Source of the DNA: Pontiella desulfatans
GTDB taxonomy: Bacteria > Verrucomicrobiota > Kiritimatiellia > Kiritimatiellales > Pontiellaceae
Reading direction: 5' to 3'
DNA length: 64,000 nucleotides
NCBI RefSeq assembly: GCF_900890425.1
Contig: NZ_CAAHFG010000004.1
Span: 912,330 to 976,329 of the forward strand
Both the position numbers and the translations under genes were made by a program. Shown one piece after another: positions 1 through 64,000 of this stretch (the first letter of the stretch is position 1; each line of letters begins with the position of its first letter). The notes under the pieces were generated by a model, which searched no databases, had not been told where the DNA came from, and worked only from the letters and a program-made list of their open reading frames with translations.

Positions 1-1
1 C

Positions 2-769
2 ATGACCATGGGCAAGGGCGGGGTGGGTAAAACCGTCATGGCTTCGGCCATCGCGGCGGAGCTGGCGCAGCTCGGCCATTCCGTGCTGCTTTCCACCACC
101 GATCCGGCGGCGCACGTGGCCGAAACCATCGGCGCGGGGCTGCCCAACCTGCAGATCGACCGCATCGATCCCAAGGCCGAAACCGAAGCCTATTGCCAGG
201 ACATCCTTTCGAAAAACCGCAGCAAGCTTTCGGAGGCCGACCTGGCCCTGCTCGAAGAAGAGTTGCGCTCGCCCTGCATCGAAGAGATCGCCGTGTTCCA
301 GGCCTTCGCCCGCACCGTCGCCAAGGGGTCGAACCAATTCATCGTGCTCGACACCGCGCCCACCGGCCATACCTTGCTCTTGCTCGATTCAACCGAGGCC
401 TACCATCGCGAAGTTGCCAAATCGACGGACGACCTTCCGGCGGAAGTGAAGGAACTCCTGCCGCGCATCCGCGATCCCGAATTCACCAAGGTGCTGATCG
501 TGGCCCTGCCCGAGGCCACGCCGACGCACGAGGCCGAAGACCTCCAGCGCGACCTGCGCCGCGCAAACATCGAACCGTTCGGCTGGATCATCAACCGCAG
601 CTTCGCCGTTTCCGGCACAACCGATCCCGTCCTTTGCGCCAAGGGCCTGCACGAAACCGACTACATCCAGGAAATCGCCAACGGCCTTTCAGCCCGGCAA
701 ACCGTCATCTCCCCCTGGATCGGCAAGGAGCTCTCCGGAGCCGATCGCCTGCATCTGCTGACGCGCTAG
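2..769 (+). CDS. arsA: ArsA-type arsenite/anion-pump ATPase, C-terminal half (5' truncated by window edge)
   Basis: The protein opens directly on a P-loop (GKGGVGKT) and continues with TTDPAAH, a conserved RSPC-EEIAVFQAF stretch and the DTAPTGHTLLLLD motif, all typical of the second (A2) nucleotide-binding half of ArsA. Full ArsA has two such halves, so the first half probably lies before base 1; the ATG at base 2 is very likely internal. ArsA couples ATP hydrolysis to arsenite export through ArsB on the cytoplasmic face of the membrane. No other ars gene is visible downstream; the gene ends at a shared hairpin opposite the convergent rpiB-glyA gene. Confidence 0.85.
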   Translation: MTMGKGGVGKTVMASAIAAELAQLGHSVLLSTTDPAAHVAETIGAGLPNLQIDRIDPKAETEAYCQDILSKNRSKLSEADLALLEEELRSPCIEEIAVFQAFARTVAKGSNQFIVLDTAPTGHTLLLLDSTEAYHREVAKSTDDLPAEVKELLPRIRDPEFTKVLIVALPEATPTHEAEDLQRDLRRANIEPFGWIINRSFAVSGTTDPVLCAKGLHETDYIQEIANGLSARQTVISPWIGKELSGADRLHLLTR

Positions 770-791
770 GCGCACCAGCCCCAAAACGCGA

Positions 792-820
792 AAAGCGGCA
801 ACCTTATAGGCTGCCGCTTT
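792..820. terminator. Bidirectional intrinsic terminator between arsA and rpiB-glyA
   Basis: A perfect 9-bp stem (AAAGCGGCA / TGCCGCTTT) has a short inner CCT/AGG extension and flanking A and T runs on its two sides. It sits between two convergent genes, so it can serve both. Confidence 0.75.
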
Positions 821-848
821 CTGCATTTTTCACTGCTGGCGGTTCCGG

Positions 849-2528
849 TTACGGAATCGGGAACTGGGCGGTGAGGGCAATGACCTCTTCCTTGATCTGG
901 GCCAGAACCGCGTCGTTGTCCGCATGGCGGATGGCGCGCTTGATGAACTCCGCAATCTTTTCCATTTCCGCTTCCTTCATGCCGCGAGTGGTTACCGCCG
1001 GGGTGCCGATGCGGATGCCGGAGGTGACGAACGGGCTCTTGGTGTCGAACGGGATGGCGTTCTTGTTGACGGTGATGGCCGCCTTGTCGAGCGCGATGGC
1101 CGCATCCTTGCCGGTGACGCCGGTCTTGGTGAGGTCGACCAGCATCAGGTGGTTGTCGGTTCCGCCGGAAACCAAACGGATGTCGTCGTCTTCCAGCGCG
1201 GCCGCCAGTGCCTGGGCGTTTTTCACGACCTGCTGCTGATATTGCTTGAACGAGGGCTGGAGGTCTTCGTGGAAGCAGACGGCCTTGGCCGCGATGGTGT
1301 GCATCAGCGGGCCGCCCTGGATGCCCGGGAACACCTGCTTGTCGATATCCGCCGCGAATTTTTCCTGGCAGAGAATCATGCCGCCGCGCGGGCCGCGCAG
1401 GGTTTTGTGCGTGGTGGTGGTTACGAATTCGGCATACGGAACCGGGTTCGGGTGGCAGCCCGCCGCCACGAGGCCGGCGATGTGCGCCATGTCGACCATC
1501 AGGTAGGCGCCGCAGCTGTCGGCGATCTTGCGCAGGCGCTTGAAGTCGATGATGCGGGAGTAGGCGGACGCGCCGGCAACGAGCATCTTCGGCTTGTGTT
1601 TGTCGGCCAGGGCCTGGACGTTGTCGTAGTCGATTTGCTCGGTTTCCTTGTCGACGCCGTAGGGCACCACGTTGAAGAAGCGGCCGGAAAAGTTCATCGG
1701 GTGGCCGTGGGTCAGGTGGCCGCCTTCGGCGAGGCTCATGGCGAGGATGGTGTCGCCGGGGTTGAGCATGGCGTAGTAGACGGCCATGTTGGCGCCGGAA
1801 CCATGGTGCGGCTGCACATTGGCGTGCTCCGCCCCGAAGAGCTCCTTGGCGCGGTCGATGGCGAGGCGTTCGGCTTCATCCACCCATTCGCAGCCGTTGT
1901 ACCAACGTTTGGCCGGGTAGCCTTCGGCATATTTATTGGTCATGCGCGAGCCGGCGACTTCGCGGACGGCCTTGCTCACGATGTTTTCGGAGGCGATCAG
2001 TTCCAGGTTTTCCTTTTGGCGCTGGTCTTCCTTTTTCAGCAGGGCGTAGATTTCGGGGTCGGCGTCGTAGACGGCGATGGTGCCGGCGGTTTCGGAGGCG
2101 TAGTCCTTGATCTTCATGACGCGGCGCTCGTGGCGACCGCCTTCGAACTCGGAGGAGAGCCACGCTTCGAGAATTGCTTCCGCTTCCGCCTCGGGGGTGA
2201 ACTTGCCGGAAAGGCAGAGCACATTGGCGTTGTTGTGCTGGCGGGTCATGCTGGCCATTTCGGCGTTGAGGCAGAGGGCGGCGCGGACACGCGGAAACTT
2301 GTTGGCGGTCATGCTGACGCCGATGCCGGTGGTGCAGACGATGATGCCCTGGTCGACGGTGGCGTTGGAGACTTCTTCGGCCACGGCGGCCGCGTAGTCG
2401 GGGTAGTCGACCGAGTCGGCGCTGTTGCAGCCGAGGTCTTCAACCGTGATGCCCTTATCCATCAGGATCTCGGCAATACGGGTTTTCAGGGCGAATCCGC
2501 CGTGGTCTGATCCAATCGCAATTTTCAT
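849..2528 (-). CDS. rpiB-glyA: Fused ribose-5-phosphate isomerase B / serine hydroxymethyltransferase
   Basis: This single 559-residue protein holds two enzymes. Residues 1-140 are RpiB: SDHGG at 7-11, active-site Cys65 in CTTGIG, and QH at 98-99. Residues ~150-559 are a complete GlyA, with the PLP lysine Lys375 in [14 protein letters not shown], the HHGSGAN motif and the usual C-terminal domain. RpiB interconverts ribose-5-P and ribulose-5-P; GlyA makes glycine and methylene-tetrahydrofolate from serine. An SD (AGAGGA) lies 8 nt upstream of the ATG. The gene is last in a sua5 / phosphatase / rpiB-glyA operon. The order matches the separate-gene order known in Firmicutes (ywlC, ywlE, rpiB, glyA), so the fusion probably arose from adjacent genes. 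No internal stop or frameshift is seen. Confidence 0.93.
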
Positions 2529-2543
2529 AAAATGTTCCTCTGT

Positions 2544-2999
2544 CTATTGTTTTCCGGTGCGAATAAAAAGGATCAGGTCCGAAAGGGCCCGATCAATTTC
2601 GTCACGTGTTCTTATATAGGTGTTTAGCGAACCGCCGAACGGATCGGAAACATCGGCGGGGACTTTCGACGTTCCGAACGCGTTAATCAAGAAAACTCTG
2701 TTTTCAACCTCGGGGAAGCAGTCGAGCACGTGCCAGCGGTGCCCCTCGGTCATGGTGACGATCAGGTTGGCCTTTTCAACCAGTTCGGGGGTAAGCGGTT
2801 GGCTTCGGTGTCCGGAAAGGTCCACGTTCAGCTCGCGCAACGCCTCGACGGCGTTGCCGCTCGCCGGGGAGCCGTGCGAGGCATAGACGCCGGCCGATTC
2901 CGCCTTCCAATCCAGGTCGCCTTTGCGGTGCATGAAAAGCGCCTCCGCCATCGGGCTCCGGCACGTGTTTCCCGTGCAGACAAATAAAACCATGCTCAT
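2544..2999 (-). CDS. Low-molecular-weight protein tyrosine phosphatase (Wzb/YwlE/ArsC-thioredoxin type fold)
   Basis: The 151-residue protein begins MSMVLFVCTGNTCRSPMAEA, which contains the CX5R(S) phosphatase loop. The late DPFGG provides the general-acid aspartate, as in LMW-PTPs. The chosen ATG (2999) overlaps the sua5 stop in an ATGA arrangement, implying translational coupling; the reading frame extends further upstream only as a shadow of sua5. Family members remove phosphate from protein tyrosine or arginine. The nearby capsule locus makes a role in capsule kinase control possible, but the sua5/rpiB/glyA company matches the Firmicute YwlE setting better. Confidence 0.85.
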   Translation of the reverse strand: MSMVLFVCTGNTCRSPMAEALFMHRKGDLDWKAESAGVYASHGSPASGNAVEALRELNVDLSGHRSQPLTPELVEKANLIVTMTEGHRWHVLDCFPEVENRVFLINAFGTSKVPADVSDPFGGSLNTYIRTRDEIDRALSDLILFIRTGKQ

Positions 3000-3607
3000 T
3001 GCTCGGCTTCCTTGAAAACCGCGGCCACTTCCGCAAACGGGATCTTTCCCTCCCGCAGGCATTCAATGCTTTCCCCATCCACCTTGATGACCGTGCTCGG
3101 GATGGCCTGTTCGGCCGACGGGCCGCTATCGAGCGCGAGGTCGGCCTCGACCGAGGCCACGGCCTCCTGCGCGGTTTTGGTGTCGGGGTCGCCGCTGAGG
3201 TTGGCGCTGGTGAGCGCAAGGGTACGGCCGCAGGCCCGGGCCAGCCCGATCGCCACGGCGTGGTCGGGCACGCGATAGCCCGTCCATCCCTCGCTCGTTT
3301 CCAAAACAATCGTCAACGGCCCCGGCCAGTAGGCGTTGGCCAAGGCTTCGAGGCCGGCAGTCCAATTCTTGGCCGTCGCCTTCACCTGTCCGCCGTCGGC
3401 GGCCAGGCGGGCGATCGGCTTGTCGCCGTCGCGCCCCTTGGCGGCAACCAGCTTTTCCATCGCACCCGGCACCGCCGGATCGCAGGCGATGCCATAGACG
3501 GTTTCCGTCGGGACAATCACCAGTCCGCTTCCGGCCAGAACGGCGCGGGCCTGCGCCAGCAGCTGCGGGTCGGGGGTTTCCCGGTCGATTTCAACTATCG
3601 TGGTCAT
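2996..3607 (-). CDS. tsaC: Threonylcarbamoyl-AMP synthase (Sua5/YrdC family)
   Basis: The 203-residue protein carries the YrdC fold signatures: VPTETVYGIACDP near residue 35, KGRD-KPI near 60, and SAN-SG (LTSANLSG) in the second half. It is the short YrdC-only form without the Sua5 C-terminal domain. It makes threonylcarbamoyl-AMP for the t6A37 modification of ANN-decoding tRNAs. The start was set at 3607, where conserved sequence begins; the longer frame overlaps priA on the other strand. It is first in the operon with the phosphatase and rpiB-glyA, and divergent from priA. Confidence 0.88.
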   Translation of the reverse strand: MTTIVEIDRETPDPQLLAQARAVLAGSGLVIVPTETVYGIACDPAVPGAMEKLVAAKGRDGDKPIARLAADGGQVKATAKNWTAGLEALANAYWPGPLTIVLETSEGWTGYRVPDHAVAIGLARACGRTLALTSANLSGDPDTKTAQEAVASVEADLALDSGPSAEQAIPSTVIKVDGESIECLREGKIPFAEVAAVFKEAEQ

Positions 3608-3700
3608 TCGGCGGATTCTACTGTCCGCCGCCGCCAAATCAAGCGGAGGTCTGGTTTTTTCCGTGCGTTTCCAATCGCGGGAAACTACATTCCCCCGCTT

Positions 3701-5995
3701 ATGGCAACCATCGCAAAAGTCGTTGTGGAGATATCGCTGGATCGGGAGTTCGACTACCGGATCCCCGCGCACCTGCGCGACTCCATCAAGGTCGGCTCGC
3801 AGGTCAACGTTCCGTTCCAGTCGCGCGAGCTGCGCGGATTCGTGGTCGGCCTCTCCAATTTTTCCGCCTTTGCCGATAAACTGAAGGAAATCGCCGGCGT
3901 CGTGGGGGAAAAGCCGCTGATCCCCGACGAAATCATGAAGCTGGCCTACTGGATTGCGGACTACTATTGCGCGCCGATCGAAAACGCCGTCCGCACCGTT
4001 CTCCCCAGCGCCGTCCGCAAACGCGGCGCGAGCCACAAGAAGCAGCTGGTGGTGAAGCTCGTAGACGGAGCTTCCAGCTCCGTTCAGGAAAAACAACCAG
4101 CGTTGACCGATCCCTTGCTCGCGATGGATGAACCAACGCCGTCCGCCCAACCCAACGGAGCGGGATGCTCCGTCTACGAAAAGCTACCCCCCAAGCAGAA
4201 GCTTGTCGTGGAGACCCTCCGGCAGCATGGCACCATGACGGTTTCCGAGTTGAAGGAGCGTTCGGGTTGTTCGGAGTCGCCGATCAAGACGCTGGAAAAG
4301 CAGGGGCTGGTGAAGATCGAGGAAGCAACCATCCTACGCGATCCGCATGCGGGGATGGAGCTGCTGCGCACCAAGCCGTTCGAGCTGATGGTGGAGCAAA
4401 AGAGCGCGCTCGATACCATCTGCGCGTCGATGGACAAGGAAAAGCCGGGGACGGTCTTGCTGCACGGGGTGACCGGCAGCGGAAAGACCGAGGTGTATTT
4501 GCAGGCGATCCAGTACGCGCTCGACCGAGGGCAGGGGGCGATCGTGCTCGTGCCGGAAATCTCGCTCACGCCGCAGACGGTCGACCGCTTCCGCTCGCGT
4601 TTCGGCGACTGCGTGGCGGTGCTGCACTCGAGTCTTTCCGACGGGGAGCGGCACGACGAGTGGCACCGCATCCGCAACGGCGAGGCGCGGATTGCCATCG
4701 GGGCGCGCTCGGCCCTGTTTTCGCCCATCGAGAATCCGGGGCTGATCGTGGTCGACGAGGAGCACGAACCCACCTACAAGCAGGACGAGGCCCCGCGCTA
4801 CAATGCGCGCGACGTGGCCGTGATGCGCGGCCACCTGCAAAACTGCTGCGTGGTGCTGGGTTCGGCGACGCCCGCGCTGGAGTCGTTCGCCAATGTGAAA
4901 AGCGGGCGCTACGAGCTGGCCGAAATGCTGATGCGGGTGGACGACCGGTCGATGCCGCTGATGCGGGTGGTCGATATGTGCATCGAGAAGGAGAAGGATG
5001 GCCGCCCCCAGATTTTTTCAAGGGAGCTGGTGGAAGGCATTTATGACCGGCTGAACTTGAACGAGCAGGTGATTCTTTTCCTGAACCGGCGCGGTTTTTC
5101 CTCGTCGCTCCAGTGCGAGAAGTGCGGCTATGTGGCCGAATGCGCCGAATGCAGTGTTTCGATGACCTACCACAAAGGGGCCCATAAACTGCTGTGCCAT
5201 ATTTGCGGGGCCGAGGAGCAGGTGCCTGCCCGCTGCCCCGATTGCAAAGACCCCGAATTCAAGTATGCCGGCGTGGGCACCGAGAAAATCGAGGAAGTGC
5301 TCGGCAAGCTCTGCCCGAATGCCCGGGTGGCGCGGATGGATTCGGATACGATGCGCAAAAAGGATTCCTACCGCACCGTGCTCGATAAATTCAAGACCGG
5401 CAAGATCGACATCCTGCTCGGTACGCAGATGATTGCCAAGGGGTTGGATTTCCCGAACGTGACGCTCGTCGGCGTGCTCAATGCCGATATGTCGCTGCAC
5501 GTGCCCGATTTCCGGGCGGGCGAGCGCACGTTCCAGCTGCTGACGCAGGTTGCCGGGCGCGCCGGGCGCGGCGAAAAGGCCGGCGAGGTGATCGTGCAGG
5601 CCTACACGCCGCACCATCCGGCCATCCAGGCCGCGCGTAGCCTCGACTACGACGGTTTTTGCTCGCAGGATCTGGAGTTCCGCCGCGAGCTGAACTATCC
5701 GCCGTTCTCGCACCTCGTCCTGCTCACCTTCAAGGGCGGGGACGAGCCCGAGGTGATGGGCGCGGCCGATCGGTTCTATGAGCACCTGGAAGCCATTCTG
5801 CCGGCCTCCGTCACGCACTGCCCGCCGATGCCGGCGCCGCTCGCCCGGGCCAAGGGGCTCTGGCGCTACCAGATCATGCTGCGTTGCGAACACACCGTCA
5901 AAATGACGCGCCCCATCCGGCACGTCGTCCAGTCCATCCGCCTGCCCAAAGGCGTCGCCTGCACGGTCGATGTGGACGCGCTCTCGCTGTTGTAG
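3701..5995 (+). CDS. priA: Primosomal replication-restart helicase PriA
   Basis: The 764-residue protein starts at an ATG followed by MATIAKVVVEISLDREFDY, the 3'-DNA-binding domain. It has a Walker A (GVTGSGKTE, about residue 256), a DEEH Walker B, a Cys-rich double zinc site between the helicase lobes (CEKCGY, CAEC, CHICG, CPDC, about residues 470-520) and helicase motifs GTQMIAKG and QVAGRAGR. PriA reloads the replisome at collapsed forks. About residues 120-160, in the linker between the N-terminal and winged-helix domains, are encoded by a palindromic repeat (separate entry). The gene converges on the DUF2293 gene with a 1-bp gap. Confidence 0.95.
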   Translation: MATIAKVVVEISLDREFDYRIPAHLRDSIKVGSQVNVPFQSRELRGFVVGLSNFSAFADKLKEIAGVVGEKPLIPDEIMKLAYWIADYYCAPIENAVRTVLPSAVRKRGASHKKQLVVKLVDGASSSVQEKQPALTDPLLAMDEPTPSAQPNGAGCSVYEKLPPKQKLVVETLRQHGTMTVSELKERSGCSESPIKTLEKQGLVKIEEATILRDPHAGMELLRTKPFELMVEQKSALDTICASMDKEKPGTVLLHGVTGSGKTEVYLQAIQYALDRGQGAIVLVPEISLTPQTVDRFRSRFGDCVAVLHSSLSDGERHDEWHRIRNGEARIAIGARSALFSPIENPGLIVVDEEHEPTYKQDEAPRYNARDVAVMRGHLQNCCVVLGSATPALESFANVKSGRYELAEMLMRVDDRSMPLMRVVDMCIEKEKDGRPQIFSRELVEGIYDRLNLNEQVILFLNRRGFSSSLQCEKCGYVAECAECSVSMTYHKGAHKLLCHICGAEEQVPARCPDCKDPEFKYAGVGTEKIEEVLGKLCPNARVARMDSDTMRKKDSYRTVLDKFKTGKIDILLGTQMIAKGLDFPNVTLVGVLNADMSLHVPDFRAGERTFQLLTQVAGRAGRGEKAGEVIVQAYTPHHPAIQAARSLDYDGFCSQDLEFRRELNYPPFSHLVLLTFKGGDEPEVMGAADRFYEHLEAILPASVTHCPPMPAPLARAKGLWRYQIMLRCEHTVKMTRPIRHVVQSIRLPKGVACTVDVDALSLL
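4060..4178. repeat. Palindromic repeat pair inserted in frame within priA
   Basis: Two 25-nt arms at 4060-4084 and 4154-4178 are inverted copies of each other with 23 of 25 positions matching. Each arm is itself a hairpin (ACGGAGC-N5-GCTCCGT). The 69-nt spacer and both arms are translated without a stop as low-complexity residues in the domain linker of PriA. The arrangement resembles a BIME/REP pair or a Rickettsia-type palindromic element within a coding region. Confidence 0.8.
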
Positions 5996-5996
5996 G

Positions 5997-6677
5997 TCAT
6001 GACCAAATGCGCAGCGTGAAATTGACTTTGTCGAGGACCTTGGCGCGGGCGAGGGCGCGGCTGCGGGTGGTTTCGAGCAGGTGGTCGTATGGGGTTTCGG
6101 TGTGGCGGATGTGGGCGGCGACGGCGAGGCGGACGGCCTTTTCGTCGAGCTCCTTGGCCATGGCGCTGCGCCCGACGCGGCCGCTGTATTTGCGGCAGGC
6201 GTGCTCGGCGATCTGGTTTTCGCGGCCGGGCGGGCAGTCCGGATAGAGCTGGCGAACCTTGGCGGCGAAGGCCTTGATGTATTCCTGGTCGAGCTCGGCG
6301 CGGCGCACGGAGGCCTGGGCCTGGCGCTGTTTGCGCAGCGGGGCATCGGCGCTGCATTCGAGTTTGGCCTGCTCAAGGGCTTCGTTTTCAACGAGCAGGC
6401 CTTGGCGTTCGAAGCGTTTGCGCTGGCTGTTCCATTGGAGCACCGCGGCGGAGAGCCGGGAATGCTTTTTGGAGCGCCGCGTCAGGGCGGCATCGCCGGA
6501 GGGCAGGAAAACGAGGAGGTCGAGCCCGGCGCAGCTCAGGCAGAGCGCTTTCTTATTTTCCTGCGGAACCATCCACGCATGCCGGTCGAGCTCCTTCCCG
6601 CATTGGTCGCACGTTGCTGCCTGGGCTGAAATGAATACCTTGGGTTGGTCGTCGTCTGGGGGCGTTTTCCCGGCCAT
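5997..6677 (-). CDS. DUF2293-like protein with N-terminal zinc ribbon
   Basis: This 226-residue protein has an N-terminal CDQCGKEL...CLSCAGLD pair that looks like a zinc ribbon. A basic middle follows, and the C-terminal half (about residues 130-226) contains FAAKVRQLYPDCPPGRE, a RKYSGRVGRS motif and HIRHTETPYDHLL, typical of DUF2293 proteins. The function is unknown; the basic character suggests nucleic-acid binding. The ATG at 6677 was chosen (a TTG at 6683 is possible). Its start lies at the stop of the SpoIIAA-like gene, so it is probably coupled and last in the ppiD-led operon. Confidence 0.65.
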   Translation of the reverse strand: MAGKTPPDDDQPKVFISAQAATCDQCGKELDRHAWMVPQENKKALCLSCAGLDLLVFLPSGDAALTRRSKKHSRLSAAVLQWNSQRKRFERQGLLVENEALEQAKLECSADAPLRKQRQAQASVRRAELDQEYIKAFAAKVRQLYPDCPPGRENQIAEHACRKYSGRVGRSAMAKELDEKAVRLAVAAHIRHTETPYDHLLETTRSRALARAKVLDKVNFTLRIWS

Positions 6678-6679
6678 GG

Positions 6680-7054
6680 TCAATCGGTTTGCTCGATCCA
6701 GTTGCGGGCGTCATCTAGGCTCTGGAAGATCCGGATGTCGGCACCGCGGTTGGTGGCGATCAGGTGGCCGAATTCGTTGATTTCGGCATTGGTCTGGTTT
6801 TCATCGAAGAAGGCCACCTGGATTCCCGTGCTGGAGGGGAGGATGTCCATCATGATATCGAAGATCTCGGCTTCATCGGTTTCGCCCATCAGGTCTTCAT
6901 GCACGAGCACCTTGCGGTAATCGAGCTCGCGAACCTTGTCGGCGATTTCGTTCCAATAGCTCAAGCTTGCGGCAAAACTATCCTCCCCCGTTAGATGGGC
7001 ATAGAGATAGAAGCCGCGATCCTCGAAGACCAACCTATACTTAAACACTGGCAT
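6680..7054 (-). CDS. SpoIIAA/STAS-like small protein
   Basis: The 124-residue acidic cytosolic protein contains LDYRKVLVHEDLMGETDEAEIFD and a later ATNRGADIRIFQSLDDARNWI. This pattern of a mid-protein beta-alpha turn and an RG...FxxxxxAxxWL ending is seen in SpoIIAA-like (STAS-related) proteins. The function is unknown. It is 6 nt downstream of the PfkB gene and overlaps the DUF2293-like gene, in a compact operon. Confidence 0.55.
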   Translation of the reverse strand: MPVFKYRLVFEDRGFYLYAHLTGEDSFAASLSYWNEIADKVRELDYRKVLVHEDLMGETDEAEIFDIMMDILPSSTGIQVAFFDENQTNAEINEFGHLIATNRGADIRIFQSLDDARNWIEQTD

Positions 7055-7060
7055 TATGGG

Positions 7061-7975
7061 TCAGATTCTGCACATTTCCTTGAATTCGGCAACCCGGATT
7101 TCGATTTCATCGCGATCGAGCTGCTTGAGGCGCTCCAGGCTGAACTCCTCGACGCCGAAGGAGGCGACGATGCTGCCGTAGACCATGGCCTCGCGGATGG
7201 CTTTCTTGTCGGTCTTCCCCGAGGCGGCGAGCGCGCCCATCAGGCCGCCGGCAAAGGTGTCGCCGGCGCCGGTGGGATCCTTGAAGGTGTCGAGCGGGTA
7301 GGCGTGCAGCAGGAAGATGTCTTGCTTGGTGAAGAGCATGGAGCCGTTGCCGCCTTTCTTGATGAGCACATATTCGGGGCCGAGTTCGAGCAGCAGCTTG
7401 GCCGCCTGGGTCAGGGAATGCTCGCCGGTATAGAGCTGGGCCTCGGATTCGTTGAGCGTGAGCATGTTGCATCTGGAGATCACCTTGGCCAGGTCGTCCT
7501 TGGCGATGTTGATCCACAGGTCCATGGTGTCGATGAGGACAAACTTGGGGTCGCGCGTCTGTTCGAGGACGTGGAGCTGCAGGGCCGGATGGATGTTGCC
7601 GAGGAAGAGGTAGGGGGCTTCCTTATAGTCTTCCGGCAGCTCCGGGGAAAAGGATTCGAAGACGCCGAGATCGGTGAAGAGGGTGTCGCGGTTATCCATG
7701 TTCTCGTGGTAGGCGCCGCCCCAGCGGAAGGTTTTTCCTTCCACGGTCTGCAGGCCCTCGAGGTCGATGCTCATGTTGCTCCAGGTGTCGCGGAACTCCT
7801 GCGGGAAGTCGGTTCCAACCACGCCGACCATGCCGGTGTGGCTGAAGAACGAGGCGGCGGCGCAGGCATAGCTGACGGAGCCTCCCAGGATTTCCTCCTG
7901 CTTTTCGGTCGGGGTTTCGATGGTATCGATCCCGATGGAACCGACGATGGTCAAGTCAACAACAGGTTTGGTCAT
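7061..7975 (-). CDS. PfkB-family carbohydrate/nucleoside kinase
   Basis: The 304-residue protein has the PfkB signature near its C-terminus, KDPTGAGDTFAGGLMG, in which the Asp of GAGD is the catalytic base. The N-terminal GGSVSYACAAASFF substrate-site segment is also present. The family phosphorylates sugars or nucleosides with ATP; the sequence alone does not give the substrate. An SD (GGAG) lies 8 nt before the ATG. It is fourth in the operon ppiD-fxsA-HAD/UbiA-pfkB. Confidence 0.85.
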   Translation of the reverse strand: MTKPVVDLTIVGSIGIDTIETPTEKQEEILGGSVSYACAAASFFSHTGMVGVVGTDFPQEFRDTWSNMSIDLEGLQTVEGKTFRWGGAYHENMDNRDTLFTDLGVFESFSPELPEDYKEAPYLFLGNIHPALQLHVLEQTRDPKFVLIDTMDLWINIAKDDLAKVISRCNMLTLNESEAQLYTGEHSLTQAAKLLLELGPEYVLIKKGGNGSMLFTKQDIFLLHAYPLDTFKDPTGAGDTFAGGLMGALAASGKTDKKAIREAMVYGSIVASFGVEEFSLERLKQLDRDEIEIRVAEFKEMCRI

Positions 7976-7992
7976 GGGTTATCTCCGGTTTG

Positions 7993-9414
7993 TTAAATGG
8001 CGTACAACAGTGCGGCGATTCCGATAGCGCCGACGAGAAAGGTTTGCGGGTCGCGGGCGGCGAAGGCCAGCGGGTCGTCCGTCATCTTGCCGCGCCAGGC
8101 GAGATGCCAGATGCGGGTGATCCAATAGAGCAGCAACGGGCAGAGGATCCAGAGGAAGTGCGGGCGCGAATAGAGTTCGATCACCTTTTCGCTACTGAGA
8201 TACATGGTGAAAACGAATACGGAGATATAGCCGCTGGCACTGCCGAACCCGAGCAGCAACGGGAGGTCGTCCACCACATAGGCGCGCTCGCGCTGGCTGT
8301 TGTCCTTTTCCGGGCTCTCCTTTATTTCCCGCAGCTCGGAAAGGCGTTTCACCAGGGCGAGGCTCAGGAACAGGAAGATGGCGAATTCGATAAACCAGCC
8401 GGATGCCGTGGTGCCGGTGGCCACCGACCCGGCAATGATGCGCATGGAATAGAGGATCGCCAGCATCAGCACGTCGGCCACCGCCAGCTGCTTGATGCGC
8501 CAGGAATAGAGGGTGGTCAGCGCATAGTAGGCCAGGAGTACCCACAGGAAGATCGGGGGAAGGAACGTCGCGAGGGCCAGGCTGATGATCACGAGGATGG
8601 GGGTCAGCAGCGCGCCGGTCGCAATGGGCAGGTCGCCGGAAGCAAAGGGGCGCTTGCGCTTGCGCGGGTGGTGCTGGTCGGCGCTGAGGTCGAACAGGTC
8701 GTTCAGTACATAGATCGACGAAGCGGCAAAGCTAAACGAAAAGAAGGCCGTAACCGCGCCAACGATAGTCCCGGCATCGGTGAAGCGGTGCGCCAGAAGC
8801 ATGGGTGAAAAAATGAGCAGGTTCTTCAGCCATTGCTGGCAACGCATGGCCTTGATGAACATGCGGCCGGCCGGCCGCTGCTCCACGAAGATGTGGTCGG
8901 CTTTGAGCGCATAGTTTTTCTTGGCGCCGGCCGTGGGGTTCACGAGGACGACTTCGGCGGCGGCATCCCAGACGGGGAAGTCGGCCTCGTCGTTTCCCGC
9001 ATAGCCGAATTCCCCATGCATTTCACGAATGGCTTCGAGCTTGGCTTGGTGGCGGAGATTGGTTTGCTCGTTGCTGGCGAGGACTTCGTCGAAGATGCCG
9101 AGGTGGGCGGCCACCGCATTGGCGGTGCGATAGTTCGAGGCCGTTGCGAGGATCAGCTTGCGCCCCTTCTTGCGCTCCTTTAGCAACCAATCCAGGAATT
9201 GCCGGTGGTAGGGAAGCACGGAGGCATCGAGCGATACGCGTTGCAGCACCTGGTCTTTCAGGTGCGCCTTGCCCTTCGCCAACCAGCCGGGAACCTTGAG
9301 CAGGCTGACCGGATCGCGGCGGAGCAGGAGGAACAGGGCCTGGTGCAACGTGTCCAGCTTGACGAGCGTGCCGTCAAGATCGACGAAAAGTGGGATGGAT
9401 TCGCTATCGCTCAT
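7993..9414 (-). CDS. HAD phosphatase fused to UbiA-family prenyltransferase
   Basis: Residues 1-~190 form a HAD-type phosphatase domain (FVDLDGTLVKLDTL at the N-terminus; later ATASNYRTANAVAAHL and FGYAGND). Residues ~200-473 form a polytopic UbiA domain with the first Asp-rich motif in the YVLNDLFDLSADQHHPRKRKRPFA region and several membrane helices. This architecture resembles decaprenyl-phosphate phosphoribosyltransferase-like UbiA proteins. A plausible role is making a polyprenyl-phosphate-linked pentose donor for the envelope, with the HAD part removing a phosphate; this is inference. The ATG at 9414 starts right at the HAD motif. Confidence 0.82.
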   Translation of the reverse strand: MSDSESIPLFVDLDGTLVKLDTLHQALFLLLRRDPVSLLKVPGWLAKGKAHLKDQVLQRVSLDASVLPYHRQFLDWLLKERKKGRKLILATASNYRTANAVAAHLGIFDEVLASNEQTNLRHQAKLEAIREMHGEFGYAGNDEADFPVWDAAAEVVLVNPTAGAKKNYALKADHIFVEQRPAGRMFIKAMRCQQWLKNLLIFSPMLLAHRFTDAGTIVGAVTAFFSFSFAASSIYVLNDLFDLSADQHHPRKRKRPFASGDLPIATGALLTPILVIISLALATFLPPIFLWVLLAYYALTTLYSWRIKQLAVADVLMLAILYSMRIIAGSVATGTTASGWFIEFAIFLFLSLALVKRLSELREIKESPEKDNSQRERAYVVDDLPLLLGFGSASGYISVFVFTMYLSSEKVIELYSRPHFLWILCPLLLYWITRIWHLAWRGKMTDDPLAFAARDPQTFLVGAIGIAALLYAI

Positions 9415-9453
9415 TTTTCTGACGAGTGACCGGTGATGCGTGATTCCTGTGCT

Positions 9454-9480
9454 TTCACGCCTCACGCCTCACGTTTCACG
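9454..9480. repeat. Short tandem TCACGCC-like repeat between HAD-UbiA gene and fxsA
   Basis: Four imperfect 7-bp units (TCACGCC, TCACGCC, TCACGTT, TCACGG) run into the fxsA stop codon. A reverse-oriented GTGA-rich stretch at 9425-9445 could pair with them in the mRNA. The 61-nt intergenic space holds nothing else. Confidence 0.5.
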
Positions 9481-9877
9481 GTCGGTTAACATTCACCTGT
9501 ATGTAGCCGCTACGGACTTTTTCCTCTAGCTTTTTCCGCAGCCAACCACGGATGTGTTCGCGGATGAAAGGCACGAGCAGGGAGAAGCCAACGAGGTCGG
9601 TAACCAGGCCCGGCGTAACCAGCAACGCGCCGGCGATGAGCACCATGACCCCGTCGATCATCTGCGGAGCCGGCAGGTTGCCGATCGCCATTTCCTGCTG
9701 GATCCGGTTGATGATCGAAAGGCCCTGGCGCTTGACCAGGGTCACGCCAAGGGCTCCCGTCAGGATAATCAGCAGGAAGGTGGGCCAGAAGTGCAGAACC
9801 TCATGGAGCTTCAATAGAATCGCCAATTCAAGAATCGGCATTCCAATGAACAGCGCAATGAGGTAGTGCAACGGCAT
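9476..9877 (-). CDS. fxsA: FxsA family membrane protein
   Basis: The 133-residue protein has hydrophobic helices around residues 3-20, 28-45 and 75-100 and matches FxsA: N-terminal GMPILELAILLKLHEVL, then GALGVTLVKRQGL, then LLVTPGLVTDLVGF with a basic tail. FxsA of E. coli is an inner-membrane protein whose overproduction relieves F-plasmid exclusion of phage T7; its normal role is unclear. It lies 6 nt downstream of the ppiD-like gene. Confidence 0.85.
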   Translation of the reverse strand: MPLHYLIALFIGMPILELAILLKLHEVLHFWPTFLLIILTGALGVTLVKRQGLSIINRIQQEMAIGNLPAPQMIDGVMVLIAGALLVTPGLVTDLVGFSLLVPFIREHIRGWLRKKLEEKVRSGYIQVNVNRP

Positions 9878-9883
9878 GGGGGA

Positions 9884-11569
9884 TTACGACTCTTCGCCGG
9901 TTTCCTCGTCGGCCTTCTTCGTCAGGTCTTCGAAGTTGGCTTCCTTCAGCAACGACTCCTGCCAGGCCTGCGCCAGTTGCGCCGCCTTCTGTTGCTTGAT
10001 GCCGGCGGCCAGCTCATCGCGCATCGAAGGCAACGTCGCCTCTTCGTCGGCGAGCTCCTTGGTGGCCACATAGGCCATCAGGAAATCGGAAGGCGTGGAG
10101 ATGAGGTCGACCAGCGTTCCCGCATCGTACTGAACCGTTGAGCCCATGATTTCGTTGGCAAAATCGCCCTCGAGCTGGGTGGTTGCATTGAACGGGAGGG
10201 TGGTCTGCAGTTCCATGTTGTATTTCGAAATGGCGTCGGCGAACGATGTGCCGGCCTTGATGGCCGCCTCGACGTCCTTGTGCACGGATTCGGATTTTTC
10301 AACATAGGCTTTTTCCGAAGCGGTAATGCGCGCGGCTTCGATGGCATCGGCCTTGACGACATCGAAGGCCGGGAGGAAGGCCGGCAGCTTTTTCTCGAGC
10401 GCGATAACATAGACACTCTTGCGGCCCACGACCGGATCGCTGTAGTAGTGCGCCTTGTCGCTTTCGAGGTTGAACGCCGCCTTGGCAAAAGGCGCGGTCG
10501 GGTCGATGCCCTTCACGCGGTCGGTTGCGCCGAAGGCCGGGGTGTTCTTGACGATCTCGCGACCGGCCTGTTCGGCGGCCTGCTCGAAGGTCGTGGTTTC
10601 GTCCGAAAGCTGGGCCACCACGGCGTCGGCGGCTTCGAAGGCCTTCTGGCCGGCCAGTCCGTTGATGTGCAGGTCAACAATGGTTCCCTTCACCTCTTCC
10701 AGCGGCTTGTATTCCGGAACGGCGTTGGTGGCGGTTTCCGGCTTCACGAAGTGCTGCTTGTTCTGCTCGTAGAAATTGGCGACCATTTCGTCGGTGACCG
10801 ACACCTGGTTCGTGTAGGCGGAAATATCGAACGAGATATATTTCACGATCGCCTTTTCCGGCAGGCGGAACTGCTCCGGATTCGCATCGTAGTAGGCCTT
10901 GGCATCCTCATCGCTGACTTCCGGCGTGCCGGCCAGGCTCTGCGGCAGCGCGGCATATTCAACCGTGATCTTGTCGTTGTAGAGGTGGAAGGCCTTCTTG
11001 ACTTCGTCGTCGGTAACCAGCGCACCCTGTGCCGCCATGGAGGAGGCTTTTTCAATAATCACATTCTCGGCCATCATCATTTCGAAGCTTTTGGCATTCA
11101 GGCCGGTGCGCGGCAGGAACCCGGTGACGAAGGCATTGTAGGCATTCTTGTCGTAGCCCCCCGTCTGCTGGTTCTGGAACAGCGGTTGGCGGACGATCAT
11201 GTTCCGCACCTGGTCCGGTGTGGCGTTCAGCCCCATCTGGTTTGCCTTCTTCAGCGTTGCGATGCGCTGCCACGCCGCCCGCGTAATCACTTCATTGATC
11301 TCGTCATTGATGTTGAGCGCGCGGCCCATCATCATCGAATACATGACGTAGACGTGCTGGTAGGCGCGGCCATATTCCTGGCGCGAAACCTCTTCGCCCC
11401 AAAGCCGACCCGCAACCTCTTTCGCGGGATCAACCTGCTGGTTGCTGCCCGAGCTTGCCTTCTGCCCCGTATAAACCGTTACGAACGCGAAACAAATCGC
11501 CACTGCGAAAATCCCCCAAACGACTTTCGATTGGATAATTTTGTGAAACTTGGAAATCATCATTGCCAT
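9884..11569 (-). CDS. PpiD/SurA-like periplasmic foldase, membrane anchored
   Basis: The 561-residue protein has one N-terminal membrane anchor (about residues 18-34, VVWGIFAVAICFAFVTVY) and a SurA_N-like chaperone region (about 45-230). The region that would hold the parvulin domain (about 230-440) is divergent and shows few classical PPIase residues. A second helical chaperone part runs to an acidic C-terminus. PpiD-type proteins help outer-membrane and secreted proteins fold at the periplasmic face. The ATG at 11569 has an AGGAGAG SD; the frame extends 15 codons further upstream without support. It is the first gene of a six-gene operon. Confidence 0.75.
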   Translation of the reverse strand: MAMMISKFHKIIQSKVVWGIFAVAICFAFVTVYTGQKASSGSNQQVDPAKEVAGRLWGEEVSRQEYGRAYQHVYVMYSMMMGRALNINDEINEVITRAAWQRIATLKKANQMGLNATPDQVRNMIVRQPLFQNQQTGGYDKNAYNAFVTGFLPRTGLNAKSFEMMMAENVIIEKASSMAAQGALVTDDEVKKAFHLYNDKITVEYAALPQSLAGTPEVSDEDAKAYYDANPEQFRLPEKAIVKYISFDISAYTNQVSVTDEMVANFYEQNKQHFVKPETATNAVPEYKPLEEVKGTIVDLHINGLAGQKAFEAADAVVAQLSDETTTFEQAAEQAGREIVKNTPAFGATDRVKGIDPTAPFAKAAFNLESDKAHYYSDPVVGRKSVYVIALEKKLPAFLPAFDVVKADAIEAARITASEKAYVEKSESVHKDVEAAIKAGTSFADAISKYNMELQTTLPFNATTQLEGDFANEIMGSTVQYDAGTLVDLISTPSDFLMAYVATKELADEEATLPSMRDELAAGIKQQKAAQLAQAWQESLLKEANFEDLTKKADEETGEES

Positions 11570-11614
11570 GGTTGTACTCTCTCCTTCTCCGAATTGTGTA
11601 AAAAGAACCCGCAA

Positions 11615-11643
11615 ACCCTACCGATTGCCCCCATCCGGGTCAA
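11615..11643 (-). promoter_or_regulatory. Predicted sigma70-type promoter of the ppiD-led operon
   Basis: Read on the minus strand, TTGACC (11643-11638) is followed after 17 nt by TAGGGT (11620-11615). This would give a leader of about 40 nt ahead of the ppiD-like ATG with its AGGAGAG SD. The -35 is strong and the -10 weak. Confidence 0.4.
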
Positions 11644-11938
11644 TCGGGGAATCGCCGGAAATCAGCAACCTAAACACGGGGTTCCGGCCGAACCTCCCAA
11701 GGTTCCATGAGTTTTGTTAAAAAGCCATGAAAAGACCGGTAGCGATATGAATCAGGCTGGACGGAATGCCTGGATCTGGCTTGGTTTTTGCTGAAATAAC
11801 CCTGCTTTTTAAATGCTTGGCGCACACGGGCAAGAAATTCAACCATGAAGAACGCTTGCACCATCGGCCACTTTTGTTGTCCGTTTTGTGGTTTGCCAAA
11901 CGTTTAACCTAAAGGGTTCGTTTTGCGACAGGGGTGGT
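11644..11938. other. Intergenic region between the divergent ppiD-like and kps operons; no gene seen
   Basis: About 295 nt separate the predicted ppiD promoter from the first capsule gene, presumably including the kps promoter. No convincing -35/-10 pair was found for the plus strand. A short open frame on the minus strand (11670-11864) has an odd composition and no recognisable domain, and was not called. Confidence 0.5.
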
Positions 11939-13294
11939 ATGGAAAGAATTAACGGGGAATCAATTTCTCGAAACAGATCTATAGGGAAGATGCGCTTTTC
12001 GCGTTTCAACCCTTGTGGATCGAGCGTGTTTTCGAGCGAAAAGGCGCGCGCGCGCGTATTGCTTCTGCAGGGGCCGCCGGGGGCTTTTTTCAAGAAACTT
12101 CAGCTTTTTTTGGAAGGGAAGGACCATGATGTGTGGCGGGTGGTCTTCAATCCCGCGGATCGCTTCTATTCCAAAAAGCGCGGTCGGATCAATTTCTACG
12201 GCGACCTCGGCGAATGGGAAAAATGGTTTGCCGATTTCATCGACGGGGCAGGAATCGACCATGTTATCTTATTCGGGGCAGAGCGTCCCGCGCACCGTGC
12301 CGCCCGCTCCATCGCCGCAGAAAAGGGGATCGAAGTGGTGGCGCTGGAGGAGGGCTATATCCGCCCTGGCTACATAACCGTCGAACGCGGCGGCAACAAT
12401 GCAAGTTCGCCATTGGCAGGAAAATTGCCTCCCCCGGAGATGAAGTACGAGGAGCAACCCGATTTCCCTGCTGAAGATTTCAAGGGTTACCGCCACATGT
12501 GTTTCTACAACTCGGTCTATTACACGTTGCGGGCGTTTTTTTCGGTTGGGAAACAGAAGACCATGCATCATCGCGAGGTGCCGCTTTTCCTCGAAATCCT
12601 ATTGTGGATAAGAAATTTCTGGCGGCGGGTAACGAAACAGTCGATGAATTTCTCCATCATCCAGAATCTGCTCGAACACCACGACGGAAACTACTACCTC
12701 GTCCCTCTTCAGGTTGACTCCGATTCGCAGCTGCGCGAAGCCGGACTAGGATGGAGCTCGCTCAAACTGATTTCCGCCTCCCTCAAATCCTTCGCCCGGC
12801 ACGCAACGCCCGGCACACGCCTGGTTTTCAAGGTGCATCCGCTGGCGCGCGGCCACGTCAACCATGCCACGTTTGTGCCCAACATGGCGCGCGCCTTCGG
12901 CATCGAAGATCGGGTGGACGTGGTTGATGCGGGCTCGTTGGGGCTTTTGACCCGCCACTCTGCGGGAATGCTTACCATAAACAGCACATCGGGACTCTCC
13001 GCATTGTACCACGGGGTGCCTTTGCTGGTGGCGGGTTCCGCGTTCTACGCCCACCCAGAACTTGCGATGGGTGGCGACGGGGATCCGGATTTCAATTCCT
13101 TCTGGCGTTGCCGCCACGTTGCCCGAAAAGAGACGCGCCGCGCCTATTTGAGATGGGTAAAGCACGAGGCGTTGGTGGTGGGCGACTTCTACGCGCCCCA
13201 TGGCGTCCACGCCGCCTGCCAGAATATTTACCTGAAACTCGCGGAACGCCGCCGCGTCGAAAAAGCCGAAGTGGAAGTGAGGAACGCGTGCTAG
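11939..13294 (+). CDS. kpsS: KpsS-like capsule polysaccharide beta-Kdo transferase/export protein
   Basis: After a variable N-terminus, the core RVLLLQGPPGAFFKKLQLFLE, ALEEGYIRPGYITVE, KVHPLARG and LTINSTSGLSALYHGVPLLVAG match the KpsS/LipB family of capsule proteins. In group 2 capsules KpsS adds the first beta-Kdo residue to phosphatidylglycerol as the export lipid primer, at the cytoplasmic face. The start is uncertain: 11939 is used here, while 11990 is also possible and starts closer to the conserved region. It is first in a nine-gene plus-strand locus, and its stop overlaps the GTG of the next gene. Confidence 0.82.
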   Translation: MERINGESISRNRSIGKMRFSRFNPCGSSVFSSEKARARVLLLQGPPGAFFKKLQLFLEGKDHDVWRVVFNPADRFYSKKRGRINFYGDLGEWEKWFADFIDGAGIDHVILFGAERPAHRAARSIAAEKGIEVVALEEGYIRPGYITVERGGNNASSPLAGKLPPPEMKYEEQPDFPAEDFKGYRHMCFYNSVYYTLRAFFSVGKQKTMHHREVPLFLEILLWIRNFWRRVTKQSMNFSIIQNLLEHHDGNYYLVPLQVDSDSQLREAGLGWSSLKLISASLKSFARHATPGTRLVFKVHPLARGHVNHATFVPNMARAFGIEDRVDVVDAGSLGLLTRHSAGMLTINSTSGLSALYHGVPLLVAGSAFYAHPELAMGGDGDPDFNSFWRCRHVARKETRRAYLRWVKHEALVVGDFYAPHGVHAACQNIYLKLAERRRVEKAEVEVRNAC

Positions 13295-14457
13295 ATGTCC
13301 TGAAACATATGAATTCGGTCTGGACTGGGGGCGGAAGCGCAGCCGTCGCGCTTTTCGCGCTGGTGCTATCCGGATGTTCCACCCTGCCGGGGTCGGGGCC
13401 ATCGAACCGTCAGATGGCAAAAGACCAGAACGAAGATCCGGGGGAGCGTGAATACACCGTCGTTAAACTGGATGTGGATTCGATTCACAAACTCGGCGGT
13501 CGCCGTCCGGTAAAGCTGAACGAAACCTTCCGCAAAACCATCTCCGGCAAATCCGGATTCGTTTTGGGGATTGGCGATCAGTTGGCTATCAACATCTGGG
13601 AAACCTCCAACGATGGCTTGTTTTCGACCCTCGAAAGCAAGCGGGCTCGAATTGACGCCATGGTCGATGAAAACGGGCAGGTTTTCGTTCCCTATGTGGG
13701 GCAGGTCGATGTGGCAGGCAAAAGCATCGAGGCGGTTCGTTCCGCCATCGAGAACGGACTTAAGGGCAAGGCGGTTGAACCGCAGGTGCAGGTGGCGCTT
13801 AAAACCAATGTGAGCAACAACCTGGCGGTGGTCGGCGATGTGAACGCACCAGGACGCTATGCCGTTCCCGTTGGCGGCGTTCGGCTTCTGGATGTCATCG
13901 CCTGGGCCGGTGGCTCGCGCGCGCCCATCTTCGAAGCCGAGGCCACCATTGTTCGCGGCGAAACACAGGATTCGATCCGGTTGGATGAAGTGCTCACCCA
14001 ACCGGGCAACAATGTATGGATGGAACCGAGTGATACGGTTCAGATCATGCACAAGCCGCGGACCTTCACGGCGCTGGGCGCGGTCACTTCCAAAAACCGC
14101 CATCCCTTCAAGACCGAAGGGCTCAGCCTCGCCGAAGCCTTGGCCGCATCCGGGGGGTTGAGCGACGGGTTGGCCGATGCCGGCGGCGTATTTCTCTTCC
14201 GGTTCGAATCCGCGGAAATTCTCCAGGAGGCGGGAGTGGCCATCCCTGAAATCCTGATCAACGACACGGTTGCCACGATCTATCGGCTCGACTTCAACGA
14301 GCCGGAGGCCTTTTTCCTGGCGCGCTCGTTCAAGATGCAGGACAACGACCTTATCTACGTTGCCAACGCCTTTGCCGCCGAATACTTCAAATTTATCAGG
14401 ATCTACGTGCAGCCCCTACTCGACATCAGTCGGACGAGCTCCGTCCTGATCGACTAA
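13288..14457 (+). CDS. Capsule polysaccharide export lipoprotein (Wza/KpsD family)
   Basis: The 389-residue protein carries a lipoprotein signal (LFALVLSGCSTLPG, lipobox LSGC). A poly-export domain (LGIGDQLAINIWE... and DENGQVFVPYVGQVDVAGKS) and SLBB-like domains (LAVVGDVNAPGRYAVP..., FTALGAVTSKNRHPFKT) follow, as in Wza and KpsD. It would form the outer-membrane exit channel for capsule. A GTG start at 13288 is preferred: it overlaps the kpsS stop and has GAGG 5 nt upstream, and it places the basic n-region before the hydrophobic stretch. An ATG at 13309 has no SD. At 389 residues it is shorter than E. coli KpsD (about 560). Confidence 0.85.
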   Translation: MLDVLKHMNSVWTGGGSAAVALFALVLSGCSTLPGSGPSNRQMAKDQNEDPGEREYTVVKLDVDSIHKLGGRRPVKLNETFRKTISGKSGFVLGIGDQLAINIWETSNDGLFSTLESKRARIDAMVDENGQVFVPYVGQVDVAGKSIEAVRSAIENGLKGKAVEPQVQVALKTNVSNNLAVVGDVNAPGRYAVPVGGVRLLDVIAWAGGSRAPIFEAEATIVRGETQDSIRLDEVLTQPGNNVWMEPSDTVQIMHKPRTFTALGAVTSKNRHPFKTEGLSLAEALAASGGLSDGLADAGGVFLFRFESAEILQEAGVAIPEILINDTVATIYRLDFNEPEAFFLARSFKMQDNDLIYVANAFAAEYFKFIRIYVQPLLDISRTSSVLID

Positions 14458-14473
14458 GCAAGGAAGGAATAAC

Positions 14474-16696
14474 ATGCTAAATAAAATAACCATTGCTGAA
14501 ATCCAGAAGCGTTACGGGCGATTGACGGTTGTTATTCCCGTACGGTTCGCCCACGACCGCGACGATATGTTCGAGCGCCTCGCCTATGTGGAGGAGGATC
14601 GCCGGAGACCCCAAAACGTCAACATCCTGGTGGTGGACGACGGGTCGCCCAAGCGACTGGCCGATGAAATGCGCATTCGCTGCAGCGAACGCGGCTATTC
14701 CTACGCCCACATCGAATCGGAATATCTTCCCTTTTCCATTGCCCGGGCCCGCAACGTCGGCGCGTCGTTGGCGAGATCCGACTACATCATGTTCCAGGAC
14801 GTCGATCTGATTCCATATGATGGTTTCTACGAAGCCGTACTCAAGGAAATCAAGGTGCAGGGGCTTGACGACAACGGGCAAATGTTCCTCATGTTCGGCG
14901 TGATCTATCTCTCCCAGAAAGCCACCAAAGACTTTCTTGAGCACGACCGCGAGACGCGCAAGGAAACCTACCTGCAGCATCTGTTCGACGCCCGTGGCGA
15001 TCTCGTTGAAAAGGTCTCAACGGGAACTTCCGTAATCGCCATCAACCGCGAATACTACCTCGCACGCGGCGGCAACGACGAGGATTTCCAGCGATGGGGC
15101 TTCGATGACATTGAATTCAATTGCCGCTGTATCCGGAAAGTACGCAAGTTCCCGCTTCCCGAAGAGTTTAAGCAGGACTATAAAAACTGCGCCACCATTA
15201 CCGAATACAAGGGATGGAAAAGCATCTATCGGCTGTTCGGCGACATGACGTTCCAAAAAGGCATTATGCTGTTCCACGCATGGCACGAGGTTGACTTTAA
15301 TTCCGACTACCAAAAAGGCCGCTCCGTCAACGAGCGCCTTTTCAACCAGAAGCTGATTAATTTCGCAACCAAAGGCATCGAGCCTCCGCCCTTGCCCAGT
15401 GCGATGGAAGGCAACACGCTACTCTTCTCCGAAACCAATCCCTTCATCCACAGTCGCGAGTTCTTGCCGCGCCTTGGAAATGTTTTCCTTGAGAAGGAAG
15501 ATGAATTCACGACCAAAGCCCTGCTCCGCTATATCAAGGCCAATAACATAACCCGCGTGCTTATGCATAATCCCTATGCGACCACCAAGCGACTCGGTTT
15601 CTACAAAGCGTTGCGCCGCCGAAAAATCCCGTATCTGATCGCCGAGCGCGGCGCACTCCGTGATTCCGTTTTCTTCGACCCCAACGGATTCAACTCCGAT
15701 AGCTCTTCATACGACTCGTCGAATTGGGACAAGCCCCTTGGCAAACAGGAGGAGCAGTCCGTTGAAAACTACATCCGCCAGGAGATGGCGGAAGATTCAT
15801 CCCTCGAATCACAGGGCGCTCGACGAGGCGTCGCAGGAATCCGCAAGAAGCTGGGGGTTCGGCCTAACCAAAAGATTTTATTCGTCCCCCTGCAACGCCC
15901 CAGCGACACGGTGATCAAATACATGTGCGGCCCCATCGAAACCCACGACCGATTTCTCGAGCTCGTTGGCGAAACCGCCACGGCATTGGGGGAAGAATGG
16001 GTCGTCGTCGTGAAAAAGCATCCGCTCGAAGATCTCACGCCCGAAATACCCCATGTGGTCTTCGACAACGACGCGCATGTGAAGGACATGCTGGAGGCGT
16101 GCGAGGCCATGCTATTGATCAACTCCGGCGTCGGCTGTCTTGGGATGATCTGGGGCAAACCCGTCTACCACGCGGGAGCCGCGTTCTACAGCCACCCCGC
16201 CATCAATCGGCAGGTCACCGCGGCGGAGGAGATTCTCGAAGGCATCCAAAGCGGCTTCAAGCCCAATCGCGAGAAGGTCTATCGCTTCATTTCATATCTC
16301 ATCAACGACTTCTATTCGTTTGGAAAATTCACGACCCGCGAGGCGAAATGGGAAGGGGATTCCCGCATGACCGTGACCACCGCCATCGATTTCTACCAGA
16401 TCCGCGGACTAGGCCAAACCCGTTTCAACGCTCGGACCGAACAAGGGGTCATTACAGGCCGCGAAACAATCCTGATGGATCGCTACCGTTTTGCGATGTC
16501 GGTCAAACCTTCGCCAAACACGCGCGGGAAGCAGGCCCCCGTACCGCCACCGCCCGAGGCAACCGCCGAGTCTGGTGAACCCGCTCCTCTTTCGCGTCGT
16601 GAAAAGCTACGTCGTAAAAAAGAGCGCAATCCCCGGCAATACTACGCGGACTCGAAATTCTTCATGGCTCGTCTATACAGCAAGATCGCGTTTTAG
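14474..16696 (+). CDS. GT2-type glycosyltransferase fused to a Kps-like capsule domain
   Basis: Residues ~15-290 form a family-2-like GT-A domain: TVVIPVRF, VVDDGS, then FQDVDLIPY as the DxD-like site. A later GGNDEDFQRWGFDDIEFNCR resembles the galactosyltransferase/chondroitin-polymerase C-terminal motif. Residues ~310-620 resemble KpsC/KpsS-type proteins (RRKIPYLIAERGALRDSVFF, FVPLQRPSDT, VVKKHPLED, LLINSGVGCLGMIWGKPVYHAG). The 100-residue tail is Pro-rich and basic. The likely job is to build the capsule repeat or linker; donor and acceptor are unknown. It sits 16 nt after the exporter gene. Confidence 0.75.
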   Translation: MLNKITIAEIQKRYGRLTVVIPVRFAHDRDDMFERLAYVEEDRRRPQNVNILVVDDGSPKRLADEMRIRCSERGYSYAHIESEYLPFSIARARNVGASLARSDYIMFQDVDLIPYDGFYEAVLKEIKVQGLDDNGQMFLMFGVIYLSQKATKDFLEHDRETRKETYLQHLFDARGDLVEKVSTGTSVIAINREYYLARGGNDEDFQRWGFDDIEFNCRCIRKVRKFPLPEEFKQDYKNCATITEYKGWKSIYRLFGDMTFQKGIMLFHAWHEVDFNSDYQKGRSVNERLFNQKLINFATKGIEPPPLPSAMEGNTLLFSETNPFIHSREFLPRLGNVFLEKEDEFTTKALLRYIKANNITRVLMHNPYATTKRLGFYKALRRRKIPYLIAERGALRDSVFFDPNGFNSDSSSYDSSNWDKPLGKQEEQSVENYIRQEMAEDSSLESQGARRGVAGIRKKLGVRPNQKILFVPLQRPSDTVIKYMCGPIETHDRFLELVGETATALGEEWVVVVKKHPLEDLTPEIPHVVFDNDAHVKDMLEACEAMLLINSGVGCLGMIWGKPVYHAGAAFYSHPAINRQVTAAEEILEGIQSGFKPNREKVYRFISYLINDFYSFGKFTTREAKWEGDSRMTVTTAIDFYQIRGLGQTRFNARTEQGVITGRETILMDRYRFAMSVKPSPNTRGKQAPVPPPPEATAESGEPAPLSRREKLRRKKERNPRQYYADSKFFMARLYSKIAF

Positions 16697-16713
16697 CTCG
16701 GGAAGGGTAGCTG

Positions 16714-17397
16714 ATGAATGACGCCGAGTTAATCGCGGAGCTTGAAAGCGAATTCCAGATCGAAGGTGGATTCCACCTGGCCGAAATGGCCAGTCGTTTG
16801 CCTTTTGATCGGATACTCGACGTTGGTTTTGGCCGCGGTGCTGCGGCGCGCTTTTTCCGGTTGAAAGGAAAAAATGTCGTTGCGATCGACCGCGACATCC
16901 AATACCGCGCCGCACCGCTGGATATCATGAAGGCGGAAGGGATCGAGGTTATCGAGACCTCGTTCGAGGACTATCAACCCGACGGAGGGATCGATGCGAT
17001 CTGGCTGTCGCATGTGCTGGAGCACACGCTCGACGTCGGCCGGTTCCTGGAGAAGGCGCGCTCGATTCTTTCTGACTCCGGCTGGTTGTTCGTGATGGTT
17101 CCGCCATTCAAGCATGAAGTGGTTGGCGGGCATGTTACACCGGGCTGGAACCTTGGCATTCTGATGTATGTGTTGCTCGTGAGCGGTTTCGACATCAAGA
17201 CCGGGCACTTCGTTCGGCATGGCTACAGCATCTGCGCGTTCGTTCGCAAATCAACCACGCCGCTCCCGCAGCTTTGCCACGATCAAGGCGACATTGAGCG
17301 AACCCGCGATCTTTGGCCTCTCGAAGTCATGCAGGGGTTCGACGGCAACCTCCCCTCCGTCAACTGGTTCGACGATGCCGACGAGGTCGATTCATGA
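16714..17397 (+). CDS. Class I SAM-dependent methyltransferase of the capsule locus
   Basis: The 227-residue protein has the SAM-binding motif I ILDVGFGRGAAARFF, an acidic post-I (VVAIDRD), and IDAIWLSHVLEHTLDVGRFLEKA, typical of Methyltransf_11 enzymes. It lies between two capsule genes and overlaps kpsC in ATGA, so it may methylate the glycan, as reported for chain-terminating enzymes in other ABC-dependent systems; this role is inference. Confidence 0.75.
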   Translation: MNDAELIAELESEFQIEGGFHLAEMASRLPFDRILDVGFGRGAAARFFRLKGKNVVAIDRDIQYRAAPLDIMKAEGIEVIETSFEDYQPDGGIDAIWLSHVLEHTLDVGRFLEKARSILSDSGWLFVMVPPFKHEVVGGHVTPGWNLGILMYVLLVSGFDIKTGHFVRHGYSICAFVRKSTTPLPQLCHDQGDIERTRDLWPLEVMQGFDGNLPSVNWFDDADEVDS

Positions 17398-19310
17398 ACC
17401 GATCCAAGGACAACCTGTATCCTGCAGATTCAGGGTTGGCCGGTTGGGGTCGCAAGGAGTCGGGGCGTCGCGCCGTGAAGGCCGCCGCCGCGCGGCGGGA
17501 GGGCTTCCGTCTCTATGAAGACGGATTCATCCGCTCGGTCGAACGCGAGGACAAGGCGCTTTCCATCGTGAGCGACGATCTTGGCATCTATTACGATGCC
17601 ACCGTTCCAAGTCGGCTTGAAAAACTCCTCGAGCGCCCGCTCGGTGCGGAAGAAACGAACCGGGCCATTGCCCTCTGCCGCGCGTGGCGGGAAGCCCGCG
17701 TCTCCAAATACAACGCCGCGCGCGAGTTCGAAGGTTCGCTCCCCGCGTCCTACGTGCTTCTGGTCGATCAGGTTGCGGGGGATCTTTCCATCCAATACGG
17801 TCTCGCAGACCCGGGCTCGTTCAGCCGAATGCTCGAGGCCGCGCTAGAGGAAAACCCAGACTCCACCATCATCTTGAAAACCCATCCCGACATCCACACG
17901 CGAAAAAAAAACGGCCACTTCGATGTTGCCGCGCTGGAGCGGAACGGGCGCATCATGGTCGTTGCGGAAAACTGCCATCCCGTTCGTTTGCTCGAACACG
18001 CGGAAGCCATCTATTGCGTGACCTCGCAGGTGGGGTTCGAAGCATTGATGTGGGGCAAGAAGGTGCGCTGTTTCGGCATGCCGTTTTTCGCCGGATGTGG
18101 TTTAACTGAGGACGAACTTCCCGCACCGGAACGCCGGAGGAAGGCTTCGCTGGAGCAACTGGTTCATGCAGCGCTCGTCGAATATGCGCAGTACGTCGAT
18201 CCAGAAACGGGGGAGCGGTGCGGAGTCGAACGCGTCATCGAACACATCGCGCTTCAGCGCCGGTCGCGAATGCGCTTCCCAAAGACCGTTCACGCGCTGG
18301 GGTTCTCGCGCTGGAAACGGCCGATCTTTGCCCGTTTCATCGGGGGATCGGACGTTCGGTTCGTTAAGAGCCTCAACGAAGTTCCCCGCGGCGCAACGCT
18401 TGCGGTTTGGGGGACGCGCTCCATTCCCGCAGCAAGGGATGATCTTTTGGTTCTGCGGCTCGAGGACGGATTCCTGCGCTCCTCCGGACTTGGCGCGGAT
18501 TTGATTCGCCCGCTCTCGTGGGTATTCGATGACGAAGGGATCTATTACGATCCCGCCAAACCGTCGCGATTGGAATCGCTTCTCCAGACGTTCGATTTCG
18601 ATACGGCGCTGGTCGCCCGCGCCAAGGTGTTGCGCGGGCAGATTGTGGGCGGCGGGATCAGTAAATATAATTTGAACGGCGCGGCATGGAGGCGCCCCTC
18701 CTCCACGCAGCCGGTCGTGCTGGTTGTGGGGCAAGTCGAAAACGACGCGTCGATCAAGCACGGCGCGGTGGGGATTTCCTCCAATGTCGAACTGCTACGC
18801 GCGGTACGCGAACGCCGCCCGGACGCGTGGATCGTCTACAAGCCCCACCCCGACGTGGTGGCGGGGCTTCGGCGCCGCGGCGCCGACGAACACGAGGCTG
18901 CGCGCTGGTGCGATGAAATCGTATGCAACGGCGACATCCATCAAATGCTAAACAACATCGACGAGCTCCACGTCCTGACCTCGCTGGCCGGATTCGAGGC
19001 GTTGCTGCGCGGGGTGCCGGTGACGTGCCACGGCCAGCCCTTCTATGCCGGGTGGGGGTTGACCACCGATCTGGTTCCGCTCCCGCGCCGCTCCCGTGCG
19101 CTGGGGATCGACGAATTGGTCGCGGGCACGTTGATTCTGTATCCAACATATGTGAGTCTGCGAACCAATGCGTTCACTTCGCCGGAGCAAATCGTACGGG
19201 AATTGATGGACTGGCGCGCGGATGGCCCTTCGCGCATGACGCTGGAACGCCGCGCCATACGGCGGATTTGCCGCCTCTGGGCGGCTTCGGGACTTAGGAG
19301 AAATGCGTGA
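17394..19310 (+). CDS. kpsC: KpsC, tandem beta-Kdo transferase of capsule export
   Basis: The 638-residue protein contains two homologous halves. Each has an LEDGFxRS motif (YEDGFIRSVER; RLEDGFLRSSGLG), a GIYYDxxxPSRLExLL segment, an ISKYN segment, a KxHPD motif and an xxTSxxGFEALxxGxxVxCxGxPFxAGxGLT ending, the KpsC duplication. KpsC extends the poly-Kdo linker on the phosphatidylglycerol primer with alternating beta-Kdo linkages. The start at 17394 overlaps the methyltransferase stop (ATGA). The length is close to E. coli KpsC (675). Confidence 0.92.
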   Translation: MNRSKDNLYPADSGLAGWGRKESGRRAVKAAAARREGFRLYEDGFIRSVEREDKALSIVSDDLGIYYDATVPSRLEKLLERPLGAEETNRAIALCRAWREARVSKYNAAREFEGSLPASYVLLVDQVAGDLSIQYGLADPGSFSRMLEAALEENPDSTIILKTHPDIHTRKKNGHFDVAALERNGRIMVVAENCHPVRLLEHAEAIYCVTSQVGFEALMWGKKVRCFGMPFFAGCGLTEDELPAPERRRKASLEQLVHAALVEYAQYVDPETGERCGVERVIEHIALQRRSRMRFPKTVHALGFSRWKRPIFARFIGGSDVRFVKSLNEVPRGATLAVWGTRSIPAARDDLLVLRLEDGFLRSSGLGADLIRPLSWVFDDEGIYYDPAKPSRLESLLQTFDFDTALVARAKVLRGQIVGGGISKYNLNGAAWRRPSSTQPVVLVVGQVENDASIKHGAVGISSNVELLRAVRERRPDAWIVYKPHPDVVAGLRRRGADEHEAARWCDEIVCNGDIHQMLNNIDELHVLTSLAGFEALLRGVPVTCHGQPFYAGWGLTTDLVPLPRRSRALGIDELVAGTLILYPTYVSLRTNAFTSPEQIVRELMDWRADGPSRMTLERRAIRRICRLWAASGLRRNA

Positions 19311-20457
19311 TATGACTGAAAAAGAAAACACCACCGAGATGCCTGCGGCCAAACGCCCCCGGGAAAAGCGCCGCCGCTGGTTGCGGCTGTCGTTTGTCCT
19401 TTGCGTGGTGCTGCCCACCATTCTTGGAACGCTCTATTTTACGCTGGTGGCATCGGATAAATATGTCGCGGGGGCGGGATTCTCGGTCAGAAGCATGAAG
19501 CCCGATGGACGGGTGGATATCGTCGGTGCGTTCACTGGCCTGGCAGGAGGCGGTTCCGCCTCGTCGGATTCCTACATTGTGCTGCGCTATCTCACCAGCC
19601 GCGACCTGCTCGAAAGGCTCGAGAATGACTACGACTTCCGTTCGGCCTATGGCTCCAGGGAAATCGATTTCCTCTCGCGGCTCGACCCCGATGAGGAAAT
19701 CGAAAAGATCCTCGAATATTGGGAGCGGATGATCCACGCCTCGTACGATCCAACTTCCGGCATCATCGATTTCAAGGTTCGCGCCTTCACCGCCGAGGAT
19801 TCGCTGCGTGTGTCGGAGTTGATGCTCGGCTATGTCCGCGAGCTCGTGAACGGGCTCTCCGAGCGCGCACGCGCCGACGTCGTACGATACACAGAAACGG
19901 AAGTCACCCGCATGGAAACGCGCCTGGGCGACGCGCTCAAGGCCATCAGCGATTTCCGCGAACGGGGCGCGCTCGATCCCGCCGCAAGCGCCATGACCCA
20001 GATTGAACTGCTCGCAGGAATGGAGAAACAGCTACTCGAATTCCGCGTCCGCATCGCGGTGCTAGAGGAGTCGGTGGGCGCAGAGGCGCCTTCATTGGTG
20101 ACGCTGCGCAGGCAGGCCGACGCGCTGGAAAAGCAGATTTTGGATAAGAGCGGAGGACTAAACGTGATGGGCTCCGAGGCTGGACTTTCCAGCCTGCTCG
20201 CGGAATACGAGGAATTGCAGGTGGAAAAAACCTTCGCGCAAAAAGCCTATGCCTCCGCACTGGCCGCGCTCGAGTCGGCGCGGATCGAGGCGGGGCGGCA
20301 GCAACGGTACCTGGCGGTTTACCAAACCCCTGCGCTGCCCGAATTCCCGCTTTATCCCCGGCGCATTCTCTACAGCGTTTTGCTAGGAGCCATACTTGGC
20401 GTGACCTGGGGCATTGGAACGCTGATCGTCTACTCCGTGCGGGATCATTTGTCGTAG
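19303..20457 (+). CDS. kpsE: KpsE-like capsule export inner-membrane protein (polysaccharide co-polymerase type)
   Basis: The 384-residue protein has an N-terminal helix (about 28-50, LSFVLCVVLPTILGTLYF) and a C-terminal helix (about 350-372). A long coiled-coil-prone periplasmic region includes the N-terminal LVASDKYVAGAGFSVRS and, before the last helix, a YQTPALPEFPLYPRRIL proline-rich segment. This is the KpsE/Wzz-like plan that bridges KpsMT to the outer-membrane channel. It overlaps the kpsC stop, with TTAGGAGA directly upstream of its ATG. Confidence 0.85.
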   Translation: MRDMTEKENTTEMPAAKRPREKRRRWLRLSFVLCVVLPTILGTLYFTLVASDKYVAGAGFSVRSMKPDGRVDIVGAFTGLAGGGSASSDSYIVLRYLTSRDLLERLENDYDFRSAYGSREIDFLSRLDPDEEIEKILEYWERMIHASYDPTSGIIDFKVRAFTAEDSLRVSELMLGYVRELVNGLSERARADVVRYTETEVTRMETRLGDALKAISDFRERGALDPAASAMTQIELLAGMEKQLLEFRVRIAVLEESVGAEAPSLVTLRRQADALEKQILDKSGGLNVMGSEAGLSSLLAEYEELQVEKTFAQKAYASALAALESARIEAGRQQRYLAVYQTPALPEFPLYPRRILYSVLLGAILGVTWGIGTLIVYSVRDHLS

Positions 20458-20466
20458 GCCCACCAG

Positions 20467-21234
20467 ATGAGGGAACTATTAAAACTACAGCTCAGGGTGC
20501 TCGGGGCATTGGTGTTGCGCGAAACACGCGCGACATTCGGCACCTCGCGGCTGGGTTATCTTTGGGCGATCGCCACGCCCGCCTTCGGCGTCGCGGTTTT
20601 TGTGGCCGTGTTCGCGGCGGCGGGGCGCCGCCCGCCCTTCGGTTCAAGCCTCGCGCTGTTTTTCGCCACCGGCTTCCTGACGCTGGAGTTTTTCCGGAAG
20701 CTTTCGACGTCGCTGATGACCACGTTCAATGCGAACAAGGCGTTGCTCACCTATCCCGTCATCAAGGAAACCGACACGCTCTTCGCCCGCTGCATCCTGA
20801 TTACCTCCACCTATCTGGTTATCATGGTGTTGTTCTATGGCGTGCTCATCGCCTGCGGCCTTGCATCGTTCCCTGCACGTCCCGGCCAGCTCATGCTCGC
20901 GTTCTGTTCGATCTCCCTGCTGGGCTTTGGCTTTGGAACCCTGAACGCGGTTCTGCTCTCCAAATGGGATTCGTGGCAATACATCGAAAACATTCTAACC
21001 CGGCCGCTCATCTTCATCTCCGCAGTCTTCTATGTTCCCAGCGCCTTGCCCGCGGAGGCGGTTGCAGTGCTCCGCTGGAACCCGGTCCTGCATTTGGTCG
21101 AGTGGGTGCGTGTCGCGTACTATTCCGATTACCACAGCTATATCCTCGATAAATCCATTCCGGTGGCCATGGGGATGGTGCTGGTGCTGGTCGGGCTCAT
21201 CGGCGAACGGCTCTACCGGAAGAAACGGGTGTAG
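20467..21234 (+). CDS. kpsM: Capsule ABC transporter permease KpsM
   Basis: The 255-residue protein has about six membrane helices. It shows the ABC-2 permease pattern LGALVLRETRATFGTSRLGYLWAIATPAFG, and then an ending WNPVLHLVEWVRVAYYSDY, as in KpsM/BexB. It forms the inner-membrane channel exporting lipid-linked capsule. It starts 9 nt after kpsE and is directly followed by kpsT. Confidence 0.9.
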   Translation: MRELLKLQLRVLGALVLRETRATFGTSRLGYLWAIATPAFGVAVFVAVFAAAGRRPPFGSSLALFFATGFLTLEFFRKLSTSLMTTFNANKALLTYPVIKETDTLFARCILITSTYLVIMVLFYGVLIACGLASFPARPGQLMLAFCSISLLGFGFGTLNAVLLSKWDSWQYIENILTRPLIFISAVFYVPSALPAEAVAVLRWNPVLHLVEWVRVAYYSDYHSYILDKSIPVAMGMVLVLVGLIGERLYRKKRV

Positions 21235-21236
21235 GC

Positions 21237-21887
21237 ATGGTTGAACTGATCGACGTTTCCAAGGTTTACACGCTTAAAGGTATCCGCAAGGTCATCTTCG
21301 AGAACCTCAACTTCCATTTCAAGGCGGGGCGCAACATCGCCATCATGGGGCCCAACGGCGTGGGGAAATCCACCCTCTTGCGCATGGTGGCCGGAACGGA
21401 ACCGCCCGATTCCGGGCGGATCGTCCGCCGCGTCCGCGTCTCCTGGCCCCTGGGTTTCGCGGGAGGCTTCAACGGGTCCATGACCGGACTCGAGAACATC
21501 CGCTTCGTGTCGCGGATCTATGGGCAGGACACCGAGCGCGTCAGCGAATATGTCGCGGAGTTTTCCGAACTCGGGAAATCGATGCGGCTGCCGATCAAGA
21601 CCTATTCGAGCGGCATGAAGGCCCGCCTCGCCTTCGGCCTCAGCATGGCCGTCGATTTCGACTGCTATCTCATCGACGAAATCACCGCCGTCGGCGACGC
21701 CAACTTCCGCCGCAAGAGCAAGGAAGCGCTCAACCAAAAGCTCGACCACGCCCGCATCATCATGGTCTCCCACTCGATGGAGACCATCAAATCCTACTGC
21801 GACTGCGGCCTGCTGCTCTCCCCTGGCGGGCTCGAATACCACGACGACGTCGATTCCCTCTTGGCGGCTTACAAGGCCCGTTCGTAG
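21237..21887 (+). CDS. kpsT: Capsule ABC transporter ATPase KpsT
   Basis: The 216-residue protein has Walker A (GPNGVGKST, about residue 38), the signature YSSGMKARLAFGLSM (about 123), Walker B (CYLIDE) and the H-loop (MVSHSMETIK). Its size and the short N-terminus are typical of KpsT/BexA. It powers KpsM at the cytoplasmic face. It is the last gene of the plus-strand capsule operon; no clear terminator follows in the 52 nt before the next convergent gene. Confidence 0.92.
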   Translation: MVELIDVSKVYTLKGIRKVIFENLNFHFKAGRNIAIMGPNGVGKSTLLRMVAGTEPPDSGRIVRRVRVSWPLGFAGGFNGSMTGLENIRFVSRIYGQDTERVSEYVAEFSELGKSMRLPIKTYSSGMKARLAFGLSMAVDFDCYLIDEITAVGDANFRRKSKEALNQKLDHARIIMVSHSMETIKSYCDCGLLLSPGGLEYHDDVDSLLAAYKARS

Positions 21888-21939
21888 ACAAACGTAGAAC
21901 ATGCGTCCCGCTTGTTTCCGGGTTCTGAAGAAAAGACGT

Positions 21940-22503
21940 CTATCCCATTACAAGCCCAAGGCTTGGGTCTGTTTCATGCGCATCGACGATTGCGTTGTAT
22001 TTTTCTACGAGCTGGCTGACGGTGATTTTCCTGTTTGCGCAAGTGAAGCGGCAAATTTCCCATATGTTTGTAGCGATGAATTGTTCAATTTCAAAGATAT
22101 CGATGCGGTCTGAAATATTTTGCGCTTCGGCAAGGTTATCTGCTGACACTGCCCCTTTGTAACTGGTCACGACAACGGGTGATTTATTTGAACTCAAATT
22201 TTCCGCGCATTTCCGGATAAGTGCTTCCGTCGGTGTTTGAGTGATGTAAATTGTCAGTCGGTCATAAAAATACTGCCAGGTCTGGTATTCAGGACTGGAA
22301 CCTACCGTCTTTCCACCTTGAAGCGGTTCCTTCAGAGCCATTTCCATTATTGCGAGAGTTAAGTAGTGCATCATTTTAGCGTGATACCAAGTTCCGCAAC
22401 TATCCTGCCCCATGTCTTTCGCCTTTTCTAAAAGGTTCTTGAACAAGGAGCTGAGCGCGCTGGAGTCATCATATTTAAGTACTATGCCTTTGGGGGTTTT
22501 CAT
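21940..22503 (-). CDS. Uncharacterised protein, possibly restriction/defence associated
   Basis: The protein of about 187 residues contains TPTEALIRKCAENL, PVVVTSYKGAVSADNLAE and ISDRIDIFEIEQFIATNIWEI. This pattern recalls proteins found next to restriction enzymes (tentatively DUF4928-like; not certain). The ATG at 22503 lies 8 nt after the upstream nuclease-like gene; a GTG at 22530 would overlap it. The region is visibly more AT-rich than the flanking capsule genes, pointing to transfer. Confidence 0.5.
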   Translation of the reverse strand: MKTPKGIVLKYDDSSALSSLFKNLLEKAKDMGQDSCGTWYHAKMMHYLTLAIMEMALKEPLQGGKTVGSSPEYQTWQYFYDRLTIYITQTPTEALIRKCAENLSSNKSPVVVTSYKGAVSADNLAEAQNISDRIDIFEIEQFIATNIWEICRFTCANRKITVSQLVEKYNAIVDAHETDPSLGLVMG

Positions 22504-22511
22504 TTTCTGAC

Positions 22512-23249
22512 TCAGATAGAGGATCTCCACGAGACTTGTATTACTAGGCGCTCGGTTCTGGTGAAATCCATGTTTGATTCCGCAGGGTTTCTGACAGTTG
22601 TCGGGGTTGGAGTGTCAACAAAATTCTTAACTACGTACAGAAAGTAACTGTTTTTGAGAGCTTTTGCGGCATGAAACTCTTTGTCTGTCATTGCAATAGA
22701 ACCACGTAATTCGCGAATCCCTTTCACTTCGACTGCAAAGAATCTATTAGAGGATGTCCATAGCTTAAAATCGTATCCACATCCAGAATGAGTAACATCC
22801 TCTATTTCGGTGTCATAAAAAACCGGATCTGCTTGATAATGCTTGGTGAAATAGTTTTCGGCAGCTCGGCCAGTCATGATCCTTTGGGCAAATGCGTCAA
22901 TATTGGTCGTTGTTTCGCTGGCATCTTGAAAGTTCATATCTCGAAAATCATCCCCGCAAAAATTGCAGATCATATGCTTAAGAGACTCAAGGTCGGCATC
23001 TCGGAATTGCTCAAGAATTGCCCTGCAATGGTCGCGTAACTGACGCTTATGCCACCCCTGTCTTTCGTTGGGGAAATAGGGATCAAGTTCATCGCGATAA
23101 TTTTTCAACGATGCAGGTTTGGTTCCGATAGCAAATCCCAACGCGTTGTAAGCTTCTTTGAAGGAGGAAAACCCCAATGCAGAAAGGCCTTTCGTGTCAA
23201 ACTTTGACAGATATAAGCCAGCCAGAATGGACTTTTCCCTGAGTGTCAT
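22512..23249 (-). CDS. Nuclease-like protein (PD-(D/E)xK / DUF3883-like C-terminal domain)
   Basis: The 245-residue protein has a C-terminal domain with GYDFKLWTSSNRFFAVEVKGIRELRG, i.e. an Asp followed by ExK at the spacing of PD-(D/E)xK nucleases and close to the VEVKG of DUF3883 proteins. A CNFCGDDF motif lies mid-protein. The N-terminal half is helical with no known domain. With the downstream gene it forms an AT-rich two-gene unit between kpsT and the Kdo-pathway isomerase gene. It may be a restriction or antiphage remnant: no methyltransferase is present. Confidence 0.55.
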   Translation of the reverse strand: MTLREKSILAGLYLSKFDTKGLSALGFSSFKEAYNALGFAIGTKPASLKNYRDELDPYFPNERQGWHKRQLRDHCRAILEQFRDADLESLKHMICNFCGDDFRDMNFQDASETTTNIDAFAQRIMTGRAAENYFTKHYQADPVFYDTEIEDVTHSGCGYDFKLWTSSNRFFAVEVKGIRELRGSIAMTDKEFHAAKALKNSYFLYVVKNFVDTPTPTTVRNPAESNMDFTRTERLVIQVSWRSSI

Positions 23250-23258
23250 GGTGGAAGC

Positions 23259-24233
23259 CTATAAAATCTTGAGCTTGGGCATGTCCTGGATGTCGACGGC
23301 GCCGATGACGCGGTTGTTTTCATCGACGACGATGAGATCGTCGATGTTGAACTCCTCGTAGATGTTGAGGATCTCGACCGCCAGCATATCCGGCGTGAGC
23401 GTCTTGGGATTGACGGTCATGACTTCATCGACGGAATGCTCGATCAGGTTGGGGGTTTCGATGAGGTGGCGGCGGAGGTCGCCGTCGGTCATGATGCCGG
23501 CGAGGGTGTTGTCGTCGTTGACGATGGCGACGCAGCCGGCCTTGGCGCCGGTCATGGCAATGAGCGCCTCGCGGACGGGGAGCCCGGCTTTCACGGTGGC
23601 GTAGCGGTTGCCGGTACGCATGACGTCGGAGACGTGCAGCAGGAGGGTGCGGCCGATGGCGCCGCCGGGATGCAGTTTGGCGTAGTCCTCAATCTTGAAG
23701 CCGCGCGCTTCGAGCAGCACCATGGCGAGGGCGTCGCCGAGCGCGAGGGTGGCGGTGGTGCTGGTGGTGGGCGCCATGTTGAAGGGGCAGGCTTCTTTTT
23801 CGACCTTCACCGAAACGATGATGTCGGCATATTCCGCCAGCGGGGAGTTCATTTCGCCGGTGAGGGCGATGATCTTGACGCCCTTGCGCTTGACGGGCTG
23901 GAGGACGGCGATGAGCTCGTCGGACGCACCGGAGTAGCTCATGGCCAGGACGATGTCGCGGTCGGACACAATGCCGAAGTCGCCGTGCATCGCCTCGATC
24001 GGGTGCATGGAGACGGCGGGCGTGCCGGTGCTGGTGAGGGTGGCGGCCATCTTGTTGCCGATGTGCCAGTTTTTGCCGACGCCGGTGATGACCACCTTGC
24101 CGTCTCCGTTTTTGATGGTTTCAAGAATGGCATCCACGGCCAGGACGAAGCCTTCGCCCATGTCGTTTTTCACCTTTTCGATGCCGGCCAGCTCGATGTC
24201 CAGCACTTCGCGCGCGCGTTTCAAATAGTCCAA
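23259..24233 (-). CDS. kdsD: D-arabinose-5-phosphate isomerase (KdsD/KpsF/GutQ family)
   Basis: The 324-residue protein has an N-terminal SIS domain (VVITGVGKNWHIGNKMAATLTSTGTPAVSMHPIEAMHGDFG, MSYSGASDELI) and two C-terminal CBS domains. It converts ribulose-5-P to arabinose-5-P, the first step to Kdo, the sugar used by KpsC and KpsS. A TTG start at 24233 is chosen because AAGGAGAG lies 4 nt upstream and the length then matches E. coli KdsD (328); the open frame continues 47 codons upstream through a repeat. It is close to the capsule locus but on the opposite strand. Confidence 0.9.
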   Translation of the reverse strand: MDYLKRAREVLDIELAGIEKVKNDMGEGFVLAVDAILETIKNGDGKVVITGVGKNWHIGNKMAATLTSTGTPAVSMHPIEAMHGDFGIVSDRDIVLAMSYSGASDELIAVLQPVKRKGVKIIALTGEMNSPLAEYADIIVSVKVEKEACPFNMAPTTSTTATLALGDALAMVLLEARGFKIEDYAKLHPGGAIGRTLLLHVSDVMRTGNRYATVKAGLPVREALIAMTGAKAGCVAIVNDDNTLAGIMTDGDLRRHLIETPNLIEHSVDEVMTVNPKTLTPDMLAVEILNIYEEFNIDDLIVVDENNRVIGAVDIQDMPKLKIL

Positions 24234-24254
24234 GGTTCTCTCCTTTGCTGTAGG

Positions 24255-24330
24255 GGCAGGTGGCAGGGGGCGAGTGGCCAGGGAAAGCCAGAGGACGAGA
24301 CGGCTGTTCACTCGCCATTTGCCACCTGCC
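24255..24330. repeat. Intergenic inverted repeat upstream of kdsD
   Basis: Arms at 24255-24274 and 24311-24330 (GGCAGGTGGCA...GGCGAG type) match in inverted orientation at about 17 of 20 positions. It lies between the divergent kdsD and sppA genes. It could be a REP-type element or a transcript hairpin in the kdsD leader. Confidence 0.6.
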
Positions 24331-24448
24331 TCTCGCCACATTCCCCCGCAACCTACCCGATTTTTTCCAGCCATTGGAATTTATTTATTCAAATAAAGGG
24401 AGGAACCCTCTATGGTTTGCGCTGATTGGTAATTTTAGGAGTTAAAAC

Positions 24449-25435
24449 ATGGCCAACAATGGTTCGAAGGTAGGGTGCTGGATCGTCATCGCGATTCTCG
24501 TGATGATGCTCATGGCGAGCGGATTGGCAAATATCGGCTTCATGGCCGCGCTGTTTTCCGGTTCGACCGTGGCAGGAAACGACTATCCAATGGACGAGGA
24601 GCCGTCCTTCGATGAAGTCTGGTCGTACGGCTATGGCGAAACGAAGGTGGTGCGCATTAACCTCTCCGGCGTCATCATGCGCGGTCGCCAGCAGCGCCTG
24701 CTGGGCTATGAACCCGACATGGTCGAATCCATTCTCTCGCAAATCCGCTGCGCCACGCTCGACGAATACGTGAAGGCGATTCTGCTGGAGGTCGACTCCC
24801 CCGGCGGCGCCGTTACACCGAGCGATGAAATCCATGCCGCGCTCGAGCAGTTCAAACGGGATGACGAGGAGCGCGTCGTGATGGTTTTCGTGCGCGACCT
24901 GGGGGCCTCGGGCGCCTACTATGCCGCGATGGCCGGCGACTATATCATGGCCGAGCCCACCGCCATTGTCGGTTCCGTTGGCGTCATTATGCAGACGCTC
25001 AACATGAAGGGGCTGGGCGACAAGGTTGGGCTCAGCTCCGTCACCATCGCCTCCGGGAAAAACAAGGACATGCTCAATCCCTTCGAAGAGGTTGACCCCC
25101 AGCACCTCGCGCTGCTGCAGGAACTGGTGGACAGCATGCAGGAGCGCTTTGCCTCGATTGTCGAAAGATCGCGCGGGCTGGAAAGCCGCGAGTTGCTGGA
25201 CGGGCGCGTGTTCACCGCCGGCCAGGCCCTGGAAAACAACCTGATCGACGGCGTTGGCTATATGCAGGATGCCATCGATAAACTCACCTTCCTCTTGGAC
25301 GTGGACGACGTGTATATCGTCCGCTACTACGAGCCGCGCGGCTTCTTCGAAACGCTGATGGCGGCGAAGACGCCGGTTATTCCCGACTTCACCGCCATGG
25401 AGTCGCCCAGATTCCTCTACCTTTGGAAACCTTGA
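24449..25435 (+). CDS. sppA: Signal peptide peptidase, S49 (SppA) family
   Basis: The 328-residue protein has one N-terminal membrane helix (about 10-36). In its S49 domain LLEVDSPGG, LGASGAYYAAMAGDYIMAEP (Ser154 as nucleophile) and GSVGVIMQ are conserved, and Lys204 in IASGKNKDMLNPF is the likely general base. SppA degrades residual signal peptides in the membrane; the single-copy domain size matches the bacterial short type. It is followed after 14 nt by a LysM lipoprotein gene. Confidence 0.88.
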   Translation: MANNGSKVGCWIVIAILVMMLMASGLANIGFMAALFSGSTVAGNDYPMDEEPSFDEVWSYGYGETKVVRINLSGVIMRGRQQRLLGYEPDMVESILSQIRCATLDEYVKAILLEVDSPGGAVTPSDEIHAALEQFKRDDEERVVMVFVRDLGASGAYYAAMAGDYIMAEPTAIVGSVGVIMQTLNMKGLGDKVGLSSVTIASGKNKDMLNPFEEVDPQHLALLQELVDSMQERFASIVERSRGLESRELLDGRVFTAGQALENNLIDGVGYMQDAIDKLTFLLDVDDVYIVRYYEPRGFFETLMAAKTPVIPDFTAMESPRFLYLWKP

Positions 25436-25449
25436 TATTGGGAGCGAAC

Positions 25450-25965
25450 ATGAACCACAAAGCACTATTCCTTTTGATTCCGGCCGTTGCACTCACCGGG
25501 TGCGAAACCCTGCAATCCCCGCAGCAGCGGCGGCAGGCGCAGGCGCGCGAGCAAGCCGCGCAGCGCCACCAGGAAGAACAGGTCTACCGCGTGAAGGGGC
25601 AGGTCGAGTCCGTTGAAATGGAAAACGCCCGCCTGATGCAGGAGCTGCAGCAGCTGCGCGCGGAAGCCCGTTCCTACAATAGCCAGATTTCCCAGCTCAA
25701 CGGCCGGATGACGGCGCTCGAGGCCAAGCAAAAGCGCGAAATGGACGAGCTGATCCGCCGGGTCGAAGCACTGCTCAAGAAAACCGTGGCCAGCCGGCCG
25801 GCGCCGAAGGCCTCGCGTTCCGGCAGGGAGCACGTCGTTGAATCCGGCCACACGCTTTCCGCCATCGCCGCGGCCTATGGCACCACCGTTTCCGCCATCA
25901 AGAGGGAAAACAACCTCAAGTCCGACAGCATCTATGTCGGGCAGAAGCTGTTCATTCCCGAATAA
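25450..25965 (+). CDS. LysM-domain lipoprotein with coiled coil
   Basis: The 171-residue protein has a lipoprotein signal ending LTGCETLQ (Cys about residue 18). A Gln/Glu/Ala-rich coiled coil (about 25-100) follows, and a C-terminal LysM domain (about 122-171: HVVESGHTLSAIAAAYGTTVSAIKRENNLKSDSIYVGQKLFIP). It is probably an outer-membrane-anchored peptidoglycan-binding protein. The ATG at 25450 has GGGAG upstream; it is likely cotranscribed with sppA. Confidence 0.85.
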   Translation: MNHKALFLLIPAVALTGCETLQSPQQRRQAQAREQAAQRHQEEQVYRVKGQVESVEMENARLMQELQQLRAEARSYNSQISQLNGRMTALEAKQKREMDELIRRVEALLKKTVASRPAPKASRSGREHVVESGHTLSAIAAAYGTTVSAIKRENNLKSDSIYVGQKLFIPE

Positions 25966-25974
25966 ATTCGATAT

Positions 25975-26931
25975 TCACAAAGCCCAGGCGAGGAGCAGCG
26001 GAATCGTAACGATCGCCGCGAGGTGGGTGACGAGCAGGGTGGAGGCAATGAAATCCGAGTCGCCGCCGAACCGTTCGCTGAAGATTAGGCTCGTTACCGC
26101 CGCCGGCATAACGGCAATCACGGTGAGGATTCCACGGGCCGTTTCTTCCATGGGCACCTGCTTCAGCAGCAGGATGAACAGCACCGGCGTTGCAACCAGC
26201 CGCAGGGCCGAGAGAATCCACACCTGCTTGTCGAGGGCGGCGCTGACGTCGAGCGCCGCGATGCGGCTGCCGGAAACCACCATCGAGACGGCCACCGTGG
26301 CCTTGCCCACGGTTTCCGCCCCGAAATAGGTCAGGTCCAGCAGGCGCCGGGCGAGGTCGGCGAAAAAGCCGGCCTCGGGAAGTTCCGGGCTCGCGAGATC
26401 GCGCACGCACACCCAGCCCATGGAAAAAATCAGGGCAATCAACGGCGGGCCGAACATCATTTTGATGCCCTCGGCCAGCTTGCTGGAGCGGTTGAAGAGG
26501 AAAACGCCGACCGTCCATACCACCAGTTCGAAGCCCATCGAGGCAAAAACCAGCAGGGCAACCCCCTGCGTTCCCCATAGCAGCATCACCAGCGGAAGGG
26601 GCAGGAACAGGTAGTTGTTGATGGTGTTCTGGAAGAGGAATGCGCTCGCCCGCTGCTGGTCGACGCCCTTCATGCAGCGGACGGCCAGCAGGCCGAGGAT
26701 GAGGCCGGTGCCCGCGATGGCCATCGCCATCACCGGCATGATCCAGTTGGCCGCCAGCTCCTGCGCGTTGAGCTTCGTGACCGACGAAAAGATCAAGCAG
26801 GGATAGATGATCGAAATGAGCACCCGCACCATTTCGCTGGTTCCCACCGCGCTCACCACGCCGCGCTTGCGCGCCGCATAGCCAATGGTCATCAGCACCA
26901 GAATGAATAAAACCTGCAAAACGTAGTTCAT
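25975..26931 (-). CDS. AEC-family (auxin efflux carrier-like) transporter
   Basis: The 318-residue protein has about ten hydrophobic helices in two halves. The N-terminal MNYVLQVLFILVLMTIGYAARKRGVVS and the C-terminal PAAVTSLIFSERFGGDSDFIASTLLVTHLAAIVTIPLLLAW are characteristic of AEC transporters, which move small organic anions such as malate in bacteria. The substrate here is unknown. It converges on the LysM gene with 9 nt between stops. Confidence 0.8.
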   Translation of the reverse strand: MNYVLQVLFILVLMTIGYAARKRGVVSAVGTSEMVRVLISIIYPCLIFSSVTKLNAQELAANWIMPVMAMAIAGTGLILGLLAVRCMKGVDQQRASAFLFQNTINNYLFLPLPLVMLLWGTQGVALLVFASMGFELVVWTVGVFLFNRSSKLAEGIKMMFGPPLIALIFSMGWVCVRDLASPELPEAGFFADLARRLLDLTYFGAETVGKATVAVSMVVSGSRIAALDVSAALDKQVWILSALRLVATPVLFILLLKQVPMEETARGILTVIAVMPAAVTSLIFSERFGGDSDFIASTLLVTHLAAIVTIPLLLAWAL

Positions 26932-26932
26932 G

Positions 26933-27021
26933 GATCGGGTTATCGGTTATATGGTTATGCGTTGCCGGGCTCCCCGGCGGCAGGGATTCGTGCCCCAAGT
27001 CCTGATAACCGATAACGGATC
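26933..27021. repeat. Palindromic intergenic repeat, copy 1 of a GTTATCGGTTAT family
   Basis: GTTATCGGTTAT (26939-26950) and its perfect complement ATAACCGATAAC (27005-27016) bracket 54 nt; flanking GATC bases extend the pairing. A related copy is at 29247-29305, where both arms carry T instead of C at the same place and the right arm is again preceded by GTCCTG. It lies between the divergent AEC and rpsA genes. Confidence 0.65.
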
Positions 27022-27101
27022 GCCGGGATTTGGAAAGTTCCAACTGCAACTTTTATGTTGGAAACCCGTTGGAAAAGCCTTGGAATTTAACAAATTACCG
27101 C

Positions 27102-27129
27102 TTGCATAGGAGGGGGATACGTCTATTAT
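27102..27129 (+). promoter_or_regulatory. Predicted rpsA promoter and leader
   Basis: TTGCAT (27102-27107), 16 nt, TATTAT (27124-27129). Transcription would start near 27136, giving a leader of about 110 nt. The leader contains a GGGA...TCCC hairpin just before the ATG and no clear SD, which is in keeping with the structured, SD-poor rpsA leaders known from other bacteria. Confidence 0.55.
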
Positions 27130-27245
27130 GGCGCGCTCATTTACGGGAGAGGTGTGTTCCGGCCGCGTGGCTGGCGCTTTGTCCGTAATAGGTAATACAA
27201 CACTAAAACAAAAGGTCAGGGAGCGCGTGTTCCCGCTTTAATAGT

Positions 27246-28976
27246 ATGGAATCAACAACCAACACAGACATGGGTGTGGACACCGCAGCCATGGACGCAA
27301 TGTACGAGGATACCCTCAAGAACTTCACCGAAGGGTCCATCGTTTCCGGTAAAATCCTCAGTGTCATCGACGGCGACGTCCTCATCGACATTGGCTATAA
27401 ATCCGAAGGCATCGTTTCCGCCCAGGAATTCAAGGATCTCGCCGAAGATCCGGTCGGGCAGGAAACCGAAGTATTCCTCGAGCAGCTCGAAGACCGCGAT
27501 GGCATGATTGTCATCAGCAAGCGCCGCGCCGAGCAGCAGCGCGCATGGGACTATGTTGTCAACGAATGCGAAGAAGGCAGCATTGTCGAAGGCACCATCA
27601 AGAACATCGTCAAGGGCGGATTCATCGTCGATGTCGGCGTTGACGCGTTCCTTCCGGGCTCCCAGCTCGACGTTACCCCGGTTCGCAATCCCGACGAACA
27701 CATGGGCAAGACCTACACGTTCCGCATCCTCAAGATCAACCTTGAGCGCAAGAACATCGTTGTTTCCCGCCGCGAACTCATCGAAGAGTCCCGCCGCGAA
27801 TCCCGCCGCAAGATCCTGGCGGAAATCCAGGTTGGCCAGCTCCGTCCGGGCGTGGTCAAGAACATCACCGATTTCGGTGCATTCGTCGATCTCGACGGCA
27901 TCGACGGCCTGCTGCACGTCACCGACATGACCTGGGGCCGCATCAACCATCCTTCCGAAATCCTGAAGGTGGGCGACGAAATGAACGTGATGATCCTCGA
28001 GATCGACCTCGAGAAAGAGCGCATCAGCCTCGGCCTCAAGCAGACCATGGAAAATCCGTGGGAAGAAATCGAAGCCCGCTACCCGATCGGCGCCCGTGTA
28101 CACGGCAAAGTCGTCAACCTCGCCCCGTACGGTGCGTTTGTTGAACTCGAAGAGGGTGTGGAAGGTCTCGTTCACGTTTCCGAAATGTCCTGGACCAAGC
28201 GCATCCAGCGCGCGGCCGACGTGCTCAACGTGGGCGACGAAGTCGACGCGGTTGTCCTGGCTGTTTCCACCGACGACAAGAAGATCTCGCTCGGCATGCG
28301 CCAGACCGAAGAAAACCCGTGGGAAATCGTTGCCGGCAAGTATCCGATTGGATCGCTTGTGCAGGGCAAGGTTCGCAACTTCACCTCCTACGGCGCTTTC
28401 GTTGAGCTCGAAGAAGGTGTCGACGGCATGATCCACGTGTCCGACATGTCCTGGACGCGCAAGGTCAATCATCCTTCCGAAGTCCTCAAGAAGGGCGAGG
28501 AAGTTGAAACCGTCGTGCTCGAAATCGATTCCAACAACCAGCGCATCAGCCTCGGCCTCAAGCAGGCCCAGGACGATCCGTGGGCCGGTATCGTTGACCG
28601 CTACCCGATCGGTGCGAAAGTCAGCGGCATCGTAACGAAGATCTCCTCCTTCGGCGCATTCGTCGAAATCGAGGAAGGCATCGATGGCCTCGTGCACATC
28701 AGCCAGATCTCCGACGACCACATCGAGCGTGTCAAGGACGTCATGAACGTTGGCGACACCATCGAAGCCCGCGTTGTGAAGGTTGATCCGGTTGAACACC
28801 GCATTGGCCTGAGCGTCAAGGCGGCCAATGTTGAAGACGACGAATTCGAAATCCGCGAAGACATGCTCGAAGGCCTCCAGGCCGGTGCAGAGCTCGTCGA
28901 CCTCGGTTCCGCGTTCGACAACGCCTTCGGCGACCAGCTCGAAGAGTGGCACCCCGGCGACAAGAAAGAGGACTAA
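27246..28976 (+). CDS. rpsA: 30S ribosomal protein S1
   Basis: The 576-residue protein holds six S1 RNA-binding repeats: two divergent N-terminal ones (EGSIVSGKILSVIDGDVLIDIG; EGSIVEGTIKNIVKGGFIVDVG) that anchor S1 to the ribosome, then four close repeats (PGVVKNITDFGAFVDL, HGKVVNLAPYGAFVEL, QGKVRNFTSYGAFVEL, SGIVTKISSFGAFVEI). S1 helps mRNA bind to the 30S subunit. The length is like E. coli S1 (557). A strong terminator follows. Confidence 0.97.
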   Translation: MESTTNTDMGVDTAAMDAMYEDTLKNFTEGSIVSGKILSVIDGDVLIDIGYKSEGIVSAQEFKDLAEDPVGQETEVFLEQLEDRDGMIVISKRRAEQQRAWDYVVNECEEGSIVEGTIKNIVKGGFIVDVGVDAFLPGSQLDVTPVRNPDEHMGKTYTFRILKINLERKNIVVSRRELIEESRRESRRKILAEIQVGQLRPGVVKNITDFGAFVDLDGIDGLLHVTDMTWGRINHPSEILKVGDEMNVMILEIDLEKERISLGLKQTMENPWEEIEARYPIGARVHGKVVNLAPYGAFVELEEGVEGLVHVSEMSWTKRIQRAADVLNVGDEVDAVVLAVSTDDKKISLGMRQTEENPWEIVAGKYPIGSLVQGKVRNFTSYGAFVELEEGVDGMIHVSDMSWTRKVNHPSEVLKKGEEVETVVLEIDSNNQRISLGLKQAQDDPWAGIVDRYPIGAKVSGIVTKISSFGAFVEIEEGIDGLVHISQISDDHIERVKDVMNVGDTIEARVVKVDPVEHRIGLSVKAANVEDDEFEIREDMLEGLQAGAELVDLGSAFDNAFGDQLEEWHPGDKKED

Positions 28977-28999
28977 TCCTCCCCTTTCAAACCGCAATG

Positions 29000-29028
29000 A
29001 AAGCCCGCCCGCAACGGCGGGCTTTTTT
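29000..29028 (+). terminator. rpsA intrinsic terminator
   Basis: A 10-bp perfect stem (AAAGCCCGCC / GGCGGGCTTT, loop CGCAAC) runs into a T tract, 23 nt after the rpsA stop. Confidence 0.9.
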
Positions 29029-29203
29029 GCGTTTGCGCCCGGCGGGCCGCACGGGATCCCTTGTGATTATCACCGGGCATGGAACCTCGGATGAACACTG
29101 ATGGACGCCGATATTCAATAAGACACGAAATTTGCCCCACCCTCCCCGTGGGTTAAGCATGTCCTGATTGGGTATCTGATTTTATCCGCATTCATTTGAG
29201 CCT

Positions 29204-29348
29204 CTTGCAAAACCCTTCGAGTTTGCGAGGCGGTTTTTTGTTAAAAGTTATTGGTTATTGGGCTAAACCGCTGGTTGCGTATGACTTGTCCTGATAACCA
29301 ATAACCAGTACCTGATAACAGGAGCGGCAAAACCAGAGGTTTTGCAAG
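29204..29348. repeat. Nested inverted-repeat element in the rpsA-GH29 gap
   Basis: Outer arms CTTGCAAAACC (29204-29214) and GGTTTTGCAAG (29338-29348) are perfect complements. Inside lie GTTATTGGTTAT (29247-29258) and ATAACCAATAAC (29294-29305), a second copy of the family at 26933. The ~145-bp unit has no coding capacity and looks MITE/REP-like. The rest of the 460-nt gap (29029-29203, 29349-29439) shows nothing I can name. Confidence 0.6.
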
Positions 29349-29439
29349 TTCCTCATTTGTGGTTCATTTACGTTCCCCGGATTAGGGATTCCGTTTTCGC
29401 ATTTAGGCCGTGCGCCGGGTGGGTGAACGGGGGGTGGGA

Positions 29440-31035
29440 TCAGGGCTTGGGAATTTCCGTGAACTCGATGCGGATGGGGTAGGCCATGCCATAGGCGGGT
29501 TTTGCGGGCAGGGCGATCTCCAGGCCTTCGCCGGTTTGCTTCCATTCCAATTCGCCGTCCACGCCGAGCATGCGAACGGATTGGATGCCGGAGAGGTCGG
29601 CCTTGGCCAGCGTCTGGATGAGTGCTGTTTCAGGCCAATCGAGGAAGGTTGCGTAGAGGACGGTGTTTTCCTTGTTGCGGGTGAAGCGGATGTCCTTGCC
29701 GGTTGCGATCATTTTCTTGCGGCCGTGTTCGTCTTGCTCGAGCCACAGGCCGCCCACTTCGCCGAACACCGTGTAGGGGCGGGTGGCATAGACTGCTTCG
29801 CCGCAAACCTTGAGCCAGGCACCCAGCTCGCGCATCATCACCTGCTGGTCTTGCGGGAAGGTGCCGTCGGCCTTGGGGGCAAAGGAGAGCATCAGCACGC
29901 CACGCTTGCTGATGATGTCCATCAGCTGGTCCACAATCAGGTTGGTGGGCTTGATGGCGACACCGGGCACATAACCCCAGTTGTGGTCGTCGTAGACGCA
30001 GTCGTCGGTCTGCCAGACCATGTCGGCAATCTCGTCCATGCCGCCGCGTTCGAAGTCGCGCACCGCGGAGCCGGGCTTGAAGGTTTTCCAGCTTTTATAG
30101 TTGAGCACCACGTTCGGTGCGCCGTATGCGCCCTGGCCGGACTCGATGGCGTTGTTGTAGTAGTGCGAGGCAAGCTGCATCCTGCGGGTTTCCCATATCG
30201 GCGGGTTCATGCCCCAGTCGAAATAGTAGAGGTCGGGCCGGTACAGATCGGCCAGCTCCTTGGTGCGCGCGAGCCAGCGTTCCATGTCGCGTTCGCTCGG
30301 TTGGATCAGGTTGCGCGAGCGGTCGAACCATTTCCAGCGCCCTTTGCCCTCTTGTTCCTCCGGGCGGACGGTGACGTTGTCCAGCCCTTCGGGGATGATC
30401 GGGTTGCCGTACAGGTCCTGGTAGGCCGGATCCTTCGCATCGTAGCCGTTGATGTGGTTCCACTGGAAGAAGCAATAGTTCCAGGCGGTGTGGTTGGAGA
30501 CGCCGAACTTCAGCCCCTTCTTGCGGACGGCCTGTTCAATCTCGCCGACCAGATCGCGCTTCGGCCCCATGTTGACCGAGTTCCATTTCGTCAGCTTGGT
30601 GTCCCACAGGCAGAAGGCGTCGTGGTGCGCGCCCATCATGGTGAAAAACCTTGCGCCGCCCTGCACGCACAAGTCGGCCCACTCATCGGCGTTGAAGTTT
30701 TCGGCCTTGAACATCGGAATAAAATCCTTGTAGCCAAATTCGCCGGGATCCCCATAGGTTTTGACGTGGTGTTCGTGAATGGCCAGGCCCTGGTTGTGGC
30801 GGCTGCTCTGCCCCTCCTTGGAATACATCCATCGGCCATACCATTCGCCGGCGTGGTCGCCCATGAAGGCCGGAACGGAATAGATTCCCCAGTGCACCCA
30901 GAAGCCCAGCTTCGCATCCTCGTACCACTCCGGCGCCTGGTAGTTCAGCAACGATTCCCATTCGGGCTCATACCGCTCCGCCGCCACGGTGCCCGCAAGC
31001 ATAAGCGCCAGCAATCCAATTCCATCCCATCGCAT
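29440..31035 (-). CDS. Secreted GH29 alpha-L-fucosidase
   Basis: The 531-residue protein has a Sec signal (residues 1-19, ending TVAA) and the GH29 barrel: KLGFWVHWGIYSVPAF with HHDAFCLWDTKLTKWN. The likely nucleophile Asp273 is in RPDLYYFDWG. A C-terminal beta domain follows. It would release alpha-L-fucose by a retaining mechanism. The ATG at 31035 has AAAGGA 7 nt upstream, and motif A lies about 50 nt further. It is divergent from the GH27 unit. Whether the true substrate is fucoidan or a fucosylated galactan cannot be told. Confidence 0.88.
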   Translation of the reverse strand: MRWDGIGLLALMLAGTVAAERYEPEWESLLNYQAPEWYEDAKLGFWVHWGIYSVPAFMGDHAGEWYGRWMYSKEGQSSRHNQGLAIHEHHVKTYGDPGEFGYKDFIPMFKAENFNADEWADLCVQGGARFFTMMGAHHDAFCLWDTKLTKWNSVNMGPKRDLVGEIEQAVRKKGLKFGVSNHTAWNYCFFQWNHINGYDAKDPAYQDLYGNPIIPEGLDNVTVRPEEQEGKGRWKWFDRSRNLIQPSERDMERWLARTKELADLYRPDLYYFDWGMNPPIWETRRMQLASHYYNNAIESGQGAYGAPNVVLNYKSWKTFKPGSAVRDFERGGMDEIADMVWQTDDCVYDDHNWGYVPGVAIKPTNLIVDQLMDIISKRGVLMLSFAPKADGTFPQDQQVMMRELGAWLKVCGEAVYATRPYTVFGEVGGLWLEQDEHGRKKMIATGKDIRFTRNKENTVLYATFLDWPETALIQTLAKADLSGIQSVRMLGVDGELEWKQTGEGLEIALPAKPAYGMAYPIRIEFTEIPKP

Positions 31036-31089
31036 AGCAACATCCTTTCCGGGTTTGTTGAATGGACATGATACGCCCTCCAAGGGGCC

Positions 31090-31122
31090 AGTATACATTC
31101 CCGTGCGCATAAAACATACGTG
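31090..31122 (-). promoter_or_regulatory. Shared CGCAT/T-tract motif (site A) and -10 box for the GH29 gene
   Basis: On the minus strand the core ACGTATGTTTTATGCG is followed by TATACT (31095-31090). The start codon is 55 nt downstream of the -10. The core resembles sites B, F, G, I and J upstream of other glycan genes. Confidence 0.55.
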
Positions 31123-31145
31123 ATTTGGTCAACGGACCGCCGCGT

Positions 31146-31189
31146 ATTGTGTAATCCAGATGCACGATCGACAATTTGGATTACACAAT
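31146..31189. promoter_or_regulatory. Perfect 13-bp inverted repeat between divergent GH29 and GH27 units (candidate operator)
   Basis: ATTGTGTAATCCA (31146-31158) and TGGATTACACAAT (31177-31189) are perfect complements, separated by 18 nt (centres about three helical turns apart). It sits between the two divergent promoter motifs. The same arms could also form a hairpin. Confidence 0.6.
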
Positions 31190-31256
31190 TAGGACAGCGG
31201 AGCATGGGACAATGCAACACGAGTCCGGGGCGCAAGGGGTTTGCGCAGGCGCAAAT

Positions 31257-31274
31257 CCGCATATTTTTTGCGGG
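31257..31274 (+). promoter_or_regulatory. Shared motif (site B) for the GH27 unit
   Basis: CCGCATATTTTTTGCGGG, preceded by GCGCAGGCGCAAAT; CCGCA and TGCGG form an inverted pair around the T tract. The first start codon (31359) is about 85 nt downstream. Confidence 0.55.
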
Positions 31275-31358
31275 TTCACGGGTTTGAATGCCTCTATCCA
31301 TGGGCTATGTTGTTTCGTCGTGTGCCGGCTGTGTCCGGGAGTCGGATCGGGAGAGTGG

Positions 31359-31592
31359 ATGAACACATTTATCATTTCGTTGGTTGCGCTGGTGGTGGGC
31401 TATTTCATCCATGGCGCGTTTGTTGAAAAGTGTTTTGGCATCGAGCCGGCCAGGGAGCCCCCGGCCACTGCTCTGGATGGCCGCCGTCTGCTCCTCCTAC
31501 ATCCTGATTGCCCCGAGGGCATCAAGCTCTCAACCGCCATTCTTTCCCTCGGCCTCTTTTTCAAGACGATCCGCAAGAAGGAGGGCGAATGA
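31359..31592 (+). pseudogene. CstA-like N-terminal fragment, probably an internally deleted remnant (or tiny membrane protein)
   Basis: The 77-residue product begins with a membrane helix and VGYFIHGAFVEKCFGIEPAREPPATALDG. This closely resembles the start of carbon-starvation (CstA) peptide/pyruvate transporters, up to the point where they continue ADGVDY. The rest (about 35 residues) matches no later CstA segment I know, although ILSLGLFFKTIRKK could be a C-terminal membrane end. Full CstA proteins have about 480-700 residues. The frame has GGAGAG before its ATG, and its stop overlaps the GH27 ATG (ATGATG), so it is probably still translated and coupled. Confidence 0.45.
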
Positions 31593-33163
31593 TGAAAGTG
31601 CCCCTCCATTGCTTGGTCGTATTGCTTCTGCTTGTCCTCTGCTCCTGCACTTCGGTTGCGGTCTATGACCCGCCGGTCGAGGAGGGGAACGATGTGCTGA
31701 CGCCCAAGGCCGGGCCCGAACCGGCCATCCACGGCCCGGCGGTCTTCGGCGTCCGCCCGGGCTCGCCGTTCCTCTACGCCATTCCGGCCTCCGGGCAACG
31801 CCCGATGGAATATGCCGCCGACGGTTTGCCGGATGGATTGAAGGTCGATCCCGAAACGGGCGTGGTTCGCGGAACAATTTTAAACACGATCGAACTCGAT
31901 TATGCCGTGGTGCTCCAGGCGGGCAACGATCTGGGAACGGCGCAAAAGGAATTCACCATCAAGGTGGGCGACACGATCTGCCTCACCCCGCCGCTGGGCT
32001 GGAACAGCTGGAACTGCTGGGGGGCCTATGTTGACCAGGAAAAGGTGCTGGCCTCCGCGCGCGCCATGGTGGACAAGGGGCTGAAGGACCATGGCTGGAC
32101 CTACATCAATCTCGACGATGCCTGGCAGGCCGACCGGCGCGGCGGAACGCATTTTGCCATTTTGCCGCATCCGGAACGCTTCCCCGACATGGAAGGCATG
32201 TGCAACGAAATCCATGCCATGGGGTTGAAGGCCGGAATCTATTCCACGCCCTGGATCACGTCCTATGCCGGGTGCATCGGCGGCTCGAGCGATTCCCCCG
32301 ATGGCGCGTGGGACCGAGCGGCCATGGGCGGGAAAACGAATCCGCTGAAAAAACTGCACATGCGCCATGGCCAATATCCACTGGATGAAAACGACATCCG
32401 GCAATGGGCGGAGTGGGGCATCGACTACGTGAAATACGACTGGAAGCCCAACGATGGGAAAACCATGAAGCGCTTGGTGGCGGCCTTATCGGGCTGCGGG
32501 CGCGACATTGTCTTTTCGACCTCCAACACCGCGCCGGTGGAGCAGGCCGCATTTCTCGAGCAGCATGTGAATTGTTTCCGCACCACAGGCGACCTGAAGG
32601 ATCGGTGGGACGAGCGCGGGCCAAACCTCAACCTTCGGCAGGTTTGGCAGATGCACCGCACCTGGATGGAGGTCGGCACGCGCGGCGGCCCCGGCCACTT
32701 CCCGGACGCCGACATGCTGCTCGTCGGCGATGTGGTGGAGGGGCACGATGAAGCGCCGCGCCCAACGCGCCTGACGGCCGACGAACAATACACGCACATC
32801 TCGCTGTGGACCCTTTGGGCGAGCCCGCTTCTGATCGGCTGCCCGATCGAGCGGATGGACGATTTCACGTTGAACCTCTTAACCAATCCCGATGTGCTGG
32901 CGGTGCACCAGGATGCCCTTGCCGTTCCCGGCAAGACGGTCTATTCGGAGCAGGGGACCGAGATCGTCGTCAAAGACCTCGCCGACGGAAGCAAGGCCAT
33001 TGGCCTGTTCAACCTCCGCGATGAAGCCCAGGTGATCACGCTCAACCTGGACGGCCGGAAAGCCATCCGCGACCTTTGGCGGCGAAAGGAGCTCGGCGCG
33101 TTCAGGGATTCCTTCTCCGCCAACGTCCGCCCGCACGGGGTTGTCTTTATTCAAGTGAAATAA
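31589..33163 (+). CDS. GH27 alpha-galactosidase, lipoprotein
   Basis: The 524-residue protein has a lipoprotein-like signal (LVLCSC, Cys20). An N-terminal cadherin/Ig-like domain (about 45-128, AVFGVRPGSPFLYAIPASG...DGLKVDPETGVVRGT) precedes a GH27 barrel from LTPPLGWNSWN: INLDDAW, nucleophile Asp284 in YVKYDWKPND, acid/base Asp335 in FRTTGDLKDRW, then GGPGHFPDADML. It would remove terminal alpha-galactose at the cell surface. AGGAGG lies before the ATG, which overlaps the preceding frame. Its closest relative here is the gene at 53885. Confidence 0.88.
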   Translation: MMKVPLHCLVVLLLLVLCSCTSVAVYDPPVEEGNDVLTPKAGPEPAIHGPAVFGVRPGSPFLYAIPASGQRPMEYAADGLPDGLKVDPETGVVRGTILNTIELDYAVVLQAGNDLGTAQKEFTIKVGDTICLTPPLGWNSWNCWGAYVDQEKVLASARAMVDKGLKDHGWTYINLDDAWQADRRGGTHFAILPHPERFPDMEGMCNEIHAMGLKAGIYSTPWITSYAGCIGGSSDSPDGAWDRAAMGGKTNPLKKLHMRHGQYPLDENDIRQWAEWGIDYVKYDWKPNDGKTMKRLVAALSGCGRDIVFSTSNTAPVEQAAFLEQHVNCFRTTGDLKDRWDERGPNLNLRQVWQMHRTWMEVGTRGGPGHFPDADMLLVGDVVEGHDEAPRPTRLTADEQYTHISLWTLWASPLLIGCPIERMDDFTLNLLTNPDVLAVHQDALAVPGKTVYSEQGTEIVVKDLADGSKAIGLFNLRDEAQVITLNLDGRKAIRDLWRRKELGAFRDSFSANVRPHGVVFIQVK

Positions 33164-33192
33164 AAATAGGTTTGTAGTTCCGCCTTCCTTCC

Positions 33193-35070
33193 TTACTCCT
33201 TCTCGATCCGGATCCGGTCCACGACGAGATGGCCGGGGCCACGAACGCCGACGACGAGCTGCCACTTGGGATTGTCGTTGGTCTTCAGCTCCATGGTTTC
33301 CGAGCCGGAGGTTCCATCGGCACCTTTCCAGGCCTTCATCATCTTTTCGCCGGCTTTCTTGTCGCCGGTGAAGTTGGCGTAGAACTCGCTATTTGCGCCG
33401 AGGCCCTTGGACGTCCAGTCGAGGGTTAGCGTATAGCGGCTGTTGGGTTTGAAGCTGTTCTTTGGGGTTTGCAACGCGCGGTTCCATGAATTGGGTTGGG
33501 CGTTCATGGCGCTGATTTCAAAGCCGGCGCCTTCGATGGCTCCATCGTTGCCGACCGTTAGCTTTCCCGTTTGGGAGGGGGCTTCCTGCACCGGGCCGGC
33601 GCTGTAGCGATAGGCCATGCCCTTGGCCAGGCCGGGTTCGTTGTAGGCCGCCATCTGGCGCTTGAGTTCGTCCATCATCTTTGCGCCGATGCCGGCATAT
33701 TCGGGGTTGGTGTAGAAATTCACCAGCTCATCGGGATCCTTTTCCAAGTCGAAGAGCCAAGGAATGTCGTCTTCGCAGATCACCAGCTTGTAGCGGTTGT
33801 TCACCGCGCAGACCCAGCCGCTGGCGGATGAGGTGATGTAGACGATCCGGTCGTCGTCGATCCGGGGTGCCGGGGAGGTGAACGCCGCGGCATCGTTCTT
33901 GCCATGGGAACTGGGAATGCCGGGGGCTCCCATAAGCCCGAGAATGGTTTGCGGGAAGTCGACGGTGGTGTAGGCCGTGTTGACCACCTTGCCCGGGGCG
34001 ATGGCCGCCGGCCAGCGGATCAGGAATGGAATCTGGGCGGAGGTGGCGTAGGGCACGCCCTTGTTGTGGCGCTTGTGTTCCCCCATCAGGTCGCCGTGGT
34101 CGGACGTGAACACCACGATCGTGTTCTTGTTCAACCCGTTGGCTTCAAGCCATAGAAGCAGGCGTCCGACATTGTCGTCGATGCATTTGACCATGCCGAA
34201 GTAACCCTGCATCTTGTGCTGTTCAAGCGAGTCGACCAACTCTTTCGCCTTGCGTCCCCAGGCCGGCATGGACTCGGGCGGAACCTCCATGGTGCGCGGG
34301 TTTTCGAAGTGCAGGTGCTTGAACAGGGTGTCGTACGGCGGGCGCACGCTGTTCGGCGTGTGCGGATCGGGGATGGAGAGCATGACGGCGAACGGCTGTC
34401 CCTTGTCGCGCTCCAGGATTTCCAGCACGCGGCTGGTCAGGTAGTCGGTCGTGAAATTCTCCGGCGTCGACTTGGAAACACTGAATTTGGCGTTATGCGT
34501 GTTGGGGACAAGGCCAAGGACGACCGGTTTGCCGTTTTCATCGTGGCCGAGTCCTTTCCAGTGGCCGCGGTTCATCATGTAGCGGTTGTCGGAAAAGCCA
34601 AACTTGCGCGCCGGTCCAAAGCCCGGTTTGGCGTCGCCGTCGAGGTGCCACTTGCCGACGTACGATGTGGCATACCCCTCGCTCTCCAGCACCGAGGCGA
34701 ACGTTTGAAGGCCGTCGTGCAGTGGCATGTCGTTCACCGGCGAGCCGGTGGCAACGGGGTAGAGGCCGGTCACGAACGAAGCGCGCGAGGGCGTGCAGAC
34801 CGGCGACGAGGCATAGTAGCTCGTGCAGATGGCGCCTTCCTTCGCGAGCCGGTCGATGTGTGGGGTGTCGACCTTGACGCCTTGGCCCCAGACAAACGCC
34901 TGGTCTTCGCTCAGCTGCTCGCGGTAGCAACCCAGCGTGCGGAAGTTATGCTCGTCGGTATGGATGATCAGCAGGTTCGGTTTCGTCGATTTCGCGGCGA
35001 GCGTGTTTTTGGCGACTGCGGCAATGCCGGCGCCAGCCATAAGCGTGGTTGCAAAGTTTCGTCGATTCAT
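33193..35070 (-). CDS. Secreted S1-family sulfatase with C-terminal carbohydrate-binding-like domain
   Basis: The 625-residue protein has an RR-containing leader (MNRRNFATTLMAGAG; Tat or Sec). Its sulfatase core has HTDEHN at about 37-42 and the formylglycine site Cys92 in VCTPSRASFVTG. YVGKWHLDG and VVFTSDHGDLMGEH follow. Residues ~500-625 form an extra beta-sandwich-like region ending in a WQLVVGVRGPGHLVVDRIRIEKE-like carbohydrate-binding profile. It hydrolyses sulfate esters after Cys-to-formylglycine maturation. AAGGA precedes the ATG. It is a close paralogue of the gene at 35746. Confidence 0.9.
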   Translation of the reverse strand: MNRRNFATTLMAGAGIAAVAKNTLAAKSTKPNLLIIHTDEHNFRTLGCYREQLSEDQAFVWGQGVKVDTPHIDRLAKEGAICTSYYASSPVCTPSRASFVTGLYPVATGSPVNDMPLHDGLQTFASVLESEGYATSYVGKWHLDGDAKPGFGPARKFGFSDNRYMMNRGHWKGLGHDENGKPVVLGLVPNTHNAKFSVSKSTPENFTTDYLTSRVLEILERDKGQPFAVMLSIPDPHTPNSVRPPYDTLFKHLHFENPRTMEVPPESMPAWGRKAKELVDSLEQHKMQGYFGMVKCIDDNVGRLLLWLEANGLNKNTIVVFTSDHGDLMGEHKRHNKGVPYATSAQIPFLIRWPAAIAPGKVVNTAYTTVDFPQTILGLMGAPGIPSSHGKNDAAAFTSPAPRIDDDRIVYITSSASGWVCAVNNRYKLVICEDDIPWLFDLEKDPDELVNFYTNPEYAGIGAKMMDELKRQMAAYNEPGLAKGMAYRYSAGPVQEAPSQTGKLTVGNDGAIEGAGFEISAMNAQPNSWNRALQTPKNSFKPNSRYTLTLDWTSKGLGANSEFYANFTGDKKAGEKMMKAWKGADGTSGSETMELKTNDNPKWQLVVGVRGPGHLVVDRIRIEKE

Positions 35071-35291
35071 GAGGGTTCCTTTATACGGGCTTTCATACTA
35101 GACGGAACAGGTTCGTTGAAATGGACGTTTTGGCAAACTGGCCTTTCGGATAGGGGGGGGGCTTGCAGAACCCATGGAGTTAATCTTGCTCAAATCCGCG
35201 TGGGGAGTACGTTGTTGTGAATTGAAGTGGACTTTGTTGCCAACAACCATGTTTGAATGGGATTACAAAAATTATCTGTCACTCTACTCAC

Positions 35292-35621
35292 ATGTTTAAG
35301 CATCCATGGCTATTAAAAAACTATCACCCTTCAGAGGAAGAGAAGGTTGAGAGAAAATCGGATAAATTCTACTGGGTCTGCCTGGTCGCCTCGGCACTCC
35401 TTTTCGGGGTTTACGGGTTTTGGGTAAACTATTTGGAACTGATGTCAAGAGCCGTGCGCGCATTGTCTATTCCTGCAGCCCTCATGGCATGGGCATTTAC
35501 GATGCTGTTGGGTTTCTGGATTAGTGGAACTTTATCGAGAAGAGGAAAATATATAGCTGGTGCTTTGATTCTTATAGTGACCCTCGTCATGACGAATTCA
35601 ATATGGCCACTTATAGATTAG
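35292..35621 (+). CDS. Small multi-pass membrane protein of unknown function
   Basis: The protein has about 109 residues from the ATG at 35292 (MFKHPWLLKNYHPSEEEKVERKSDK), with three hydrophobic helices (about 29-45, 57-76, 83-102). No family is recognised. The local sequence is AT-richer than its neighbours. It ends against a palindromic element. A longer start at 35253 is possible. Confidence 0.45.
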   Translation: MFKHPWLLKNYHPSEEEKVERKSDKFYWVCLVASALLFGVYGFWVNYLELMSRAVRALSIPAALMAWAFTMLLGFWISGTLSRRGKYIAGALILIVTLVMTNSIWPLID

Positions 35622-35747
35622 AGCATTTCACGAATGAAATGCCGCAACCTGATGGAGCGACCGGTTCCACCCGGTCTTCCGTTCGAACGGGTTCAGTCGA
35701 GGTGGAACTCGACCCTCCATTACGGCATCTCAATTGTTCAAGGCTCT
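35620..35747. repeat. Large palindromic element between the hypothetical gene and a sulfatase
   Basis: A ~90-nt imperfect palindrome (35639-35728) has arms beginning ATGCCG and ending CGGCAT, inner CGGTTCCACC / GGTGGAACTCG pairing, and CCGTTCGAACGG at its centre. AGAGC (35620-35624) and GCTCT (35743-35747) bound it, plus a GCATTTC/GAAATGC hairpin at the left. The right end supplies the stop codon region of the sulfatase at 35746. It could be a MITE/REP element or a bidirectional terminator. Confidence 0.65.
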
Positions 35748-37212
35748 AAAGGACATAGGGCCGGTTGTTTTCCAGTCCGGGTTCCTCGAATTTCTTCATC
35801 TGCTTGAACAGCTCGTCCTGCAGGCGCTTGGCGGTGTCGGCATAGGCCGGGTCGGTGTAGAAGTTGACCAGCTCGTCGGGATCTTTTTCGAGATCGATCA
35901 GCCACGGCTTTTCCGTCTTGTCGAGCACGAGCTTGTAGCGGTTGTCGACCGCCGCCACCCACCAGCCGCCGTTCTTGGCGAAGTAGGTGATGCGGTCGTC
36001 CACCACCTCTTGTTGCGGGCCGAGGAAATCGGCCGCGGTGTCGAGGCCGTGGAACGGGGCATCGGTTTTCACATTCATGAGAGCGAGCGTGGTCGGAGCG
36101 AAGTCCACATTGGTATAGGCCTTCCGGATAATTTTTCCGGCCTTGATTTTTTTCGGCCAGCGGATGACGAACGGGATTTTGGCGGAGGCTTCGTAGGGCA
36201 CGCCCTTGTTGCGGCGGTTGTGCTCGAAGAACATGTCGCCATGGTCGGCGGTGAAGACGACGATGGTGTTTTCCGCCAGGCCGTTGTCATCCAGGAATTT
36301 CAGGATGCGCCCGACGGAGTCGTCGATGTGCTTCACCATGCCGAAATATTGGCGTAGCGCCGCGGCGTCGAAGTCCGCGGCTTCGTTGTGGTCGTCCTTG
36401 CTGGACTTGGATGCCCACGCGGGTTTGACCGCGGTGTATTCCGGCGCCATGGTTTTCGGCGGTTGGAGATCCATGTGGTCGAACAGGGTGTGGTAGGGCG
36501 GGCGCGCATAGTCCGGCGTGTGCGGATCGGGAATGGAGAGCATGTGGCAGAACGGTTTGCCCTTGTCGCGCTCCAGGATTTCGAGCGTGCGGTCGGTGAA
36601 GAAATCGGTCATGTGCACCACCTCCTCCTGCGGCAGCTTGGAAACCGACTTGTCGCCTAGTCCGCCTTTGACGATCTTGCCATCTCTCACGTGGAAAAAC
36701 GGCGCGTGGCCACCATCCATCATAAAGCGGTTGTCGTCGAAGCCGGCGTTGTATTTCAGGTCGAACAGATATTTCCCGTTGCCTTCGAGATGCCACTTGC
36801 CGACATACGACGTGGCATAGCCCTGGTCGCGCAGGATCGTCGCGAAGGTCGGGATATCCTGCCGGAGATGCAGGCCGTTCTTGGGCGCGCCGGTCGCCTG
36901 CGGATGCAGGCCGGTGATGAGCGATGCGCGCGAAGGCGTGCAGACCGGCGACGAGCAATAGTAGCGGTCGCAGATGGCGCCCTCATCGGCGATCCGGTCG
37001 ATGTGCGGGGTCTCCACGCAGTTGCCCTTGCCCCAGACAAACGCCTGGTCTTCGCTCATCAGCTCGCGGTAGCAGCCGAGCGTGCGGAAGCTATGCTCGT
37101 CGGTATGGATGACCAGCAGGTTGGGTTGCCTGGATTTTCCTGCGAGCGTGTTGCGCGCGATTGCGGATATGCCGGCGGCGGAGGTCAATAGGTTGAAGTT
37201 GCGTCTGTTCAT
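35746..37212 (-). CDS. Secreted S1-family sulfatase
   Basis: The 488-residue protein has an RR-containing leader (MNRRNFNLLTSAAG). The metal site is HTDEHS, formylglycine Cys91 lies in VCTPSRASLITG, then YVGKWHLEG and VVFTADHGDMFFEH. It is closely similar to the 33193 sulfatase over the catalytic part but lacks its C-terminal extension. It is the last gene of a three-gene minus-strand operon (38883, 37219, 35746) with gaps of 2-6 nt; AGGA precedes the ATG. Confidence 0.9.
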   Translation of the reverse strand: MNRRNFNLLTSAAGISAIARNTLAGKSRQPNLLVIHTDEHSFRTLGCYRELMSEDQAFVWGKGNCVETPHIDRIADEGAICDRYYCSSPVCTPSRASLITGLHPQATGAPKNGLHLRQDIPTFATILRDQGYATSYVGKWHLEGNGKYLFDLKYNAGFDDNRFMMDGGHAPFFHVRDGKIVKGGLGDKSVSKLPQEEVVHMTDFFTDRTLEILERDKGKPFCHMLSIPDPHTPDYARPPYHTLFDHMDLQPPKTMAPEYTAVKPAWASKSSKDDHNEAADFDAAALRQYFGMVKHIDDSVGRILKFLDDNGLAENTIVVFTADHGDMFFEHNRRNKGVPYEASAKIPFVIRWPKKIKAGKIIRKAYTNVDFAPTTLALMNVKTDAPFHGLDTAADFLGPQQEVVDDRITYFAKNGGWWVAAVDNRYKLVLDKTEKPWLIDLEKDPDELVNFYTDPAYADTAKRLQDELFKQMKKFEEPGLENNRPYVL

Positions 37213-37218
37213 GGTGTC

Positions 37219-38880
37219 CTACTTGTTTGGAAGGTTAATGCTCTTGATGAAGAAGGTTTCCGCCGGTAGCCCTTCGTGTTGGGTCAGCACGGTGACGGCC
37301 TGCTTGCTTCCCTTGGGCAGGGTTTTGCAGCAGACCAACCGTACCATCGTTTTCTCGAACGGCGCCAGTTCGCGAACGGAGCCCGTCGCCAGTTCCTGGT
37401 CGGCCTTCTTGCCGATCAGCAGTTTGACCGATCCCGGCTTCGATGCCACTTCGCCAAAGTTCGTGACCTCGACATAGGCCTCGAGTCCCTCGTCGGTATA
37501 TTCAAACACCGGGGCAATGGAGGAGAGCTTGGGCAGGCTGAATTCAACCTCGGGCAGGCGACTCCAGGCATAGAGCAGCTCGCCCTTCTTGGTTTTTCCC
37601 ATCAGCTTGCCGGCAAAGTTTTCGGTAGTGAATCCGGTGTCGGCGCCGCCAAACACGAGAACCAGATCCTTGCCGGCTTTTTCGGTCTTCAGCAGCTTGC
37701 TGCCGCGTCCATGGTTCACTTCCGTCGAGGCGCCGAAACGCAACGAGTCGAGATCGATGTGCTTCTTCGGGTTGAAGCCTTTTTCGGCCATGATCTTCAC
37801 GCGGGTTTCCTTCGTGTCCGCGGTGATGGCCTTGGTGTTCATCAACTCGATGAGCTTTGCCACCTGTATCGGAATAATGATGTGTTTGGAGTTATGGGTG
37901 TCGTTAGGCAGGTCGGAATGTTTATCGGAGTCGATCACCGCAAAGTGGGCCTGAATCGGCCGGCCGTGTTCGTCCTGCAGGAAACGGAGCCGCTCAAACT
38001 TATACCAATCCAGCACCGTTCCGTCTTCATAGCGCGCAATGCCCGGCACATAGGCCTCGCCCGGTTCCGTGATCCAGTGGAAGCCATCCTTCGAACGGAG
38101 GTGGTAGGCGATGCGCCCCTTCCAGTCGTTCACGATCATGTTGTATTGAACCGCATCCTTCCACAGGACGGGATCCTCGAAGATGCCCGGCACCTTGGGG
38201 TAGACCGACTCGGCGCTAACCTCCTGCCAATCCTCGCCGCCCTCCTTGCTGGCCCAAATGTAGCCGCGGCGCGATACCGCGAGGTGCGATCCGTCCGCCC
38301 GCGGCGCGAATGAAAAGTTGACGTAGTTCTTGAAGGCGTAGCGTCCGCGCTTGTCGAAGTTGTAGGTGCGCGCCTTCCACGGGCCGTTCAGGCTGTCCGA
38401 GGAATAGAAGCGCCCGTGCGTTGAATAGATGCAGTATTCGCCCTGTGCGTTTTGATAGAGCTCCGGGTTGTGCCCCGGCCCGATCCAGCCTTGATAGGTA
38501 TACGGCCCCATCGGGTCGGTGGCGGTGGCATGGACGATTTCCGAATCGAAATAACCAAAATGGCCGCGCGGTTCGTTCTCCGGCCAGCGCGCGGTGTAGA
38601 GGTGGAACGTGCCGTCGTCGTCCTTGACCGGGAAGCCGCACCAGTACGACCAATCCGGGGCTTCGATCCCGTTGGTGACATCGCGCGGTTTCACGTTGTC
38701 GCCGCCCCAGGTGTCGGAGGTCATCCCGCCGCGCATCGGCATCGGCAGGAACAGATCCTTGAACGGGCCGCCGTGCACCAGGTTGCTCCACGCCGCCGGA
38801 CGCTCGCGCACCACGCTGTCGCCAAACGCGCATGTGGCGGCAAGAAGCATGCATGGAATCATCACTGGTTTGCTTCCCAT
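37219..38880 (-). CDS. Secreted beta-propeller glycoside hydrolase-like protein (GH43/GH117-like)
   Basis: The 553-residue protein has a signal peptide (about 1-20). Residues ~50-340 have repeated propeller blades: WCGFPVKDDDGTFHLYTARW, GHNPELYQNAQGEYCIYSTHG, GIFEDPVLWKDAVQYNMIVND and a late RYEDGTVLDWYKFERLRF. Acidic residues in these (FED, HNPE) resemble those of five-bladed GH43, GH117 and related enzymes. The C-terminal third holds further beta domains. The reaction is unknown. It sits between two sulfatase genes in one operon, so it probably acts on the same sulfated glycan. Confidence 0.6.
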   Translation of the reverse strand: MGSKPVMIPCMLLAATCAFGDSVVRERPAAWSNLVHGGPFKDLFLPMPMRGGMTSDTWGGDNVKPRDVTNGIEAPDWSYWCGFPVKDDDGTFHLYTARWPENEPRGHFGYFDSEIVHATATDPMGPYTYQGWIGPGHNPELYQNAQGEYCIYSTHGRFYSSDSLNGPWKARTYNFDKRGRYAFKNYVNFSFAPRADGSHLAVSRRGYIWASKEGGEDWQEVSAESVYPKVPGIFEDPVLWKDAVQYNMIVNDWKGRIAYHLRSKDGFHWITEPGEAYVPGIARYEDGTVLDWYKFERLRFLQDEHGRPIQAHFAVIDSDKHSDLPNDTHNSKHIIIPIQVAKLIELMNTKAITADTKETRVKIMAEKGFNPKKHIDLDSLRFGASTEVNHGRGSKLLKTEKAGKDLVLVFGGADTGFTTENFAGKLMGKTKKGELLYAWSRLPEVEFSLPKLSSIAPVFEYTDEGLEAYVEVTNFGEVASKPGSVKLLIGKKADQELATGSVRELAPFEKTMVRLVCCKTLPKGSKQAVTVLTQHEGLPAETFFIKSINLPNK

Positions 38881-38882
38881 CT

Positions 38883-40376
38883 TTATTCCCCCAGGGTTGT
38901 TGCATGGGTTTTACGCAGCTGCAGGTAGCGGCTGAACATGGCGTCGACGCGCGGCTTGTATTCGGGATTCAGAACCAGGTTTTCCAAGCTCTCCTCGAAA
39001 AGGTTGTCCTTCAGGTTGTAGAGCGCAACCGGTTCCAGGGCCGCCAGCATGGCTTCCGCGTTGAACTTGAAATCCTTCACCGGGGCCTTCACCTTCATGA
39101 TCAACTTCCACTCCGCATCCCGGATGGCGAGGGACGGGCCGCCGGCCGCCTGGTGCATCAGGTTGGCATGGCGCTCCTTCACCTCCTGCCCCAGGAACAC
39201 CGGCAGCAGGTTCATCGAGTCCATCACCAGTGAACGGTCGATCGGCTGCCCGGCTAGCGTGGCGATCGTCGCGACGGTGTCGTGAGAGATGATCGGCTCG
39301 TCGGAAACGGAGCCCGGTTTGATCTTGCCCGGCCAGACGGCAATGAACGGAACGCGGTGCCCGCCTTCCATGATCGAACCCTTGCTACCGTTCAGTCCGT
39401 TGCTCGTGTCGTGTCCGGCCGCCTTCATATCCTTGTCCCAGGAAAGGCCGCCGTTGTCGGAGGTGAAGATGAACAGCGTGTTGTCATAGACGCCGGCCTC
39501 CTTCAGCGCCCGCACCAGCATGCCGACCTGGACATCGAGTTCCTTGATCATGTCGCCATGCTTGCCCGGCGTGGTTCCCTTGATCTTGACGCCGTCCAGC
39601 TCGACGGGCGGTGCATGTGGAATATGCACGGCCTGCGAGCAGTAGTAGATGAAAAACGGCTTGGCGGCGTGTTTCGCAATATAGTCCACGCCCTTCTTTG
39701 CGAGGATCGGGCCGGCCTGCGCCGGATCCCAGTTGGAGTCGGCAATGCCACGGCGGTCGAGGTGTTTCTTCGAGGTGGAATAGTGCGTCTGGTCGGCGTC
39801 GATTTCCTTGATCACCGAATCCTCGCCCAGTTTCATCCAAACCTGGTTTTCGTAGAATGCGAATGGAATGTTCTGAACGCCCTCGGGTAGTTCGCAGGCA
39901 TAGTCGAAGCCAAAGTGCAGCGCGCCTCCATCCTGTTTCTCCCAGTTAACCGGCGTGGTCAGCCAGGAACTGCCGAGGCCCCATTTCCCGAAGAATGCCG
40001 TCTGGTAGCCGCCTGCTTTTGCGATCCGCGCGCTGGTCGTCCACCCGCCCGTATCGATGCCCGAGTCCGCTTCCGGCTTCCACACGCCGAACGCGCTGTG
40101 GTTGCGGTAGGAATAGTTGCCCGTCAGCATCGAAAAGCGCGTGGGGGCGCAGAGCGACGCCGGGGAGTGGGCATCGGTGAAGCGCATCCCTTCGGCAATC
40201 AACCGGTCGATGTTCGGCGTTTCCACAAGCACGTTTGAGCCGCGCTCGCGGACATTGAAGCTGATATCGCCCAGGCCAATGTCGTCGGCCATCACGAGCA
40301 CCACGTTCGGTTTGCCGGCCGCCCATGCCGCGGTTGCCATCATCAATGCGGTAACTGCCACAGCTGTTTTCATCAT
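38883..40376 (-). CDS. Secreted S1-family arylsulfatase
   Basis: The 497-residue protein has a signal peptide (1-20, ending AWA). The metal site VMADDIGLGD, the formylglycine Cys76 in SLCAPTRFSMLTG, GKWGLGSSW and FIFTSDNGG are those of type I sulfatases. The CAPTR form still fits CxPxR. It is first in a three-gene operon; AAGGAG lies upstream, and a weaker copy of the shared motif (site D) lies about 60-80 nt upstream. Confidence 0.92.
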   Translation of the reverse strand: MMKTAVAVTALMMATAAWAAGKPNVVLVMADDIGLGDISFNVRERGSNVLVETPNIDRLIAEGMRFTDAHSPASLCAPTRFSMLTGNYSYRNHSAFGVWKPEADSGIDTGGWTTSARIAKAGGYQTAFFGKWGLGSSWLTTPVNWEKQDGGALHFGFDYACELPEGVQNIPFAFYENQVWMKLGEDSVIKEIDADQTHYSTSKKHLDRRGIADSNWDPAQAGPILAKKGVDYIAKHAAKPFFIYYCSQAVHIPHAPPVELDGVKIKGTTPGKHGDMIKELDVQVGMLVRALKEAGVYDNTLFIFTSDNGGLSWDKDMKAAGHDTSNGLNGSKGSIMEGGHRVPFIAVWPGKIKPGSVSDEPIISHDTVATIATLAGQPIDRSLVMDSMNLLPVFLGQEVKERHANLMHQAAGGPSLAIRDAEWKLIMKVKAPVKDFKFNAEAMLAALEPVALYNLKDNLFEESLENLVLNPEYKPRVDAMFSRYLQLRKTHATTLGE

Positions 40377-40432
40377 TCCAACTCCTTCTTTAAATCGCTA
40401 TGCCGATGTAACGATATACAGTATCAAGTCTG

Positions 40433-40454
40433 GACGCGAAACAGGTGCGCCATT
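40433..40454 (-). promoter_or_regulatory. Weak copy of shared motif (site D) upstream of sulfatase operon
   Basis: On the minus strand AATGGCGCACCTGTTTCGCG keeps the GGCGCA start and the T-rich middle before CGCG. A -10-like TACTGT/TATATC lies further downstream. It is weaker than sites B, F, G, I and J. Confidence 0.35.
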
Positions 40455-40500
40455 GCGGATTAAATGTGCGTTATATCGCCACGTTTCGCCCCCGTCCAAA

Positions 40501-40556
40501 CCAGGGGTGGCCACGCATCTCGCCACGGCCGTGGTCAGATGCGTGGCCACCCCTGG
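40501..40556. repeat. Perfect 20-bp stem palindrome with palindromic loop
   Basis: Arms at 40501-40520 and 40537-40556 are fully complementary (CCAGGGGTGG...CACGCATCT type). The 16-nt loop contains a further 12-nt palindrome (CCACGGCCGTGG, 40523-40534). It lies between the sulfatase operon and the carrageenase-like gene; together with nothing else recognisable it fills the 40455-40732 gap. Confidence 0.75.
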
Positions 40557-40732
40557 TCGGATCGGTAGTGAATTTTGAAGTGAACGTCGTCCCAAAGTTA
40601 ATCGGAACCGAAGCGGGCGGGACTTCCGCACGCACGGGCGGCTTTGCTGTTGGGGGCGAATCCGGAGGTTACGCCCGACCAACTATGCGACACACTAAAG
40701 CCCTGCAGGGATTGCCCATTTTTGTGGTCTGC

Positions 40733-43525
40733 CTATTTCCCGGTGAAGGGCTGGGTGAGTTCGATGTCGATGAAGCGGAAGAGGCCACAGTCGATGCCGA
40801 CCTTTATGGCCGACGGATCGGAGAGGTCGAAGGTTTCCTTGCTGAGCAGGTCGGTCATTTTCGTTGCTTTGATATTCTGGAGTTTGACGGTGGCGGTTTT
40901 GGCGGAGGGGTCGATGTAGCCGCCGTCGATGAGCGTCAGGCGCAGGTGGGTGGGGGAGGTCTGCGCACAGACCCACGCCACGTCGCCGGAGACCGTGACC
41001 GGCAGATGCTTGGCACCGTCGATGATGTCGGTTTCGATGGTCTTGTAATATTCATCGGCTTTGAAGGTCTGGGTGCCGTCGGCGGAGATATAGTTGCGCC
41101 CATCGGTGATGTATTCCTTCAGGATGCCCTTGTACATCGGGTGGAGGTGGTCGGCCAGTTTGCCGCGCGGGGCGGACGGGTCGGCAAACGTGCCGGTCTG
41201 CGGCGGGGTCATCATGACGATGCCGTTGGGGTAGGGCGGCAGATAGTTGAGGCGGCGGTCGTTCACGCCGGCGGCATAGCGCGAGAAGTCCCACTCCGTA
41301 TTCGGCGCGCCCGGCCAGCTTCCGTTGAGGCGGCCGAAGACCATCGGGTTGGCATCCTCTTCTTGCTGGTTGAAGAAGGTCATCCACTTCACGTTGTTGC
41401 CGGTGTCGAGGAAGCGCTCGTCCGGCGTGGTCATGCCGAGGTGCACCGGCGAGAGGCTGACGAGCTCGCTGCGGCCGGGGACATAGAGCGCGCCCTTGGC
41501 GATCAGTTCCCAGAGGATGGACATGTAGTCCTGGTCGACCGGGAAGTTGTTGAGGTAGGTGGCGCCGCAGGAAATGTTGTAGATCATCTGGCGCAGGAAA
41601 TGGTTGGGCAACTCCTGGTGGGAATGCTGGCGCGTGCGGTCGAAGCTGGTGTTGTCGCGCGCGCAGCGGGCACCCCATTGATCGACCGATCCGGCGGCCC
41701 AGATGCCCAGGCGCGCGGCCACGCTCTGCTCCATGGTTTTGTCGGTGGTTTCCTCCAACGCCGGAACAAACACATCGGCATATTCGCCGGAGATGAGCTT
41801 CGACCACATCGGCAGGTAGACGATGCCGTTCCAGAAACCATGCTTGGTCCGGATGAAGATGTTGCAGTTCTTGCCCCGTGCATGTTGCGCCATCGGATAG
41901 AAATGGTTTTCCAGCACCCAGGCAAAGTGCTCGTCGTGCTGTTCGAGCTCGGGATAGATGGTGACGACCTTCTTGCCCTTTTCCCGGGCCATGTCGAAAA
42001 TCTTTTTCTGGGTCTGAAGGCTGGTCTGGAAGGGATCGTTGCCGTGGCCGCCCCAGTAGGCGATGCCCGGCGCCCCGTCGAAGTTTGCGGCGATCTCCTT
42101 GACCATCCCATCGCTGGAGAGGATGTATTTTTTGCGACGGTCGCGCTTCTTCCGGTAGACTTCGTCGAAGGAGGAGCGATCGACGTCTTCCACGCGCGGA
42201 AGGTGTTTGCCGTTCATGAAGACCGGGCTTGTGTGGTTGGCTTCGATTTCGGCAATGGCCGGGTGGTCCCGGTTGTCGGTCATGAAGGTGACGGGCGGGA
42301 CGTCCTTTTCCCATGAAGGTTTCTTGAACGACTGGAGTTGTTCGCGGGCTTCGGCGGTCTTGTTGATGATGGCGGTGATGTTGCCGGGTGGTTGGAGGGC
42401 GGCATATTCGTGTTTCCAGTCTGGGTCGTCGAGGTTGATGATGTGGATGCAGCTGCCGCCGCTCTGGGCGCTGGCGAGCACGATGAGGTTCTTGCCCTCG
42501 GGCTTCCACATGTCGTTGTATGAAAAACGGTTTGCGAGCACCTCGGCCTCTTTGGCATCCACGTCATCCAGATCGGTGGGCAGCAGGAGGATCTTGGAGC
42601 CGAACAGAACGAAGAGCATGGCGTTCTTTCCTTCCTTGACCAGCTCGGGCTGGACCACGCGATAGCCGAAGCCATCGACCTTGTTCTTGAGCTGCTGGAT
42701 GCCGAATTGTTTCTGCCGGGCTTCATCGATGTCGAAGGTGCCGACATACGCGTCCTGGATCATGGACGTGGCGCCCGTCAAGACCTCGTCGTTGCCGTCG
42801 CCGTCCAGGTCGGCGGTCCGGAGCTCGCCGACCCCGCCGGAGAGCTTCGTGACCTTGTTGAACGGTTTTTCCTCCAACGGTTCGAAGCAGTAGAGATGGC
42901 CGGCGGCGCCGGTGCTCCAGATGGCTGCGTGCACCGCGATGGCGTCGCCGCCCGTTTTGCGCCGGATCGGGCGGATGAAGTTGGCGACGTGCTTGTTGGC
43001 TTCCGGCAGGATCTTGTCGGACTTGCCCCAGGGCTTCTCCTTCGAATAGAGCTTGGATTCGATGGCCTTGACCAGCGAGCCCTCCGGCGAGAGGTAGTAT
43101 ATGTTCATGTCGTAGCTGCCGCAGACGATGTAGGGCACGCCGCCTTTGCGCACCACGCAGACGGCATTCATTGGCGCGTCGCTGGCCTTGAACCGCCAGA
43201 GCAGGTTGCCGTTGGCGTCCAGGCAATAGAGGTGGCCATCGGCGTTGGCGGCCAGGATTTCATCGGTCTTGTCGCCGGTGATGTCCGCGCACCACAGGTC
43301 GTGGTTCATGAAGCCGGAGAGTTCGTTTTTCCAGCCAACGGAACCTTTCGGCGAAACGGCCATGATGGTTCCATCGTAGTCGCTGGCGACCATGAAGGAG
43401 GCCCCGTTCTTCTGCGCCGTTCGCACCTTGCAGATCGTGTGGCCGGTTTCGATGCTCGTAATGGCGGAACCGAACGCCGAGGCGGCCATCAGCGCCGTGG
43501 TTAGAACAAGTGTCGTTTTCATCAT
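40733..43525 (-). CDS. Lambda-carrageenase-like (GH150-like) secreted enzyme
   Basis: The 930-residue protein has a signal peptide (about 1-20). A predicted beta-propeller occupies about 25-330, with blades such as SPKGSVGWKNELSGFMNHDLWCADITGDKTDEILAANADG, then LASAQSGGSCIHIIN. The C-terminal ~550 residues contain AYWGGHGNDPF, PNHFLRQMIYNISCG and PNTEWDFSRYAAG. Size and propeller-plus-unknown layout match lambda-carrageenase (GH150), which cleaves beta-1,4 links in lambda-carrageenan. The family assignment is from memory of the family, without a search. The start at 43525 (M-M-K) has AGAGGA. Its paralogue lies directly upstream. Confidence 0.6.
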   Translation of the reverse strand: MMKTTLVLTTALMAASAFGSAITSIETGHTICKVRTAQKNGASFMVASDYDGTIMAVSPKGSVGWKNELSGFMNHDLWCADITGDKTDEILAANADGHLYCLDANGNLLWRFKASDAPMNAVCVVRKGGVPYIVCGSYDMNIYYLSPEGSLVKAIESKLYSKEKPWGKSDKILPEANKHVANFIRPIRRKTGGDAIAVHAAIWSTGAAGHLYCFEPLEEKPFNKVTKLSGGVGELRTADLDGDGNDEVLTGATSMIQDAYVGTFDIDEARQKQFGIQQLKNKVDGFGYRVVQPELVKEGKNAMLFVLFGSKILLLPTDLDDVDAKEAEVLANRFSYNDMWKPEGKNLIVLASAQSGGSCIHIINLDDPDWKHEYAALQPPGNITAIINKTAEAREQLQSFKKPSWEKDVPPVTFMTDNRDHPAIAEIEANHTSPVFMNGKHLPRVEDVDRSSFDEVYRKKRDRRKKYILSSDGMVKEIAANFDGAPGIAYWGGHGNDPFQTSLQTQKKIFDMAREKGKKVVTIYPELEQHDEHFAWVLENHFYPMAQHARGKNCNIFIRTKHGFWNGIVYLPMWSKLISGEYADVFVPALEETTDKTMEQSVAARLGIWAAGSVDQWGARCARDNTSFDRTRQHSHQELPNHFLRQMIYNISCGATYLNNFPVDQDYMSILWELIAKGALYVPGRSELVSLSPVHLGMTTPDERFLDTGNNVKWMTFFNQQEEDANPMVFGRLNGSWPGAPNTEWDFSRYAAGVNDRRLNYLPPYPNGIVMMTPPQTGTFADPSAPRGKLADHLHPMYKGILKEYITDGRNYISADGTQTFKADEYYKTIETDIIDGAKHLPVTVSGDVAWVCAQTSPTHLRLTLIDGGYIDPSAKTATVKLQNIKATKMTDLLSKETFDLSDPSAIKVGIDCGLFRFIDIELTQPFTGK

Positions 43526-43578
43526 CAATCCTCTCTTCATGGGTGTTGCCGAATAAACGCAATGCGATCGGCGGTTTG

Positions 43579-43605
43579 GACGCAAGCGGCATGCACGCTT
43601 GCGTC
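43579..43605. repeat. Inverted repeat and motif-like site in the leader of the GH150-like gene
   Basis: GACGCAAGC (43579-43587) and GCTTGCGTC (43597-43605) are perfect complements around GGCATGCAC, 54 nt upstream of the ATG. Next to it on the minus strand, GGAATGGCGCAT (about 43613-43624) recalls the start of the shared motif. It could be an operator or a hairpin at the end of the upstream gene. Confidence 0.5.
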
Positions 43606-43649
43606 TTGTTTATGCGCCATTCCGCCATGGGGTGGAGCGCTGTTCCCCG

Positions 43650-46600
43650 CTAGGGCTGGCTAATGTTCAGCCGGAAGAAGAGGTGGTCGTTGGTGCCGCC
43701 ATGGACCTGGCGTTCGGCTTCGGTGTAGGCCGGGTTGGTGGTTGCCGAACTGGAGGTTGAGTCCCACGTGCTGCTCCAGGTTCCCGACACGAGGTTGTCC
43801 GTCCATTCCGCGAGATATTCGATGCCGGGGTTGGTGTGGCCGACCTGCCAGTTGTAATAGCTGACGACGTTTCCGATGCCGTATTCCATGTACGGAACCT
43901 TTGATGCCACTTCCGGGTTGGTGGCATCGCCGCCGAGTGCATATTCCTTCAAGTCGGATTCGCCGTCGTGGTCGTAGTCGGCGCCGGAATTGCCGGAAAG
44001 GCCTTTCTCGCTGGCGTGCTCGCCCCAGCCGTTTTCCGGGAAGAAGGGTTCGCTCAACCGGATGTCGATGAAGCGCCAGAGTCCGAGCGGCACGTCGATC
44101 GAAGCGGTTCCGCCGGCGGTGCCGTAGGTGGTGCCGTCGAGCACATCCTTCACCAGAACGGGGTCGACGGTGTTGAACGTAACCGTGGCCATGCGCGCCT
44201 TGGGGTTGAGGTAGCCGCTATCCACCACGGTCAGGCGCAGGTTGGTGGGGGAGGTCTGGGCGCACACCCAGGCGACTTCGCCGGCCACCGTTAGCGGGAG
44301 CTGCGAGGCGCTGGCGGCGATGGCGTTGGCGACCGTGGTGTAGTAGGTGTCGGCCGCGTTGGTGGTGGTGCCGTCGCTGGAGATATAGTGGCGTCCGTTG
44401 CTGATGTATTCCTGCATGATGTTCTTGTACATCGGATGCAGCTTGTTGCGCATCGCGCCGCGCGCGGCGTTGGTGTTGGCGAACACGCCTTCCTGCACCG
44501 GGGTAACGAGCACCGTTCCGTTCGGGTAGGGCGGGATGAAGTTCTGGCGGCGATCCTTCACGCCGGCGGCATAGCGCGAGAAGTCCCATTCGGTGTTGGG
44601 CGCGGCCGGCCAGGTGCCGTTCATGCGGCTGAAGACAAACGGGTTGTCCTGCTCGAACGCCTGGTCGTAGAAGGTGATCCATTTGTTGTTTTCGCCGTCG
44701 TCGAGATAGTGCTCGTCCGGCTCGTGCATGCCGAGGTGCACCGGGGAGAAGCTCACGATTTCCTCGCGCTTCGGGACATAGAGCGCGCCCGTTGCCACCA
44801 GTTTCCAGGCGAGGCTCTGGTAGTCGGCATCGACGTAGGTGACGTTCAGGACGCTCGCACCACCGGCCAGGTTGTAGACCATGTTGCGCAGGAAATGGTT
44901 CGGCAGGCGCTGGTAGGAGTGCTGGCGCTGGCGGTCGAAGCTTGGGTTGTCGCGCGAGCAGCGCATCCCCCAGCTGTCGAGCGCGCCGCTCGCCCACAGG
45001 CCCTGGCGGCCAACGATGCTCAACTCGCAGGTTTTATCGGTGGTCTCCTCCAGGCCGGAGGTGAACACTTCGGCATACTCGCCGTTGCGCATGCGCTCCC
45101 AGGCCGGCAGATAGACCGCGCCCTGCCAGAAAATGTTTTTGTTGCGGATGAAAATGTGTGCGTTGTTGGTGCGCGCATATTCCGCCAGCGGATAGAAGCG
45201 GTCTTCCATCACCAGCTCGAAGGCCTCCGACGAGCCGTTCATTTCCGGCCAGATCAGGACGGTCTGTTCGCCGTTCTGCAGATCGATGATCCCTTTGAGG
45301 GTGTCCAGGCTGTAGTAGTAGGGATCGTTGCCGTGTCCGCCCCACATGGCGATCCCTTCGCCGCCATCGTCCTCCGCCGCAACCTGGCCGAGGATCCACG
45401 ACTCCGTTTTCACATAGTTCCTGCGACTGTCGCGCTTGTCGCGGTAGGTGGGGTTGTCCGCCAGCACGGTGTCGCGGTTCCAGTCGGCGGGGTCCTGGGC
45501 ATAGCTGTCCCAATAATAGTTCATGAACACGGGGGTGTCGGAATAGCCTTTGATGTCGAGCGCCTCGGGGTGCGTCGGATCTGCGCCGGTCAGGATGACC
45601 TCGATCGGATCGCGTTCCCAGGCTGGCTTGCCGAAGCTTTCCAGGTCGGTCCGGACCTTCGCCGTGTTTGCAAGGATGGCTGCGATCTTGCCCGGCGGTT
45701 CCAGGTTTTCGTAGTCGGTCTGCCAGTCGGGATGCTGCGGATCGATGATGTGGATGCAGCTGCCGCCGCTTTGCGCGCTGGCCAACAGGATCTTGCCGCT
45801 GCCCGGATCCTGCCACAGGTCGTTGAAGGCATAGGAGCATTGCAGGTTGGAGGCGGAGCTGACCAGGTTGCTGTCGCCGCTGGGTGTGGCGATGAGCAGC
45901 GTCGCGCCGCACATGATGAAATAGTTATCGGTGCCCCCGTCCGGGAACAGGACGGCCTGGGTGACGCGGTAGCCATTGTCCTGCTTGCTGCCGGTCAGCA
46001 CCCAGCGGCGCTCTTCGCCGGTGGCGGGATCCAGGTGCATGATCTGGTCATCGTTCAGGCTGGAGGAGCCCATGAGGATTTCGTGGTTCCCGTCGCCGTC
46101 CTCGTCGACAATCTTCAGGTCGCCGTACACCTTCGCGCCGCCGATGTTGTTGGTGGAGTAGGGCAGGTCGGCGAGCGGTTCGAACAGGTAGATTTCGCCG
46201 TTGGATTGCAGGGCGCTCATGGAACCGTGCACCACCAGTTTTTCGGAGCCATCGCTCTGAGGCAGCGGGCGCAGGAAGGTGGCGTTGTGCAGGCGGTCCG
46301 GCGGCGCGTTGTCGCCCCAGGTGTTGGCGATGGAATAGGTCTGGGAATAGATCGACTTCACCTGCGCGCCGGTGGCATCGAGATAATGGATGTATTTGTC
46401 GTAGGCGCCGCAGACGACGTAGGGCGTCCCGTTCGACTTGACGCTGCAGACGGTATACATGGGCGGCAGGTGGCCGCCGGCGTTGGGCGCATAGTGCCAA
46501 AGCAGGGTGCCGTCGATGCCGAGGCAGTAGACCGTGCCGTCGGCATTGGCGACCAGGATTTCGTCGGAGCCGTTGCCCGTTAAATCGCTGCACCAAAGGT

Positions 46601-47447
46601 CGTGGTTCATGTAGCCGGAAAGGTGGTTCGTCCACAGCGCGGTGCCATCCCATTCCATGCCAAGAACCGCGCCCTCGTAGGTGCTGCCGATAATCCGCGT
46701 GTGGGTCCCGTCGATCGCCGTGCGCACCTTCTGGATCGTCCAACCGGTTTCGTGGCTCGTCAGCGGTTGCGGCGGTTCGACGGGCGAACCGGGGGCGGTC
46801 AGCGATACGTTGTCGATCACGCCGCCGCTGCCGGAATCGGTCGCCAGCCGGAGGCCGATGTAGTCGTAGTCGGAGACGTCGCCGAGGCCGGCGGCATAGC
46901 CGGACAAATCAAGGTCGGTCGAGAAATGCCGCACGGTTCCGGCGGTTCCGGTGAATGTTGCCCTCGACGTGTTGATTTCGCCGGTGCTGTAGGTGCCATC
47001 CAGCAGGTCGGCATATCCGGCCGCGCCGTCGAGGTTGCTGATTTTCCACGACTCGTAGTTGATGCCGATGAAAAAGGTTCCGTTGGTGGGTGTTCCCGTG
47101 TTTTTCCAGCCGATCAGCTGGTAGGTCAGGTCGAGGTCCGTGCCGGTGTCGCCGGCCGGGGCCGTCCAGTCGAACGCAAGGCGGAGCGTGTCGCCCGCTT
47201 GCGTCGTGACCGCATTCACCTGGGCCAGGCCGCCCTGCGGGCGCGTGGCGGTGTTGGAGGCAACGCCTCCGCCGATGTCCCAGGTTCCCTTGTGGTCCCA
47301 GCCCGCATCGAGTTCGGAAAACACGGTTGCATTGTTGCCGGTGTCCGCGCCGGTTGCGCCGGTCGAGAAAGACCCGTCGTTCAAAAGCTCGGCCTGGATG
47401 CCGACGGCACCCGCCACGATGCCTAAAGCCAGGTTCCAACATTTCAT
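43650..47447 (-). CDS. Large GH150-like paralogue with N-terminal and C-terminal accessory domains
   Basis: The 1265-residue protein has a signal peptide (about 1-18) and a novel N-terminal beta-sandwich (about 20-220, ending DNVSLTAP). The GH150-like body (about 230-1130) shares HLSGYMNHDLWCSDLTGNGSDEILVANADG, GGSCIHIID, MWGGHGNDPYYY, PNHFLRNMVYNL and PNTEWDFSRYAAGV with its neighbour. The C-terminal ~125 residues hold a DYDHDGESDLKEYALGG calcium-type loop and end FFRLNISQP, shared with the 58500 protein. It probably cleaves the same or a related sulfated galactan and may be surface attached. It lies 60 nt downstream of GH110. Confidence 0.6.
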   Translation of the reverse strand: MKCWNLALGIVAGAVGIQAELLNDGSFSTGATGADTGNNATVFSELDAGWDHKGTWDIGGGVASNTATRPQGGLAQVNAVTTQAGDTLRLAFDWTAPAGDTGTDLDLTYQLIGWKNTGTPTNGTFFIGINYESWKISNLDGAAGYADLLDGTYSTGEINTSRATFTGTAGTVRHFSTDLDLSGYAAGLGDVSDYDYIGLRLATDSGSGGVIDNVSLTAPGSPVEPPQPLTSHETGWTIQKVRTAIDGTHTRIIGSTYEGAVLGMEWDGTALWTNHLSGYMNHDLWCSDLTGNGSDEILVANADGTVYCLGIDGTLLWHYAPNAGGHLPPMYTVCSVKSNGTPYVVCGAYDKYIHYLDATGAQVKSIYSQTYSIANTWGDNAPPDRLHNATFLRPLPQSDGSEKLVVHGSMSALQSNGEIYLFEPLADLPYSTNNIGGAKVYGDLKIVDEDGDGNHEILMGSSSLNDDQIMHLDPATGEERRWVLTGSKQDNGYRVTQAVLFPDGGTDNYFIMCGATLLIATPSGDSNLVSSASNLQCSYAFNDLWQDPGSGKILLASAQSGGSCIHIIDPQHPDWQTDYENLEPPGKIAAILANTAKVRTDLESFGKPAWERDPIEVILTGADPTHPEALDIKGYSDTPVFMNYYWDSYAQDPADWNRDTVLADNPTYRDKRDSRRNYVKTESWILGQVAAEDDGGEGIAMWGGHGNDPYYYSLDTLKGIIDLQNGEQTVLIWPEMNGSSEAFELVMEDRFYPLAEYARTNNAHIFIRNKNIFWQGAVYLPAWERMRNGEYAEVFTSGLEETTDKTCELSIVGRQGLWASGALDSWGMRCSRDNPSFDRQRQHSYQRLPNHFLRNMVYNLAGGASVLNVTYVDADYQSLAWKLVATGALYVPKREEIVSFSPVHLGMHEPDEHYLDDGENNKWITFYDQAFEQDNPFVFSRMNGTWPAAPNTEWDFSRYAAGVKDRRQNFIPPYPNGTVLVTPVQEGVFANTNAARGAMRNKLHPMYKNIMQEYISNGRHYISSDGTTTNAADTYYTTVANAIAASASQLPLTVAGEVAWVCAQTSPTNLRLTVVDSGYLNPKARMATVTFNTVDPVLVKDVLDGTTYGTAGGTASIDVPLGLWRFIDIRLSEPFFPENGWGEHASEKGLSGNSGADYDHDGESDLKEYALGGDATNPEVASKVPYMEYGIGNVVSYYNWQVGHTNPGIEYLAEWTDNLVSGTWSSTWDSTSSSATTNPAYTEAERQVHGGTNDHLFFRLNISQP

Positions 47448-47507
47448 CCTGCATGTTCCTCTCTTTAATCCGTCGTCCGGCCTTCGGAAGGCGGGGCTGA
47501 TGGCGGA

Positions 47508-49340
47508 TCAGTTTTTCGCCGCCTTCATTCCCTCGGCGGCCTGGAACCCGGTGTTCTTTTTGATCGTTACGCTTTCGGTATCCACCGTCTGCGTGATGCG
47601 CAGCGGGGCAAAGCCTTCCGCGTCGTTCTTGACGATGCTGACGTTGCTGCAGTAGTCGAGCTTGATGGCTTCGCCTTCCTCGATGGCGGGGTAGTCGGTG
47701 CTGAAGACCATTTTGTTGCCGGAGATGGTGAGGCCTTCGCAGGAGCGCGCCTCCACCATGTGGCCGTTGAAGCTGCGGATGGTGTTGTCGATGAACTTAA
47801 TGTTGCGGTGGTAGCGGCCTTCGCCCATGTGCTGGGTGTCGTTGAACAGCGGGGAGGCGAGCAGGGGATAGCGGTTGTCGCACGCAAAGCCAATGTTGAC
47901 GAACTCGTTGTTGCGGATCACCACGTCTTCCACCGCGCCGGACTCGTACCACTTGTTGTTGTCGCCCTCGATCAGGATGCCGTGCATCTGCGAGGAGAGG
48001 TGGTTGTCTTCGATCAGCACCTTGCCCTTGGTCGTGACCAGGATGCTGCGCGCGCGGTTTTCGCGGACGATGTTCTTGCGGAAAACCAGATCCGGATACC
48101 ACGTCAGGTTTTCGACCGAAAGGGGCACATTCGGCATGACCTCGGGAACCTCCTTGAGCGTCAGGACAAAACGGTGTTCGTTGAGGATGCGGATGTCTTC
48201 AATCGTGGTTTCGAACAAGGGCAGGACGGTCAACCGCGACATCAGGCAAACCTTGTCGCCGGGTTCGCCGAAGGTCAGGCCCCATTGCTGGAAGTGGCTG
48301 ATGTTGCAGAGGAGTTCCTTGTTGCCCAGGTATTCCGCCACCGGCACATACGCGCCGTGCACGTTGATGGCGTCGTCGAGCATGTGCTCGAACACGCAGT
48401 TTTCGACCTTGATCAGGCCCTTGCAACCGATGTAGTGCGTGGCGTCGGCGCGGGTGGAAACGATGCGCTCCTCGGTGGAGGTGACCTTCATGCCGTCGAG
48501 CGTAATGTTTTCGGTGCGCTCGACGATGAGCCCCATGCCGCCGGCATCGTGGACGACGACGTTCTCGATCTTCAGGTCTTTCGAGTTGGTCACGTGGATC
48601 GCCGGGCAAAGGCGGCTGGTCGGATGGACGCCGTGGGCCACGAGGATGGTGCCGACCGGCGGCGGCTCCTTCTTGAAGCCCCCCTCGATCTTGATCCGGT
48701 TCTTGCCGGGCTTGGAAACCTTGATCGGCTTCCAGCTGTTGAGGGCGTAGCGGTCGGTGTCGTAGATGGGCGCCCGGGTTTCCGGATCCCAGACCATGTT
48801 GGAACCAATCGGGTCTTCCTGCCCCATGCGGTCGAACAGCAGCTGCCCGTTCTTGATTTTGTGGGGGTAGCGTTTTTCATCCAGTTCGAACACGGCGGCT
48901 TTCTTTTCCACATCACGCTCGATGCATTTGAGTTCGGCGTGGAAGGACTGTGCCCAATCGATGGAAAAATTCCTGAGCGTTATTCCTTCAACACGTTCGA
49001 TGGTGAACGGAACCACGCGGCCGTGCATCATGAACATCGAGCCGTTGCCCTCGATGGTGATGTTCCGGTGGTTGAACAGTGGAAAGACCATGCGCTTGAG
49101 GCCGTTGTCGTGGTTGGCCACGGCGCGGTGCATTTCGAGCGCGTTTTCGGCATGGAACTCGTAGTCCCCTTTCGGGAAGCTCAGCGTGACGCCCGGTTCG
49201 TTTTCGATGCTCTTGATTAAACTGTTCAGGGCATACGTGCCGTCTTGCCCGGGTACAATGCCGTGTTCGGCCACGTTGACGATGCGGCCTTCCGCCACGA
49301 GTGCCCCCAAGGCAATGGTGCAAGTTATCAGTGTTTTCAT
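47508..49340 (-). CDS. Secreted GH110 exo-alpha-1,3-galactosidase
   Basis: The 610-residue protein has a signal peptide (1-17). A right-handed parallel beta-helix carries many short repeats (NITIEGNGSMF, LKIENVVVHDAGGMGLIVER, ITLDGMKV, KVENCVFEHMLDDAINVHG). Asp322-Asp323 in LDDAINVHG are the hallmark of GH110. GH110 enzymes remove terminal alpha-1,3-galactose with inversion, and a marine member has been linked to lambda-carrageenan metabolism. It is followed by the GH150-like genes; site F lies about 100 nt upstream. Confidence 0.88.
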   Translation of the reverse strand: MKTLITCTIALGALVAEGRIVNVAEHGIVPGQDGTYALNSLIKSIENEPGVTLSFPKGDYEFHAENALEMHRAVANHDNGLKRMVFPLFNHRNITIEGNGSMFMMHGRVVPFTIERVEGITLRNFSIDWAQSFHAELKCIERDVEKKAAVFELDEKRYPHKIKNGQLLFDRMGQEDPIGSNMVWDPETRAPIYDTDRYALNSWKPIKVSKPGKNRIKIEGGFKKEPPPVGTILVAHGVHPTSRLCPAIHVTNSKDLKIENVVVHDAGGMGLIVERTENITLDGMKVTSTEERIVSTRADATHYIGCKGLIKVENCVFEHMLDDAINVHGAYVPVAEYLGNKELLCNISHFQQWGLTFGEPGDKVCLMSRLTVLPLFETTIEDIRILNEHRFVLTLKEVPEVMPNVPLSVENLTWYPDLVFRKNIVRENRARSILVTTKGKVLIEDNHLSSQMHGILIEGDNNKWYESGAVEDVVIRNNEFVNIGFACDNRYPLLASPLFNDTQHMGEGRYHRNIKFIDNTIRSFNGHMVEARSCEGLTISGNKMVFSTDYPAIEEGEAIKLDYCSNVSIVKNDAEGFAPLRITQTVDTESVTIKKNTGFQAAEGMKAAKN

Positions 49341-49437
49341 GACTCCAACCTTTCAATCGATTTAATTCCGAACGGGCAACCCAAGTGATCCCAGCCCATT
49401 GGAATGTTCAATTTATAGGTCAGATGCGAGGCAATCG

Positions 49438-49467
49438 GCTATATCACATCCCGTAAAAGAAATGCGT
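49438..49467 (-). promoter_or_regulatory. Shared motif (site F) and -10 box for GH110
   Basis: On the minus strand ACGCATTTCTTTTACGGG (49467-49450) is followed by TATAGC (49443-49438). The start codon of GH110 is about 98 nt downstream. Confidence 0.6.
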
Positions 49468-49477
49468 AATTTTGCCA

Positions 49478-49553
49478 ATGGAGTGCGGCACTTCGGTGCC
49501 GCTTTTTGCAGCAATGATCGTGGAAAAGCGAAACAGCAAGTTTCGCACTCCAT
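49478..49553. repeat. Palindromic intergenic element between GH110 and sulfatase genes
   Basis: ATGGAGTGCG (49478-49487) and CGCACTCCAT (49544-49553) are perfect complements. Inside are two hairpins: GCGGCAC-TTCG-GTGCCGC (49485-49502), followed on the plus strand by TTTTT, and GCGAAAC/GTTTCGC (49528-49546). The nested layout is REP/BIME-like. Confidence 0.7.
49524..49546 (-). terminator. Probable terminator of the 49558 sulfatase
   Basis: On the minus strand the 7-bp stem GCGAAAC/GTTTCGC is followed by TTTT, 12 nt after the sulfatase stop codon. Confidence 0.6.
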
Positions 49554-49557
49554 GTTT

Positions 49558-50961
49558 TCAACGCTTCGCCTCCAGCAGCGTTTTCAGCTTAGCCACGAGC
49601 TCCGGCTGCTTTTCGGCAATGTTGAGGGTTTCTTTTTCGGGGGAGGTGTGGTCGTAGAGTTCAACGAAGCCGTCTTTCTGGTGCACGATGATGCGGTGGG
49701 TGTCGGTGCGTAGCGTTGCTTTGTCGGCGCGGTAGGCGAGGGCGGTGTGGCCGGCGGCGGAGGGGTCGTTGAGCTGCGGCAGCAACGATTCGCCTTGGGC
49801 AAAGGTTGGTTTTTCAACGCCGGTGAGGTCGCACAACGTCGGGAAGAGGTCGAGCGTTTCCACCACGGCATCGGTTTTTGCGCCGGGATGGCCGATGCCC
49901 GGATAGTAGACGATGAGCGGCGAGTGGAGCGCTTCCTCGAAGAGGCTGTGCTTGCCCCAGATCGCATGTTCGCCCAGGTGCCAGCCGTGGTCGCCCCAGA
50001 CCACGACGATGGTGTTTTTGTCTGCGCCGGTTGCCTTCAGGGCGGCCAGAATGTCGCCGACATGCTTGTCGGCATAGGTGACGCAGGCGGCATAGTGCCG
50101 GCGCACCTCTTCGGAAAAGGCGGGGTCTGTGCGCGGGTCCTTGCCCCAGCGGTTGTATTTCATGAATTCGCCGGAGCTGTGCCAAGTGGTTTTTCCCTGC
50201 GGCTTTTCCGGATGCGGAACCGGCGGGAGCTGCACGCCGTTATAGGGTTCCATGTATTTTGCCGGCGCGCCGAACGGCAGGTGGGGCTTGATGAGGCCGA
50301 TGGCGAGGAAGAACGGCTTGCCCGCTTCCGCAAGCTCGCCGAGCTGCCTGATGCCCTCCTCGGCAATCAGCCCGTCGGGATAGATGGTGTCGGGGCCTGC
50401 CGTGCTTTGGAACAGATCCATTTTGCCGGCCTGCTTGCGGATTTCGCCATGGGCCAGGCCGTGCATGGCGCCAACGGGGGTTTCCCACTCGCCGCACGGC
50501 ATCAGGTGCCGCGACCACGCATTCGGGATTTCAATCTTCGAATCATCGTTCCAATCGTTTCCCCCGCGCCCGCCGGGATGGTGCGAAACCTTGCCGACGG
50601 ACACCGTGGTGTAGCCGTGGGTGCGGAACCATTCCGGCATGCTCGGCGGAACCGAGGCCGGTTCCTTTTCCACTTGCGCGGCGCGTTTGAACAGGGCGTC
50701 GTTGCCGGGCGCGCCATAGCGGCCGGTTAGCAGCGTGCAGCGCGACGGGCCGCAGCTCGGGGCGTTGACATAGTGGCGGTGGAACGGGCGGCCCAGCTCC
50801 GCCAACCGGTCGATGTTGGGCGACTCGACATAGTCCGCCCCGAACGCTTTCAGCTCCGGGCGCAGGTCGTCGATGCACAGCAATAGGACGTTCCGGGGCG
50901 GGGGGGCGGCAAGGGCAGCAATGGCGGATAGTGTAATTAGCAAAACGATCTGTTTTTTCAT
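49558..50961 (-). CDS. Secreted iduronate-2-sulfatase-like S1 sulfatase
   Basis: The 467-residue protein has a signal peptide (1-19). The metal site [15 protein letters not shown] and the formylglycine Cys70 in [16 protein letters not shown] are those of the iduronate-2-sulfatase/choline-sulfatase-like branch. [23 protein letters not shown] and [13 protein letters not shown] follow. The ATG at 50961 was chosen where the signal peptide begins; the frame continues upstream without support. It may desulfate 2-O-sulfated sugar, as its relatives do, but this is inference. Confidence 0.9.
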
Positions 50962-51099
50962 GAAGGCTCCATTTATGGGATGGGACGGTGGCGGGAAACC
51001 ATAGTGGACAGAGTACACAAACCATCCGGCGCAAACCCGCCAGCGGCAGGGGGGGGTGCCGATGCCGTTTGCCGGTGTGGCGGGTCGGTTGGCGGAATC

Positions 51100-51127
51100 G
51101 CGCATTTCTTTTGCGGGAACGTATATT
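51100..51127 (+). promoter_or_regulatory. Shared motif (site G) and -10 box for the 51270 gene
   Basis: GCGCATTTCTTTTGCGGG (51100-51117), then 4 nt, then TATATT (51122-51127). This is the cleanest copy of the motif. The leader to the 51270 ATG is long (about 135 nt) and ends in GAGGAG. The 50962-51099 part of the gap carries only a weak minus-strand motif (about 51014-51040). Confidence 0.6.
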
Positions 51128-51269
51128 GAAGCGTTGGAGGTTTGGTGGTTTTTTAGAGACCATCAAGTCCAAGTCGGAGGGCGCAATGGCTTGTATGGTG
51201 TCCAGGCTAGGGAGTTTGGATGGAATATCAATTCGTTGAGCAACTAAACCCAATACTGAGGAGTACAGG

Positions 51270-53717
51270 ATGAAGAAATCACGAAAGCGAACAACATTTG
51301 CAATGGGCGCATGCCTGATGCTGGCCGTTTCGGCCCAGGCCGCGACATATGAGTTTACGTCGGGCGAAGGTTTCACGAACGGTGCCCTTGCCGGGCAGGC
51401 GGGCTGGTCTGGTGACAACGAGAACACCGTGAACACGAATGATGGCGGCAGCGTATTGTTCCCCGCCGCGGCAGCGTGGCGATCCAATTATGCCGCCGAC
51501 TCGTTCGATTCGGCCAACAACCGGTTCACGGCGGCCGCCGACTTGTCTTGGGTTGAGGCTGCCACCAACGGCGGCAACGATGTGGCCAGTATCCAGATCC
51601 AAGGCGGTGGGAATTCCATTCGCGGCTACATCACCCGCGTACAAAAGAAAAACCCCGAAGGCCACTCGGTGCTGTATGCCTTGAATATCAAGAACAGCCT
51701 GGATCAGGCCTGGGAATACGAAAACGTGAGCCAATCCGTTTTCGGTGTAAACGATGTTGATGATTTTGAAACCGACCCGATGCACCTCTCCATGACGCTG
51801 GAACGCGGCGCAAGCTCCAACGAGTGGGCCTATACCCTGTCGGTTTCCAATCGGGTCAGCGGCGACACCGTTGAGGTCTCCGGCGTAGACAAAACCAGCA
51901 GCAGCAACTTTTATGCGGCGGCAAGCTATGTTGCCGGCATCAATTCTTCCCGGGACGATTCAACCAGCGGATGCAGCAACCGCATGGTGCATGCCTTTTA
52001 CTTCGATGCAACCTATGTTGCACCGCCGGGGCCGACCATTGTTCGTTGGGGAACAGCGGGGGGCGATGTCAACATCGTGACCAACGGAACCCAGGACTTC
52101 GTACCCTATCCGGCATACACGGCATACGGCGACAATCGCGAATGCAATCCCATCATTGGAACCAACTACTATGCGGATGCAACCGACCGTTCACCGGTAT
52201 TCAACCATGCCGGTTCCAACGGATCGAACACCAAGAGCGTGACCGAAGACGGCAGTGGCGACTTTATTGCCTCGGCCAAGAACCAGCTGGCCTATCGCAA
52301 GATCGTGACGTGGGAAAACTTCCTGGTCGATAACCACACGCTGGACAGCCTTGCGGTTGAAACGCGCCGCAGCGCCAACAAAGGCGACGACTATTCCTAT
52401 TTCCGCTGGATCATCAAGAAAGGCACCGGCGAATGGTTTGCCAGCGCCGAGGTTCCCACGACTGCAGGCTTTGCCCTCTACGAAGAAAATGATCCGGCTG
52501 CAATCAGCTGGTACAGCTTCAACCCATACCAACAGATCGACAATGTGACTTTCGCATCCAACTCCACGGCCATTACCATGGATGATGTGTTCGTTGTTGG
52601 AACCTTCTCTTCGTTCACCAACTCGGATGGCGGATATTGCGCGCTCCAGACCCGCTACTTTGAAGCCACCGCCAATCCCGGCCAGGTTTCCGAAACCTTG
52701 CTGCAGTGGGGCGATACCGGGGGCGACACCAACCTGGTTTCGGCGACGCAGCAGTTTGTCGACCGCGGTACTTCCGATATCGAAAACTACACCGGCGGCA
52801 CAACCTCCACCCCGCCGATCGGCGTTGACTATTACCCGGACAATACCGACCGTTCGCCCGTCATCAATGCGGCGGTCAACCTGAAATGGGCCAACACCAT
52901 CGGAATTGGCGATGGCGATGACTCCATATACTACGCCCACAACAATGCGAACCTGGAAGGGATGTTTGTGTGGGAAGACTGGACCCAGGATCCGGCGGAA
53001 GTGGTTGCTCTTTCCATGGAGATCAAGCGTTCGGGTACAGGTAACTCTAACACGGTTGTGCGCTTCCTTGTTGAGAATAATGTAGGAGACTGGTTTGCCT
53101 CGGAACCGCTTGAAGTGACGACCAAGGATGCCTACACCAGCGTTGTGGGCAATGCGGGCGGTATGACCTGGTTTGAGTTCACCCCAATGAACAGCAAGGT
53201 GGTGGGCTTTGGGGCGGTGGCCTCGCCGGCGATGACCAATATTGTATCGGCCGGCTACTATGTGCAGGCCCAAGGCCCGGGGGCTTGGAATGCCGTGAAC
53301 ACGCGATTGTTCCGGGTTTCCGGCTATGCCGAAAGCACTGAACCTCCCGCATCGTCCTACGAAATCTGGGCGGCTCTCAAGGGCCTGACTCCCGGCGTGA
53401 ACGATGGCAAGGCCGACCACGCCGACTCCGATACCCTCAACAACTGGGGCGAGTATGTCTTTGGCGGCGATCCGCTCGACGGTGGAAACATCGGCTCGCA
53501 GCCCGTGCTGGGCGCCGGGGCCGGCGAATATGTCTGCTACCTCATCGGCGATGACGCCGTACGGGCCGTCGTGAAGGCCACCGACAATCTGACCATGCCG
53601 AATTGGCAGCCCATCGCCACCAACGATGTCAGCGCCACCGACGGCGTGCTTGGCGCCTACACCAACGCGGTCGATACTTCAGGCGGCAAGCTCTTCCTGA
53701 AACTCGAAGTGGAATAA
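51270..53717 (+). CDS. Secreted modular protein with two novel tandem modules, no catalytic domain
   Basis: The 815-residue protein has a signal peptide (1-24, ending AQA) and an N-terminal lectin-like beta-sandwich (about 25-250). Two tandem copies of a ~210-residue module follow (256-467, 477-686); each has W-G-x-x-GGD near its start, then YYxDxTDRSPV and WFAS. A C-terminal tail (about 690-815) has DHADSDTLNNWGEYVFGGDP. The same module occurs once in the GH42-like protein at 58500. No acid/base pair of a known hydrolase is evident; binding of polysaccharide at the surface is a reasonable guess. Site G and GAGGAG lie upstream. Confidence 0.75.
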   Translation: MKKSRKRTTFAMGACLMLAVSAQAATYEFTSGEGFTNGALAGQAGWSGDNENTVNTNDGGSVLFPAAAAWRSNYAADSFDSANNRFTAAADLSWVEAATNGGNDVASIQIQGGGNSIRGYITRVQKKNPEGHSVLYALNIKNSLDQAWEYENVSQSVFGVNDVDDFETDPMHLSMTLERGASSNEWAYTLSVSNRVSGDTVEVSGVDKTSSSNFYAAASYVAGINSSRDDSTSGCSNRMVHAFYFDATYVAPPGPTIVRWGTAGGDVNIVTNGTQDFVPYPAYTAYGDNRECNPIIGTNYYADATDRSPVFNHAGSNGSNTKSVTEDGSGDFIASAKNQLAYRKIVTWENFLVDNHTLDSLAVETRRSANKGDDYSYFRWIIKKGTGEWFASAEVPTTAGFALYEENDPAAISWYSFNPYQQIDNVTFASNSTAITMDDVFVVGTFSSFTNSDGGYCALQTRYFEATANPGQVSETLLQWGDTGGDTNLVSATQQFVDRGTSDIENYTGGTTSTPPIGVDYYPDNTDRSPVINAAVNLKWANTIGIGDGDDSIYYAHNNANLEGMFVWEDWTQDPAEVVALSMEIKRSGTGNSNTVVRFLVENNVGDWFASEPLEVTTKDAYTSVVGNAGGMTWFEFTPMNSKVVGFGAVASPAMTNIVSAGYYVQAQGPGAWNAVNTRLFRVSGYAESTEPPASSYEIWAALKGLTPGVNDGKADHADSDTLNNWGEYVFGGDPLDGGNIGSQPVLGAGAGEYVCYLIGDDAVRAVVKATDNLTMPNWQPIATNDVSATDGVLGAYTNAVDTSGGKLFLKLEVE

Positions 53718-53764
53718 GGCGATGGAGGGGCGGGTGCCACCCCGTCCGCCGTGCTTCGAACACG

Positions 53765-53790
53765 AACCCCGTCCCCGTGGCGGGGTTTTT
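53765..53790 (+). terminator. Intrinsic terminator after the 51270 gene
   Basis: AACCCCG / CGGGGTT with a 9-nt loop, followed by TTTTT. A GC-rich inverted stretch (53726-53748, GGGGCGGGT...ACCCCGTCC) precedes it. Confidence 0.75.
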
Positions 53791-53812
53791 CGTTTGGGCG
53801 CATGGCAAGATG

Positions 53813-53842
53813 GCGCATGTTTTTTGCCGCAATGGGTATGGC
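53813..53842 (+). promoter_or_regulatory. Shared motif (site I) for the second GH27 gene
   Basis: GCGCATGTTTTTTGCCGC (53813-53830), with a -10-like TATGGC at about 53837. It supports the downstream start at 53885, because a start at 53858 would leave almost no leader. Confidence 0.5.
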
Positions 53843-53884
53843 ATCGGAGGGTACGAAATGGTTCTCTTATCCGAGGAGCAAACA

Positions 53885-55465
53885 ATGGCCAATGCGATGG
53901 TCAAACAGGTTGGGAAGGAAGCACACGCCAACGACGCGTCGTTGGTCTACGATCCACCGTGCGGGGAGGGGAAATATATACTGACCCCGCCCGCATCGCC
54001 CCGGCCGCGCCTCCATGGGCCGGCGGTCTTCGGAGTCCGCCCCGGCGCGCCCTTCCTCTACACCATTCCGGCAACCGGGGAAAAACCGATCCGCTATTCC
54101 GTGGTGGGCCTTCCCGCCGGATTGCGCGTCGATGCGCAATCCGGCGTGGTTTCCGGAACCATCGAGGACCGCACGCCGCGTGAATATGCCCTGACGCTGA
54201 AAGCGGAAAACGAACGGGGAACCGCCGAAAAACCCTTCACCATTTTCGTGGGCGACACGATCTGCCTGACGCCGCCGATGGGCTGGAACTCCTGGAACTG
54301 CTGGCAGGGCGATGTGAGCCAGAAGCATGTGTACGACTCGGCCGTCTCCATGGTGACCCAGGGACTCCGCGACGTTGGATGGAGCTACATCAACATCGAC
54401 GATGCGTGGCAGGGCCTGCGCGGCGGCGAATTCAACGCCATCCAGCCCGATCCCGACAAGTTTCCCGACATCCAGGCGATGTGCAACGAAATCCATGCGC
54501 TGGGCCTCAAGGTCGGGATCTATTCAACGCCGTGGGTCACCACCTATGCCGGCCGCATCGGCGGTTCGTCCGACACGCCCGAAGGCGAGTGGAGCAAGGA
54601 GGTCCATGCCCCGGACGACTATCGCCCCTCGAAGGTGTCCTACCGGGTTGCCCCCTATGTGTTCGATGAAAACGATGCGGCGCAGTGGGCCGCCTGGGGG
54701 ATCGACTATCTGAAGTACGACTGGAGGCCGAACGATCCCGAAAGCACGATCCGCATGGCCGAGGCGCTCAAGGGCTGCGGGCGCGATGTGGTCTATTCCC
54801 TCTCCAACGGTGCGCCCATCGAGCATGCCGAACTCTATGGCCGCATTGCCAACTGCTGGCGCACCGCAGGCGATCTGAAAGACCGGTGGGACCAGGACGG
54901 GTGCCACCTCAACATTATCGAACAGTGGGAGCAGCACCGCAACTGGATCGAGCAGGGTATGCGCGGCGGTCCCGGCCATTTCCCGGATCCGGATATGCTC
55001 GTGGTCGGCGAGTTGGTGACCAGCCACGAAGCCGAGCATGCCATTGCGCCATCCCAGCTGACCCCCGATGAGCAGTACAGCCACATTTCGTTGTGGGTGC
55101 TCTGGGCGGCGCCGCTTTTGATCGGCTGCCCGATCGAAACCCTGGATGCCTTTACGCTCAACCTGCTGACCAACTCCGAGGTGCTCGAGGTGCACCAGGA
55201 TTCCGTCGCCGTGCCCGGCATCTCGGTGCGCATCCAGGATGGTATCGAAATCGTCGTGAAGGAGCTGGCCGATGGCGGCAAGGCGATCGGCCTGTTCAAT
55301 CTCAACGACGAGGCGCAGGTGGTGACGCTCGATTGGCGGGAGGCCGGCCTTGAAGGCAAGCAAACCCTCCGCGACCTTTGGCGGCAAACCGACCTCGGTG
55401 TTTTTGAAGATCGGTTCAGCGCGCGCGTCCGTTCGCACGGAGTAGTGTTGATTCGAACCCAATAA
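53885..55465 (+). CDS. GH27 alpha-galactosidase without recognisable export signal
   Basis: The protein of about 526 residues resembles the 31589 lipoprotein from VYDPP onward: the same Ig-like domain (LHGPAVFGVRPGAPFLYTIPATG) and the GH27 barrel (LTPPMGWNSWN, INIDDAW, DYLKYDWRPND with the nucleophile, CWRTAGDLKDRW with the acid/base, GGPGHFPDPDML). Its N-terminus (MANAMVKQVGKEAHANDAS) has no signal peptide or lipobox, so it may be cytoplasmic or may have lost its signal. The ATG at 53885 has GAGGAG 6 nt upstream; 53858, also with GGAGG, is an alternative but adds no signal. The next sulfatase starts 60 nt later. Confidence 0.85.
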   Translation: MANAMVKQVGKEAHANDASLVYDPPCGEGKYILTPPASPRPRLHGPAVFGVRPGAPFLYTIPATGEKPIRYSVVGLPAGLRVDAQSGVVSGTIEDRTPREYALTLKAENERGTAEKPFTIFVGDTICLTPPMGWNSWNCWQGDVSQKHVYDSAVSMVTQGLRDVGWSYINIDDAWQGLRGGEFNAIQPDPDKFPDIQAMCNEIHALGLKVGIYSTPWVTTYAGRIGGSSDTPEGEWSKEVHAPDDYRPSKVSYRVAPYVFDENDAAQWAAWGIDYLKYDWRPNDPESTIRMAEALKGCGRDVVYSLSNGAPIEHAELYGRIANCWRTAGDLKDRWDQDGCHLNIIEQWEQHRNWIEQGMRGGPGHFPDPDMLVVGELVTSHEAEHAIAPSQLTPDEQYSHISLWVLWAAPLLIGCPIETLDAFTLNLLTNSEVLEVHQDSVAVPGISVRIQDGIEIVVKELADGGKAIGLFNLNDEAQVVTLDWREAGLEGKQTLRDLWRQTDLGVFEDRFSARVRSHGVVLIRTQ

Positions 55466-55525
55466 TTTGGTCAGATTCGACGCTCCCGTCCCCATTTACA
55501 GATATGGATAACCAAAGGTTTTGAT

Positions 55526-57067
55526 ATGAAGATGTTTCGTTCACTGGCACTGTTTCCCTTGTTTATTGGCTTGGCGGTCTCTGCGGCGCAGAGGCCCAAC
55601 GTGGTCATCATCTATGGCGACGACGTTGGCTTTGCCGACATCGGCATCAACGGCTCGGTCATGATTCCAACGCCGAACATCGACCAGCTGGCCCTGGAAG
55701 GGCTCAACTTTACCGACGGCCACTGCTCGGCGGCCACCTGCACGCCGTCGCGCTTCTCGATGCTCACCGGCCTCCTGGCCTTCCGCCACAACGCGCGCGT
55801 GCTGCCGCCCGACGCCCCGCTGCTCATCCCGACCGACAAGCTGACGCTGCCCAAGCTGTTCAAGCAGGCCGGCTACCACACCGCCGTCATCGGCAAGTGG
55901 CACCTCGGCATCGGAACCCCGGGCGTCCAGACCGACTGGAACGGCGACGTCAAGCCCGGGCCGCTCGAGATCGGCTTCGACTATTCCTTCCTGCTGCCCT
56001 CCACCAACGACCGCGTCCCGTGCGTCTACCTCCGCAACCACCGCGTTGTCAACCACGACCCCAACGATCCGATTCACGTCGGCAAAACGCTCAACGATGT
56101 TCAGAAACCCGGCAGCACGCAATATCCCGATGGCCGAACCAACCGCGAGTCCATGACCGTCTACCAGAGCACCCACGGGCACAACGACAGCGTCATCAAC
56201 GGCATCGGCCGCATCGGCTACATGTCCGGCGGAAAGGCCGCGCTATGGGACGAGCAAACCATCTCCGATGTCTTTGTCGACGAAGCCCACGCCTACATCA
56301 AGGAGCACAGGAAGGAGCCCTTTTTCCTCTACTTCGCCTCGCAGGATATCCACGTTCCGCGCTATCCGCACCCGCGCTTCCAGGGCGCCACCCAGCTCGG
56401 CCACCGCGGCGACGCCATGGTGGCGTTCGACTGGACGGTCGGCCAGATCATGCGCGCGCTCAAGAAATACGACCTCGAGCAAAACACCATCGTCATCTTT
56501 TCCTCCGACAACGGCCCCGTCTACGACGACGGCTATGCCGACGGCACCACGGTGCTCTGCTCGCAGGAGGAATCCGACCGCGGGCACGATGCCTCCAGCG
56601 TCTGGCGCGGCGGAAAATACCAGATCTACGAAGGCGGCACCCGCGTACCGTTCATCATCCGCTGGCCCGCCAAGATCAAGCCCGGCCTCTCCCCGGCCAT
56701 GGTAAACCAGGTCGACTTCATGGCCTCCTTCGCCCACCTGCTCGGCGTCGAGCTGCCCGAAAACGAAGCCATCGACAGCCGCAATATCCTCCCCGCCTTC
56801 CTCGGGGAGACCAAGGTTGGCCACCAATACATGGTCGAGGAATCCTTTGGCCTCGCCCTGCGCGACCGCCACTGGAAATATATCGAACCCGTCCAGCCCA
56901 AATGGCCCCAGGGCCGCGACCCCATCGAGGAATCGCTGCACGACCTCAACGCCGATCCCGCCGAGCAAGTCAACTTTGCCCCGCTCCATCCCGAAAAGGC
57001 CGAAAACATGAAAGCCATCCTCAATAAACTACGCACCGGAACCGGCGCCCGCGGAACGATTCAGTAG
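55526..57067 (+). CDS. Secreted S1-family arylsulfatase
   Basis: The 513-residue protein has a signal peptide (1-20). The metal site IIYGDDVGFAD, the formylglycine Cys72 in AATCTPSRFSMLTG, VIGKWHLGIG and IFSSDNGPVYDDG (metal and active-site residues) are those of arylsulfatase A-like enzymes. The C-terminus is short. It is probably cotranscribed with the GH27 gene and ends at a terminator. Confidence 0.92.
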   Translation: MKMFRSLALFPLFIGLAVSAAQRPNVVIIYGDDVGFADIGINGSVMIPTPNIDQLALEGLNFTDGHCSAATCTPSRFSMLTGLLAFRHNARVLPPDAPLLIPTDKLTLPKLFKQAGYHTAVIGKWHLGIGTPGVQTDWNGDVKPGPLEIGFDYSFLLPSTNDRVPCVYLRNHRVVNHDPNDPIHVGKTLNDVQKPGSTQYPDGRTNRESMTVYQSTHGHNDSVINGIGRIGYMSGGKAALWDEQTISDVFVDEAHAYIKEHRKEPFFLYFASQDIHVPRYPHPRFQGATQLGHRGDAMVAFDWTVGQIMRALKKYDLEQNTIVIFSSDNGPVYDDGYADGTTVLCSQEESDRGHDASSVWRGGKYQIYEGGTRVPFIIRWPAKIKPGLSPAMVNQVDFMASFAHLLGVELPENEAIDSRNILPAFLGETKVGHQYMVEESFGLALRDRHWKYIEPVQPKWPQGRDPIEESLHDLNADPAEQVNFAPLHPEKAENMKAILNKLRTGTGARGTIQ

Positions 57068-57099
57068 CACCTGCGGCAAACAGCGCGGATGGTAGGCAG

Positions 57100-57127
57100 A
57101 AAACCATTTCCCGGTGCGGGTGGTTTT
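57100..57127 (+). terminator. Intrinsic terminator after the 55526 sulfatase
   Basis: AAAACCA / TGGTTTT outer stem and CCCG / CGGG inner stem around a GTG loop, followed by a T run, 32 nt after the stop. Confidence 0.75.
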
Positions 57128-57256
57128 TTTGAACCACTGATTCACACCAATGAACACGAATTCCCCTCTGCGTCCGCACCGAAAAATAGTCATGTCGTTA
57201 ATCGTCTTGTGAAAAAAAAACTGGTTGGAGGGCGAGGTTCCATCCGAGCCGTTCGT

Positions 57257-57302
57257 GGAGGGGCGGACGCTGCCCGCCCGGGCGCACGGCGTGCGCCCCT
57301 CC
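57257..57302. repeat. GC-rich nested palindrome
   Basis: Outer arms GGAGGGGCG / CGCCCCTCC and an inner perfect hairpin GGGCGCAC-GGC-GTGCGCCC (57280-57298). It lies in the 500-nt gap after the sulfatase. It has REP character. Confidence 0.65.
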
Positions 57303-57477
57303 ATCCGCCGCTTCCCCTTCGCAACCCCACCGTCGATCCTCGCCGAGCTGGCTCTTTCGGAATCGCCGGCCTCCAATCCTTGGAAAGAAACATGAATAAT
57401 AACATGGCGACGGGGGCTCGTGCTCCATACCATCCCCATAGATAAGCCGGACGAGCCGGGGTGGCTCAGTCCAACAA

Positions 57478-57548
57478 GATTTTATCCTCCTGCTCTTCAA
57501 CCTGCTTCAACAGAGAGGACGTTTGGGGAAGCAGGAGGGATAAAATCC
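57478..57548. repeat. Inverted repeat just upstream of the 57570 gene
   Basis: Arms GATTTTATCCTCCTGCT (from 57478) and AGCAGGAGGGATAAAATCC (57530-57548) pair over about 17 positions with one bulge. It may lie in the promoter/leader of the next gene. The rest of 57128-57569 has no gene. Confidence 0.65.
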
Positions 57549-57569
57549 TAATCGTTCGGTACATAAAAA

Positions 57570-57899
57570 ATGAATGATGTTTCAGAATATACGTTGCTAG
57601 ATAAATTCAGCCTTCATCAAGGGAAGATCGCCTGCGATTTATTCGAAGAGAAACGCATTGATTTTCAAATCGAAATGGCTGACTCCCCACATCAGGATAT
57701 TAAGCCATGGCAATCGTTATGGGGAGGATCATTTGGGACAGAAGAAACCTCTGTAAATATCTATGTTCTGAAATCGTCACTTGAACAATGCATCACAATT
57801 CTAAATGAACATAAAAATAAACCGAATAAGGATCAAAAAGGGGGGCGGGCGTGCTTCAAGGAAGCACCACTAGAGCCGGCTAAGGTGCCGGTCTTTTGA
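57570..57899 (+). CDS. Small DUF2007-like protein
   Basis: The 109-residue protein has a compact N-terminal part (LLDKFSLHQGKIACDLFEEKRIDFQIEMAD... SVNIYVLKSSLEQCITIL) like DUF2007 putative signal-transducing proteins (about 70 residues). The last ~25 residues are coded by a region of two terminator-like hairpins, so the natural protein may once have ended earlier. The function is unknown. The gene is AT-richer than its surroundings. Confidence 0.5.
   Translation: MNDVSEYTLLDKFSLHQGKIACDLFEEKRIDFQIEMADSPHQDIKPWQSLWGGSFGTEETSVNIYVLKSSLEQCITILNEHKNKPNKDQKGGRACFKEAPLEPAKVPVF
57851..57897 (+). terminator. Double hairpin terminator overlapping the end of the 57570 frame
   Basis: A perfect hairpin GTGCTTC-AAG-GAAGCAC (57851-57867) is followed by CCGGC-TAAGGT-GCCGG (57876-57891) and TTTT. 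Both lie within the annotated C-terminal codons. Confidence 0.6.
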
Positions 57900-57982
57900 T
57901 CTTTGTAAAAAAGGATTATTCGGGTCCGACTGTGCGGACGGCCGACAGAGCCGGGGCGGCTATGGATGGTTGCCCGTTTGGC

Positions 57983-58201
57983 GGGGCAGGCGGGACGCCC
58001 GCGGTACAGCAATCGGTACGCCGGCGGTGCGGCGCCATTTCCCGACGGGTGCAAGAAAGCCCCCGCTCCGTTGGAAGCACCCCTCGATCCTGTTCGCTCG
58101 CGCCAACGGATGAGGCCGGTTTCGGGCAGAAGCATTATACGGCAGAAAGCTTCGGTGCTGGGATCGGGTCGCACGGTGGGGCAGGCGGGCCGCCAGCGAT
58201 G
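57983..58201. repeat. Degenerate direct repeats in a non-coding stretch
   Basis: GGGGCAGGCGGG at 57983-57994 and 58178-58189, each followed by a similar CGCC-GCG stretch (about 20 of 24 positions match), lie in a 600-nt region (57900-58499) with no convincing gene. Open frames through it have biased composition (GGxxGxPPA type) and are not supported. Confidence 0.5.
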
Positions 58202-58414
58202 CCGAAAAAAGATCAGGCCGCCTAAGTCGTGTTATTCAGGAAAGGTGATGCGCGCAAAAATGCGATGGCTTTGTACCTTGGCTCTACGTAGATTTTAGAG
58301 GCAACGAATGCATGGAACACGAAGTGAGAGTGCCAGCTTCAGTTCAAGAGGTTTTTGATAAATTGTTTTCGGCCTTTCCGGCGGTTGCGGTCGGTAGGGC
58401 GGTGTGGCGCAAAC

Positions 58415-58446
58415 GCGCATGTTTTTTGTGGGTTCCTCTATATGAT
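58415..58446 (+). promoter_or_regulatory. Shared motif (site J) and -10 box for the GH42-like gene
   Basis: GCGCATGTTTTTTGTGGG (58415-58432), preceded by GGCGCAAAC, then TATATGAT (58439-58446) as a -10. The start at 58500 leaves a leader of about 47 nt. Confidence 0.6.
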
Positions 58447-58499
58447 TCTTGCCGGTTTCATGTTTGATTAAACCGATCCGGCCATGGGCGGCCGGTGAG

Positions 58500-61400
58500 A
58501 TGATGGGCTATATGAAGGCAATTTTGGTTCTACCCTTTTCGTGTTTGTTCGCAACCGTGTCGGCGATGGCCTGGACGGGGGGGACGAATGAGGCGGATTG
58601 GATCCAGCTGACGAACGAGGTTGCGGCGAGCCGCGCCCAACTCACGAACCTGATGGGCCAGGCCGATGCGGCGGGGTTGAACACGGATTATGCCTATGTG
58701 TCGCAGGTGGTCATCGACCGGTTCCAAATCTACGCCACGTATGACTATGAGCATCCGGAGGAGGTCCATGAGGCGTTCACGAATGTCTGGTGGAACAACA
58801 AGGTTCCCGACCCGGACTTTCCGATCAACCTGCCGTTCGATGAGATGCAGTCGTGCCTGGAGGTTTCGAGCAATGCGATTGCCGAGCTTCAGGCGCAGCT
58901 GGCCACGAACCGGGTGCTGCAGGCGCCGGTTGATTTCACGACGGGAACCATGGCCTTCGGGGCGGGTTCCTGCCTGCGCAACGGCGAACCGGTTTTCCCG
59001 AGCGACTTCACGTGGATGCCGGACGATGAAGATCTGCTGGTGGCCTTTGGCCGCATGGGCGGGACCTACTATGCGCTCTCCGACATGTCGGACTCCAACA
59101 CGGTCAAGGCCAGCGCCATCAGCAGCGATTCCGAGAGTCTGGCCGGGCAGACCGCGCGCAACCTGGCGTTCGGCCAATATTTCATCGGGCACAAGGCGGC
59201 GGGCTGGATGAAGGAGGAGTATCCGGAAATCGAGGATGGAGGGCGGAACTTCGTGACCTACGATACCGACAGCCCGCTCATCCGGGCATGGTTCACCCAA
59301 CTCTTCGGGCAGTATATCCCGCCCGTTTGCGCGGCGCAGGGCGACCAGCCGCGCATGCACCTGCTGGCGAACGAACCAAACTTTGCCACCCGCGAGGGGG
59401 GCTGGCTGGCCGAGAACGGGGTGTCGGCCAATACGATGGACGGGTATGAGGAGTGGATCTCCGAAAAATATGCGACGATCTCCAACCTGAACGCGACCTA
59501 TGGAACCTCCTATGCCGACTTCCATGCGGCGCGGAACGGCATGACCCTGCCGATTCCCGTTTCGTTGCAAGGCCGTCCGGCCTGGTACGACTGGTGCCGC
59601 TTCAACATGGACCGGGTCAACGATTTCTTCCAGTTCCTCAAGGACGGAGCCCAGGGCAACGATCCGGACGGTGCGCCGGCAACCATCAAGATTTTGGGCG
59701 GCCAGCTGGCCAATTCGTGGCGCGACGACGGGATGGACATGGAATTTCTCGCGAATCTGATGGATGTGACGGGCGCGGATCTGCACGTCGTTCCTGCGGG
59801 CGCGACGGTCATCCAAAGCAAGCTGGACATGGAGTGGGCCACCGACTATGCGCTCGACTGGCGCGAGCAGTCGATGATGCTCGATTTCTATAAATCGCTC
59901 CATCCAGACAAGCCCTACTACGATTCCGAATGGCACGGCTTCGCCACCGGGAAGTGGCGCCATTTTTCGATGGATCGCGACTATGTGCGCTCTTCGCTAT
60001 GGCTCGGTTTCTCCCACGGCATGAACGGTATCCAGTCCTGGGTGTGGGGACGGAAGAACACCGGTAGTTTCCTCGATGTGAATTCCGACTTCATCGGCGA
60101 TATCCTGACGCAACCGACCGCGCTCGATGCCTACGGCCGGGTGATGAAGGAACTCAATGCCCACGCGGGTTCCGTGACGGCGCTAGCGAAGCAGGAGCGC
60201 CACTTCATGGTCTATTATTGCGGGGAGGCGGCGATTCAGGATCTTACCTATGTGGACGGAATCGAAGAGGTCTACGAGGCGTTGAAATTGCTCAACCTAC
60301 GGGTCGGCTTCGCAACGCCATCCACCATCGGTTCGCTGGCCACCAGCCAGGCCGTGGTTGTTCCGCCCACCGCATTCATCTCGGATGCGAGCCACGATGC
60401 CCTGGTTGCCTTTGAGCAGTCCGGGGGCCATGTGGTGCTGGTGAACGGCGCCTCGGCCAGCTTCGGCACGAACGAGCTGGGCTTTGCCGTCTCGGGCAAC
60501 ACGAACCTGGCGCCCTATGCCGAGGTGGCCTTTGGCGATCCTTCCGCCATGGCCGACGATCTCGGTGCCGCGCTCGCGCCACTCAAGCCGGCCGTTCCGG
60601 TTTTGGCAACCGTTACGGGTGGCGCATCGCAACCGGCCTACGGCGTTTTCGTGAACCAGGTACAGGAGCCCGGAAGCGGGGAAACCACGCTGGTGCTGAT
60701 CAACGTCCACAAGGAGCCGCGCACCGTTGCCTTGTCGCTCGCTTCCGGAATGGGGGCGGACTACCGCAACCTGGTGACCGGCCAGCTGGTTCCGGACACG
60801 CATGCGTTGCAGCCCTACGACGTGCTTTTGCTCAGGACGGAAAATTCCGCGCCCCGGGTTGCCGGAACGATCGTGCAATGGGGCGAGCCCGGGGGGGATG
60901 ACGGCATCGTCACCAATGGCCAGGATTTTTCCAACCTCTACAACACCTACAACGTGGGCAACGTGGCGAGCCCGCTCCAGGGGCCGGACTACTATCCCGT
61001 CAGCGCCGGCCGCTCACCGGTTTTCAACCATGCCGCCAATAAGGCCTACAACGTGAAGCGGATCGGCGACGGCGGAGCGGAGGGCGACTACATCAACACC
61101 GCAAAGAACGATGCCGACTATTCCGCCATGGTGGTTTGGGAAAACTTCATCGCCAACCATGGCACGCTGGAAAGCCTGGAGATCGAGACCCGCGTCAGCA
61201 ATGCCACCGACACGCCATCCCAGTTCCGCTGGTTGATCCAAAAAGGCGGAACGGCCTGGTATGCCAGTGCCCAGATCGACACGACCGGCTCCTATGTATC
61301 CTACTCCAATAATGCGCCGGAAACGGTGGACTGGTACCACTTCACGCCTTTCGTTGGAGGAACGGCCTCCGTTGGAGCCAAGGCCAGCATTGATCTTTCG

Positions 61401-61892
61401 GACATCTCGGCGGTCGGCTACCATGCCACGTTCCAGCAACCCGGCACGGTGGCCTACCGGGCGAGCCAGACGCGCTACTTCAAGGCCACCGCAAGTTCCG
61501 CTGTTGCTGCATCCGGGTGGGACGGTTTTGTTTCAAGGTATGGACTGAGCGGGGTTTCAACCCATGACCAGGATGGGGATGGGAAGTCGGATCTCTACGA
61601 ATATGCCCTCGGAGGGAATCCGACCAACCCGGCCGACCAGGGGACGGCGCCGTTCATCGAATACCATCCCGGCAACACGGTGGGCTGTTTCAATCTCGAA
61701 GTCGATAGCCCCGTTCCCGGCATCACCTATTGGCCGGAATGGACGGACAACCTCGTGACCGGTTCGTGGAGCAGCGCCTGGAACCTGGAGACCAACCACC
61801 CGGCCATTCCGGGCTATACCCAGGCCGAGCGCCGGCTCGATGGCGGCACCAACAACCATCTTTTTTTCCGGTTGTCCATTACCCAGCCGTGA
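58500..61892 (+). CDS. Secreted GH42-like (clan GH-A) beta-galactosidase-type enzyme with accessory modules
   Basis: The 1130-residue protein has a signal peptide (about 1-24). A TIM-barrel region (about 140-540) resembles GH42: acid/base Glu292 in LLANEPNF and nucleophile Glu477 in YYDSEWHG. A GH42-type trimerisation-like domain (about 565-700) and a short beta domain (to ~780) follow, then one WG-type module (789-998) shared with the 51270 protein. A C-terminal domain (1005-1130) has a DQDGDGKSDLYEYALGG loop and ends FFRLSITQP. A marine carrageenan-active relative (GH167-like) is possible. The start at 58500 follows GGTGAG. Confidence 0.7.
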   Translation: MMGYMKAILVLPFSCLFATVSAMAWTGGTNEADWIQLTNEVAASRAQLTNLMGQADAAGLNTDYAYVSQVVIDRFQIYATYDYEHPEEVHEAFTNVWWNNKVPDPDFPINLPFDEMQSCLEVSSNAIAELQAQLATNRVLQAPVDFTTGTMAFGAGSCLRNGEPVFPSDFTWMPDDEDLLVAFGRMGGTYYALSDMSDSNTVKASAISSDSESLAGQTARNLAFGQYFIGHKAAGWMKEEYPEIEDGGRNFVTYDTDSPLIRAWFTQLFGQYIPPVCAAQGDQPRMHLLANEPNFATREGGWLAENGVSANTMDGYEEWISEKYATISNLNATYGTSYADFHAARNGMTLPIPVSLQGRPAWYDWCRFNMDRVNDFFQFLKDGAQGNDPDGAPATIKILGGQLANSWRDDGMDMEFLANLMDVTGADLHVVPAGATVIQSKLDMEWATDYALDWREQSMMLDFYKSLHPDKPYYDSEWHGFATGKWRHFSMDRDYVRSSLWLGFSHGMNGIQSWVWGRKNTGSFLDVNSDFIGDILTQPTALDAYGRVMKELNAHAGSVTALAKQERHFMVYYCGEAAIQDLTYVDGIEEVYEALKLLNLRVGFATPSTIGSLATSQAVVVPPTAFISDASHDALVAFEQSGGHVVLVNGASASFGTNELGFAVSGNTNLAPYAEVAFGDPSAMADDLGAALAPLKPAVPVLATVTGGASQPAYGVFVNQVQEPGSGETTLVLINVHKEPRTVALSLASGMGADYRNLVTGQLVPDTHALQPYDVLLLRTENSAPRVAGTIVQWGEPGGDDGIVTNGQDFSNLYNTYNVGNVASPLQGPDYYPVSAGRSPVFNHAANKAYNVKRIGDGGAEGDYINTAKNDADYSAMVVWENFIANHGTLESLEIETRVSNATDTPSQFRWLIQKGGTAWYASAQIDTTGSYVSYSNNAPETVDWYHFTPFVGGTASVGAKASIDLSDISAVGYHATFQQPGTVAYRASQTRYFKATASSAVAASGWDGFVSRYGLSGVSTHDQDGDGKSDLYEYALGGNPTNPADQGTAPFIEYHPGNTVGCFNLEVDSPVPGITYWPEWTDNLVTGSWSSAWNLETNHPAIPGYTQAERRLDGGTNNHLFFRLSITQP

Positions 61893-62064
61893 AGTGAGAT
61901 CCGCTTGCCGGGGGGGGCATTCGGCGGCTCACCCAGCCCGTGTTCCAGCCCGTCGCTGACCGGCCTCAATGGCAAGATCGAACATATCATTTGCGCGAAT
62001 GACGGTATGAATATGGTTTCAATCCGCTATTAATATTTTTCTTTGTGAGCAGAAAGGGCGTCTG

Positions 62065-63861
62065 ATGAAAAAGGATTTATCTCTGGTTTGGATCGTTGTG
62101 GCCATGCTGGCGCCACTGGCGGCCAGCGCGTTGCAGGTGGTGGAAATCAAGCCGGGCGAGGGCGACATGACGCCCGTCGTTCGCGAGGCGATTGAACAAG
62201 CGACCGATGCGGAAGTGAAGCTGGTGTTTGCGAAAGGGAAATATTTTTTCCGGCCAGACCATACCAAACAAAAATATTGCACCATCACCAACCACGACAA
62301 CGGGCTCAAGAACATCGCTTTCCTGTTCGATGGCTTCAAGTCGGTGGAGATTGAGGGCCATGGTTCCGAGTTTATTTTCCATGGGCAGATGTTGCCGTTC
62401 CTCTTCGAAAACTGCGGGAAGGTGACCGCGAAGAACATGGTGATCGATTGGGATATCCCGTTCTGCTTCCAGGGCGAGGTTGTGGCGGTTAACGAGGCCG
62501 AGGGCTGGCGCGATATCAAACCGGCCACCCAGGGGTTCAACTGGTCGGTGAAAAACGGCCATCTGGTCTATCCGGACATCGATGGCTTTTCCTATGCGTC
62601 CGTTGGCAGCACGCTGGCGTTCGACCCGGAGACCAAGGAGGTCTCCCATGGCGCGTGGGACTTCACCAGCCAGCCGACCGAGGTTGAAGAACGCGGGGAC
62701 GGCATCCTGCGTTTCCACGAAAAGCTGAAGCATTGGCCCAAGGTTGGGCAGATCCTCAACTCCAAGGGGAAGATGAACCGCTATGCCCCGGCGTTCCATG
62801 GCAAGTCCTCCAGCAACCTGACGTTCGATGGCATCGTGATCCACCATTGCCTAGGCATGGGCTTCCTGCTCGAGCGCTGCGACACCGCCACCCTTTCCAA
62901 CGGCGGCATCCATGTGCGCGAAGGCTCCGACCGCGTCGTGTCCATCATTGCCGATGGAACCCATTTCGCGAATTGCAAAGGCGACATCCTGGTTGAAAAC
63001 ATGCGCTTCAAGGGCATGCTCGACGATAGCACCAACGTGCACGGAACCTATGTTGCGGTCGATGGCGTCCTCGACGAAAAGACCGTCCGCATTCAGCTCA
63101 TGCACTTCCAGCAGCTCGGCTTCGAGTTTGCGGGGGTGGGCGACGAAATCTGGTTCATCCACCAGCCCAACCCAACCCGCGGCGCCGTGAACACGGTCGA
63201 AGGCGTGAAGGTCGTCAACGACCGCTTCATCGAGTTGACCTTCAAGAACCCGGTTCCGGAAAACCTGGTGAAAGGCGATGTGCTCGAAAACAAAACCTGG
63301 AACCCGAAGTTCACCATGCGGGGCAACAGCTTCGAAAAGCACCGCGCCCGCAATGTCGTCATCAAGACGCCCTTGCCGATCGTGATCGAAGACAACGACT
63401 TTTCCTCCCACATGTCGGCTGTGTTCCTGCGCGGCGAAACCTTCTACTGGTTCGAGTCCGGCAACGTCGAGGACGTGCTCATCGCGAACAACCGTTTCAA
63501 GGATTGCGCATCGAGCGGCATGGAGCACGCGGTCGTGCTCGTCACGCCCAGGCTTGGGAAAACCTTCGATGCCACCGTCCCGTTCGATAAAAACATCCGC
63601 GTCATCAACAATACCATCGAGACGTTCGATAACCGCATCCTATGGGCCGACCGGGTGGATGGCCTGCTCTTCAAGGACAACACCATCAAGCAGACCCGCT
63701 CCTACGATCCCCAGTGGAAGGATGCCCACCTGTTCGACTTCACCCATTGCCGGAACGTCCGGTTGATCGGCAACACCTACATCGGTGACCACCATAAAAC
63801 CGTGCTCGCCGACGAGGCCTCGAAAAAAACGCTGAAGATCAAAGGCAACAAGGGATTTTAG
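62065..63861 (+). CDS. Secreted GH110 exo-alpha-1,3-galactosidase, second copy
   Basis: The 598-residue protein has a signal peptide (1-22). A beta-helix with GH110 signatures follows: NHDNGLKNIAFLFDGFKSVEIEGHGSEFIFHG, MRFKGMLDDSTNVHGTYV with Asp320-Asp321, and VIEDNDFSSHMSAVFL. It shares its layout with the 47508 protein but is clearly diverged, so the two may act on different linkages or sulfation states. Only a weak form of the shared motif (about 61990-62005) lies upstream. Confidence 0.88.
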   Translation: MKKDLSLVWIVVAMLAPLAASALQVVEIKPGEGDMTPVVREAIEQATDAEVKLVFAKGKYFFRPDHTKQKYCTITNHDNGLKNIAFLFDGFKSVEIEGHGSEFIFHGQMLPFLFENCGKVTAKNMVIDWDIPFCFQGEVVAVNEAEGWRDIKPATQGFNWSVKNGHLVYPDIDGFSYASVGSTLAFDPETKEVSHGAWDFTSQPTEVEERGDGILRFHEKLKHWPKVGQILNSKGKMNRYAPAFHGKSSSNLTFDGIVIHHCLGMGFLLERCDTATLSNGGIHVREGSDRVVSIIADGTHFANCKGDILVENMRFKGMLDDSTNVHGTYVAVDGVLDEKTVRIQLMHFQQLGFEFAGVGDEIWFIHQPNPTRGAVNTVEGVKVVNDRFIELTFKNPVPENLVKGDVLENKTWNPKFTMRGNSFEKHRARNVVIKTPLPIVIEDNDFSSHMSAVFLRGETFYWFESGNVEDVLIANNRFKDCASSGMEHAVVLVTPRLGKTFDATVPFDKNIRVINNTIETFDNRILWADRVDGLLFKDNTIKQTRSYDPQWKDAHLFDFTHCRNVRLIGNTYIGDHHKTVLADEASKKTLKIKGNKGF

Positions 63862-63938
63862 TGGTTTAAACCGCTAAGAAGCGAGGGTATCTTTTCCATT
63901 GCGTTTTCGCGATCATTCAACGGAATCAGGAGAAAGGG

Positions 63939-64000
63939 ATGAGCATGCAAAAGATCAGCATATTAACCATGGCGGCCGCGCTGGCGGCGCTCACGGTGGT
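63939..64000 (+). CDS. Start of a further exported protein (3' cut by window edge)
   Basis: AGGAGAAAGGG directly precedes an ATG whose first 20 codons encode MSMQKISILTMAAALAALTV, a typical Sec signal peptide. The product cannot be told. Confidence 0.6.
   Translation, partial: MSMQKISILTMAAALAALTV

Follow-up and report, generated by a model that had tools for sequence, protein, structure and literature searches.

In the lambda-carrageenan pathway reported for P. distincta U2A, two GH150 enzymes are accompanied by two GH110s, a GH2 and S1_8 and S1_15 sulfatases (PMC12549532). One of the two GH150s is 99% and the other, GH150B, 26% identical to CglA; according to that report they yield slightly different product ladders and GH150B also releases incompletely sulfated products, while the catalytic residues of the family have been placed in a conserved patch deduced from models only (PMC12549532). 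A further lambda-carrageenase, OUC-CglA of Maribacter vaceletii, has been assayed (PMC11202985). Loci with several GH150 genes are already known, a two-GH150 locus having been published, and the two genes described here, A and B, belong to a known enzyme family and represent a variant of a locus type that is likewise known.

Two known proteins of CglA type were compared with this pair. A 942-residue plasmid-encoded protein of P. carrageenovora KCTC 22325, which appears to be CglA, consists of the three-domain core only, 48% identical to A and 46% identical to B over the whole core; unlike B it has neither an N-terminal accessory domain nor a C-terminal module, and it is lipoprotein-like by an ad hoc rule. 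The protein at locus L065 of M. vaceletii DSM 25230, probably OUC-CglA or a close copy of it, is also core only (54% identity to A, 48% to B), and its gene lies beside a far GH150B-like gene rather than beside a B-type gene as here. P. distincta U2A and the Pontiella desulfatans locus are alike in bringing two GH150s, GH110s and S1_15 or, in the present locus, S1_15-like sulfatases together; however, the reported P. distincta pair is GH150A plus GH150B, whereas both genes of the present pair are of CglA/GH150A type. A third GH150 gene of the same genome lies on another contig (G000:C5, approximately 265.7-268.3 kb) and is 51% identical to RS20335 of P. carrageenovora, a protein with approximately 26% identity to CglA whose gene is found beside a beta-helix gene, an alpha-galactosidase, sulfatases and a GH2. 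By sequence this far gene is probably of GH150B type. The known GH150A/GH150B specificity split therefore falls to the gene on the other contig, and A versus B would be a further, finer split.

Two adjacent GH150 genes

The window, by which we mean the whole stretch of 64,000 nucleotides that was analysed (G000:C4:912330-976329, from a genome of 8.66 Mb), contains the features collected in Table 1. Pfam matches and open reading frames confirmed the two adjacent GH150 genes of the first-pass annotation, both on the minus strand and at the positions it gave. The propeller, middle and C-terminal CGLA domains follow one another in that order in both A and B, with scores far above the curated Pfam cut-offs, and the middle domain of A is the site of most of the listed family-invariant charged and aromatic residues. 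Over an alignment of 919 residues the two proteins share 47% identity. When 103 rows of the CglA branch were aligned, 74 positions proved at least 99% invariant across the other 101 rows, and A and B each retain 73 of these 74; both are therefore presumably active lambda-carrageenases, as judged from sequence.

Table 1. Features of the window, with position, strand and basis of assignment
Feature	Position	Strand	Basis
Gene A, putative core-only GH150 lambda-carrageenase, 930 aa	40733..43525	-	ORF + Pfam
Gene A beta-propeller domain PF25292	42437..43396	-	Pfam E 4e-132
Gene A middle domain PF25290	41075..42184	-	Pfam E 2.7e-193
Gene A C-terminal domain of GH150 core, PF25291	40760..40996	-	Pfam E 1e-35
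Gene B, putative decorated GH150 lambda-carrageenase, 1265 aa	43650..47447	-	ORF + Pfam
Gene B N-terminal accessory domain, residues 20-228, probably jelly-roll beta-sandwich	46764..47390	-	Model + comparison
Gene B beta-propeller domain PF25292	45744..46694	-	Pfam E 6e-123
Gene B middle domain PF25290	44370..45485	-	Pfam E 4.4e-187
Gene B C-terminal domain of GH150 core, PF25291	44061..44291	-	Pfam E 1.2e-31
Gene B C-terminal module (CTD), 130 residues: DxDxDG loop, then predicted beta-rich part, end FFRL	43650..44042	-	Profile + model
10-bp perfect inverted repeat with 7-base loop, in the gap between B and A	43579..43605	-	
Melibiase-like gene	31508-33163		
Sulfatase nearest S1_30A	33193-35070		
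Sulfatase nearest S1_30A	35746-37212		
Sulfatase, closest solved structures named S1_15A and S1_15B	38883..40376	-	Structure match
GH110 alpha-1,3-galactosidase, closest solved structure named GH110A	47508..49340	-	Structure match
Sulfatase nearest an arylsulfatase	49558-51105		
Melibiase-like gene	53603-55465		
Sulfatase, closest structure S1_15A (E 4e-143), near tie with GalNAc-6-O-sulfatase entries	55526..57067	+	
GH42-like beta-galactosidase candidate, CTD 52% identical to that of gene B	58449..61892	+	
Second GH110 (GLAA-B) gene	62065..63861	+	Family match

The most likely start of gene A is the ATG at 43525 (MMKTTLVLTT...), three bases after AGAGAGGA, which gives a protein of 930 aa; the longest mechanical ORF runs from a TTG at 43585 (950 aa) and further in-frame starts are present. 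The length of 930 residues given for the short form is right if translation begins there, and the Pfam layout bears out its description as core only. Beyond the GH150 core and a Sec-type signal peptide recognized by eye (MMKTTLVLTTALMAASAFGSA) it contains nothing extra, and a search of A for a lipobox found none. Gene B contains approximately 209 extra residues ahead of the propeller and 130 residues behind CGLA_C, neither of which is present in gene A.

A gap of 124 bp separates B from A. Around the inverted repeat, the stretch upstream of A is alike in this genome and four others of the seven compared, so gene A may have its own regulatory region; the repeat itself is perfect only in the present genome among these seven. 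Folding of the gap was no better than that of shuffled sequences (z -0.79), and the hairpin motif was found once when sought genome-wide with up to three mismatches. On these two grounds a regulon acting via this hairpin is not claimed.

Ancestry and recurrence of the pair

Trees were calculated from 114, 68 and 36 rows, the 68-row run under a mixture model and the 36-row run under LG+G4. The short forms of seven Pontiellaceae genomes, together with a Lentisphaerae MAG (L062), form an A clade (SH-aLRT 99-100) and B and seven more Pontiellaceae proteins form a B clade (SH-aLRT 98-99), with sequences from other phyla sitting between the two. Backbone support was uneven, values under 80 being obtained for 27 of the 111 inner branches of the 114-row tree and 21 of the 65 of the 68-row tree. 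Forcing the A and B clades together was 151 log-likelihood units worse (p-AU 1e-5; 36 rows, LG+G4), in a test for which the question was set by the finding itself and the exact 36 rows were picked after the first tree. Left out of the trees were divergent matches from the class (G110, G026 C3), weak or partial matches (G065, G165, G073 C208, G000 C1 and C3, G026 C48, G091 C121), the split gene L051, the partial second ORF of L129 and six named loci repeating genomes already included. Matches to CGLA_M were observed in 17 of 345 genomes of the class, 16 of them above the curated cut-off.

A recent tandem duplication is thus rejected by the trees and by the clade test, and A and B go back either to an ancient split or to two independent gains, with co-location afterwards in either case. 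The term paralogues used in the first-pass annotation therefore calls for caution, since it does not hold if taken to mean that one gene was recently copied on the spot.

Both clades are present in seven genomes. The A- and B-clade genes are adjacent in the present genome (G000) and in G080, parted by a single ORF of 281 codons in G083 and 300 codons in G074, within approximately 8 kb of each other in G091 and G100, and on separate contigs in G081. The end of the intervening ORF in G083 and G074 reads as a PEP-CTERM tail. In G100, which is P. sulfatireligans F21, the A-clade gene directly adjoins another long form from outside the B clade, and a GH110 gene lies directly ahead of the B-clade gene in both G100 and the present genome.

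The C-terminal module (CTD) follows these lineages in part. It was found in seven of the eight B-clade proteins, none of the seven A-clade proteins and four of eight other Pontiellaceae GH150s (11 of 23 rows of the CglA branch, a count that left out one Pontiellaceae GH150, from G083 (L051), split over two ORFs), a distribution that needs at least three changes of state on the tree. The B-clade exception, G074 C6, ends where the CTD starts in the others and has neither extra domain, so the B lineage can dispense with both.

Accessory domains of the longer protein

The 1265-residue form had been described as adding an N-terminal beta-sandwich and a sorting-like C-terminal domain. Both extra pieces are present, with the beta-sandwich likely as a fold though drawn from a low-confidence model; the sorting-like domain is a real repeated module but matched no known sorting family. 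The model of the N-terminal domain, built from three sequences, is all-beta with a mean pLDDT of 52, and the fold matches of this weak model include CBM22 with E of approximately 1e-3 and TM-scores of approximately 0.3-0.4, so that a beta-sandwich or jelly-roll is the likely, model-based assignment. No match was obtained against Pfam and NCBIfam, CBM families included. The same type of domain is found in one PEP-CTERM protein and in five other long GH150s, from G083, G074, G080, G100 and, as a 1518-aa form, G091; it was not found in the B-clade form of G091, in G081, in the second long form of G100 or in the distant long form of G074. The N-terminal domain thus varies in type among long forms and is therefore exchangeable and not bound to one function.

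The CTD is widespread. A profile made from 30 copies gave at least 137 matches at E<=1e-5 in the present genome, a lower bound for which 150 of 366 candidates were scored and which includes a few matches that are partial or contain a stop. Matches were present in 212 of 332 genomes of the class (E<=1e-5) and in 65 of 193 genomes of the phylum (E<=1e-6), 29 of the latter being outside the class with mostly weaker scores. The module reached the stop codon in all 30 loci checked, these being the 30 best of 103 from the first search, and the profile match ended at most 6 residues from the stop in 25 of them and at most 37 residues from it in all 30. Typical copies have the DxDxDG loop, an E-[YF] pair, a GG-[ND]-P turn and a Trp ahead of the last strands, and finish with F-[IF]-R-L; the predicted layout is a helix followed by beta structure. 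Carriers appear to be exported: the first 20 of the 137 all had a signal-peptide-like hydrophobic start that outscored an internal stretch of the same ORF used as control, under an ad hoc rule choosing among up to 12 start codons and with the weakest carrier start (1.74) on a par with the highest internal control (1.76). Four of the 20 carriers fetched whole are sulfatases, and others contain CBMs, beta-helices or Ig-like domains.

Comparison of the CTD with Pfam and NCBIfam gave no family match, and a model of it (pLDDT 65.5, seven sequences) gave no PDB fold with E under 1. The T9SS type A sorting domain TIGR04183 is, like the CTD, a C-terminal module on many exported proteins and occurs on two Bacteroidota GH150s, but it shows no sequence match to the Pontiella CTD; the T9SS Por secretion tail (TIGR04183, PF18962) was not matched by the CTD of gene B at any E up to 1, and on that basis a T9SS sorting domain was rejected as the family of the CTD. 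The T9SS core protein SprA gave no matches in the present genome or that of P. sulfatireligans, the positive control Lutibacter citreus being matched. Neither A nor B matched the PEP-CTERM family TIGR02595; an exosortase is present in the genome. Among the papers listed by literature searches for C-terminal sorting modules in Kiritimatiellae, Kiritimatiellota and Verrucomicrobiota, none was on point.

Outside the Pontiellaceae, the CTD was found on none of 80 full-length GH150s; these came from two plasmids and from the top 80 of 143 confirmed genome stretches, which represent 72 distinct loci. Of these proteins 76 are core-sized, at 1010 aa or less, so GH150 needs no tail in general. Four carry different C-terminal additions. 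The proteins of Neolewinella (L119) and a Bacteroidetes MAG (L121) have T9SS sorting domains, which exceed the NCBIfam cut-off in both and the Pfam cut-off in one; that of Pseudocolwellia (L116) has a sub-threshold dockerin, and that of a Bacteroidales MAG (L122), which breaks off where the contig ends, has an Ig domain.

That the CTD is a sorting or anchoring module is a reasonable reading of its sequence and distribution. In its specific form, as an undescribed Verrucomicrobiota signal for export and anchoring with more than 100 carrier proteins in this organism and a transport apparatus other than type IX, this reading is put forward tentatively. There is a serious possibility, if one somewhat short of probable, that the CTD is instead a calcium-stabilised structural or binding cap. 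The calcium-loop-like DxDxDG motif and the helix-then-beta layout would suit a cap, as would the sequence itself, in which no transmembrane segment, lipobox or Arg-rich tail is seen; however, a C-terminal position in 30 of 30 loci, on unrelated secreted-looking proteins, is typical of targeting modules.

Roles of the two enzymes within the cluster

The GH110 and S1_15-like neighbours of the pair are nearest to structures bearing the names of the P. distincta lambda pathway (PMC12549532), and these GH110A and S1_15 structure entries appear to come from P. distincta. The match to that pathway is partial, since a scan of 27 window ORFs revealed no GH2 and the solved structures listed for the five window sulfatases include none named S1_8; S1_8 and GH2 are central to the pathway as published (PMC12549532). 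Three of the sulfatases are nearest to S1_30A or an arylsulfatase, so the steps after GH150 either differ here or are completed elsewhere. The gene at 37219-38880 gave no family match.

On balance it is probable, by a modest measure, that A and B are two endo lambda-carrageenases of CglA type from old sub-lineages kept close together, with B surface-associated via its CTD and A soluble. Within this reading, family membership, domain layout, separate ancestry, the recurring pair and the presence of the CTD on one partner alone are observed. Both enzymes would cut the beta-1,4 bonds of lambda-carrageenan. B would be exported, and its CTD would either keep it on or close to the outer surface or direct it to a given compartment, with the N-terminal jelly-roll holding the polysaccharide. 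A, with a Sec-type signal only, would be soluble in the periplasm or released, acting on the polymer or on the products of B, and the resulting oligosaccharides would be finished by the products of the nearby GH110, beta-galactosidase and sulfatase genes. That the CTD determines location is the step of which we are least sure. The first-pass annotation suggested a surface-bound long form and a free short form, which is plausible and is argued from the CTD. Anchoring of one partner as a lipoprotein was considered and rejected: six of 127 GH150 entries, a set including duplicates of the same gene, were lipoprotein-like by an ad hoc rule that skips TFSC in two L089 proteins, and none of the six is from the Pontiellaceae or from the 13 multi-copy loci listed.

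Alternatively, A and B may be in the same place and differ in the stretches of chain that they cut, according to sulfation or to hybrid or theta-like character, with the extra domains of B merely binding substrate. This has a real but minority share of the probability. Between the seven A-clade and eight B-clade rows 26 positions are fixed differently, several of them beside family-invariant motifs, such as T versus Y three residues after HGNDP and GARCARDN versus GMRCSRDN. Such differences are compatible with different subsites, and the two GH150s of P. distincta, with their slightly different product ladders, provide a precedent (PMC12549532). However, any two old clades would be expected to show fixed differences, and the product difference as published is one between GH150A and GH150B, the GH150B-looking gene of this genome being on another contig.

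Multi-copy GH150 loci, which are common, bear on a further explanation. At least two GH150 ORFs were present in 16 of 74 loci, 13 of the 16 being outside the Pontiellaceae. Each of three Lutibacter loci contains three GH150s whose members fall in different deep clades, and in L065, L069 and L100 the second GH150 is of the far kind, grouping with the third GH150 of the present genome. These counts, with the five GH150 matches of P. sulfatireligans (G100), would suit mere dosage or redundancy, in which several GH150 genes gather in such clusters without specialisation, but this is unlikely given that the neighbours come from different sub-lineages and are not near-identical, and that the same A/B combination recurs in six genomes.

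The A/B pair demonstrates that a polysaccharide cluster can combine separate branches of one enzyme family, with one partner alone bearing a lineage-specific tail. Cultured members of Pontiella are reported to encode hundreds of sulfatases, 521 and 480 (PMC7356697). The CTD, a very common C-terminal module that is unnamed in the libraries searched here, is the part of the finding with most to teach. If it is a targeting signal, the GH150 A/B pair would offer a clean system for its study, and if that signal serves export or anchoring, the pair would provide a natural comparison, with and without the tag, on the same enzyme fold.

Reading frames flanking the GH150 pair

A 553-aa protein encoded between two sulfatase genes was assigned to no Pfam or NCBIfam family and gave no meaningful PDB match; judged by eye, it is possibly a propeller-type glycosidase. 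Elsewhere in the window two genes appear to be fused, with a single ORF matching serine hydroxymethyltransferase as well as a ribose/galactose isomerase (RpiB/LacAB).

Features located in the P. desulfatans genome
Feature	Position	Context
RpiB/LacAB-serine hydroxymethyltransferase ORF	window 849-2528	
553-aa protein	window 37219-38880	flanked by S1_15-like and S1_30-like sulfatases
Perfect 10-bp inverted repeat	window 43579-43605	gap upstream of gene A
CTD copy	window 43650-44042	gene B
CTD copy	window 53358-53714	second gene
CTD copy	window 61506-61892	third gene
Third GH150 gene	G000:C5:265667-268324 (L052 7389-10331)	another contig

GH150 genes elsewhere and the sequence between paired genes

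The third GH150 gene of this genome adjoins two GH43-like genes and sulfatases, and is probably of the GH150B type, the far branch approximately 26% identical to CglA. In the Pontiellaceae genome G083 a GH150 gene (L051 5184-7954) was present as two overlapping ORFs of 478 and 452 aa and is apparently broken. At multi-copy Bacteroidota loci (L064, L067, L075, L078, L080, L085, L106 and L118) one GH150 member carries a short N-terminal insertion of approximately 45 residues which, by eye, looks like the opening strands of a domain of the CBM4 kind.

The stretch holding the inverted repeat upstream of core-only gene A was alike in five of the seven genomes compared, and a genome motif search detected a single occurrence of the repeat in this genome. 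In G083 and a second Pontiellaceae genome, G074 (loci L037 and L039), a small ORF of 281 and 300 codons, respectively, separates the long and short GH150 genes; its product appears secreted and ends in VPEPAT...RRRFMM, a PEP-CTERM-like tail.

Accessory domains of the decorated GH150 protein

A profile search with the 130-residue C-terminal module (CTD) of gene B produced at least 137 matches in the P. desulfatans genome, and related matches were observed phylum-wide in 65 of 193 genomes. In P. sulfatireligans a pectate-lyase-like protein (L045 10002-13097), encoded amid the GH150 genes of its locus, bears both the CTD and the N-terminal domain found in gene B, suggesting that the two accessory domains shift jointly inside the locus.

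Follow-up and report, generated by a model that had tools for sequence, protein, structure and literature searches.

A repeated β-sandwich module in a Pontiella λ-carrageenan locus: a candidate family of carrageenan-binding domains

A module of about 215 residues occurs three times in a 64,000-nucleotide stretch of the Pontiella desulfatans genome (the window; contig C4, 912330-976329), in two secreted proteins encoded among predicted carrageenan-degrading enzymes. We propose that the module is a non-catalytic jelly-roll domain of a CBM4/CBM61-like kind that probably recognises carrageenan, most likely λ-carrageenan, and thereby tethers enzymes and captures polymer. This proposal is based on the homology of the copies, their predicted fold, their fusion partners, their gene neighbourhood and their co-occurrence with GH150 λ-carrageenases. 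From these data we infer glycan binding by an unclassified module as the best-supported reading; the glycan would be λ-carrageenan, and the polymer-capturing versions would be located at the cell surface.

The λ-carrageenan locus and its module-bearing proteins

Judged by its encoded enzymes, the window is a λ-carrageenan locus (Table 1), in which the GH150 models PF25290, PF25291 and PF25292 all score above cut-off. The λ-carrageenan cascade has been resolved experimentally in Pseudoalteromonas distincta, where it consists of GH150, two GH110 enzymes, a GH2 β-galactosidase and sulfatases, and the enzyme classes in the window, by Pfam content, match those of that cascade (PMC12549532). The second GH150 of the window carries a different N-terminal β-domain at the place that the module occupies in relatives. 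When the module was compared by hhalign with the two further accessory β-domains that the locus encodes, no profile-level relation emerged, and a phmmer search of a window GH150 against the PDB returned nothing useful.

Table 1. Features of the window, in window coordinates.
Feature	Position	Strand	Basis or remark
Sulfatase adjoining GH150 pair	38883..40376	-	Pfam
GH150 λ-carrageenase, without accessory domain	40733..43585	-	PF25290 2.7e-193, PF25292 4e-132, PF25291 1e-35
Second GH150 λ-carrageenase	43650..47447	-	N-terminal β-domain 46728-47393
GH110-type (GLAA-B) α-1,3-galactosidase homologue	47508..49340	-	PF23763, PF23764
Sulfatase	49558..51105	-	PF00884 1.5e-46
815-aa secreted non-catalytic protein	51270..53717	+	signal peptide, N-terminal β-domain, two modules, C-terminal domain
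N-terminal β-domain of 815-aa protein	51342..52034	+	
Module copy 1	52035..52694	+	in 815-aa protein
Module copy 2	52695..53369	+	in 815-aa protein
C-terminal ~115-aa domain of 815-aa protein and orthologues	53370..53717	+	DxDxLNNxGEYxFGGxP plus β
GH27-type α-galactosidase homologue	53603..55465	+	PF16499, PF17801
Sulfatase	55526..57067	+	PF00884 6.7e-54
~1130-aa ORF, host of module copy 3	58449-61892	+	likely start near 58512, with signal peptide
GH167-like catalytic region	58569..60863	+	PDB matches to GH167 structures
Putative acid/base Glu codon	59373-59375	+	ANEPN, aligned to BovGH167
Putative nucleophile Glu codon	59928-59930	+	DSEWH, aligned to BovGH167
Module copy 3	60867..61520	+	between GH167-like catalytic region and C-terminal domain
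C-terminal ~124-aa domain	61521..61892	+	common to GH150, sulfatases, other secreted enzymes
Second GH110-type (GLAA-B) homologue	62065..63861	+	Pfam

The three copies lie where the preliminary description had placed them, in frame within two open reading frames of 815 and about 1130 residues, both of which begin with a signal-peptide-like sequence on direct reading. Alignment of the copies, the check proposed there, showed homology over the full length, with 44 invariant columns and 30% (copy 2) and 42% (copy 3) identity to copy 1 (MAFFT). Local alignment scores among the copies of 197, 421 and 277 correspond to z values of 27, 61 and 37 relative to shuffled controls (mean scores near 37–38, SD about 6). 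The sequence motifs listed beforehand were found, but copy 1 has TWENF in place of [VF]WE[ND][FW] and SWYSF in place of WFxF. These three are the only close copies in the 8.66-Mb genome; two weaker relatives were found on contig C1, and a few further, distant ones with a profile of higher sensitivity. The modules have an acidic character overall, with net charges from -5 to -22, which is unexpected at first sight for a highly sulfated ligand and counts mildly against an electrostatic mode of binding.

The host of copy 3, earlier called GH42-like, is a predicted glycoside hydrolase, but its family is GH167 and not GH42 in the strict sense. Its Pfam GH42 match reaches only 4e-9, and against the PDB it matches 6ptm at E=7.4e-69 (query residues 19–756) and 9whd, named GH167, at E=3.4e-68. 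Both catalytic Glu residues known from BovGH167 (PMC6923384) have aligned counterparts in the host (NEP; SEWH/TEGH), and GH42 was replaced by GH167 on the strength of this pair and the full-length similarity. By homology, then, the host and its orthologues belong to GH167, a carrageenan-active family of exo-carrageenases that free β-neocarrabiose from carrageenan oligosaccharides (PMC6923384). Any action of the Pontiella GH167 on λ-type oligosaccharides would be on chains without 3,6-anhydrogalactose.

The 815-residue protein gave nothing significant in Pfam and NCBIfam scans and nothing useful in a phmmer search of the PDB. In this protein and its orthologues the module is repeated two or three times and a catalytic domain is absent. 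Standalone PEP-CTERM homologues of its N-terminal β-domain adjoin GH150 genes in two relatives. The gene order 815-residue protein, GH27, sulfatase, GH167-module is kept in the source genome of the window (G000) and in G016, G024 and G027, and partly in G021 and G018.

Predicted fold of the module

The module had not been recognised as a known CBM, and it has no confident Pfam or NCBIfam family match. No CBM model was among the Pfam matches for the three copies at E≤10 or for 36 family members at E≤1; Mann_GBD_bact made its sole appearance among the 36 in two members, with a best E of 0.065, which is not significant. NCBIfam yielded nothing convincing for any of the 36. A search of PDB sequences with the 36-member profile (hmmsearch, E≤10) gave no match other than one unrelated designed propeller, which is spurious.

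Modelling of isolated copy 3 with AlphaFold (AF2) predicts an all-β sandwich (pLDDT 93.6, pTM 0.91). The top solved-fold match of this model is CBM4-2 (Z 10.8, 3.3–3.5 Å over about 150 residues), and further matches include the CBM of an alkaline mannanase (Z 10.0), CBM61 with β-1,4-galactotriose (Z 9.7) and CBM27 (Z 8.8); Foldseek agrees with these CBM-type matches. The module thus appears to have a CBM4-type jelly roll, which is a fold in common and not family membership. Homology carries this CBM-type fold to the other two copies, whose structural likeness had been a point on which the first proposal depended. A model of the whole 815-residue protein from five sequences (mean pLDDT 54, good for strand order only) has an identical strand order in both tandem copies. 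The module is also discrete, as the definition of a CBM has it: it is modelled confidently in isolation, and it is contiguous, at one end or the other, with GH150, GH167, sulfatase and esterase domains.

Because this fold class is mainly, but not exclusively, carbohydrate-binding, the fold alone is no proof of function. MAM, gingipain-adhesin and Eph domains are interspersed among the CBM matches, with MAM and Eph-receptor domains at Z 8.5–10. Such protein-binding relatives would suit a protein–protein docking domain that joins the enzymes of the locus to each other or to the 815-residue protein as a scaffold, and so would the tandem arrangement of the module in a secreted, non-catalytic protein whose gene is a neighbour of that for the module-bearing GH167. 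We consider docking unlikely: CBMs make up the majority of the top fold matches, the putative scaffold and the enzymes carry one and the same module type, no separate domain is evident that could be its complementary partner, and CBMs typically show this pattern of being fused repeatedly, at either end, to one catalytic family. It is highly improbable that the module is itself catalytic, for example a lyase or esterase acting on sulfated galactan. Its ~215 residues make it bigger than most CBMs and both D74 and E92 are conserved, but E92 is not invariant, the fold matches are binding modules and not catalytic jelly rolls, and the hosts already have full catalytic domains.

Hosts and distribution of the module in relatives

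The preliminary description had placed the module in two proteins, but it proves to be a widespread family tied to λ-carrageenases and other carrageenan enzymes. Of 58 nearby genomes, 10 contain relatives by a profile of the three copies, with up to 18 in one, and the 36-member profile, searched against genomes of Verrucomicrobiota, found them in 30 of 387. Strict patterns run over genome contigs had hit nothing beyond Pontiellaceae and a single Kiritimatiellales MAG; the wider family came to light with the profile search. This wider family is spread over Verrucomicrobiota, and its distant members are mostly proteins of 250–310 residues with a terminal PEP-CTERM signal, so the module of the carrageenan loci seems to be a specialised offshoot of a broad family of surface proteins. 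Since many of the PEP-CTERM members occur in genomes in which GH150 was not detected, the family as a whole cannot have carrageenan binding as its role.

The genomes with the close module (E<1e-40) are also those with strong GH150 (E<1e-130): the same seven of the 58 relatives and the same seven of the 387 phylum genomes, two of which lie outside the class, in other families. Congeners without strong GH150 also lack the close module; in G007 (same genus) and G028 (same family) the only GH150 is a divergent one, and a close module is absent. Naive exact probabilities of this co-occurrence are tiny, but they ignore kinship: of the nine genomes that show co-occurrence in one survey or the other, seven belong to one genus, and common ancestry and locus synteny inflate simple p-values. 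Outside the orthologous λ-carrageenan loci, a GH150 or GH167 gene occurs no more than 20 kb away from seven of 16 module loci (p about 3e-6 under random placement, with a limit set after inspection of the data; the value would count for less if genes for secreted enzymes cluster in general), and the other nine have no carrageenase near.

Module and GH150 are joined in one open reading frame in seven proteins from five genomes: G016 (two), G013, G021, G210 and G246 (two). G210 and G246 are Verrucomicrobiota genomes outside the class, and the others are Pontiella. Six of these proteins carry the module N-terminally and one (L067, 1529 aa) carries it C-terminally, so that G016 holds one fusion of each orientation. 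In several Pontiella the module lies C-terminal to GH167 in the λ-carrageenan locus. It is also N-terminal on four sulfatases, where it is combined with Ig-like domains (He_PIG, Big_9), and present in two copies on one protein with a SASA esterase domain; PEP-CTERM proteins and tandem non-catalytic proteins are further hosts. In a tree built from 44 modules, those attached to GH150 occupy at least three positions kept apart by supported branches, which force at least three separate label changes, and the nearest grouping of the window's GH167 module is with a module carried C-terminally by a GH150 (support 98/95). By this scatter and this pairing the module has been exchanged among carrageenan enzymes, and it has probably been joined to GH150 more than once. 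A β-sandwich module that marine bacteria attached separately several times to carrageenan-digesting enzymes most likely anchors the enzymes or the cell to carrageenan, a sulfated gel of red seaweeds.

We propose that a module on GH150, GH167 or a sulfatase would retain the enzyme at its polymer, raising the local enzyme concentration. Two or three in tandem, as in the 815-residue protein and its orthologues, or a single one in PEP-CTERM proteins, could capture polymer or oligosaccharides at the cell surface. Conservation in carrageenan-associated copies points to W91-E92, R49, K80, W131, W156 and R203 (copy 3 numbering) as candidate contact residues. Q4, K80, Y85, K126 and R203 are extra conserved residues common to carrageenan-locus copies, and K80, K126 and R203 are kept across the carrageenan-associated set. 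These extra residues speak against a passive spacer or fold-stabilising domain without ligand, comparable to many bacterial Ig repeats. All the conserved positions could be structural and the sulfatase hosts do combine the module with Ig-like domains, but the module is near a terminus as often as it is internal, and it tracks GH150 and GH167 and not the other secreted enzymes, of which these genomes encode hundreds. We therefore regard a spacer role as decidedly unlikely; generic Ig-like filler was disfavoured by the same link to GH150 and GH167.

The ligand could also be the bacterium's own sulfated exopolymer, so that the module would keep secreted carrageenases at the cell. Pontiella is described as producing sulfated glycosaminoglycan-like exopolymers (PMC7356697), and the sorting system of the mainly PEP-CTERM wider family has been associated with exopolysaccharide (PMC1569441). 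However, the close module is absent from congeners without GH150 (genomes compared for module and GH150), and it accompanies GH150 into other classes (G210, G246); we find this explanation quite unlikely. A bolder variant, in which one binding fold serves self-matrix and food polymer and the module tethers λ-carrageenases and GH167 to a sulfated exopolymer that the cell makes itself or to a PEP-CTERM surface coat, is a long shot; if true, it would place hydrolysis inside a self-made sulfated layer.

Relation to known binding modules and carrageenan loci

Recognition of carrageenan by the module would be of wider interest. Modules that follow λ-carrageenases through the Verrucomicrobiota would form a candidate new CBM family and possibly a source of a λ-carrageenan probe. 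The module flags carrageenan loci in genomes where hundreds of sulfatases make it hard to assign substrates, and it connects these loci to a large unannotated family of PEP-CTERM proteins. Pfam, NCBIfam, PDB sequences and the literature searched describe no family, and no λ-carrageenan CBM, like the module. It is thus a candidate new family of jelly-roll CBM, with an inferred function, relative to the CBM families that have Pfam models.

Like CBM4, CBM22, CBM61 and CBM27, the module is a predicted jelly roll (Z 8.8–10.8 over 130–153 residues) that is appended to glycoside hydrolases and can occur in tandem. Unlike them, it has no Pfam CBM match, is about 50 residues longer and has other enzyme partners; identity is 6–9%. 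A porphyran-binding CBM (CBM99; PDB 8xmz; its ligand is a red-algal sulfated galactan) overlaps in fold at Foldseek rank 50 with a TM-score of 0.50 by target length, but identity is 7% and there is no profile match to a PDB sequence of the porphyran-binding kind. The only characterised carrageenan CBM in the literature searched is the founder of CBM92, the carrageenan-binding module of the Wenyingzhuangia carrageenase Cgk16A; CBM92, which includes β-glucan binders, is a β-trefoil with up to three WExF sites (PMC11039641). Our module also has a W-E-x-F string (WENF), but one per copy, and it is modelled as a β-sandwich and not a β-trefoil, so fold and WExF count set the two apart; the sequence searches also gave no match between them.

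The single-domain PEP-CTERM proteins of Verrucomicrobiota are distant sequence members of the family. Unlike the carrageenan modules, they are unfused to enzymes and mostly occur in genomes without detected GH150. For the Pseudoalteromonas λ-carrageenan locus, GH150, GH110A/B, GH2, S1_8 and S1_15 are described and no CBM is mentioned (PMC12549532), and the known GH150s of Pseudoalteromonas and Flammeovirga, searched on plasmids by tblastn, are without the module. The Pontiella locus resembles the Pseudoalteromonas locus in its GH150, GH110-type enzymes and sulfatases, and it has GH167 plus GH27 where the latter uses GH2.

Domains accompanying the module

The GH150 N-terminal domain (46728-47393, -) occupies the position held by the module in relatives, and standalone PEP-CTERM copies occur at two loci (L042:6340-7122 and L133:1987-2757). 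Because standalone PEP-CTERM homologues of the N-terminal domain of the 815-residue tandem protein directly adjoin GH150 genes in genomes G024 and G027 (L056:1364-2227 and L057:1305-2213), we suggest that they represent a surface-display version of this domain. The C-terminal domains are borne by GH150, GH167 and sulfatase hosts as well as by the tandem protein, lie internally, ahead of the catalytic domain, in the sulfatases, and perhaps serve in sorting or anchoring.

Features in the window and at loci of other genomes
Feature	Position	Strand	Remarks
Second accessory domain	46728-47393	-	GH150 N-terminus; beta-rich, unannotated
C-terminal domains, ~115-125 aa	61521-61892; 53370-53717; 43653-44024	+; +; -	Start DxDGDx...EYxxGGxP
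N-terminal domain, 815-aa protein	51342-52034	+	
Homologue of locus GH27 enzyme	31508-33160	+	Opposite end of sulfatase cluster
2060-aa protein	L131:1884-8063		Divergent module, PKD, InlB-like repeats; G348, different Verrucomicrobiota family
Several neighbouring small proteins	L135:4113-9735		Divergent module domains; G198

Divergent modules in other genomes

G348 also carries a divergent GH150, on a contig other than that of the 2060-residue protein. The G198 cluster, in which at least one protein ends in a PEP-CTERM signal, is a local expansion; GH150 was not detected in that genome.

Extent of the locus

Amid the sulfatase and GH150 genes, a 553-residue ORF (37219-38880, -) has no Pfam match at E<=0.001. 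Given the GH27 homologue at the far end of the sulfatase cluster, the carrageenan locus may stretch to about 31.5 kb of the window.
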